This document shows, one piece after another, positions 1 to 30,730 of a stretch of 30,730 nucleotides of DNA (its first letter is position 1; every line of letters begins with the position of its first letter). The stretch lies in IMG/VR virus record IMGVR_UViG_3300025646_000209, positions 1-30,730 of that record; one strand, given 5' to 3'. Origin of the DNA: a virus. The notes beneath the pieces were generated by a model, which had not been told where the DNA came from, did not search any database, and worked only from the letters and a program-made list of their open reading frames with translations. The position numbers and the translations under genes were made by a program.

Positions 1-2
1 AT

Positions 3-2000
3 CATAAAAAAGATATGTTACCAGCAAAAACTGGTTGGTTCTTAAACAGAAAATCTGAAGATAATAAAGATGGAGAAAAACTATTCCGTCTTGTTTCTCT
101 TCATGAAGGTGAATGGTTGCAAGCTGGATATCAAGTTGCTATCAAAGACTTGACACTTGGAAATGATGTTGAGCCAAATTCAACATTTACACTTGAAATA
201 CAAGATAAGCACGGAAATGCAGTTGAGCAATTCTCAGGTCTTAATTTAGATCCTTCATCAGAAAAATATATTGCAAAAGCAATTGGTGACCAATATCTTT
301 CTTGGGATGCAACAAACACAAAATACAATGTTCGAGGAGAATACACAAACAAATCAAATTATGTTTATGTTGAAATGGCATCTGCTGTTACTTCTCAGCA
401 ATTAGAAGACGCTCATGCTCTTCCTGTTGGATGTCTTGGTCCTTTAAGACCAAAAGGATTTTCAATTGTAAGTGGTTCACAAGTTGTTGCTAAAGCTGTT
501 ACTCCTTTATCTGGTAACACAGCATATGCTCACGCATCAGTTGTGGCTAATGCTAATGTGCCTCATGCTGGTGGAGATGCTAATATTTTTGCTAATGTTC
601 CTGAAGCATTCTCAGGTTCTTTTGTGTTCCCATCTTTAAGACTCACAGTAGAAAACGCCAATTCAAATGGAAAGAACTTTGCAAAAACAGATTTCCAAGG
701 TGTTCGTCACCATAGAGCGACAGCAACAACAAGAGACGACTCTTTCATTGATTTGGTAAGAGTTCTTCCCGGCAATGCAACACTTAATTTAAATCATCAC
801 TTGGGCGAAAATGAATCACTTCCTGCTTCTCATGAGTATTCTTATATATTCTCTCTTGATGATGTTGTACAAAGCAATACCAATTCAAATGAATATTATT
901 ACGAATCAGGTTCTTATGATGCTGGTACTTCTTATTCAAAAGCTCAAGGTTCAATTAAAAACCTTTTCCAAGACAAAGTTCGTCAATTTAGAGTCCCTTT
1001 CTTTGGAGGACATGATGGATTAGATCTTAAAGAAGTTGAGCCATTCTCAAATAAAAACTTGACAGATAAAACAAGACAAGAATCTTATGCTTATAATTCT
1101 ATTTTCAAAGCTCTTGAGTCAGTTCAAGATCCCGAGGTCGTTGAATATAATGTTCTTGCAATCCCAGGTATCACACACACAGATGTTACTGATGAGGTTT
1201 TAAGAGTTGCAGCTGAAAGAAAAGATCACTTGGCTATTATCGATATCGAAGGCGGTTACAAGCCTGCTTATGAATCTAATGGTTCTGTTACCACTGGTGG
1301 TATCAATGGAACAATTACTTCTCTTGAAGGAAGAAAATTGAATACATCTTATGCAGCTGCTTATTATCCCTGGGTACGTTTAAGAGATAGAATAGGCGGC
1401 CAAAATGACGTATTGTACGTGCCTCCATCGGTTGCTGCAATTGGTGCCCTAGCTAAGTCTGACAAAGCTTCAGATTTATGGTTTGCACCCGCAGGATTCA
1501 ATCGTGGTGGTATCAACGAACTTGGTGGATCTCAAGGTCCAATTATAACAGGAACTTGGGAGCACTTAACAAAAGATGATCGCGACGACTTGTATCAAAA
1601 CAATATCAATCCAATTGCAAGATTTCCTTCAATGGATCAAATTGTAATCTTTGGACAAAAGACACTTCAACAAACAGATTCTGCTCTTAACAGAATTAAT
1701 GTTAGAAGATTGTTGATTTTCCTTAAATACAGAATTGGACTTATCGCTGATACTATTTTGTTTGATCAAAATGTAAGCACCACTTGGAATCGTTTTAAGT
1801 CAAGAGCAGAAAGAGAATTGGTTGATGTTCAAAATAGATTGGGAATATCTGAGTTTAAATTAGTTCTTGATGAAAAAACAACAACACAAGACTTGGTAGA
1901 TAGAAACATCATGTATGCTAAGATATTTATCAAGCCTACGAGATCAATAGAGTTTATTGCAGTTGACTTTATTATCTCAAGATCTGGTGTAGAATTCTAA
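3..2000 (+). CDS. Contractile tail sheath protein (5' truncated by window edge)
   Basis: The protein is the contractile tail sheath, the outer tail cylinder that shortens to drive the tube through the host envelope. The reading frame is open from the first complete codon at base 3 with no stop or ribosome binding site before the first ATG at 15, so the N-terminus probably lies upstream of the window. The visible part is about 665 residues, already the length of T4 gp18 (659). The strongest family feature is the C-terminal segment 'LNRINVRRLLIFLKYRI', matching the conserved 'INVRRL' stretch of sheath proteins that locks neighbouring subunits, followed by the usual terminal beta region. Before it come 'WVRLRDRIGG' and 'VYVPPS'-like strands of the conserved sheath core. 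The two tube proteins follow at once, as in T4 (gp18-gp19). Family assignment is firm; the true start is not visible. Confidence 0.93.
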   Translation, partial: HKKDMLPAKTGWFLNRKSEDNKDGEKLFRLVSLHEGEWLQAGYQVAIKDLTLGNDVEPNSTFTLEIQDKHGNAVEQFSGLNLDPSSEKYIAKAIGDQYLSWDATNTKYNVRGEYTNKSNYVYVEMASAVTSQQLEDAHALPVGCLGPLRPKGFSIVSGSQVVAKAVTPLSGNTAYAHASVVANANVPHAGGDANIFANVPEAFSGSFVFPSLRLTVENANSNGKNFAKTDFQGVRHHRATATTRDDSFIDLVRVLPGNATLNLNHHLGENESLPASHEYSYIFSLDDVVQSNTNSNEYYYESGSYDAGTSYSKAQGSIKNLFQDKVRQFRVPFFGGHDGLDLKEVEPFSNKNLTDKTRQESYAYNSIFKALESVQDPEVVEYNVLAIPGITHTDVTDEVLRVAAERKDHLAIIDIEGGYKPAYESNGSVTTGGINGTITSLEGRKLNTSYAAAYYPWVRLRDRIGGQNDVLYVPPSVAAIGALAKSDKASDLWFAPAGFNRGGINELGGSQGPIITGTWEHLTKDDRDDLYQNNINPIARFPSMDQIVIFGQKTLQQTDSALNRINVRRLLIFLKYRIGLIADTILFDQNVSTTWNRFKSRAERELVDVQNRLGISEFKLVLDEKTTTQDLVDRNIMYAKIFIKPTRSIEFIAVDFIISRSGVEF

Positions 2001-2009
2001 TCTACACCA
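1985..2009 (+). terminator. Stem-loop spanning the sheath stop codon
   Basis: A perfect 9-bp inverted repeat (1985-1993 with 2001-2009, TGGTGTAGA/TCTACACCA) with a 7-nt loop contains the sheath TAA (1998-2000). No T-run follows, so it is not a standard intrinsic terminator. It could be a partial terminator, an RNA 3'-end stabiliser, or a way to separate expression of sheath and tube. A weak CTATT/AATAG repeat follows directly. Confidence 0.45.
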
Positions 2010-2044
2010 CTATTTAATAATAGAATTTACAGGAGAAATAAATT

Positions 2045-2596
2045 ATGACATTTTGGAGTTCACCAGCCGCTGATCCTAAAAGAAAATATAGATTTTTGGT
2101 TAGACTTTTCAATCAAGAAATAGCTTGGTACGTTAAATCTGTTACAGCACCATCTTATGAAATCACATCAATTGAACACGCTTTTTCAGATCACGTATTC
2201 AATTTTCCCGGAAAAATCAAATGGTCTGATGTTGAAGTAACTCTTGTTGACCCAGCTGGTGATAATGATGTTGTTCACAAGACACTTTCTTTGATCCAAG
2301 CAGCAGGATATGAAATTCCAAAATTTGGTGAATTGGATAATGCATTTAAAACATTTACTAAAGCTTCTCTTGTTGGAAACAATGGAGAACTTTCAATTGA
2401 AACACAAGACGCTGAGGGAAATACTGTTGAAAAGTGGACACTTCACAATGCTTTCATTACAAACGTAAAGTTTGGAGATTTTGATTATAGTTCAGAAGAT
2501 ATGAGAGAAATTTCATTGTCATTTAAATACGATTGGGCATCTTGCGAATTTAAAAACGGTGCGAAAGCGGGTAGTGATTTCTTCACTAATGGATAA
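2045..2596 (+). CDS. Tail tube protein (T4 gp19-like)
   Basis: This is the probable major tail tube subunit, which stacks in hexameric rings around the tape measure inside the sheath. At 183 residues it is close to T4 gp19 (163). Visible family features are the N-terminal strand pair with 'FLVRLFNQEIAWYVKSV' (the usual 'F.v.i.g....V..v..P' opening), the middle strand 'KIKWSDVEVTLVDP', and the closing 'ITNVKFGDFDYSSEDMREI', which corresponds to the conserved end 'p..i.fg..dys....eisvtf'. The start follows an AGGAG site 8 nt upstream. It sits directly after the sheath gene and before a related paralogue, the expected sheath-tube order. The two tube-like genes cannot be assigned to 'main tube' and 'special tube' roles with certainty, but this shorter one best fits the main tube. 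Confidence 0.88.
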   Translation: MTFWSSPAADPKRKYRFLVRLFNQEIAWYVKSVTAPSYEITSIEHAFSDHVFNFPGKIKWSDVEVTLVDPAGDNDVVHKTLSLIQAAGYEIPKFGELDNAFKTFTKASLVGNNGELSIETQDAEGNTVEKWTLHNAFITNVKFGDFDYSSEDMREISLSFKYDWASCEFKNGAKAGSDFFTNG

Positions 2597-2609
2597 CACA
2601 GAGGTTTAA

Positions 2610-3320
2610 ATGTCTTTTTGGACAAGTCCGGATATGAAAATATTGCCAAAGTTTAGGTTTTCCTTGAACTTTGGCGGTATTATTTGGTGGGTAAAGACAG
2701 CACAATTTCCAAAATTATCACAAGAGAAGCAAGAAATTCAAACAGGATTTGGCGGTAACGCAGTATACAAGCCAGGACCGACTAAGTGGCAGCCAATAAC
2801 AGTTACATTTGCTGATGTTATGATTCCACAAACAACAGATATAACAACAAGAGATATGTCTACACAAATGTTTTGGTTTGGGATGGCTAATATTCTCGAC
2901 GACCACCAACAAAAATCTGGACTTTTAATTTCTCGAGGAAATGGTGTTTATAATGAAGGCTTTGTTGAAACGTGGTTGGATGGCGTTCTTATCCAATCTG
3001 GTGGAAAATTAAATAAAATTGAAATCGAAAGACATTATCAAAAAGAATATGATGCTAATGAGAAGTGGATTATAGAAAATATCTTGATATCTGAAATTGA
3101 TTTTGGTGGTGGAGATTACAGCTCTGATGAATTAAATGAAATTTCAATTACTTTTTCATATGACATTGCAAGACCAGAGACAACTGATGAAGCGTCTCCA
3201 TTTTTCCAAACTGGTGAAGCAAGCACAGGATTACAACTAGAAAAGAAAGAAAAAATTAGAAATAGAGTTAATCAAAGACAACCAAAAAACCAACCAAAAC
3301 ATCAAGCTAGCTTAGAATAG
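2610..3320 (+). CDS. Second tail-tube-like protein (paralogue)
   Basis: This 236-residue protein is clearly related to the preceding tube protein. Both begin with 'M(S/T)FW(T/S)SP', share the strand ending in 'WWVK' or 'WYVK', and share the C-terminal 'ISEIDFGGGDYSSDELNEI' pattern (compare 'DFDYSSEDMREI'). It differs by an insertion around residues 75-105 and a charged, Lys/Arg/Gln-rich tail of about 40 residues after the conserved core. Tandem tube paralogues are usual where a phage needs a distinct ring at one end of the tube, such as a tube initiator or terminator, so this may be a tube end protein or a minor tube component. That role is inference; membership of the gp19-like family is seen in the sequence. 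The gap to the first tube gene is only 13 nt. Confidence 0.8.
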   Translation: MSFWTSPDMKILPKFRFSLNFGGIIWWVKTAQFPKLSQEKQEIQTGFGGNAVYKPGPTKWQPITVTFADVMIPQTTDITTRDMSTQMFWFGMANILDDHQQKSGLLISRGNGVYNEGFVETWLDGVLIQSGGKLNKIEIERHYQKEYDANEKWIIENILISEIDFGGGDYSSDELNEISITFSYDIARPETTDEASPFFQTGEASTGLQLEKKEKIRNRVNQRQPKNQPKHQASLE

Positions 3321-3328
3321 GAGTAAAA

Positions 3329-4153
3329 ATGAGCAGAAACAACAATGATAGAATCGGGCCTCCGGTTGAGCCCGCACAACAGCCAACCGAAAACCCATTA
3401 TTAAACTTTGTTAAGCCGACATTATTTGTCGATCTTCCTTCAAAAGGAAAAGGATATCCCGAAGGTCATCCTTTGAAAGATCAAGAAGTAATTGAAGTTT
3501 TTCAAATGACAGCAAAAGACGAAGATATTTTAACATCTGAATCTTTAATAAAGAAAGGAATTGTACTTGATCGTTTTATCCAAAATATCTTGGTGGACAA
3601 ATCAATTCAACTTGATTCTATTTTGATTGGAGACAAAAACGCTATTCTTATAGACTCAAGAATAACAGGATACGGTCCAGACTATAATACAGAAATTGTA
3701 TGTCCTTCTTGTTTCACTAAAAATCAAGTAACATATGATTTAAACGATAAATCAATTCATTATGGATCTTCTTTGGAACCAAACGAAAAAGGTCTTTATG
3801 AATTAAAATTGCCACAATCTGGTGTTACTCTAGAAATTAAACAATTAACCTCAAAAGAAGAGCGTTTAATTGTGGAAAGAATGACAGATTCTAAAAAGAA
3901 GAAAAAAGATGAATCAACAGTAACAGACCAATACAAACTAATGGTTGTTTCAGCTAATGGTGTCCAAGACAAAGGAATGGTTAATCAATTTATTGATCTT
4001 ATGCCTCTTAAAGATTCTTTAACTCTTAAAAAGTTTTACAAAGAAATCTCTCCAAATGTTGAGTTGAAATTTGACTTTGCATGCAAATCTTGTGGTTATG
4101 AACAAGAATTGGAGGTGCCGCTTGGAGCGGAGTTTTTTTGGCCTAAACAATGA
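3329..4153 (+). CDS. T4 gp26-like baseplate/tail assembly protein with zinc ribbon
   Basis: This 274-residue protein resembles the T4 gp26 'T4 base plate protein' family found in many myoviruses next to the tape measure gene. After a low-complexity N-terminus (Pro/Gln/Asn, about 30 residues) comes 'LFVDLPSKGKGYPEGHPL', typical of this family, then 'MTAKDEDILTS'. Two Cys pairs, C125-x2-C128 and C252-x2-C255, can form one zinc ribbon split by a helical insertion. Its position between tube and tape measure genes equals that of the tail assembly chaperones of other tailed phages, which bind the tape measure during tail assembly. The last codons run over seven T residues, which may divert some ribosomes into the following small frame. 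Family call is good; whether it is a hub structural part or an assembly chaperone is uncertain. Confidence 0.72.
   Translation: MSRNNNDRIGPPVEPAQQPTENPLLNFVKPTLFVDLPSKGKGYPEGHPLKDQEVIEVFQMTAKDEDILTSESLIKKGIVLDRFIQNILVDKSIQLDSILIGDKNAILIDSRITGYGPDYNTEIVCPSCFTKNQVTYDLNDKSIHYGSSLEPNEKGLYELKLPQSGVTLEIKQLTSKEERLIVERMTDSKKKKKDESTVTDQYKLMVVSANGVQDKGMVNQFIDLMPLKDSLTLKKFYKEISPNVELKFDFACKSCGYEQELEVPLGAEFFWPKQ
4125..4140 (+). other. Probable programmed frameshift site (T7 run, +1 or -2)
   Basis: The gp26-like frame reads GAG TTT TTT TGG, i.e. seven T (4133-4139), five codons before its stop. A +1 slip of the Phe tRNA from TTT (4136-4138) to TTT (4137-4139), or a -2 slip, enters the gp51-like frame, which is open to 4328 and lacks a good start of its own. 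Purine-rich GGAG and GGAG-like bases (4125-4132) lie immediately 5' of the T-run, as the internal SD-like sequence does in the bacterial prfB +1 site. Transcriptional slippage on the T-run would also do it. Inferred from sequence only. Confidence 0.5.
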
Positions 4154-4328
4154 ATATTCTAAACAATTGTATGAACAAATATTTCTTATGAAACATTATG
4201 GCGGTTGGTCTTTTATCGAAGTTTACAATTTGCCCGTTGGATTAAGAAATTGGTTTTACCAAAGATTGGTTCAACAATATGAAGAAGAAAACAAAGCCGC
4301 CGAAAAGGCATCAAAGAAGACCCGATAA
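4134..4328 (+). CDS. Small gp51-like tail/baseplate assembly ORF, probably expressed by frameshift
   Basis: This short frame encodes a conserved-looking peptide containing 'MKHYGGWSFIEVYNLP' and 'LRNWFYQRLVQQYEEE', ending in a Lys-rich tail. Small proteins of this pattern follow the gp26 gene in T4-like phages and are usually annotated as baseplate hub assembly (gp51-like); I recall the pattern but cannot search it. Starts available in frame are an ATG at 4188 (46 residues) and a TTG at 4167, neither with a Shine-Dalgarno sequence, and an ATG at 4071 deep inside the upstream gene. The overlap ATG at 4150 is in another frame and stops after 13 codons. Lack of a start plus the T7 run favours expression as a C-terminal extension of the gp26-like protein. 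The stop codon sits inside the following terminator stem. Confidence 0.6.
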   Translation, partial: FFGLNNEYSKQLYEQIFLMKHYGGWSFIEVYNLPVGLRNWFYQRLVQQYEEENKAAEKASKKTR

Positions 4329-4343
4329 TAATCGGGTTTTTTT
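4321..4343 (+). terminator. Intrinsic terminator before the tape measure unit
   Basis: A perfect 6-bp stem CCCGAT/ATCGGG (4321-4326 with 4331-4336) with an AATA loop is followed by seven T (4337-4343). It overlaps the stop codon (4326-4328) of the gp51-like frame. No obvious promoter follows before the next gene, so it probably attenuates rather than fully stops transcription, lowering expression of the downstream tail genes relative to sheath and tube. Confidence 0.82.
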
Positions 4344-4378
4344 AATTAAACTACTTATTAATAAGCGAGGAACTACTA

Positions 4379-4747
4379 ATGGAACTAGACTTTACAAAAA
4401 AGAAATTATTAACCGAATCTTGGATGAGAGCATTTGCAGATTGGAACAAAACATTTCTACGTTATATGTATGGAGAAGATGTTACAATGACTGCTGATTT
4501 AAAGGCTCATCAAAGGCTCTCAGAGGACGATGAAGGCCCCAAACTAAAGTTTGTGATACGAGGAGAGGTTGAAGACGTTAAAGCCTATTCTCGAGCAATT
4601 ATGGCCGAAAAAGAATATCTTGATAATTTTATCAAGCATGGAAAAGACCATCCTCAATCTCAAAAAACAAAAGAGATGTTGGACCAAGCCGTTGGACACT
4701 TTGAACAAACAACGGGAATCACTTGGCCATTCAAAGACGAGGGATAA
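4379..4747 (+). CDS. Hypothetical protein upstream of the tape measure gene
   Basis: This 122-residue, mostly helical, charged protein is not one I recognise. Notable stretches are 'LTESWMRAFADWNKTFLRYMYG', a flexible acidic middle ('RLSEDDEGPKLKFVIRGEV'), and a helical second half with 'AYSRAIMAEKEYLDNFIKHG'. The ATG at 4379 has a GCGAGG ribosome site 8 nt upstream and comes just after the terminator. The stop is only 3 nt before the tape measure start, so the two are translationally linked. A small acidic helical protein next to a tape measure suggests a tail assembly or tape-measure-binding role, but this rests on position alone. Confidence 0.6.
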   Translation: MELDFTKKKLLTESWMRAFADWNKTFLRYMYGEDVTMTADLKAHQRLSEDDEGPKLKFVIRGEVEDVKAYSRAIMAEKEYLDNFIKHGKDHPQSQKTKEMLDQAVGHFEQTTGITWPFKDEG

Positions 4748-4750
4748 TAG

Positions 4751-7210
4751 ATGTCGAATGAAAATGATGTAAAAAATGCAAAAGAAGTTACCGAACAGAA
4801 AAAAGAACATGTTGAACTTGACAGGACTTTGGACCTCTTAGCAGAAGATCGCTTAAGAAGACAAGCCAAAGAAGCTAGAAATAGAAAAGACAAGATTGAT
4901 GATATGAGATTAGAACTTTCCACCATGGAACAGTTCGGCATGATGCGTGATGCAGAAATAAGACAGCAAGAAATAATTTTAGAAGAGATGAGAAAAATAG
5001 AAGATCTTCAAAAAAGTATTTCCAATATGAAACAAAAAGGCATCACAGAAGGACAAGAACTTCTTAAACTTGAAAATCAATTAACAAAGGAAATAACTAA
5101 GTTTAATGGAGAATTCGAAGAAGTTAATTTAACTGTTGAAAATCTCAACGAAAAATTAGACAAACAAGATGATATAGTAGATAAACTAAAAGAAAATGTA
5201 TCAGAATATGATGATATTCTTGGAGGAATTGCATCAAAGATTGGACTTGGAAACTCAAAACTCTTGAAAACTGTTCAAGGTTGGACAAATATCGGAAAGA
5301 AAATTGCATCTTCAAAAGAAGAACAAGAGAAGTTTGCTAAAGCAGCAAAGCAAATGTTCTCTGCTCAAAATATTGCCGCTTCTATTTTGGAGTCTTACGT
5401 TGGACTAGCCTTGCAAATTGATGCTGCTGGTGCAAAAATGGCTGCTGCGACAGGTGCTGGAACTAAGTTTCAAGATGTTTTATCAGATGTTAAGCTTGAA
5501 GGTTACGAAATGGGAAGATCCATGGAGAACACTTCTCAAGCTCTTTTAGCTTTCAATGATAATCTTATCGGAATGAACGATATGTCATTTGAATCAGTAA
5601 AACAGCTTGGAGCAATGGGAGCTGACTTTCAAAGACTTGGTGTTTCAGGTCAAGAGTTTACACAAACCCTAAATATAATGACCAAATCAATGGGTGTGTC
5701 TAATAAACAAGCTGCCGAGTTAACTCAAGAACTTGCAATGATCGGGACTAATATTGGTCTATCTTCACAAAGAATGATAAAAGACTTTTCAGCTGCTTCG
5801 TCAGTTCTTGCTGCACAAGGAACAAAGTCAATAAAGATATTCAAGAATTTAGCTGCTGCTGCAAGAAACTCTGGTGTTGAAATGTCAGAATTACTTGGAA
5901 TTGCACAGAAATTTGACACATTTGCGGATGCTGCTGAAACAACAGCAAAACTTAATGCTGTTCTTGGGTCTCAAATGTCAGCAACAAGAATGTTAATGAT
6001 GGATGAAGACAAAAGAATTGAACAAATTATTAAATCTGTTCAAGCATCTGGGCAACAGTTCTCTCAAATGGATAGGTTCACTCAAAAAGCTATTGCAAAT
6101 GCCGCTGGAATATCTGATATGGCTAAAGCAAACCAGATATTCGGCATGTCTCTTGGAGCTTACAGAAGATCACAAAAAGAAATGAACAAACAAGCTGATA
6201 TTCAACAAAAGTTTGCTGATGCTGTTAAAGCTACTATACCATTGCAAGAAAAGTTTGCAAATGCGATTCAATCTATTGTTGCAAACAAGCAATTTATGGG
6301 ATTTTTAGAATATGCTATTGATTTGATTGAAAAATTTGCTACTGGTATTGCTTGGATCAATACTTACACTGGTGGGTTGATCCCTATTCTTGTATTGTTC
6401 GGTGGTGCTTGGGCATTTTTAAGCGGTACGATTGGTCCACTTTTGGCATTATTTGGACCTTTAACAGCTGGTTTATTTGGAGCAGGAGAGGCTGCTGTTG
6501 TAGCTGGGTCTCAAATGCCAGCAGCTGCTGGTGGAATAGCAGCTGCTATAGAAATAATTGCCGCAGCTGCTTTAACGGGTGCTGCTGGAATTGGTGTGTT
6601 GGTTTTAGCTGCTATAGGAATTGGTGCTGCTATTGGTGTTGCGGCATTTGGTATTTCTTATCTTGTTAAAGCTTTTGGAGGCCTTGGAGAATCTGCATTG
6701 CCAGCTGCACTTGGACTATTTGCTTTTGGCTATGCTCTAGCAGCAATAATTCCTGCATTAGTTGCTGTTCAAACTGTTGGAGGAGGTGCTATTGCTTTGA
6801 TACTATTATTAGGTCTTGCGATGGGAGGAGTGGCTTATGCTGTTGATATGGTAGCTTCAAGTTTATCTTCAATGTTCAAAGAGTTGAATTTATTTGCTTC
6901 GGCAATGCTTGATGGAGCTTTTGATAATGTTTATCTATTAGCGGAGGGAATAAAAGATGCTTCTGCTGCTTTAGAAGGCTTGGGAAATCAAAAGAAAATT
7001 GAACTAATGACAACATTGAATTCAATGGCGACAATTGCATCAGGTGGAAAGTATATAGCAGGACAAGCCGCAGGCGCATCTGCAAGTTATTCTTTAAGCA
7101 ATACGTTTAATCCAAGTTACAGTATTAACAACTCATTTGGAAACTTGAAACTAGTTCTTGCAGATGGAACACAACTTGATGCTTACATTCATAATGTAAT
7201 GCAACAATAA
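4751..7210 (+). CDS. Tail tape measure protein
   Basis: This 819-residue protein is the tail length ruler that fills the tube before DNA ejection. Residues 1-150 are highly charged coiled coil (Lys/Glu/Gln heptads). The middle (about 190-530) is helical and Ala/Met/Gln-rich with repeated 'GMSLGAYRRSQKEM'-like amphipathic segments. Residues about 540-710 form a long Gly/Ala/Ile-rich hydrophobic region with at least four candidate membrane-spanning stretches, common in tape measures that may contact the inner membrane on ejection. The C-terminus is Ser/Asn-rich beta. It is the longest coiled-coil plus hydrophobic ORF in the tail block and follows the assembly-chaperone-like genes, the standard arrangement. 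It is larger than T4 gp29 (590), so the tail could be longer than T4's if the usual length rule holds. Confidence 0.85.
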   Translation: MSNENDVKNAKEVTEQKKEHVELDRTLDLLAEDRLRRQAKEARNRKDKIDDMRLELSTMEQFGMMRDAEIRQQEIILEEMRKIEDLQKSISNMKQKGITEGQELLKLENQLTKEITKFNGEFEEVNLTVENLNEKLDKQDDIVDKLKENVSEYDDILGGIASKIGLGNSKLLKTVQGWTNIGKKIASSKEEQEKFAKAAKQMFSAQNIAASILESYVGLALQIDAAGAKMAAATGAGTKFQDVLSDVKLEGYEMGRSMENTSQALLAFNDNLIGMNDMSFESVKQLGAMGADFQRLGVSGQEFTQTLNIMTKSMGVSNKQAAELTQELAMIGTNIGLSSQRMIKDFSAASSVLAAQGTKSIKIFKNLAAAARNSGVEMSELLGIAQKFDTFADAAETTAKLNAVLGSQMSATRMLMMDEDKRIEQIIKSVQASGQQFSQMDRFTQKAIANAAGISDMAKANQIFGMSLGAYRRSQKEMNKQADIQQKFADAVKATIPLQEKFANAIQSIVANKQFMGFLEYAIDLIEKFATGIAWINTYTGGLIPILVLFGGAWAFLSGTIGPLLALFGPLTAGLFGAGEAAVVAGSQMPAAAGGIAAAIEIIAAAALTGAAGIGVLVLAAIGIGAAIGVAAFGISYLVKAFGGLGESALPAALGLFAFGYALAAIIPALVAVQTVGGGAIALILLLGLAMGGVAYAVDMVASSLSSMFKELNLFASAMLDGAFDNVYLLAEGIKDASAALEGLGNQKKIELMTTLNSMATIASGGKYIAGQAAGASASYSLSNTFNPSYSINNSFGNLKLVLADGTQLDAYIHNVMQQ

Positions 7211-7225
7211 TAAAGGAAAAATAAA

Positions 7226-7816
7226 ATGGGTGGTAGTCTTTTAAAAACTTTTGGCAATCAAACAGATCAACAGGTTCATGTCTATTCCTTTGCAAGAAAT
7301 AAAATATGGTCATTTACTGGTGACATTCAATCCTTTAGTGATAGTTATTCTGCAAATATAAACCAAGAAGCAGTTTATGGAAGAATTGATCAGATAAAAA
7401 CTTATTCCGGAACAACTCGAGAAATATCATTTAGTATCAAGATAGAGTCAGAAACACAAACATCTGATTTCTTTACACAAGTAAAACTTATGGCTTCAAC
7501 TATGTATCCTGTTTATGATACTGGTAATGTACTAATAGATAGACCAAACATTCTAAAAGCTCCTCCATTGTATGCAGTTAAATGTAGTCCATTACTTGTT
7601 GGAGGCTATGAAGTCCTCTCAGAAAGTGATATGTTGCCAGGGTTCTTTACTTCTTTTGGAATTGATTATAACACAACAGATGGTGTTGAGGTTGGAGCTG
7701 GTGAGAATGTTCCTAGAGAAATTACATTGAATTTTTCATTTTCTCCTCTGCATGATAGAATGGGTGGCTTCAACAACAATAATGGTCCAATGAGTGATAA
7801 AAGTTGGCCTTTCTAG
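7226..7816 (+). CDS. Baseplate / tail-tube junction-like structural protein
   Basis: This 196-residue, beta-rich protein lies between the tape measure and the gp53-like gene, where T4-like phages encode the proteins joining tube to baseplate (gp48, gp54). Segments such as 'TREISFSIKIESETQTSDFF', 'YAVKCSPLLVGGYEVLSE' and 'REITLNFSFSPLHDRMGG' look like the two-sheet fold shared by tube and tube-initiator proteins. The end 'PREITLNFSFSPLHD' parallels the closing strand of tube proteins ('MREISLSFKYDW'). I infer a tube initiator or junction role; no named family is certain. It has an AGGAAAA-type ribosome site and a 9-nt gap to the next gene. Confidence 0.5.
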   Translation: MGGSLLKTFGNQTDQQVHVYSFARNKIWSFTGDIQSFSDSYSANINQEAVYGRIDQIKTYSGTTREISFSIKIESETQTSDFFTQVKLMASTMYPVYDTGNVLIDRPNILKAPPLYAVKCSPLLVGGYEVLSESDMLPGFFTSFGIDYNTTDGVEVGAGENVPREITLNFSFSPLHDRMGGFNNNNGPMSDKSWPF

Positions 7817-7825
7817 GAGATAAGC

Positions 7826-8164
7826 ATGTCAAGATACAATTCAAGAAATAAAGTTATTAACGACACAGAAGAATACAGAACAGACGAGATATTTGAAGAT
7901 CGCGGAGTTCAACAGATAACTCAATATCAAACTCCTCAATTTAAAAGATTGACCGAGGTTGAGTACAATAGAGTTCCATTTCAAAGATATTATTGGAAAA
8001 ATGGAGATCGCTTTTGGAAGCTTGCAGCAAAGTTTTATGGAGACAAAACAAAATGGTGGGTTATTGCCGGATTTAACTTTATTCCAACAGAAGCGGAAGT
8101 TGAAGAGGGACAAGAGATAAGAATACCAACTAACCTTTCAATTGTAATGGGATTATTTACATGA
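7826..8164 (+). CDS. Baseplate wedge protein, T4 gp53-like with LysM-type domain
   Basis: This is a 112-residue protein with a charged N-terminal 50 residues and a C-terminal LysM-like domain. The core 'YYWKNGDRFWKLAAKFYGD' followed by 'KWWVIAGFN' and 'EGQEIRIP' has the LysM order: G-D-t-l-w-x-l-A-x-x-y-y-g, W-x-x-I-x-x-x-N, G-x-x-l-x-I-P. T4 gp53 and the small baseplate LysM proteins of other contractile tails have this architecture and staple wedge subunits together. It overlaps the next, hub-like gene by 4 nt (ATGA), consistent with coordinated synthesis of baseplate parts. Because it sits inside the tail block and has no signal peptide, a peptidoglycan-degrading role is unlikely. Confidence 0.75.
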   Translation: MSRYNSRNKVINDTEEYRTDEIFEDRGVQQITQYQTPQFKRLTEVEYNRVPFQRYYWKNGDRFWKLAAKFYGDKTKWWVIAGFNFIPTEAEVEEGQEIRIPTNLSIVMGLFT

Positions 8165-11100
8165 GTATTATACAGACGATCAGAGATACCATAGTAAAAG
8201 AACTTAAAACCAATGGAAAATGGTTACAAGTTTCAGCTGATGAAGCAGAAGATGCTTCTAGATACAGAAAAATACTTGATACTGAAGTTACTCCTGAAAT
8301 TTGGTATGGCGTTGCATCTGGTCAAAATGAAATATCTAATGACGACTTTAAAAAATACAAAGATTCAGATGGTGTTCCAATTGAATTTGAATATGATTAT
8401 TATGATTTTGATGGTGTATTCTTTGAAGGAGCCTCAATAGATTCAACGGATGTTGATTGGTTATTGGGTCATGGTGACGGTAAAGATAATAGAGTATTTA
8501 CTACTAAAGTTATTGAGGATTATGGAACAAATAATCCAATTACTTGGTACATTTGGGGAGTAAGTAGTAATACAAGTGGAGTCGTAACTACACTTGGCAT
8601 TATGGATATTCTTAAGACAAAATCATATGCTGAGAGCATTAATCCTGCTGGAATTGAGGGAAATGCTAAAGAATTAGAAATAATAGAAAACTTTTTAAAA
8701 GAAATTGGAAAACTAGAAACATCAAGACCAAGCAATGAATTTTTAAATTATTGGAATGATCCAACAATTTTAAACATTAAAAAGAGTTTTTTAGGTGCTG
8801 TAAGAGATTTGGCTAAAATCATAGACGGTGTTCAACCCGGGTTTTATTCTTTTGATACGTTTGTAAAAAAGATTTCAATTGCAACTTCTTTTATTTTAGA
8901 ATATGGTGGATTTAGTAGTTTAGCTAATTTAGAAAACGAACTTACATTAGATGAATCGGATATGTTGTTAAAAAATTACACAGATGGTAGAAATGAACAA
9001 ACATTGCTTTCTGAAAGTGTTTTGGGAACTAAATTTTCTCAAGGATTTGTTTCATTCAATGGAGCTCGTGTATGGGATGCTAGAAAAGTAGCTCATGCTA
9101 ATGGAGGACAAGAGATAAGAGCAACATCTAATACTAATTCACCAAGTCCATGGCCACAAGAAAAAAAATTGATCAAAAAACTTCCTTCTAGTCCAGACCC
9201 AAATGATCAGAAGATTATAGGATTTTTAATTGGTTTTGATAATTACAAATCAATAATACTTCAAAAAGGACAATATCAAATAAACTCTGATCCGTTGTTA
9301 ATATTATCTAATAAAGTATCAGGAAATGCAAAAAACGTTCTTACATATGATATTAGCGCTCCTTTATTTCGTGGAGGCTTTGATAGATTTAACTACAATG
9401 TTGAAGAAAAAATACTTGAGAAATATTACCAATTTGCAATTAATTTAAAAACCAATAAACTTACAAGGGTCACTGATCCGGTTACTAATAAATCATATTT
9501 TAATTTAACAAAAGAAATGGATAAACAAGCTTTTGAGTATTCTCAAAATGAACTGTCTCAAATTATTGTTGAAAATAAAGTAAATATTCTAAAAGGATTA
9601 TTGTTTGATAACTTAGAAGAATTTTTTGACTCCAATATTGATGATGATAATTTACTAAAAGAAATAGCAAAAAATCTTGCCAAACAAACCGGTTCTAACG
9701 CAAACCTTGGATACGAAGAAGATGAAATATCCAAAAAAGAAATTGCCGAAAGACAAAAACTATTAGAACAATGTGCCCTATTGTTAAATCTCAAAGGTCT
9801 TGCAACAAAATATGATCAAACCAATCAATCAGAGCTAGCTGTGAATAAAAAAATTCATGAATTTGGATATTTTGGCAATAGATTTTTAAGAGTGCAAAGC
9901 AGCAACAGCTCAAAAACACTTACTTCTTTATATTCTCAAAAAGCATCTGCTAAACCTTTTTTGGAAATCACACCAGTTCTTCAAGGCTTGTTGGTACCAA
10001 AGATTAAAATACAAAAGATATTGCATAGACCAGGAGTAATTGAAACAATCGATGTCCCATTCACGGGAATAACAACTGAGAGAGAATTTGATGGTGGTGG
10101 AAGCTTACAGCCAATCAATTATCAAGAAGCAATAAAAAACAGAACTATCTTTCGTGGTGGCGGTGTTGGGATAAAATCAATATCGTTTGACTTTGATGGA
10201 GAAACACCAGCTACGGCACAAAAATGGGTTCGCTCAACAATGTCTTTAAAATTTCAAGACTTTGGTGATCTTGTCGCACAAAGAGATACATTCATGACAG
10301 TTAGTACAAACCCATCAACAAAGCAACAAACAAAATTTAGATTTCTTGATTTAATTGTTAATTCAACATCAGACAATCTTGTTGAAGATGGTGTTGATGC
10401 TTTCTTTAGAGAGTTTTACAAACCAGTAGATTACAAGATAAAAATTGATGTTGGTTGGAATTATCAAGATACACCGGCAACTAGAAATCTTATCACTTCT
10501 CAAGGAGTCGACCCAGATGAATTTTTTGAAGCAATTGATAAACAAAACAAATCTTTTTTGTTCTCAGCATTAGATCATGATATTAACATTGCAGATGATG
10601 GAACGATTGATTTAAATATAAATTATTTTGGATATCCAGATGCTTTATTAAGCTCTTACAAGTTTAATGCATTGGTAACGCAACAACAAGAAAAAGAACT
10701 TAAGGATGAATTAGATAATTTAAGAGATCTTATAAAAGATGGAAAATGTACAAAATCTCAATTAGCAAAACTTACAGCAGCAATTGAACAAAGAAGACTT
10801 GAGATAACTAAACAATCTTCTAGATCGATTCAAGGAAGATTGGTTAAATATGGCTTATTAAGATCAGTTACAGTAACAGACCAATCACAGCTTAGAACCT
10901 TTAAGCAATCAGGAACCTTTACTCATGTTCCAACAATTGAAACTAGTTTGGATTCAGGATTTTCAGCAAGTGCAGGACAAACAAAAAAATTCTTTTTTCT
11001 TGGAGATTTGCTTTATGTCTTGATGGATTGTCTTTACGAACAAAATGGAACAAGAGTTCAAGGAACAGAAAATGTTTCCATTATCTTAACAGATTTTGAA

Positions 11101-12141
11101 TTTAATGAACACCTACCCTACAGTAGTGGTACCCCACCTTCTACAAAAACCGTTCAAGTTAATCTTGCGTCAATTCCAATATCTTTAGATTTCTTCAAAG
11201 AATGGTTTACAGAAGAAATATTGGCATCAGAAAGATACAATTATCCATTAATGGATTTTATATTGATTCTTGCAAATCGTTTGATGGGAGATATTTTAAC
11301 AGAAGTTTGTTATAACAAAGAACATGATAAAACACTTTTCTTCAGACAAGCTCAAATGTTTGGAAGTAAAGAACAAAACGATCAGCTAAAATTATTCACA
11401 AATAGAGGAAGCAATTTTTCAGCAAAATATGGAATTGTTAATTTAAATCACCCTTATGTTACTAGTGGAACTATTCCTCTTTCCTACACAGGAACAGGAG
11501 GTGCTCATGATATGTACACATTTGTTGCAATTTATCCAGATTCGAAACCTTTAACACATAAAGGAAAAGGAATCTACTCTGATGATTTAGATCAAGGAAT
11601 CTATCATTTTCATATTGGTGCAGCCTCAGGGTTAATGAAAAAGGTTAGTTTTAGCAAAACCAATATCACTTATCTCCGAGAATCCAGAATGATGAGGTAT
11701 CGAGGTCTTGGTGACTTTGCTCAACTATCAAATGTTTACAATGTTTCAATGGAGCTTTATGGTAACTTCTTATTCTTTCCGGGAATGCAAATATATGTTG
11801 ACCCATTTGGAATCGGTGGAGATGAATTTGGAAATCCTTCAAAAAAACTTATCGATAATGATGTAATGAATTATGCTAAACTAATGGGTATTGGTGGTTA
11901 TCACCTTATCACAAGTGTTAAGACTACAATAGGGGTTGAAGGGTTTAAAACCTCAATTGAAGCTAGATTCTTCTTTTCAGGTGATGAAGATGGAAATGAT
12001 GATACTTTAGATGGATTGATCACTAAGCTACAAGAGCCTAATTCACTAGCCAATGCTGGTGTTGGCGATGGAACTGATTCAGCAGCTTGTGGAGAAATTA
12101 TCTCTGTATTTGAAACCAATACTATCGAGGGCAACAATTAA
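8161..12141 (+). CDS. Very large baseplate hub-like virion structural protein
   Basis: This 1326-residue protein lies in the baseplate block right after the gp53-like gene. Its C-terminal part (about 1200-1290) has 'FFPGMQIYVDPFGIGG', then 'LMGIGGYHLITSVKTTIG' and 'FKTSIEARFFFSGDED'. This resembles the closing beta domain of gp27/XkdQ-type hub proteins ('lgigGyy.Vtkv.h.i....f.T.leA'). A basic/acidic coiled coil lies near residues 843-890 ('QQQEKELKDELDNLRDL'). The middle has tube-like beta segments ('KPVDYKIKIDVGWNYQD'). The N-terminal 500 residues are unlike anything I recognise. At this length it is far larger than T4 gp27 (391), so it may fuse several baseplate functions. No lysozyme or peptidase motif was seen. 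Structural role is likely; the exact baseplate position is inference. Confidence 0.55.
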   Translation: MSIIQTIRDTIVKELKTNGKWLQVSADEAEDASRYRKILDTEVTPEIWYGVASGQNEISNDDFKKYKDSDGVPIEFEYDYYDFDGVFFEGASIDSTDVDWLLGHGDGKDNRVFTTKVIEDYGTNNPITWYIWGVSSNTSGVVTTLGIMDILKTKSYAESINPAGIEGNAKELEIIENFLKEIGKLETSRPSNEFLNYWNDPTILNIKKSFLGAVRDLAKIIDGVQPGFYSFDTFVKKISIATSFILEYGGFSSLANLENELTLDESDMLLKNYTDGRNEQTLLSESVLGTKFSQGFVSFNGARVWDARKVAHANGGQEIRATSNTNSPSPWPQEKKLIKKLPSSPDPNDQKIIGFLIGFDNYKSIILQKGQYQINSDPLLILSNKVSGNAKNVLTYDISAPLFRGGFDRFNYNVEEKILEKYYQFAINLKTNKLTRVTDPVTNKSYFNLTKEMDKQAFEYSQNELSQIIVENKVNILKGLLFDNLEEFFDSNIDDDNLLKEIAKNLAKQTGSNANLGYEEDEISKKEIAERQKLLEQCALLLNLKGLATKYDQTNQSELAVNKKIHEFGYFGNRFLRVQSSNSSKTLTSLYSQKASAKPFLEITPVLQGLLVPKIKIQKILHRPGVIETIDVPFTGITTEREFDGGGSLQPINYQEAIKNRTIFRGGGVGIKSISFDFDGETPATAQKWVRSTMSLKFQDFGDLVAQRDTFMTVSTNPSTKQQTKFRFLDLIVNSTSDNLVEDGVDAFFREFYKPVDYKIKIDVGWNYQDTPATRNLITSQGVDPDEFFEAIDKQNKSFLFSALDHDINIADDGTIDLNINYFGYPDALLSSYKFNALVTQQQEKELKDELDNLRDLIKDGKCTKSQLAKLTAAIEQRRLEITKQSSRSIQGRLVKYGLLRSVTVTDQSQLRTFKQSGTFTHVPTIETSLDSGFSASAGQTKKFFFLGDLLYVLMDCLYEQNGTRVQGTENVSIILTDFEFNEHLPYSSGTPPSTKTVQVNLASIPISLDFFKEWFTEEILASERYNYPLMDFILILANRLMGDILTEVCYNKEHDKTLFFRQAQMFGSKEQNDQLKLFTNRGSNFSAKYGIVNLNHPYVTSGTIPLSYTGTGGAHDMYTFVAIYPDSKPLTHKGKGIYSDDLDQGIYHFHIGAASGLMKKVSFSKTNITYLRESRMMRYRGLGDFAQLSNVYNVSMELYGNFLFFPGMQIYVDPFGIGGDEFGNPSKKLIDNDVMNYAKLMGIGGYHLITSVKTTIGVEGFKTSIEARFFFSGDEDGNDDTLDGLITKLQEPNSLANAGVGDGTDSAACGEIISVFETNTIEGNN

Positions 12142-13325
12142 TGAAATACAATGGAAAAAACACAACAAGACCATTGAGGTATTTGTTTCAAGAAAGATCA
12201 AAATGGTTTGGACACTTTAGGAACGAAGAAGGAGCATTTGAAAAAGAAAATGCTTATTTTGAACCTAATCTGTTCGAGAAAGTGTTTTATCAAAGAGTTA
12301 ATAGCAGATATGAAACTATCATCCCTAACGATGATGTAATAAAAACAATATCTGATAACGGTAAACAAATTCAGGGCATCAATTTTGCTGTTGATGCTTT
12401 CAAACAATTTAAAGTACAAATGGCTTGGATGGCAAAAGAAAAATCTCAAGATCCGTACTTATCTTCGCCTATAGCTTACTACTCATATGTATCTCCTAGT
12501 GTTGAATATGAAAACTATGCAAATAACTTATTACAAGATTTTCATGAATATATTAAAACAAACAAACTCCATAATAGTATAACACAATTTAAACATTATG
12601 TCAAGTCTTTTTTATCATTTTTATCACAAAAAGGTCCAAATTTTCCTTTAACAATGACAGGATGGCAGAAATCTGTTAATTCAAACATTTTTACATCTGG
12701 ATTGGCTTTTTCTATTGCTCCTTTAAAGTGTGGAGACGATACACAAAAAGAAGAATTTGTTTCTTCTCCATTATTTTCTGATTATGTTAATCTTGCAAAT
12801 GAATTTGGATTCTTTGTTTTGTCAAATTGTCCATGGATCATGGTTGCTGGTACAAGATCAGATGGAATAAAAGAGTTTTCATCAAAATACAATCAAAATA
12901 CTGAACAACAAATATATACAGCTTCTTTTAATAAAACATATATAAATGATATAAATAATATAAATAATATATTGTATAAATATTATAATATATATATAAA
13001 TTTATTTCCTTATAATAAAGAATTATATTATAATGGTAATATAACAAAACAAAATAATGTTTTAAAATTACAATTAAATAAATCTGATTATTCTGATTTA
13101 TATTGGTTGAAGATCTATAATCAGATAAGAAATATCGAAGAAAACATGATGTTTAATAAAGCAGAGTTCGACGTAATAGAAAAAAAATTAACTTTTTTTG
13201 AAAAAAAACTTGACAAAGATCAAGCCTTAAGTTATATTAATGAACAATATCGCTTTTTTTATGTTTACAAACCAGGAGGTATCAACGATTTCTTGAGAAA
13301 GCGTAATCAACAACCGGAGGACTAA
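12141..13325 (+). CDS. Hypothetical protein, last gene of the tail block
   Basis: This 394-residue protein is not one I recognise. It starts on the A of the previous stop (TAATG) and its own stop overlaps the polymerase ATG by one base, so it is in the same transcription unit as the baseplate genes and probably a structural or assembly protein. The sequence is Tyr/Phe/Asn/Lys-rich with 'KCGDDTQKEEF' and 'VLSNCPWIMVAGTRSDGIKE' as the most distinctive segments. Residues about 265-320 are encoded by extremely AT-rich DNA and are nearly all Asn, Tyr, Ile and Lys. The 3' end also carries a consensus promoter (13209-13237) for the replication genes downstream. No signal peptide or membrane segment is seen. 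Confidence 0.55.
   Translation: MKYNGKNTTRPLRYLFQERSKWFGHFRNEEGAFEKENAYFEPNLFEKVFYQRVNSRYETIIPNDDVIKTISDNGKQIQGINFAVDAFKQFKVQMAWMAKEKSQDPYLSSPIAYYSYVSPSVEYENYANNLLQDFHEYIKTNKLHNSITQFKHYVKSFLSFLSQKGPNFPLTMTGWQKSVNSNIFTSGLAFSIAPLKCGDDTQKEEFVSSPLFSDYVNLANEFGFFVLSNCPWIMVAGTRSDGIKEFSSKYNQNTEQQIYTASFNKTYINDINNINNILYKYYNIYINLFPYNKELYYNGNITKQNNVLKLQLNKSDYSDLYWLKIYNQIRNIEENMMFNKAEFDVIEKKLTFFEKKLDKDQALSYINEQYRFFYVYKPGGINDFLRKRNQQPED
12931..13080 (+). other. Extreme AT-rich patch inside a coding gene
   Basis: Counting directly, 12 of these 150 bases are G or C (8%), far below the flanking parts of the same gene. The frame stays open and codes for Asn/Tyr/Ile-rich sequence with near-repeats of 'NNIN' and 'YIN'. 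It may be a slippage-generated expansion of a surface loop or a recently acquired low-complexity insert. Confidence 0.7.
13209..13237 (+). promoter_or_regulatory. Sigma70-type promoter for the polymerase-tubulin-PspA unit
   Basis: A perfect TTGACA -35 (13209-13214), a 17-bp spacer and a TATATT -10 (13232-13237) lie inside the 3' end of the preceding structural gene, about 88 nt before the polymerase ATG. Expected start is near 13244. It is the most upstream consensus promoter I found and marks the switch from tail genes to replication genes. Confidence 0.65.
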
Positions 13326-14500
13326 TGATATTTCAAATCATTGATGATAAAAAAGAATGCCGAGGCTATTTTGCTGATGGAAAATTAAGAATAAGAGAAC
13401 TACCTGAGACTTTAACAGCAACTTGGGATTGGTCAGAATTGATTGGTGACAGAGACGTTACCTTAGCTAAGATAATCATGCAGGGTCAATCAATAAATGA
13501 AGCTTGCCCAGAACATTTGAAAGATAGATTGGAAGCAAGAGAGAAGAAAATCAAGGCTCACCTCAAATCTTTCATTAAATCTAAGGTAAACTTAAACGAT
13601 ATCTGTTTTTATGACCTCGTTCCAACCAAAGATATTCAGCACTACTACAACCTACTTAACGAGATTACCCAATGGACAATCGAAAACAATCCAAAACCAA
13701 AAAACTACCGATTAATGCATAATATCAATCAAATGTGTAAAGAAATAGCTCAACAACCAATCAGAGTTGACAAGGAAAAATGGAAATGGCATGCCCAACG
13801 AGATCAAAAAGCAATGCACCTTTCAAACAGCTTTTGGGATAAACCTTTAAGAGTTATTTACAACCCTTGGGGAACCATTACAGGGCGCTTGGGACTTCAA
13901 GAAGGGTCTTTCCCTATCCTCAACCTTAAGAACACCATTAAAGACATTGTCGTTCCCAAATGGGATGTGTTTGTTGAACTTGATTTCAACGGAGCAGAAT
14001 TAAGAACGCTTTTATCCCTTTCGGGACATAACCAACCATCGGAGGACATTCATGATTTCAATCAAACTAGCATTTTTAACAATAATCTTTCTCGAGATGA
14101 TGCAAAGAAGCAGATTTTTGCATGGCTCTACAATCCGACTTCAACAGCAATTGAAACTGATTTCTATGACAAGAGAAAGGTATTGGAGAGACACTATGCG
14201 GAGGGAGTTGTATCTACTCCATTTGGAAGAACAATACCTTCAGATGATTTCCACTCGCTTAACTACCTTATCCAATCGACCTCCTCAGATAATTTCCTTG
14301 ATAGAGCATCCGCGATACAAAAATACTGTAAAGGACTCAAAACCAACGTAGCATTTCTTGTTCACGATTCAATTATCTTGGATGTGCCTCTTTCCGAGAA
14401 ACAAAGAATAAAAGAAATTGTTGAAATCTTTGAAAACACAAAACTTGGAAAGTTCAAAGTAAATGTAAATGTCGGAAGAAATTTAGGAGAATTAAAATGA
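13325..14500 (+). CDS. Compact family A DNA polymerase (polymerase domain only)
   Basis: The C-terminal two thirds carry the family A polymerase motifs in order. TGRL is at 186-189. Motif A is 'LDFNGAELR' with metal-binding D220. Motif B has the exact family spacing R257-x3-K261-x3-F265-x3-Y269, with N in place of the usual following Gly. Motif C is 'VHDS' with H347-D348, where Ser replaces the common Glu. Phe at 265 favours dNTPs over ddNTPs by analogy with E. coli Pol I F762. At 391 residues it is much shorter than ordinary phage Pol A enzymes: the 185 residues before TGRL show no DxE or other 3'-5' exonuclease motif and can hold only a thumb-like part. Catalytic Asp pair and fingers are intact, so it should be active, but proofreading would have to come from elsewhere. 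It overlaps the tubulin-like gene by 4 nt. Confidence 0.85.
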   Translation: MIFQIIDDKKECRGYFADGKLRIRELPETLTATWDWSELIGDRDVTLAKIIMQGQSINEACPEHLKDRLEAREKKIKAHLKSFIKSKVNLNDICFYDLVPTKDIQHYYNLLNEITQWTIENNPKPKNYRLMHNINQMCKEIAQQPIRVDKEKWKWHAQRDQKAMHLSNSFWDKPLRVIYNPWGTITGRLGLQEGSFPILNLKNTIKDIVVPKWDVFVELDFNGAELRTLLSLSGHNQPSEDIHDFNQTSIFNNNLSRDDAKKQIFAWLYNPTSTAIETDFYDKRKVLERHYAEGVVSTPFGRTIPSDDFHSLNYLIQSTSSDNFLDRASAIQKYCKGLKTNVAFLVHDSIILDVPLSEKQRIKEIVEIFENTKLGKFKVNVNVGRNLGELK

Positions 14501-15306
14501 TAACAATTGGACTTGGCAATGCAGGCATAAACATATGCCGTAAGCTTTCAAATTTAGGCAAATACAAGACGATAGAGTTAGACGAGGGCAAAGGGTTACC
14601 AAAGTGTGAAACACACGAAGAATACGAATCTAGCGTCCCTAAACTAACAAAAACTCTTAAGCTTGGAAACGACCAAGACATTTGGTTTATCCTCTGCGGA
14701 GCTTCAAAGGTCTCTGGAGCAACCTTGGCAATTTTAGAACAAATAAAAGATCGCGAGGTCAAAGTAATGTATATTGTTCCTGATCCTTTCTTCTTATCAA
14801 AAACGCAAAAATTACAACATAATGTTACATTTGGCGTTCTTCAAGAATATGCAAGATCAGGATTAATAAATTCTATTTGGTTAATGGACAATAAATTAAT
14901 TTCTAACATTGTCGGAGAAGGAGCGCTTGGATCTTATTATGATAATGCAAATGCTGCCATTGCAAACTTTCTTGCAAATTATAACTGGTTTAAAAATTCA
15001 ACACCAATTATGGGAAATTTACATGAACCAAAAGACATATCAAGAATTAGAACCGTGTCAATCGGAGAACTAGAAAAAAATGAAGAAAATTTATATTTTT
15101 TACTTGACAACCAAACAGAATCATGTTATTATTATAGTATAAGTTCTGAAACAAAAGAAAAAGATAAACAACTTCTTCAAAAAATAAGATCTTATTTAGA
15201 ATCAAAACAACAAACAAGCTTTGGAATTTGGGAAAACGGATCTCAACATTCGTTTTTCTATTCCATTAAATTTACTCACTACATTCAACAATCGGAGGAA
15301 ACATGA
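14497..15306 (+). CDS. Divergent FtsZ/tubulin-superfamily protein
   Basis: This 269-residue protein follows the FtsZ/tubulin plan. The T1-like loop is 'IGLGNAGINICRKL' (G5-x-G7-N8-x-G10-x-N12). A tubulin-signature position reads 'CGASKVSGATLAIL' (68-75, compare GGGTGSGA), ending in the conserved S-G-A. Then comes a strand and Pro-Phe, 'VMYIVPDPFF', like the 'VvtlPF' of FtsZ, a helix, and 'INSIWLMDNKLI', matching 'vD.lIvIpNdkL'. A helix with 'ANAAIANFLANY' aligns with H8, and 'NLHEPKDISRIRTVS' sits where the T7 loop 'NvDfaDvrtv' occurs. The last 90 residues are beta/alpha as in the activation domain. The signature glycines are partly lost (Lys and Val at 71-72), so GTP binding is uncertain. 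It is shorter than FtsZ cores and PhuZ (about 315). It is coupled by ATGA overlaps to the polymerase and the PspA-like gene. Confidence 0.62.
   Translation: MITIGLGNAGINICRKLSNLGKYKTIELDEGKGLPKCETHEEYESSVPKLTKTLKLGNDQDIWFILCGASKVSGATLAILEQIKDREVKVMYIVPDPFFLSKTQKLQHNVTFGVLQEYARSGLINSIWLMDNKLISNIVGEGALGSYYDNANAAIANFLANYNWFKNSTPIMGNLHEPKDISRIRTVSIGELEKNEENLYFLLDNQTESCYYYSISSETKEKDKQLLQKIRSYLESKQQTSFGIWENGSQHSFFYSIKFTHYIQQSEET
15104..15132 (+). promoter_or_regulatory. Internal promoter ahead of the PspA-like gene
   Basis: TTGACA (15104-15109), a 17-bp spacer and TATTAT (15127-15132) with the extended -10 TGT lie in the 3' third of the tubulin-like gene. The CATGTTAT core is identical to the promoters at 16000, 16416 and 16562. 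It would let the PspA-like protein be made in excess over polymerase and tubulin-like protein. Confidence 0.6.
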
Positions 15307-15992
15307 ATTTATTTAATAGGATAGCTAACCTTATATCAGGGTTTTTTAATTCCTTATTAGGAGGAATAGAGAAATCAAATCCAGAACTAGTATATGAACA
15401 AGCAATTGATAACAAAATAACTCAACATAACAAATTAAGAAAAGCAGTAGCAAGCTTAACTATGATGAGGAACAAAACACTAAACTCTCTAGAAGAAGAA
15501 AGATCCAAATTAGAAGAAATAAATCTTTACCTAGAATCTTCTTTATCTGAGAATGATGATGAAAGTTCTGTAATGCTTTTAGAACAAAAAAATGAAACTG
15601 AAGACAGACTTTTAATTTTAGAAAAAGAATTTTCTATAATTGACGAACAAACCAATGATGCAATGCAATCTCTTGCATCTCATAGAGAAGAAATAGACAA
15701 GCTAAAAAGAGAAAAATCATTTAAACTAGCACAACACAAAGCTGCTGAATTGAAAAATCAAGCATTTGAACAAATAAATGGCATTTCCGAAGATGCTGAT
15801 TCTAAAGCAATAGAAAATATAAGAGAAGAAATAGATTCTGAAGTTGCAAAAGCAAACTTAAATTCTGAAATGAACAAAAATTCTTATTCTTTTAAGATGA
15901 AAGCGTTAAAAACAAACTCTTCAAAACTAAAAGCACAAAAACAACTTGAAGCTTTAAAACAACAAAAAATAAAAATTGCAAAAAATTTATAA
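15303..15992 (+). CDS. PspA/Vipp1 (IM30)-family coiled-coil protein
   Basis: This 229-residue protein has the PspA/IM30 layout. A short N-terminal amphipathic helix ('MNLFNRIANLISGFFNSLL', like helix 0 of PspA that inserts into membranes) is followed by 'SNPELVYEQAIDNKI', which parallels 'dP..ll.qai.em'. A long helical hairpin follows, with 'HNKLRKAVASLTMMRNKTL' and a second coiled coil rich in Glu/Lys. Length matches PspA (about 222). PspA and Vipp1 belong with ESCRT-III and form rods or rings that stabilise or remodel the inner membrane. The phage copy begins inside the stop of the tubulin-like gene, and a promoter lies 170 nt upstream. A membrane-protective or remodelling role in the infected cell is likely; a direct partnership with the tubulin-like protein is inference. 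Confidence 0.72.
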   Translation: MNLFNRIANLISGFFNSLLGGIEKSNPELVYEQAIDNKITQHNKLRKAVASLTMMRNKTLNSLEEERSKLEEINLYLESSLSENDDESSVMLLEQKNETEDRLLILEKEFSIIDEQTNDAMQSLASHREEIDKLKREKSFKLAQHKAAELKNQAFEQINGISEDADSKAIENIREEIDSEVAKANLNSEMNKNSYSFKMKALKTNSSKLKAQKQLEALKQQKIKIAKNL

Positions 15993-15999
15993 AAATTAC

Positions 16000-16028
16000 T
16001 TGACAAATAAAACAAAACATGTTATATT
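16000..16028 (+). promoter_or_regulatory. Strong sigma70-type promoter, extended -10
   Basis: TTGACA (16000-16005), 17-bp spacer, TATATT (16023-16028) preceded by TGT. It starts 7 nt after the PspA-like stop and drives the small gene at 16057 with a leader of about 20 nt that contains its ribosome site. Confidence 0.78.
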
Positions 16029-16056
16029 ATAAACATCAACAACAAACGGAGGAAAA

Positions 16057-16398
16057 ATGAAATATAAATTTGATTACAACGAATTTCAAAAAAACTATTC
16101 GGGAGAATCCACTGATAATTTTCTTGAATACCTGCAAAAAACAGATTTTAATTACTTTACATGCCAAGAACAAGATAGTTACTTTGATTATGTAGAACAA
16201 AAGACCATAGAATCTTATGTAGATTATAAAAGAGGCTATTCTAAACAACTCTTGATAATTCAAGAAAAAGAAACAAAAGAATACTATGGCATTGAATATA
16301 CAGTCTACAATGATGGTGAAACTTATTCTGGCTCGTGGGAAAAATATAATAGAGTGAAAACTAGACCTGTCGTTTACAAGTACAAAGTAGCCGCATAA
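16057..16398 (+). CDS. Hypothetical small protein
   Basis: This 113-residue, Tyr/Asp/Glu-rich soluble protein is not one I recognise. Its N-terminal half is likely helical with many Tyr/Phe ('FDYNEFQKNYSGE', 'DSYFDYVEQKTIESYV'). The C-terminal half ('EYYGIEYTVYNDGETYSG', 'TRPVVYKYKVAA') looks like beta strands. It has a consensus ribosome site (CGGAGG) 7 nt before ATG and its own strong promoter, so it is probably abundant early in infection. Such small, strongly promoted phage genes often encode host-takeover factors; that is inference from position and promoter only. No signal peptide, membrane segment or metal-binding motif is seen. Confidence 0.65.
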   Translation: MKYKFDYNEFQKNYSGESTDNFLEYLQKTDFNYFTCQEQDSYFDYVEQKTIESYVDYKRGYSKQLLIIQEKETKEYYGIEYTVYNDGETYSGSWEKYNRVKTRPVVYKYKVAA

Positions 16399-16415
16399 AA
16401 AATAAAAAAAAATAC

Positions 16416-16444
16416 TTGACAAATAAAACAAAACATGTTATATT
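16416..16444 (+). promoter_or_regulatory. Strong sigma70-type promoter, no gene directly downstream
   Basis: TTGACA (16416-16421), 17-bp spacer, TATATT (16439-16444) with extended -10 TGT. From the -35 to the -10 it is identical to the promoter at 16000. The next open frame with a ribosome site is 230 nt away and has its own promoter, so this one seems to make a short untranslated RNA or a long leader. Confidence 0.72.
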
Positions 16445-16450
16445 AATAGT

Positions 16451-16560
16451 ATAACAAACAACAAAACAAAACTTCATTAAGTTTGCTCTTTTCCTCCCAT
16501 TTTTGTGGGAGGACCCTTTACATCGCTGAAAAATAAAAATTAAAAAAAATAAAAAAAATA
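16451..16560 (+). ncRNA. Candidate small RNA with two hairpins
   Basis: Between two strong promoters there is no usable ORF but two clean stem-loops: AAACTT/AAGTTT (16469-16474 with 16479-16484, 4-nt loop) and CCTCCCA/TGGGAGG (16493-16499 with 16506-16512, 6-nt loop). The CCTCC arm is complementary to the phage's own GGAGG ribosome sites. No clear U-run terminator follows, only an A-rich tract, so the 3' end is unknown. Confidence 0.4.
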
Positions 16561-16561
16561 C

Positions 16562-16590
16562 TTGACACAATGTTAAAAACATGTTATATT
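16562..16590 (+). promoter_or_regulatory. Strong sigma70-type promoter, extended -10
   Basis: TTGACA (16562-16567), 17-bp spacer, TATATT (16585-16590) with TGT before the -10. It drives the 87-residue gene at 16675 through a leader of about 78 nt and may also read through to the SSB gene. Confidence 0.75.
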
Positions 16591-16601
16591 AATAACACGA
16601 T

Positions 16602-16621
16602 GGTTGATTGAGAGTTCAACC
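16602..16621 (+). promoter_or_regulatory. 5' leader hairpin
   Basis: GGTTGA (16602-16607) pairs with TCAACC (16616-16621) around an 8-nt loop, beginning about 5 nt from the expected transcript start. A hairpin at the very 5' end usually protects mRNA from decay, which would fit an abundant product. Confidence 0.45.
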
Positions 16622-16674
16622 GAAATTAAAAACGCTCAAAACAATTAAGACATTTCAATTTATAAGGAGGATAT

Positions 16675-16938
16675 ATGTCTACAAATTCATTCACATTCAA
16701 CGCTAACGTTTACACCGGAAGCTTCACAAAAAGAGATGGTTCTACACGAACAATGCGTTTCCTAAAGCAAAATGCTGTTCCACAATCTCTTCAAGGATCT
16801 GGACAAAAGCCACGTTATCTTGACACAAAACACGAAGTTGTATTCGATCTTGATCAAAATGGCTGGAGAGTGTTTAATCACAATAGAGTTGTAGAAACAC
16901 CAACATTTGAAAGACAAGAAGTAACTATCAACGGGTAA
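16675..16938 (+). CDS. Small basic beta-rich protein, possibly SH3-fold
   Basis: This 87-residue protein contains 'FTKRDGSTRTMRFLKQN', a pattern of two strands joined by 'KRDGS.RTMRF' that recurs in small phage proteins annotated as SH3 beta-barrel fold. It continues 'KHEVVFDLDQNGWRVFNHN'. Basic and aromatic residues suggest nucleic acid binding, but that is not shown. It has a strong AAGGAGG site 7 nt before ATG, its own strong promoter and a hairpin leader, so high expression is likely. It lies just upstream of the SSB gene, among replication genes. The fold call is tentative. Confidence 0.6.
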   Translation: MSTNSFTFNANVYTGSFTKRDGSTRTMRFLKQNAVPQSLQGSGQKPRYLDTKHEVVFDLDQNGWRVFNHNRVVETPTFERQEVTING

Positions 16939-17152
16939 TTAACTCAACAAAATTTTCAACAAACAAATATTTAAATAAGTTTTAATAACTTCCTCCGAGT
17001 TGTTTGCCAAGATCACCAACGCTTATAAAAAACTTGGCCCCTTTTTATCTTCCTATTTCAAGGACTGAAAATGGAAGCATTTATCTGGTTGAGACACAAA
17101 GTGTCTTTGCCTTAGACAGTTAAGTCAATAATAACAACATAGGAGTAAAATT
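16939..17152 (+). promoter_or_regulatory. 214-nt non-coding leader before the SSB gene, with hairpins
   Basis: No credible ORF is present (the ATG at 17071 stops after 13 codons). Two hairpins are visible: GCCAAG/CTTGGC (17006-17011 with 17033-17038) followed by CC and five T (17042-17046), a weak terminator candidate; and AGACAC/GTGTCT (17092-17097 with 17101-17106) with a 3-nt loop. No consensus promoter was found. T4 gp32 represses its own mRNA through its leader, so an autoregulatory leader is possible here. Confidence 0.35.
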
Positions 17153-17908
17153 ATGGCATTAGATCTAGAAGCAATGCGAGCTAAATTGGACGCATCAAAA
17201 AATGGTAACTCTGCAAAACAGCAAGATACCAAATGGAAACCAGAACAAGGAGACCAAACAATTAGAATTCTTCCAACAAAAGATGGAGATCCGTTCAAGG
17301 AATATCACTTTCATTATAATGTTGGTAAAAATCCTGGGATTCTTTGTCCTAAGAAGAACTTTAATGAAGAATGTCCAATCTGTGATTTCGCGTCAAAGCT
17401 TTGGAAAGAAGGAGTTGAAAACAATGATGAAGTTGCTAAGCGAGAAGCTAAGAAATTATTTGTCAGAAAACGTTATTATTCTCCAATCTTGGTTAGAGGA
17501 CAAGAATCAGAAGGCGTTAAAATCTGGGCTTACGGTAAGCAAGCTTATGAAACATTATTGGGGTATGTTTTAGATCCTGATTATGGTGATATTACAGACG
17601 CTGAAGCTGGAACTGACATAGTGTTAAATTATGATGTTCCTGGAACTCCTGGTTCGTTTCCAAAAACCACTCTTAAGCCTCGCCGTCGTCCATCCGTTCT
17701 TTGTGATGATGATGTTGCTGATTGCGAAGCTCTGCTTAACTCGGTACCAGACATTGGTGCTTTGTTTGAGCGAAAAACAACGGCTGATGTTCAAGCTATT
17801 TTGAACGAAGCTCTTTCTACTGACGGCTCTGAAGGTTCAACCTCCGAGACCTATAAGTATGGTGAGCAAGATGCTGTTGATGCTGCCTTCGATAAATTGG
17901 GAGCTTAA
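17153..17908 (+). CDS. Single-stranded DNA-binding protein, T4 gp32-like
   Basis: This 251-residue protein matches the gp32 plan. A basic N-terminal region for cooperative binding is followed by a zinc site, H52 or H54 with C65-x8-C74-x2-C77 ('CPKKNFNEECPICDF'). The spacing is close to T4's H64, C77, C87, C90. After it come aromatic and basic OB-fold strands ('KLFVRKRYYSPILVRG', 'VKIWAYGKQAYETL') and a Ser/Glu/Asp-rich acidic tail that in gp32 recruits other replication proteins. It coats ssDNA at the fork and in recombination intermediates and would work with the UvsX-like recombinase and helicase encoded nearby. It is shorter than T4 gp32 (301). The start has a GGAG site 8 nt upstream behind a long non-coding leader. 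Confidence 0.9.
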   Translation: MALDLEAMRAKLDASKNGNSAKQQDTKWKPEQGDQTIRILPTKDGDPFKEYHFHYNVGKNPGILCPKKNFNEECPICDFASKLWKEGVENNDEVAKREAKKLFVRKRYYSPILVRGQESEGVKIWAYGKQAYETLLGYVLDPDYGDITDAEAGTDIVLNYDVPGTPGSFPKTTLKPRRRPSVLCDDDVADCEALLNSVPDIGALFERKTTADVQAILNEALSTDGSEGSTSETYKYGEQDAVDAAFDKLGA

Positions 17909-17919
17909 GAGAAACGGTC

Positions 17920-17939
17920 GCCCTCTCCGTTATGAGGGC
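17920..17939 (+). terminator. Stem-loop after the SSB gene
   Basis: GCCCTC/GAGGGC (17920-17925 with 17934-17939) encloses an 8-nt loop, 12 nt after the SSB stop. Only a short, mixed T/A stretch follows, so termination would be weak; it may instead protect the SSB mRNA 3' end. Confidence 0.45.
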
Positions 17940-17964
17940 ACTTTAATCAAATAAAGGAGACAAA

Positions 17965-18165
17965 ATGATTAATTTATTATTATTAGCACTTATTGCATGT
18001 GGAGCTGAAGAAGAAACAGACACATCAAAAGAAGCTGAAGTGGAAGAAACACAAGAAGAAGTTACCGAAGAGCAAACAGAAGAAAGCTCCGAGGAAGTTC
18101 CAGCAGAGGAAGAAACAGAAGAAAGTTCTGAAGAAACTCCTGCCGAAGAAGGAACAGAAGAATAG
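17965..18165 (+). CDS. Glu-rich putative lipoprotein
   Basis: This 66-residue peptide begins 'MINLLLLALIACGAEEE': a hydrophobic run ending in a lipobox-like L-I-A-C12, then about 54 residues made almost only of Glu, Thr, Ser, Val, Pro and Ala in imperfect repeats ('EESSEE.PAEE'). If processed by signal peptidase II, it would be an envelope-anchored, very acidic tail. The signal is unusually short (11 residues before Cys) and lacks the usual N-terminal Lys/Arg, so lipidation is not certain. It has a good AAGGAG ribosome site 7 nt upstream and lies between the SSB and GHKL genes. Phage lipoproteins are often superinfection-exclusion or receptor-blocking factors; that role is only a suggestion here. 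Confidence 0.6.
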   Translation: MINLLLLALIACGAEEETDTSKEAEVEETQEEVTEEQTEESSEEVPAEEETEESSEETPAEEGTEE

Positions 18166-18191
18166 TTCATAGTACCTCCGAAACAATGAAC

Positions 18192-18232
18192 ATGCAGGGT
18201 TAGGGAGTCTCCTGCGTTGAGAAATGACTCCC
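18192..18232 (+). promoter_or_regulatory. H-type RNA pseudoknot upstream of the GHKL ATPase gene
   Basis: Stem 1 is GCAGG (18194-18198) with CCTGC (18211-18215), extendable by a T-G and an A-T pair. Stem 2 is GGGAGTC (18203-18209) with GACTCCC (18226-18232). The arms interleave, giving a classical H-type pseudoknot with loops of 4 nt (GTTA), 1 nt and 8-10 nt. It ends 15 nt before the AAGGAG ribosome site. A hairpin-only reading would use stem 2 alone. A translational operator or mRNA-stability element is the likely role. Confidence 0.6.
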
Positions 18233-18259
18233 ATTTTACTATCAACAAGGAGAGATACT

Positions 18260-19966
18260 ATGCCAAAATATTTTAGTACACCAGACCCAGCAAGACAATT
18301 AACAGAAATAATAAACAGAATAGGAAACCAAACACCAATAGAAATGATTATCAGGGAAGCAGCAATAAACGGTCACGATGCAAATAAAAGATTTTCTCGA
18401 GAAGTAAGAGGGGTTGTACATTTTACAAGAGACTGGGAATATCCTAAGAAACTATCTATTATAAACTATAATGGAGAGTATTTTGGAGAAAAAAACTTAG
18501 AAGCATTTATGACAGTTGCATATACTAATAATTTAAATCCAGAGCAAACTTCAGAAAACTTTGGTATTGGAGCAAAAACTTCATATCTTTTGCATGGAGC
18601 TATGTTATACAGAACTAAAAAAGCGGGAGAAGAACTAGGAACTTATTTTATTATAGAGAAAGACAAAGAAACAGGAAACTATGGTTTAAGAGATATTTGG
18701 TGCCCTTATAATGAACATTGGACAAATACTCCGGTCTGTGATAAATTTTCTCAATATTTAACTATTGATACTGAAGGTACTGAAATGGTCCTACTGGGAA
18801 ATTCAGATGATCAAGACACTTTCCTTCAACTAGACCACAGCTCCAGTATTTCCGGAAAATCAGAAGGTACAGGTTGGTCAATCTCTAACTATCTTAGTAT
18901 GAGACTTTTCAAAGATATTGGCACTACTTTTAAAGTAGAAATTCAAAATACAACCACAAATGAAAAAATTAGAGATAACAAGATTAAACCTTTGTTAGAT
19001 TATTTATCTTCTTGTAAAAGATATGGAAACTTTCCCTTACAAGGTAATAACATTCCAGAAGGAACTATTGCTCACTATGGACTTGTCCCTCAAGGAGATA
19101 AAATAATGACTTTTAGCTCTGGTTTTGTTTCTTTCGCTTATAAGAATGAAAATTATTTAAACCAAAAGATACATCCAGCTGCTAAAGCCCAACAGTTGAT
19201 TAGTTGCGGAATTCATACAAAACCAAATAGTTGGTTTATTGTTTTTGAGTTACCAGAAACAGAAAACATAAATATTGAAATGCATAGAAAATCTCTCGAT
19301 GGTATCGAGAAGGAACTTTATTATAGTGCATTTGCACAGAATCTTCCGGAAGAAATATTAGATTGGTTGGAAAACGAAGTTAGCGCAAAAGATGATACAA
19401 GAGAAATTGATGATTGGCTCAAAGATAGATTTAAATTTAAAATAGAGCAAGACACATGTGGTAAAGAAAAGGGCGATAAGGTTTGTAATGATTCAGAAAA
19501 AACTATTCCTTTAACTCCTGAAGAGCAACAAAAAACAGCTAGAATTTCAAAATTTCAAAAAGAAAATAAAAGCACAATACCACCTAAAAAAATACAAAAC
19601 TTTGACATCCCAAACCATAGAAGAGTATCTCATGGAGAAACTTTACCACTCGTTCAATTCAATTTTGATGCCTACACGATAACTGTAAATGAAGATAATC
19701 CTTTGTGGAAATACAGAGTTCAGCAAATTTCTAAGGATTTCAATACAGGTATTGAATCAATAATAGAAACTGAAGTATATAGAAGAATCTTAGACTCAGC
19801 TATTGGGGCAATTTTTGAAATTCAAGAAGTATATCCAAAGGAAACAATACATAATAAAAAAGACAAGTGGAGTCCGGAAATCTTATCTAGCATTTGGACC
19901 AAAGATCAGGTCAATAATTCTAACAGATATTTAAAGAAAAAATATTCTAATTTTGTAAAAAAATAA
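18260..19966 (+). CDS. GHKL-fold ATPase, rIIA-like
   Basis: This 568-residue protein has an N-terminal Bergerat (GHKL) ATP-binding pattern: 'IIREAAINGHDA' (E33, N37, D40) is the N-box and 'ENFGIGAKTSYL' (G102-x-G104) the glycine box and lid. T4 rIIA and its phage relatives are GHKL proteins of this sort. The usual DxGxG box is altered: at the expected place the sequence is 'IINYNGEYFG', with Asn (about 69) instead of Asp, so ATP binding may differ. The C-terminal 180 residues are charged and end Lys-rich. I start it at the ATG at 18260, which has AAGGAG 7 nt upstream; an in-frame ATG 12 codons earlier lies at the pseudoknot's end and has no ribosome site. No rIIB-like partner is seen nearby. 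The rIIA link is by fold and size, so function is uncertain. Confidence 0.7.
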   Translation: MPKYFSTPDPARQLTEIINRIGNQTPIEMIIREAAINGHDANKRFSREVRGVVHFTRDWEYPKKLSIINYNGEYFGEKNLEAFMTVAYTNNLNPEQTSENFGIGAKTSYLLHGAMLYRTKKAGEELGTYFIIEKDKETGNYGLRDIWCPYNEHWTNTPVCDKFSQYLTIDTEGTEMVLLGNSDDQDTFLQLDHSSSISGKSEGTGWSISNYLSMRLFKDIGTTFKVEIQNTTTNEKIRDNKIKPLLDYLSSCKRYGNFPLQGNNIPEGTIAHYGLVPQGDKIMTFSSGFVSFAYKNENYLNQKIHPAAKAQQLISCGIHTKPNSWFIVFELPETENINIEMHRKSLDGIEKELYYSAFAQNLPEEILDWLENEVSAKDDTREIDDWLKDRFKFKIEQDTCGKEKGDKVCNDSEKTIPLTPEEQQKTARISKFQKENKSTIPPKKIQNFDIPNHRRVSHGETLPLVQFNFDAYTITVNEDNPLWKYRVQQISKDFNTGIESIIETEVYRRILDSAIGAIFEIQEVYPKETIHNKKDKWSPEILSSIWTKDQVNNSNRYLKKKYSNFVKK

Positions 19967-19994
19967 AAAACCATAATAATAAGGAGAAACAACA

Positions 19995-21116
19995 ATGGGA
20001 AAAGTAATACAAATGGCAACACAAAAAGCAGGAAAAATCAATATAGCAGACTTAAAAAAGTCAATGAATAAATCAATGGGAATTGAGGCAGCACATGACC
20101 TAAGAGAAGATAATCCAACTGAAGTTAAAGATTGGATTCCAACAGGTTCAAGATGGCTCGACTCTATTATTTGTAAAGGAAAAATGGGAGGCATTCCCGT
20201 TGGAAAGATAACAGAAATTGCTGGACTATCATCTGTCGGTAAGTCTTATCTTGCTGTTCAAATAGCAGCTCAAGCACAAAAACAAGGAAAGTTTGTGGTT
20301 TATTATGATGCAGAATCAGCGATAGATCCTGTTTTTCTTTCAGATGCTGGAATAGACATGGATAATAACTTTCTTTATGTTCAAGCAGTTTCAGTTGAAA
20401 TAGTTTTAAAAGCAATCGAAGATATGATGAACCAATACGGAGACCAACAACAATTTGTTTTTATTTGGGATTCAATTGCAGCAACACCATCAGATAAAGA
20501 CTTAGAAGGCGATTTCAATCCTCAATCTTCAATGGCCGTTAAGCCAAGAATCTTTGCTAAAGCATTTCCAAAACTAACAATTCCTTTAGCAAATGGACAA
20601 CACACTCTTATTCTTATAAATCAATTAAAAACAAACATCACAAGCAATATAGCTGAGGCTTTAACAACACCTTACATAGCACCTGGTGGTAAAGCAATAG
20701 AGTACTTCTGCTCACTTCGTATTTGGCTCACAGGTCGTAAATCAAAGCAATCTTTTGTTCTTGATGAATCAGGAAGACGAGTTGGATCTGAGGTTAAAAC
20801 AAAGATAGTTAAATCTCGCTTTGGAACCCAAGATAGAATTTGCGTTTTTCAAATCCGTTGGGGAGATAATGTTGGGATCATGGATGAAGAATCATGGCTT
20901 GAGGTAATAAAACAATCATCTTCTTATAAAAACGCTGGTGGTTGGTGTGTCCTGGAGCACAAAGGAAAAGAACATAAATTCCGAGCTAAAGATTGGATGG
21001 ATAAACTAAAAGATAAAGAATTTAAAGAAATAGTTTCTGAAATAATGGATGAAGAATTAATACATAAATTTGAGTCATCTGGCTCAAACATTGTTCCAGA
21101 CGACATAGACGATTAA
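19995..21116 (+). CDS. uvsX: UvsX/RecA-family recombinase
   Basis: This 373-residue recombinase has the RecA core: Walker A 'GLSSVGKS' (77-84), Walker B 'FVFIWD' with D159 followed by 'SIAATPSDKDLEGDF', the loop with 'INQLKTNI', and 'PGGKAIEYFCSLRIWL', which matches the conserved 'GG.AlkfyaS.Rl.i' of RecA/UvsX. Size fits T4 UvsX (391). It forms filaments on ssDNA covered by the gp32-like SSB and starts recombination-dependent replication and repair. The N-terminal 'AGKINIADLKKSMNKSMG' may be the filament-interface helix. The C-terminus is acidic ('IVPDDIDD'), as in RecA proteins. The ATG has an AAGGAG site 9 nt upstream, 28 nt after the GHKL gene, and a strong terminator follows, so it ends this operon. 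Confidence 0.93.
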   Translation: MGKVIQMATQKAGKINIADLKKSMNKSMGIEAAHDLREDNPTEVKDWIPTGSRWLDSIICKGKMGGIPVGKITEIAGLSSVGKSYLAVQIAAQAQKQGKFVVYYDAESAIDPVFLSDAGIDMDNNFLYVQAVSVEIVLKAIEDMMNQYGDQQQFVFIWDSIAATPSDKDLEGDFNPQSSMAVKPRIFAKAFPKLTIPLANGQHTLILINQLKTNITSNIAEALTTPYIAPGGKAIEYFCSLRIWLTGRKSKQSFVLDESGRRVGSEVKTKIVKSRFGTQDRICVFQIRWGDNVGIMDEESWLEVIKQSSSYKNAGGWCVLEHKGKEHKFRAKDWMDKLKDKEFKEIVSEIMDEELIHKFESSGSNIVPDDIDD

Positions 21117-21142
21117 CATAATGCTCCTGTTGTTGATGGTAG

Positions 21143-21171
21143 CCCCCTTGCATTCGCTTGGGGGTTTTTTT
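21143..21171 (+). terminator. Intrinsic terminator after the recombinase gene
   Basis: CCCCC (21143-21147) pairs with GGGGG (21160-21164), with an inner GC/GC pairing inside the loop, followed directly by seven T (21165-21171). It lies 27 nt after the stop and separates the replication operon from the following unknown genes. Confidence 0.82.
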
Positions 21172-21209
21172 ATTTCTAAAGACCCTATTTACTAAAGCGG
21201 AGAAATGAC

Positions 21210-21965
21210 ATGAAATTAACTAAAAGTAATCTTTATAAACTTATAAACGAAGCAATAAACGAAGCTTGGGCTGTTAAATCTGGGACTAGAATTCCCACAC
21301 AAAAAGCTGGTTCTTCTTCTTTACAAGCAACACAATATCCAAACCCTGGAGATGCTTATAAAGCTTACCAAAATGGGGTTGAGTTACACGGTTGGGACAA
21401 ATATGCACAAATAATTTCCGATCTTTATGATGCAGCTCCTGACTCTACACCTTCAGGTCTAGAGCAATTTAAGCAATTTCAAAGCAAAACAGCTTCATTA
21501 CACAAACCAATAGAAGGGATCTATAACATTGAATATGTAGACAGACAACCTTATGTTTCAGCAAAAGAAATGTCAGACAAAATGAAAGAAACAGGTAAGT
21601 TTGAAATTTCATCTCAATTTCTTCAATCAGACGATCCAGAAGAAATAAAAACAAACTTACAAAACAGAGCAGTTCATGATTATTATGGACACCTTAGAGC
21701 CAGAGGTCATGAAAAAGACCCATCAGTTATTGGAGAGTTCTCTTTGATTGGTGAATTGATAGCTTATAACAATCAGTTAAAAATTACATCGCCAAAGATA
21801 GTTCCTTTGATGTTTACTCTTATTGTAGGACAAGCCGCCTATTTCTATTACAAAGGGCACTTCCCGAAATTAAAACTATCAGAACTTCCTGGTGTTGATT
21901 ATTTTAACATTGGAAACATTGATGGTTATGAAATAACACCAGACAATGATTTAAGGAAAATATAA
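21210..21965 (+). CDS. Unknown protein with HDYYGH motif and capsid-targeting-like N-terminus
   Basis: This 251-residue protein starts 'MKLTKSNLYKLINEAINEA', a helical tag closely resembling the start of the gene at 28356 ('MKLTKQLLKEMILKEM') and of many marine phage proteins. T4 head-internal proteins carry comparable N-terminal capsid-targeting helices removed by the prohead protease. The body contains 'RAVHDYYGHLRARGHE' followed by 'GEFSLIGELIAYN'. A recurring phage family has this 'fRavHDyyGH....G..GE..A' signature, whose His, Asp and Glu residues look like a metal site, but I do not know a proven function. Inference: a protein packaged in the head or ejected with DNA. It runs by one base into the next gene, with which it is probably co-translated. 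Confidence 0.6.
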   Translation: MKLTKSNLYKLINEAINEAWAVKSGTRIPTQKAGSSSLQATQYPNPGDAYKAYQNGVELHGWDKYAQIISDLYDAAPDSTPSGLEQFKQFQSKTASLHKPIEGIYNIEYVDRQPYVSAKEMSDKMKETGKFEISSQFLQSDDPEEIKTNLQNRAVHDYYGHLRARGHEKDPSVIGEFSLIGELIAYNNQLKITSPKIVPLMFTLIVGQAAYFYYKGHFPKLKLSELPGVDYFNIGNIDGYEITPDNDLRKI

Positions 21966-22687
21966 TGAAAATAAGAATTTTAAGAGAATTTAGAGAAACT
22001 ATTCCAACTATTAAAGCCACCAGACAACAAATGTTGTCAGCAGAACACAATACACGAGTTTTATCTGATGATCTTGTTTTATTTGAACAATTTACAGAAG
22101 ACTTTAACATTATATTTTCGACACCTGACAATCCTAACCTAGAATATTGTAAAATTTTCTATAATGGCTTAGCTCAGAATTCTAATTCTGAATATCTGAC
22201 AATGTACACAGTAGAGAAGCTATCTCAAATGTATCTAGTAATGCCAGAGGACAAAACAGCTGGAATGGGTTGCGATCAAAACGGACATATGGGTTCTGGT
22301 TGGAACAATGGTTCTCGAAGAGGAGTTTTGAAAAAATTAATGGATTACGCAAGAGATAACTTTGGTGGACGTTCCGGAGATCATTTTGATGGTGGTCTTG
22401 GAGGTTACTATGCTTCATTAGGTTTAACAGAAGTATACCAAATTCTTGAATGGGACCCACAATATGCTCCAAGTGATTGGAATTATAAACCAATTGATGT
22501 TTTTAATCCAAAGAAATCTGTTTATGCTCCAGCAGTACAAATTTATCAACAAAATCCAACCTCCGCTCCTCAACAAAAAATGGAATTAGTGGTAGAAAGC
22601 GGCTTTAAAATTACAACAAGTCCTTACCACAAAATACTTCAATACTCAAATGGCGAACCAGATGTAGTTTATAGAAGATATCCATAA
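21965..22687 (+). CDS. Unknown protein with Gly/Asp-rich, possibly acetyltransferase-like core
   Basis: This 240-residue protein starts on the last A of the previous stop (TAATGA-type overlap). The N-terminus 'MKIRILREFRETI' is a basic amphipathic helix that could be another targeting tag. The centre reads 'GVLKKLMDYARDNFGGRSG' and 'HFDGGLGGYYASLGLTEVYQ', then 'EWDPQYAPSDWNY'. The pattern of a helix, then a 'D....G..FY..lGF..v.' motif and an aromatic strand, is reminiscent of GNAT acetyltransferases, but the acetyl-CoA loop is not convincing. It could equally be a structural or head-packaged protein paired with the HDYYGH protein upstream. I do not assign a function. The strong promoter for the next genes begins 15 nt after its stop. 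Confidence 0.55.
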   Translation: MKIRILREFRETIPTIKATRQQMLSAEHNTRVLSDDLVLFEQFTEDFNIIFSTPDNPNLEYCKIFYNGLAQNSNSEYLTMYTVEKLSQMYLVMPEDKTAGMGCDQNGHMGSGWNNGSRRGVLKKLMDYARDNFGGRSGDHFDGGLGGYYASLGLTEVYQILEWDPQYAPSDWNYKPIDVFNPKKSVYAPAVQIYQQNPTSAPQQKMELVVESGFKITTSPYHKILQYSNGEPDVVYRRYP

Positions 22688-22701
22688 AATTATTTTTTTT
22701 C

Positions 22702-22730
22702 TTGACAAAAATGATCTTTCGTGTTATAAT
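22702..22730 (+). promoter_or_regulatory. Consensus sigma70 promoter, extended -10
   Basis: TTGACA (22702-22707), 17-bp spacer, perfect TATAAT (22725-22730) with TGT before it. It is followed within 25 nt by the CGGAGG ribosome site of the 31-residue membrane peptide and then the 5' nuclease gene. Confidence 0.82.
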
Positions 22731-22755
22731 ATAAACATCATAAAACGGAGGATAT

Positions 22756-22851
22756 ATGAATTATGATTATATATGGGCTTTATTTGCCCTTGTTTTTATT
22801 GTTTTGCCAATAGCAGGTGCTTTCATTATGCACCATGATTGGAGGCGATAG
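22756..22851 (+). CDS. 31-residue single-pass membrane peptide
   Basis: An ATG at 22756 behind a perfect CGGAGG site and a consensus promoter opens a 31-codon frame. Its product is 'MNYDYIWALFALVFIVLPIA' followed by 11 residues ending in HHDWRR: one hydrophobic helix (about residues 6-25) with a positively charged C-terminus, so likely N-out/C-in in the inner membrane. The last codons (TGG AGG CGA TAG) contain the ribosome site of the nuclease gene, whose ATG follows the stop by one base. Translation of this peptide would therefore control or be coupled to nuclease translation. It may be a real membrane protein or mainly a coupling leader; the promoter and ribosome site argue that it is translated. 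Confidence 0.6.
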   Translation: MNYDYIWALFALVFIVLPIAGAFIMHHDWRR

Positions 22852-22852
22852 A

Positions 22853-23803
22853 ATGAAAAACCTATTAATAATTGATGGTCTCAACATGTTCTTAAGAAAC
22901 TATGTTGTGAACCCAACACTAGCACCTGACGGTAACCCATTAGGCGGCTGTATTGGCTTTTTAAAGAGCCTTCAAAAGGTTTGTGGTATGTTTAGCCCTG
23001 ACGAGATTATAATAGCGTGGGACGGTCATTCTGGCTCTTCTAAACGCAAAGAAATGAACAAGGAATACAAAGACGGTCGCAAACCTGTAAGATTTAACAG
23101 AAGAATGGTCGAGTTGAACGAAGAACAACAAAAACTTAATAAAGCAGAACAATATATTAAACTCGTGGAGTATCTAAATGAAACACCAATTATACAAGCA
23201 GTTGTGGATTATGTGGAAGCCGATGATATTATCGCTTATGCTGTTAAGCACGATAAATATCGAGACTATCATAAGTACATTGTGTCAAGCGACAGAGACT
23301 TCTTTCAACTCGTTGGAGAAGATTGCACCCTCTGGAGACCAATCCAGAAGAAGTTGGTGGATTTCAAATCTCTCATGGACGAACACGGTATTCATCCCAA
23401 TAATTTTGCCCTTTGTCGTGCCATTGCTGGAGATAAGTCAGATAACTTGCCAGGGATACCTAGAGCTGGGCTTAAAACAATCAAAAGCCGCTTTCCTTTT
23501 ATGGCTGACCCAGAGGTACAAACTGTTGAATCGCTTGCAGAGTTTTGCAGACAAGTGGACAAACCGGTTTCACTTCATGAAAACATACTTGGAGGTCTTG
23601 ATTTAATAGAAAGCAATTATGATATCATGCAGTTATACAAACCTGTAATGGGAACAGTAGCAAAACAACAAGTAGAATTCTCCATAAACCATTTTGAACC
23701 TGAATGGAATAAAATAGAATTCCAAAAGTTCTTAATGCGTGACGGACAAATTACTTTAAAGTTTGATCTGCTTTTTGCAACATTTAATAAAATAATTTCT
23801 TGA
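22853..23803 (+). CDS. 5'-3' exonuclease / FEN-type RNase H
   Basis: This 316-residue protein is a phage 5' nuclease that removes RNA primers and flaps on the lagging strand. The metal-binding acids are in the family order: D8 in 'LLIIDGLN', E122-x-D124-D125 in 'YVEADDIIAY', D147 and D149 in 'SSDRDFFQLV', and D194/D197 in 'AGDKSDNLPGIP', the start of the helix-hairpin-helix. A basic region with 'SSKRKEMNKEYKDGRKP' is the usual DNA-threading arch. Size is like T4 RNase H (305). I use the ATG at 22853, preceded by GGAGGCG; an upstream in-frame ATG at 22817 lies inside the small membrane peptide gene and has no ribosome site. The stop codon overlaps the next promoter. It supplies the 5' nuclease activity that the short DNA polymerase lacks. 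Confidence 0.92.
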   Translation: MKNLLIIDGLNMFLRNYVVNPTLAPDGNPLGGCIGFLKSLQKVCGMFSPDEIIIAWDGHSGSSKRKEMNKEYKDGRKPVRFNRRMVELNEEQQKLNKAEQYIKLVEYLNETPIIQAVVDYVEADDIIAYAVKHDKYRDYHKYIVSSDRDFFQLVGEDCTLWRPIQKKLVDFKSLMDEHGIHPNNFALCRAIAGDKSDNLPGIPRAGLKTIKSRFPFMADPEVQTVESLAEFCRQVDKPVSLHENILGGLDLIESNYDIMQLYKPVMGTVAKQQVEFSINHFEPEWNKIEFQKFLMRDGQITLKFDLLFATFNKIIS

Positions 23804-23827
23804 CATTTAGAAATTCTAGGTTATACT
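23800..23827 (+). promoter_or_regulatory. Sigma70-type promoter for the helicase gene
   Basis: TTGACA (23800-23805), a 16-bp spacer and TATACT (23822-23827) overlap the nuclease stop codon. It differs from the others by the shorter spacer and lack of the TG extension, so it is probably weaker. Confidence 0.6.
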
Positions 23828-23848
23828 TATTGAACACTCGGAGGTAAT

Positions 23849-25204
23849 ATGAATAAGGAAAAAGATACCTTTGTCTTTTATGGCAAAGACTTTCAAGAAA
23901 AGGTGGCACAATTGATGCTTGAAGACCGACCTTTTTGCGATCAAATAGAAGAGGTCTTAGAACTAGAATTCTTCTCTTCTGCTTATATCAGAGCATTAGT
24001 AGAAACAGTTCTAGACTATAGAAACAAATACGAAAGGCATCCACACTTTGCCACAATAGAAACTGAGGTAAAGAAAGGAAACAAGAACTATGATAAAGCA
24101 GTTCAATCTCAAGTCAGTCAGTTTGTCGGTAGAATTAAAGCTAATGAGCTAACAGATAGAGATTATATCAAAGACCAGGCTGTTGATTTCTGTAAGAAAC
24201 AATGTCTTAAGAAAGCTATTCTTGAATCAGCTGATTTAGTCAAGAAAGGTGATTACGATTCAATTACAAAAATAATTAATGAGGCTCTATCAAAAGGAAA
24301 TGACCAAAACTTTGGTCACGATTGGTTTAAAGACTTAGATCATCGTTACATCAAAAAGTCTCGCAAACCAATAACAACAGGTTGGCAGAAAATTGATGAA
24401 ATAACCAAAGGTGGTATTGGCTCAAAAGAGTTAGCTGTTGTTATTGCTCCAACTGGTGCTGGTAAGTCAATGGTTTTGGTTCATCTTGGAGCTGAAGCCC
24501 TCAAACTTGGAAAGAAAGTTGTTCATTATACTTTAGAGCTTGCAGACACTGTTGTTGGTATTCGTTATGATTCTTGTTTATCAAAAGTTGATCTTCGAGA
24601 TATCATGGATTCTAAAGATATTGTTAAAGAAAGAATAAAAGATGTTTCTGGAAAACTAATTATCAAAGAATATCCAACTAAATCTGCTTCAACGAAGTCC
24701 ATAAAGAATCATTTGGAGAAGTTAAAAAAGCAAAACATCTTACCTGATGTTGTCATTGTTGACTATGCTGATTTGCTTCGACCTGTTTCTCACGGAGCTG
24801 AAAAGAGACATGACTTGGAAGGAATCTATGAAGAGTTGAGAGGGCTTGCATCTGAATTTGATTGCGCCTTTATAACAGCATCACAAACAAACCGTGGAGG
24901 TCTTAATGCTGAAGTTATCACAATGGAGTCTATTTCAGAAGCTTTTAATAAGTGCTTTGTTGCTGACTTCATTTTCTCGTTATCAAGAACACCACAAGAT
25001 AAACAAGCTAACGCAGGCCGTTTATTTATTGCTAAAAATAGAAACGGACCAGATGGTCTTGTCTTTCCAGCTGCCGTTGATTGGGCAACTGTTTCAATAG
25101 ATGTGCTAGATAGAAGAGGTGATGAAGAGCCTCCACAATTGACTGCTAAAGAACAATTATCAAGTCTTCAAAAGTATTATACAAAACTATCAGGATCAAA
25201 ATAA
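23849..25204 (+). CDS. Replicative DNA helicase, DnaB/T4 gp41 family
   Basis: This 451-residue helicase unwinds the replication fork on the lagging strand as a hexamer. The C-terminal RecA-like domain has Walker A 'APTGAGKS' (200-207), the following 'VLVHLGAEALKLGKKV' helix and 'HYTLELADTVVGIRYD', which matches the conserved DnaB 'ysLEm....l..R' segment. Walker B 'VVIVDYADLLRP' includes D305, then 'CAFITASQTNRGG' (the Gln sensor motif) and 'DFIFSLSRTPQDK', and an arginine-rich segment near 'AKNRNGPDGLVFP'. The N-terminal 170 residues are helical as in DnaB N-domains. Length is close to gp41 (475). No separate primase is visible in the window. It has a CGGAGG site 7 nt before ATG; the reductase gene follows after 11 nt. 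Confidence 0.93.
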   Translation: MNKEKDTFVFYGKDFQEKVAQLMLEDRPFCDQIEEVLELEFFSSAYIRALVETVLDYRNKYERHPHFATIETEVKKGNKNYDKAVQSQVSQFVGRIKANELTDRDYIKDQAVDFCKKQCLKKAILESADLVKKGDYDSITKIINEALSKGNDQNFGHDWFKDLDHRYIKKSRKPITTGWQKIDEITKGGIGSKELAVVIAPTGAGKSMVLVHLGAEALKLGKKVVHYTLELADTVVGIRYDSCLSKVDLRDIMDSKDIVKERIKDVSGKLIIKEYPTKSASTKSIKNHLEKLKKQNILPDVVIVDYADLLRPVSHGAEKRHDLEGIYEELRGLASEFDCAFITASQTNRGGLNAEVITMESISEAFNKCFVADFIFSLSRTPQDKQANAGRLFIAKNRNGPDGLVFPAAVDWATVSIDVLDRRGDEEPPQLTAKEQLSSLQKYYTKLSGSK

Positions 25205-25215
25205 AGGAGTACAAG

Positions 25216-27072
25216 ATGGCTATAGAGAACAAAATACTATCGGACATAACAGTCCACATGAAATATGCTCGCTACCTTCCCGAAGAGCAGAGAAGAGAAA
25301 ACTGGGCTGAATTAGTTACCAGAAACAAGCAAATGCATATCAAAAAATTTCCCAGTTTAAAAGAGGAGATTGATTGGGCTTATGAATTTGTTTACGATAA
25401 AAAGGTTTTACCTTCGATGCGCTCAATGCAATTTGGAGGAAAACCTATTGATGTTTCTCCAAACCGTATTTTCAACTGTGCTTATGCTCCTGTTGATCAC
25501 ATGAGGGTTTTTGGTGAAATTATGTTTCTTCTTCTTGGAGGAACTGGTGTAGGATATTCAGTTCAAAATCATCACATAGAAAAATTACCAGTTATTCAAA
25601 GACCCTCTGGAAAAAGAACCCGTCGTTTTCTTATTGGAGATTCAATCGAAGGATGGGCTGATTCTGTAAATGCTCTAATGAAGTGCTATTTTACAGGTGG
25701 TTCTAAGATTCGTTTTGACTTCTCTGACATTCGTCCTAAAGGTGCTCGCTTGGTTACTTCAGGTGGCAAAGCACCTGGTCCACAGCCCCTAAAAGAATGT
25801 CTTGTTAAGATTGAAGGAATTCTACAATCAAAAGAAAACGGAGACCAATTGACCACAATTGAAGTTCATGATATTATTTGTCATGTTGCGGATGCTGTTT
25901 TGGCTGGTGGTATTAGACGAGCAGCTTTAATAGCTCTTTTCTCAGCAGATGATGATGCTATGCTTGGTGCTAAAAGTGGTGCTTGGTGGGAAGAAAACCC
26001 CCAAAGAGGACGTGCAAACAACTCGGTAGTCATAATGAGGCACCGCATTGATAAAGCCACCTTCTTGAACCTCTGGGAGCGTGTAAAAGCTAGTGGAGCT
26101 GGAGAGCCAGGATTCTACTTTACTAATGATAAAGATTATGGATGTAACCCTTGTTGCGAAATTGCTCTTCGCCCTTTTCAATTCTGTAATCTAACCGAGA
26201 TCAATGTTTCTGATGTCGAGACACAAGAGGAATATAACGCAAGAGCACAAGCTGCTGCTATCATAGGAACACTTCAAGCTGCTTACACTGACTTTCATTA
26301 TCTTCGTCCTATTTGGCAAAGAAACACAGAGAAAGATTATCTTATTGGTGTTTCAATGACAGGTATTGCCTCAGGTAAAGTCCTCCAATTGGACATGCCA
26401 CAAGCCGCAAAGGAAGTAAAAGATATGAATGCTCAAATTGCTGCTGCTATTGGAATCGGACCAGCTTCTCGTTGCACTACAGTAAAACCAGCTGGAACAA
26501 CTTCTCTGACTCTTGGAACCAGTTCCGGAATTCATGCGTGGCATAATGACTATTATCTCCGCAGAATCCGCGTAGGGAAGAATGAGTCTATTTATACTTA
26601 CCTTCAAATTTATCATCCTGAATTGATTGAGGACGAATACTTTAGACCTCACGACACAGCAGTTATTTCTGTTCCACAGAAAGCACCTGAAGGAGCTATC
26701 ACACGTCACGAATCAGCTTTGGATCTTTTGGAGAGAGTAAAACAAGTCCACATTGATTGGGTAAAAGAAGGACATAGAAGTGGACAAAACACCAACAATG
26801 TTTCTGCTACTATTACTATCAAGCCTGACGAATGGGAACCTGTAGGAGAATGGATGTGGGAGAACAAGCACAATTACAATGGTTTGTCTGTTCTTCCTTA
26901 TTCAGATCACTCTTACAAACAAGCTCCTTTTGAGGACTGCACCAAAGAAGAATTTGAAGCTCTATTACCTTCCCTTAAAGAAGTTGATCTAGACAAAGTA
27001 ATTGAGATCGATGATAATACAAATCTTACAGGCGAATTGGCTTGTGCCGGTGGTGCCTGTACCGTTACCTAA
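25216..27072 (+). CDS. nrdJ: Class II (adenosylcobalamin-dependent) ribonucleotide reductase
   Basis: The enzyme reduces ribonucleotides to deoxyribonucleotides for phage DNA synthesis. The active-site residues are all present: C88 ('RIFNCAYAP') as one of the reducing pair, the thiyl-radical Cys and Glu in 'NPCCEIAL' (C313, E315), and C324 in 'FQFCNLTEI', whose 11-residue distance from C313 matches the Lactobacillus B12 enzyme (408/419). The 'VKPAGTTSLTLG' motif is the phosphate-binding segment. The tail 'ACAGGACTVT' carries C610 and C615, the shuttle cysteines. No small subunit or activating enzyme is encoded, as expected for class II, which uses vitamin B12. At 618 residues it is shorter than the monomeric Lactobacillus enzyme (739). 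The host must supply cobalamin. It follows the helicase in the same operon. Confidence 0.93.
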   Translation: MAIENKILSDITVHMKYARYLPEEQRRENWAELVTRNKQMHIKKFPSLKEEIDWAYEFVYDKKVLPSMRSMQFGGKPIDVSPNRIFNCAYAPVDHMRVFGEIMFLLLGGTGVGYSVQNHHIEKLPVIQRPSGKRTRRFLIGDSIEGWADSVNALMKCYFTGGSKIRFDFSDIRPKGARLVTSGGKAPGPQPLKECLVKIEGILQSKENGDQLTTIEVHDIICHVADAVLAGGIRRAALIALFSADDDAMLGAKSGAWWEENPQRGRANNSVVIMRHRIDKATFLNLWERVKASGAGEPGFYFTNDKDYGCNPCCEIALRPFQFCNLTEINVSDVETQEEYNARAQAAAIIGTLQAAYTDFHYLRPIWQRNTEKDYLIGVSMTGIASGKVLQLDMPQAAKEVKDMNAQIAAAIGIGPASRCTTVKPAGTTSLTLGTSSGIHAWHNDYYLRRIRVGKNESIYTYLQIYHPELIEDEYFRPHDTAVISVPQKAPEGAITRHESALDLLERVKQVHIDWVKEGHRSGQNTNNVSATITIKPDEWEPVGEWMWENKHNYNGLSVLPYSDHSYKQAPFEDCTKEEFEALLPSLKEVDLDKVIEIDDNTNLTGELACAGGACTVT

Positions 27073-27167
27073 TTACACAAATAAAAACAACTTTTTTCTT
27101 ATTGGCGTGTGGAATAGAAGAATATAATACTATTTACTATACTACAAACCAATAAGGAGGGTTTTTT

Positions 27168-27731
27168 ATGAAAGGAAAGGAATTAAAAGGTAAAAAGTTT
27201 CATCACTTGTTGGTGCTTGAAAGAGCATCATCAAATAGACAAGGTAGTAGAACTTGGCTTTGTCAATGTGACTGTGGAAAACAAAAGATTTTTTCTACTG
27301 ATCATTTGACAAGAAAGAAATCACCTGTGAAATCTTGTGGATGTAAAGCTATCAAAAGTGGAAAAGAACATCATCAATGGAGCGGATGTGGAGATATTTC
27401 TGGAGGTTGGTGGGCGTCACATGTCACAAGAGAGAGAAAACAAGGAACCAGAGCAAAAGTCCCAGTTACGGTTACGATAGAGGAAGCATGGGAACTGTTT
27501 TTAAAACAAGATAGAAAATGTGCTTTATCAGGAGTAGAATTGACAATTGGCAACAATCGCTACAATGATGCCTCAATAGATAGAATTGATAGTTCCAAAG
27601 GATATGAATTGGGCAACATACAATGGGTTCACAAACATATAAACTTTATGAAAAGAACATATTCACAAGACTATTTTATTGAAATGTGTAAAAAAGTAAC
27701 AGAAAATAATTCTAAAAAACTTGACAAATAA
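27168..27731 (+). CDS. HNH homing endonuclease with N-terminal zinc-ribbon-like domain
   Basis: This 187-residue protein has a C-terminal HNH-type nuclease domain: 'KCALSGVELTIG' followed by 'ASIDRIDSSKGYELGNIQWV' (D138-R-x-D141, then N and W) and the helix with His. This 'sIDRiD...gY..gNvqwV' arrangement is typical of free-standing phage endonucleases. The N-terminal half has Cys pairs 'CQCDCGKQ' and 'KSCGCK' and basic residues, a DNA-recognition zinc ribbon also common in these enzymes. It sits alone after the reductase gene, where homing endonucleases often lie, since they target conserved replication genes. It has an AAGGAGG site but no clear consensus promoter. A weak -10-like TATAAT (27123-27128) lies upstream. 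Probably a mobile element that copies itself between phages. Confidence 0.85.
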   Translation: MKGKELKGKKFHHLLVLERASSNRQGSRTWLCQCDCGKQKIFSTDHLTRKKSPVKSCGCKAIKSGKEHHQWSGCGDISGGWWASHVTRERKQGTRAKVPVTVTIEEAWELFLKQDRKCALSGVELTIGNNRYNDASIDRIDSSKGYELGNIQWVHKHINFMKRTYSQDYFIEMCKKVTENNSKKLDK

Positions 27732-27749
27732 CAAACAATATGTTATAAT
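27721..27749 (+). promoter_or_regulatory. Consensus sigma70 promoter, extended -10
   Basis: TTGACA (27721-27726), 17-bp spacer and perfect TATAAT (27744-27749) with TGT before it, starting inside the last codons of the HNH gene. It drives the 61-residue gene at 27780, whose GGAG ribosome site is about 14 nt downstream of the expected start. Confidence 0.82.
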
Positions 27750-27779
27750 ATAATTTCATAATAAACAAAAGGAGAACTT

Positions 27780-27965
27780 ATGAAACAAAAACTTGAACAA
27801 TTGATTGAAGAGCTACAAGCTATTCTAACTGATGTTGAGAAAGTAGACGAAAAGTCTTATGGTTATAAAGCATCAGCTGTCCGTGCAAGAAAAACACTTC
27901 ACGAAGCAAGAAACCAATTCCAAGAGCTTCGTAAAGAAATTCAAGCAAAGAAAAACGAAGAATAG
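27780..27965 (+). CDS. Small Hc1-like histone-like protein
   Basis: This 61-residue, wholly helical protein has a Glu/Leu-rich first half and 'ASAVRARKTLHEARNQFQEL' with 'RKEIQAKK' in the second. It resembles the N-terminal helical part of chlamydial Hc1 and the short histone-like proteins of Bacteroidota ('AA..RVRk.l..lk..aq.lRkE....K'), which phages also encode. The usual long Lys/Ala-rich tail is absent. If the match is right it may bind or organise DNA, but net charge is near neutral, so DNA binding is not assured. It has its own perfect promoter and GGAG site, so expression should be strong. A second perfect promoter follows its stop at once, leaving this gene as a single-gene transcript unit. 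Confidence 0.6.
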   Translation: MKQKLEQLIEELQAILTDVEKVDEKSYGYKASAVRARKTLHEARNQFQELRKEIQAKKNEE

Positions 27966-27967
27966 AC

Positions 27968-27996
27968 TTGACAAAACATAAATAATGTGTTATAAT
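27968..27996 (+). promoter_or_regulatory. Consensus sigma70 promoter, extended -10
   Basis: TTGACA (27968-27973), 17-bp spacer and perfect TATAAT (27991-27996) with TGT before it, 3 nt after the histone-like stop. It drives the co-chaperonin, the following unknown gene and ThyX. Confidence 0.82.
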
Positions 27997-28002
27997 ATAA
28001 AT

Positions 28003-28081
28003 GCTGCTTGACCTTTGGGTGTTGAGTAGAACTTGTGGCAACTCTTCTTTGCGCGACAAGTATTCTTTTATTGGAGGTTAA
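28003..28081 (+). promoter_or_regulatory. Structured leader of the co-chaperonin mRNA
   Basis: From the expected transcript start to the ATG is about 79 nt. ACTTGT (28031-28036) pairs with ACAAGT (28056-28061), extendable by inner GC pairs, placing a stem-loop just before the TTGGAGG ribosome site. A regulatory or mRNA-stabilising leader is possible; no riboswitch class is recognised. Confidence 0.4.
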
Positions 28082-28369
28082 ATGTTTATAAATATATACA
28101 ACAGACATGTTCTTGTTGAACTTGTCGAGAAAGAAGAAGAAACCAAAGAGTCACTTATCGCTTTACCGCAAGATTACAAGAAACAAGAATCGCCTTATGT
28201 TGTTGTAAGAGTAATACAATTTTCTGATGAATGCAAATTGTTCCTTGAACCTGGCGATCTTATTGTTATTGAACGAAGAATGCTAACAGAAATAGAAATA
28301 AAGGGTCAAAAGAACTATTTAGTGTTAGAAAATTACATCTATGGGAGATTAAACGATGAAACTTACTAA
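28082..28369 (+). CDS. GroES-like co-chaperonin (T4 gp31-type)
   Basis: This 95-residue protein has the GroES layout: the opening strand 'INIYNRHVLVELVEKEEET' (like 'p.dRVlVk..e.ee'), the mobile-loop region 'KESLIALPQDYKKQESP' where GroES has 'sgGIvLp', 'VVRVIQFS' for the 'GkVvavG' strand, 'LEPGDLIVIERR' for 'vkvGD.V.f', and a closing 'YLVLENYIYGRL' for 'yliv.e.dilai'. Phage gp31-type co-chaperonins replace host GroES on GroEL to fold the large capsid protein. No GroEL is in the window, so it would use the host's. It is the same size as bacterial GroES (97). The last 14 nt overlap the next gene. Assignment rests on pattern and length. Confidence 0.72.
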   Translation: MFINIYNRHVLVELVEKEEETKESLIALPQDYKKQESPYVVVRVIQFSDECKLFLEPGDLIVIERRMLTEIEIKGQKNYLVLENYIYGRLNDETY

Positions 28370-29042
28370 ACAACTATTAAAGGAAATGATCCTTAAAGAA
28401 ATGCAGAACCTTACACCAGCCCAAATAGAGCAAGAAGTTAAAAAACACATAATGCAGGTAGAAGATCCAAACGGAGTACAAAATATTGCTTTTATTACAG
28501 CTCACGAACCTCCCGGTGGAGGCGAAAACTTTGAATGGGATAATGAAGAAATGCAATTCCATATTAAATCGATGTTAAAGAGAAGAGGATATACAGAGAT
28601 TTATCCAATAATCGGAAACTACGGTGGTCAACTTGAAGGATCTCTAATGGTAGTTGAAAGAAACCAGTCACAATCTGAATTTCTAGACCAAATGGTTTCT
28701 GTAGGAAAGCAATTTAATCAAGATGCTGTGATAGTTGGAACAAAACAGGAATCAATGCAAATGTCAAGAAATGCTCAAGGAGATCTTTTACCAGGACCAG
28801 CTTATTCAATGGAATTTCAAATGATAAATCTGCACCCAACAAAAAAAGGAATTCCAAATATGGACTTTAGACAACAAAGCATTTATGACACAAGAGACCA
28901 GGTTCAATTCGGACCAGCTGTACAAAATAGAACAACTGACTTCTCTCAAGCAGGAAATTTTAAGTTTGTTATTCCTTTCTTTTCATCAGCACCAGCAGAT
29001 CAAAACAAATTTAGAGCAAATGTCAGAAACGTCGGTGAATAA
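28356..29042 (+). CDS. Unknown protein with capsid-targeting-like N-terminus
   Basis: This 228-residue protein starts 'MKLTKQLLKEMILKEMQNL', the same type of basic-acidic helical tag as the protein at 21210. The body is soluble, with 'EPPGGGENFEWDNEEMQFH', 'YPIIGNYGGQLEGSLMVVE' and 'QFNQDAVIVGTKQES'. The centre, where a file-like '...QDAVI.G' strand follows an amphipathic helix, recurs in uncharacterised phage proteins I cannot name. The tag suggests that it is packaged into or processed with the head, as T4 internal proteins are (inference). It overlaps the co-chaperonin by 14 nt and ends one base before the ThyX ATG, so all three are co-translated. Confidence 0.55.
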   Translation: MKLTKQLLKEMILKEMQNLTPAQIEQEVKKHIMQVEDPNGVQNIAFITAHEPPGGGENFEWDNEEMQFHIKSMLKRRGYTEIYPIIGNYGGQLEGSLMVVERNQSQSEFLDQMVSVGKQFNQDAVIVGTKQESMQMSRNAQGDLLPGPAYSMEFQMINLHPTKKGIPNMDFRQQSIYDTRDQVQFGPAVQNRTTDFSQAGNFKFVIPFFSSAPADQNKFRANVRNVGE

Positions 29043-29750
29043 ATGTTATATAGTAAAACAATATCCATTTACGATGATGATATCGGTTCTGTCTCTTATG
29101 TTCAGCATATGGGTAGCGATCTTACTGTGGTTAATTCAGCAAGAGTCTCCTTTGGTGTGGAAAAAACTGAACTGGATGATAGAGACAGAAAGCTTATCAA
29201 TTATCTTATTAAACACAAACATACTTCAACTCTCGAGCACAATTCTGTTACTTTCAAGTTTGTCGTGCCTTTGTTTGTTCGTTCACAACACCATCGTCAT
29301 AGGACGTGGTCTTATAATGAGATTAGTAGAAGATATACGGATAAGGATTTACAGTTCTATCTTCCAAAGTCTTTTAGAACACAACACAAGTCTAACAGAC
29401 AAGCTTCAAATGCTGAGGAATTGATAAACCCACAAGTCTTTCCAACCCTTTCTTTAATGAGAGCCTCAGAGCTTCTACAAGCAAGAACAATGGATTGTAT
29501 TGATACGTTTAATAATTTACTAGATGCTGGTGTTTGTCGAGAACAAGCAAGAATGATTCTTCCACAAAATCTTTATACAGAGTATTATGGAACAGTTAAC
29601 CTGAGCAACCTTCTAAAGTTCATTGATCTCAGAACACACGAAGGTGCTCAATGGGAAATTCAAAAGGTTGCGGAAGCTTGTTTAGAAATAGCAACAGACC
29701 TTTGGCCGGTAACAGTTGAGTCTTATAGGAGAACAAGACATGTCTTATAA
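29043..29750 (+). CDS. thyX: Flavin-dependent thymidylate synthase
   Basis: This 235-residue enzyme makes dTMP from dUMP using FAD, NADPH and methylene-tetrahydrofolate. The ThyX signature RHRxxSxNExSxRY is present without change: 'RHRTWSYNEISRRY' at residues 85-98. Other family features are 'HTSTLEHNSVTFKFVVPLFV' before it (the 'H.S..EH..ftF.i..p.fv' segment), and 'AGVCREQARMILPQNLYTEY' with 'LRTHEGAQWEIQKVA' near the C-terminus ('aGv..E.AR..LP....T.......nlr.l..fl.lR....aq.Ei...A'). Length matches the family. It directly follows the unknown gene, and its last 11 nt overlap the next one. With the class II reductase it gives the phage its own thymidine nucleotide supply. Confidence 0.95.
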   Translation: MLYSKTISIYDDDIGSVSYVQHMGSDLTVVNSARVSFGVEKTELDDRDRKLINYLIKHKHTSTLEHNSVTFKFVVPLFVRSQHHRHRTWSYNEISRRYTDKDLQFYLPKSFRTQHKSNRQASNAEELINPQVFPTLSLMRASELLQARTMDCIDTFNNLLDAGVCREQARMILPQNLYTEYYGTVNLSNLLKFIDLRTHEGAQWEIQKVAEACLEIATDLWPVTVESYRRTRHVL

Positions 29751-30730
29751 AGAAGTCGATAAAATATTTGAAAACTGGAGAAGAACAACTTATTCTCTAC
29801 CACCAATCTCAAACCATTTCGCAGAAAAACAACAATTGAATGAAAATTGGAGAGATAAATTATTTCAATTAATGACAGCAGCTGGCATTTTCTTAGGAAC
29901 AGCTGTCACTTGGGATTATTTAAAAGACTTAGAAAGAGAAAGTAAGGAAAGAATTGAACAACAAGATCAAGTTGATTTGGACAGTATGGACGAGGCACAG
30001 AAGTATCATTATCTTCTAAAAAAAGAAATAGAAAAAGAAATTAAAAATAATCCCAATTTGTCAAAAACTTTTACTGATCCTAAGAGTGAAATGTACTCTG
30101 TATTTAAAGATGGAATCCATAAAGGACAAATAGATGGTGTAGCTGTAATGCATAAATATGCTAAGAAATATAGTGAAGATTTAAATATAACAGATAATGG
30201 AAATTATGTTTATATAGAACCTGGTGCTATTGATTCTGATGATGTTTTACCCATGATGGGAATAACAGCAGGTCAATATAGACAGGTTTTATCTTCCGAC
30301 AAAAACTTTATGGAACTAATAAGAGTAGCAATGGGCAATCCAGATAGTTGGGTTTATGGAAAAGACCCTGCAAGACAGTTTGCTACGATTGAATATGAAG
30401 GACAATACAAAAATGTTCTTCCATTAGATTGGTCGATTGCAATGGAAATGGCAACAGCTAAAGGGCAACAATTTATGGAAGAAGTAGCAAGCACAGCTTA
30501 TGTTGAGATAGAAGGAAAAAGATATTTGGCTCCAAATGTATTTAAAGAAATAAAAAATAAATATGGAATTTACAATGACTCAGATTATCAAAAAGCTATG
30601 TGGACCTTAAATGACTTTGTAAAAACTGACACACACTCAGTTTGGGATTTAATAGAAGATTTTGCTGGTGTTGATAGAACATCTCCCAATTATCATCCTG
30701 GAGAATTAAGAGGTTTTGAAGTCACTCCTG
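29740..30730 (+). CDS. Unknown protein, 3' truncated by window end, with targeting-like N-terminus
   Basis: The frame opens at an ATG 11 nt before the ThyX stop and runs open for 330 codons to the window end. The start 'MSYKEVDKIFENWRRTTYS' contains 'FENWRR', a recurrent beginning of T4-like marine phage proteins thought to be targeted to the prohead. After it comes one weakly hydrophobic segment ('LMTAAGIFLGTAVTW', about residues 48-62), then an acidic/basic helical stretch ('KYHYLLKKEIEKEI') and a mixed region with no motif I recognise. A GGAG site lies 8 nt upstream of the ATG. It may be a head-packaged or ejected protein; function unknown. The C-terminus is missing. Confidence 0.65.
   Translation, partial: MSYKEVDKIFENWRRTTYSLPPISNHFAEKQQLNENWRDKLFQLMTAAGIFLGTAVTWDYLKDLERESKERIEQQDQVDLDSMDEAQKYHYLLKKEIEKEIKNNPNLSKTFTDPKSEMYSVFKDGIHKGQIDGVAVMHKYAKKYSEDLNITDNGNYVYIEPGAIDSDDVLPMMGITAGQYRQVLSSDKNFMELIRVAMGNPDSWVYGKDPARQFATIEYEGQYKNVLPLDWSIAMEMATAKGQQFMEEVASTAYVEIEGKRYLAPNVFKEIKNKYGIYNDSDYQKAMWTLNDFVKTDTHSVWDLIEDFAGVDRTSPNYHPGELRGFEVTP

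Follow-up and report, generated by a model that had tools for sequence, protein, structure and literature searches.

A minimal tubulin/FtsZ-fold protein encoded directly behind a family-A DNA polymerase in a T4-like phage lineage

The window, i.e., the whole 30,730-nucleotide stretch of the IMG/VR virus record IMGVR_UViG_3300025646_000209, encodes on its plus strand (14497-15306) a 269-aa protein, TUB, which is a previously unlabelled minimal member of the tubulin/FtsZ superfamily. Its gene is fixed directly behind that of a small family-A DNA polymerase, POL, in a broad T4-like phage lineage. As the leading interpretation, to which we give a probability of roughly 0.4, TUB would bind GTP and serve as a scaffold that organises the site of phage replication, and the PspA-like protein encoded behind it in the window would be swapped-in membrane-stabilising or anti-abortive cargo.

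AlphaFold2 modelling of TUB with an alignment of 83 relatives gave a pLDDT of 94.9 and a pTM of 0.92; this model replaced a poor earlier one built from 8 sequences (pLDDT 55). The fold comprises an N-terminal GTPase domain, the core helix H7 and a C-terminal domain. A Foldseek search revealed all 50 of the PDB matches listed to be of the tubulin superfamily (TMq 0.59-0.74), including TubZ (4ei7, 1.1e-10), CetZ (4b45, 2.1e-10) and FtsZ (1w59, 3.1e-10), in agreement with the original prediction of a tubulin/FtsZ fold for the 269-residue protein. Searching BFVD with the model returned an FtsZ/tubulin-like match at 3.9e-11, and PhuZ of Edwardsiella phage pEt-SU was among the matches. A TrkA/Rossmann identity, indicated by a weak Pfam TrkA_N match, was ruled out by the model and the Foldseek result. 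At the level of sequence, Pfam Tubulin (PF00091) stayed below cut-off for TUB alone (E = 0.075; best relative, E = 0.0029) and gave no match in five records of 186-204 kb, with 13/14 control genomes positive; neither current Pfam nor PHROGs has a name for TUB. Comparison of the window with the related locus L022 yielded a dN/dS of 0.17, showing TUB to be a real gene under purifying selection between the two.

Residues G5, G7 and G10 of the T1 glycine loop, G68 and N132 were invariant in 83/83 TUB sequences, while N152 was kept in 81/83 and an aromatic residue at position 148 in 79/83. Alignment with E. coli FtsZ using hhalign extended over 164 columns across the GTPase domain but was weak (E = 0.068, single sequence). 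This sequence-profile mapping, which is not coordinate-based, places N132 on FtsZ N165 and N152 on N186, so that the guanine-contact residues Asn/aromatic/Asn and the T1 glycines appear to be retained. Since these glycines and base contacts are kept, TUB is predicted to bind a guanine nucleotide.

Other hallmarks of tubulins are degenerate or missing. The T4 signature GGGTG[ST]G reads C-G-[SA]-[GS]-K-x-[SA]-G in TUB, with G68 as the only invariant position; the T7 loop NxDxx[DE] is not recognisable, with no invariant acidic residue at 163-185; and helix H8 is not present in the AlphaFold2 model, where the chain stops just past the last strand, leaving neither a C-terminal tail nor the FtsZ C-terminal conserved peptide. 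Because the T7/H8 region is remodelled, TUB may assemble or shift conformation in a GTP-dependent manner without tubulin-type, hydrolysis-driven turnover. A dynamic spindle of the PhuZ kind is less likely given the degenerate T7 loop and the missing C-terminal tail.

POL (13325-14500, + strand; 391 aa) constitutes the catalytic part of a family-A DNA polymerase (Pfam DNA_pol_A, 5.5e-12), as anticipated for the gene upstream of TUB. All 32 POL relatives examined match DNA_pol_A, and D220/N222/E225, R257/K261/Y269 and H347/D348, which we take to be motifs A, B and C, respectively, are invariant in the 32/32 aligned relatives. In the window, both ORFs behind POL lie where originally described, with ATGA overlaps joining POL to TUB (14497-14500) and TUB to the PspA-like gene (15303-15306). 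While the translational coupling to the polymerase had been seen, the conservation of the POL-TUB linkage and a predicted promoter embedded in TUB had been missed. TUB was found downstream of POL in 69/69 informative POL-selected loci, i.e., loci running on past POL; conversely, POL lies upstream of 143 distinct TUB genes, 79 of which overlap it, often by 4-13 nt, and several of the wider gaps are filled by GIY-YIG or HNH endonuclease genes.

Synteny comparison revealed the gene order POL-TUB-(cargo)-SSB-UvsX, in which the POL-TUB pair follows late tail/baseplate genes and precedes the replication genes for SSB, UvsX, exonuclease and helicase. Most loci carry, after the baseplate genes and ahead of POL, a conserved gene for a 394-aa protein (12141-13325, +) with no Pfam or PHROG match. 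The fixed 3' neighbours are a gp32-like SSB (17153-17908, +; Pfam gp32, 9.2e-18; PHROG SSB, 3.5e-28) and, further downstream, a UvsX-like recombinase (19995-21116, +; Pfam RecA, 6.6e-37; PHROG UvsX, 6.8e-61). A WYL_2-like gene of 87 aa (16675-16938, +; Pfam 1.8e-5, just below cut-off; phrog_1086, 4.6e-8) is frequent between TUB and SSB. In two loci (L031 and L049), TUB is broken by apparent frameshifts, which counts against our preferred explanation.

The constant pairing and the frequent short overlaps would also suit a TUB that, instead of forming filaments, acts as a subunit of POL, which is small and exonuclease-less, in a structural role or as a sensor of guanine nucleotides. POL measures only ~391 aa. 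A search of five 186-204 kb records for a gp45-type clamp, made with a single family model that diverged clamps could escape and with T4 as positive control, found none. We know of no tubulin-fold polymerase subunit, and consider this role doubtful.

A pattern scan of IMG/VR retrieved at least 597 TUB relatives (597 of the 600 matches listed), and the TUB-bearing phages form a large uncultured group of T4-type with a Gp23 capsid. No relative of TUB or the PspA-like protein was found in cultured phages by tblastn or among cellular genomes in a GTDB pattern scan, which is sensitive to close relatives only. TUB is absent from RM378 (far-T4) and from the cultured cyanophage Mel-JY01, which has a diverged POL homologue at the same place and a family-B polymerase elsewhere; POL without TUB is, thus, viable in at least one relative, a point against our preferred explanation. 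The 428-aa gene between POL and SSB in Mel-JY01 was ruled out as a tubulin, as it matches the S-adenosylmethionine lyase family.

Promoter scanning predicted a sigma70-type extended -10 promoter inside TUB (15104-15132, +; TTGACA-N17-TATTAT with TG before the -10 element; score 11/12), corresponding to codons 200-212. A score of at least 10/12 at that position was obtained for 66/93 TUB genes (<75% aa identity) versus 0-7 in other scan windows. Synonymous-site conservation there (z ~21) is the strongest within TUB, and the codon for D204 is GAC 64 times and GAT 3 times, compared with 421:783 elsewhere. A second sigma70-type promoter (13210-13238, +; 11/12) is predicted in the 3' end of the gene preceding POL, 115 nt before POL; within 200 nt upstream of POL, promoters scoring at least 10/12 were found in 86/110 loci versus 5/110 in a control window, and codons 349-367 of the 394-aa gene showed synonymous constraint (z ~9). 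A third predicted promoter (16000-16028, +) closely follows the PspA-like gene and precedes a 113-aa ORF (16057-16398); over 61 bases, its region and that of the promoter inside TUB share 77% identity.

Given the conserved promoter just upstream of POL, POL-TUB looks like one early transcription unit, which would start at 13210-13238, and the TUB-embedded promoter is predicted to start the next unit, serving the cargo slot and SSB. Both assignments draw on conserved promoter-like sequences. POL-TUB synteny could partly stem from the embedded promoter and not from shared function.

The early promoter context would also fit a host-division antagonist. TUB would mimic FtsZ, offering a nucleotide pocket without a functional T7 face, and would cap or poison host FtsZ filaments early and block division during phage replication; its nucleotide-side polymerisation face looks retained while the T7/H8 face is remodelled, and phages often inhibit FtsZ. 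However, co-assembly with FtsZ is doubtful because identity is only ~13%, and division inhibitors tend to be small and variable accessory genes, unlike TUB, which is a polymerase-coupled core gene in all sampled relatives. We judge such an activity unlikely.

Positional hitch-hiking, with TUB doing something unrelated, would explain the linkage through a frozen gene order, because TUB overlaps POL at its start and harbours the SSB-unit promoter in its 3' end; the embedded promoter being the top synonymous constraint in TUB speaks for it. Constraint on the protein is, however, strong beyond the promoter as well (E41, Q116, R120, N132 and Q264 are invariant across the 83 TUB sequences), promoters can move out of genes into intergenic DNA, and extra downstream gaps occur at many loci, which makes this explanation improbable.

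The PspA/IM30-family protein (15303-15992, +; 229 aa) occupies the variable slot behind TUB. It matches PF04012 (1.6e-9) over profile positions 1-218 of 220 with 38.1 bits against a curated cut-off of 33.9, upholding its assignment as a PspA/Vipp1 relative, and matches Vipp1/PspA chains in the PDB at ~0.003 (phmmer). Residues 2-19 form an N-terminal amphipathic helix with the top hydrophobic moment among 211 18-residue windows, as expected of the membrane helix alpha0 of PspA/IM30 (Vipp1). The L022 relative in the same slot is 66% identical (PF04012, 5.1e-15, 56.1 bits), and a dN/dS of 0.21 between the two showed that this ORF, too, is a real gene under purifying selection.

Out of 140 distinct TUB genes whose locus also contains SSB, the PspA-like gene was found only in two close lineages, the window clade and L022, and 26/27 records searched with PF04012 had none. 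In locus L008 the slot holds a GHKL/HSP90-like ATPase and in L027 a glutamine synthetase-like gene; elsewhere it holds other genes or is empty, and in 45/140 distinct TUB loci the TUB-to-SSB distance is below 250 nt. The original prediction of a tubulin plus ESCRT-III-type module, in which a TUB filament and a PspA polymer jointly act on the membrane, fits the 4-nt overlap of the two genes in the window, their co-transcription there and the same arrangement in L022, but is very improbable given the near absence of the pairing from related phages and the other genes in the slot. The PspA-like gene appears to be swapped-in cargo and not an obligatory TUB partner. As such, its product probably protects the membrane, most likely by stabilising the host inner membrane or by blocking a membrane-depolarising abortive defence during infection.

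In the scaffold interpretation, TUB would gather or position the phage polymerase and the replication site in the cell. More tentative is the fuller proposal that this new tubulin/FtsZ family is a core replication gene, providing a GTP-gated, non-hydrolysing scaffold of the replication factory together with the DNA polymerase, with a coding sequence that also serves as promoter for the following replication operon. The main known sources of phage tubulins are phiKZ-like jumbo phages and TubZ-type partition systems. The present family adds a minimal, diverged protein of tubulin fold that is encoded almost universally next to the polymerase across a large T4-like lineage. If TUB organises replication, phages draw on the cytoskeleton for replicating their DNA far more widely than thought, and the tubulin fold can do without its T7 hydrolysis loop at a length of ~265 residues. 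The predicted embedded promoter offers a clear, testable case of a protein code overlapping a regulatory code.

Of the cellular relatives, FtsZ and CetZ share with TUB the fold including the C-terminal domain strands, the T1 glycines and the guanine-contact Asn; they differ from it in their T4 and T7 motifs, H8, C-terminal conserved peptide and Pfam score. The diverged cellular families FtsZl1 and FtsZl2 were recognised through remote similarity and gene context, with FtsZl1 tied to vWA/OmpA/GTPase operons (Makarova and Koonin 2010; PMC2875224). In contrast, TUB is viral and DNA-polymerase-linked, without a relative in the GTDB scan, and no FtsZl1-type operon (vWA, OmpA-like and GTPase genes) was seen around it in the synteny of loci. 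For the cargo, a PspA homologue (phrog_1203) occurs sporadically in the lytic Salmonella Kuttervirus SeF3a, with a proposed anti-abortive-infection role (PMC9409062). It resembles the PspA-like protein of the window in being sporadic in phage, but belongs to another phage group and position, and was not retrieved via tblastn or PHROGs.

TubZ, the plasmid/phage partition tubulin, is the closest PDB fold match of TUB by E-value among the matches listed. TUB is much shorter and stands in a replication-gene context; its neighbours in a general Pfam/PHROG and synteny survey were POL, SSB and variable cargo, none being recognised as TubR-like. PhuZ of phiKZ-like jumbo phages is, like TUB, a phage-encoded protein of tubulin/FtsZ fold, but hhalign aligned only 18 columns, with no sequence relationship beyond T1. 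PhuZ has 327 aa compared with 269 aa for TUB, which is without the long C-terminal tail and a recognisable T7 acid. The lineages differ as well, with TUB residing in T4-type phages with a Gp23 capsid and a family-A polymerase. For a phage tubulin that positions DNA, there is precedent (PMC4244570).

TUB, the 269-aa protein encoded at 14497-15306 (+ strand), has the tubulin/FtsZ-like fold proposed in the original prediction. Its relatives were gathered by IMG/VR scans and ranged in identity from 100% down to ~30%. The Pfam Tubulin match of the single sequence was sub-threshold (E = 0.075; best among 18 relatives, 0.0029). An AlphaFold2 model built on 83 relatives reached a pLDDT of 94.9 and a pTM of 0.92, and Foldseek with this model returned TubZ (1.1e-10), CetZ (2.1e-10) and FtsZ (3.1e-10), with 50 of the 50 PDB matches listed belonging to the tubulin superfamily. 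In BFVD, the model matched PhuZ-like proteins and, at 3.9e-11, an FtsZ-like protein from an uncultured Caudovirales phage. No match to TUB was obtained in cultured phages or, by pattern scan, in GTDB genomes; TUB is not named in Pfam or PHROGs, and a literature search, with most subscription journals and preprints outside its reach, found no paper. TUB is a new family in the known tubulin superfamily, and its phage lineage and gene context are also new.

Alignment of TUB with one E. coli FtsZ sequence by hhalign, weak alone (E = 0.068), covered the whole GTPase domain, and this weak alignment paired TUB N132 with FtsZ N165 and TUB N152 with FtsZ N186. G5, G7, G10, G68 and N132 were invariant in 83 TUB sequences; N152 was kept in 81 and an aromatic residue at position 148 (Y148 in TUB, four residues ahead of N152) in 79. 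These glycine, asparagine and aromatic positions match those that contact guanine in tubulin/FtsZ. E41, Q116, R120 and Q264 were also invariant. The T4 signature is degenerate. Since residues 167-183 (H7 to S7) hold no acid invariant among the 83 sequences and H8 is missing, canonical cross-subunit GTP hydrolysis by TUB is unlikely. In two related loci, L031 (8001-8803) and L049 (1858-2679), an apparent frameshift or stop breaks TUB into a pair of ORFs, which may reflect either sequencing error or decay.

The window, one virus record of 30,730 bases, opens with genes for a contractile tail (15-8164), which encode the sheath, two tube-like proteins, the baseplate hub and a gp25-like wedge. Two conserved proteins without family match follow (8161-12141, 1326 aa; 12141-13325, 394 aa), and their position between the gp25-like gene and POL suggests a baseplate wedge type. 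The family-A DNA polymerase POL (13325-14500, +), in which the residues read as motifs A, B and C were invariant in 32 relatives, lies directly upstream of TUB. The predicted 4-nt couplings were confirmed: TUB starts within the POL stop (ATGA overlap), and the 229-aa PspA-like protein (15303-15992, +) starts within the TUB stop. On the 3' side lie a WYL_2-like gene, gp32-like SSB, UvsX, a 5'-3' exonuclease and a DnaB-like helicase, and further downstream ribonucleotide reductase (RNR), a GroES-like gene and thymidylate synthase. A 580-aa ORF without assigned function (18224-19966) separates SSB from UvsX. In the related locus L023, a gene resembling it follows TUB and precedes the WYL_2-like gene, so the ORF is mobile cargo.

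When loci were selected by the polymerase alone, TUB lay downstream in 69 of the 69 that extend far enough; four others, ending no more than 281 bases after POL, fall outside this count. POL was present in the locus of 143 distinct TUB genes, and 79 of these genes share 1-29 nt with it. Among the wider POL-TUB gaps examined, four held endonuclease genes, GIY-YIG in three and HNH in one (related loci L004, L006, L007 and L011), inserted exactly at the junction and independently in several phages; homing elements are expected near conserved genes, which fits these insertions. T4-type Gp23 capsid protein was present in nine of nine long records tested. The cultured Microcystis cyanophage Mel-JY01 shares the SSB-UvsX-exonuclease-helicase-RNR order of the window and carries in the same place (15703-16929) a diverged POL homologue (1.8e-12), annotated as hypothetical. 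It encodes a family-B polymerase elsewhere and TUB is missing; TUB is therefore not universal among relatives.

The PspA/Vipp1-like assignment of the 229-aa protein was borne out by a nearly full-length PF04012 match over the curated cut-off, and its N-terminal helix is amphipathic. A relative 66% identical occupies the same slot in the related locus L022, where TUB is 83% identical; dN/dS values of 0.17 (TUB) and 0.21 (PspA-like) indicate purifying selection on both. The claim that the two form a module was not supported: among TUB loci, PspA was confined to the window clade and L022, a PF04012 search of 27 related records was positive in one (control genomes positive, 12 of 14), and other cargo also occurs in the slot, so the pairing is incidental. 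The conserved unit is POL-TUB, not TUB-PspA. In L008, the cargo region encodes a protein of 517 aa (8053-9606) that carries a GHKL/HSP90-like ATPase domain (4.3e-15); in L027, a glutamine synthetase-like phage cargo (4852-5880; Pfam Gln-synt_C, 1.3e-20) stands directly behind TUB. Phage PspA has precedent in Salmonella phage SeF3a (PMC9409062), and as a host PspA restrains a type II CBASS cyclase (PMC11153139), a phage PspA could conceivably have a role in defence in addition to protecting the membrane.

Two near-perfect TTGACA-N17-TATNNT sites, predicted sigma70-type promoters on the + strand, are embedded in coding sequence, one in the gene preceding POL (13210-13238) and one within TUB, at codons 203-212 (15104-15132). 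Among 93 TUB genes below 75% identity, a predicted site scoring at least 10/12 occurred at the TUB position in 66, versus 0-7 in ten other windows. TUB is constrained here at the codon level: a synonymous-codon shuffle test gave z ~21 at codons 200-203, whereas outside codons 188-218 the median was near 1 and the highest value 8.1; in SSB, UvsX and POL the test peaked at 6-9. Asp204 is encoded by GAC:GAT at 64:3 (421:783 elsewhere), and Leu203 by CTT in 66 of 86 (about one in five elsewhere). Upstream of POL, a strong site lay within 200 nt in 86 of 110 loci; a control window held one in 5 of 110. Synonymous constraint (z ~9) was also seen in the gene preceding POL, at codons 349-367. On the simplest reading, the predicted promoter at 13210 would start the POL-TUB unit and that at 15104 the cargo/SSB unit. 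Eight near-identical sites of the TTGACA-N17-TATNNT form (+; 13210, 15104, 16000, 16416, 16562, 22702, 27721 and 27968), most of them preceded by an A/T tract and with TG ahead of their -10, make up a recurring predicted phage promoter unit.

Taken as a scaffold at the phage replication site, TUB would bind guanine nucleotide, hydrolyse it slowly or not at all, and assemble; on rival explanations, it may be an antagonist of host FtsZ or a polymerase accessory subunit, or be kept by positional hitch-hiking. For the scaffold, the precedent of a DNA-positioning phage tubulin is PhuZ. When given GTP, its catalytic mutant D190A still forms filaments, though static ones (PMC4244570), so loss of hydrolysis need not prevent a tubulin from serving as a scaffold. 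In the TUB model, the chain stops just past the final strand of its C-terminal domain, so TUB has neither the C-terminal peptide of FtsZ nor a tail of the PhuZ type.
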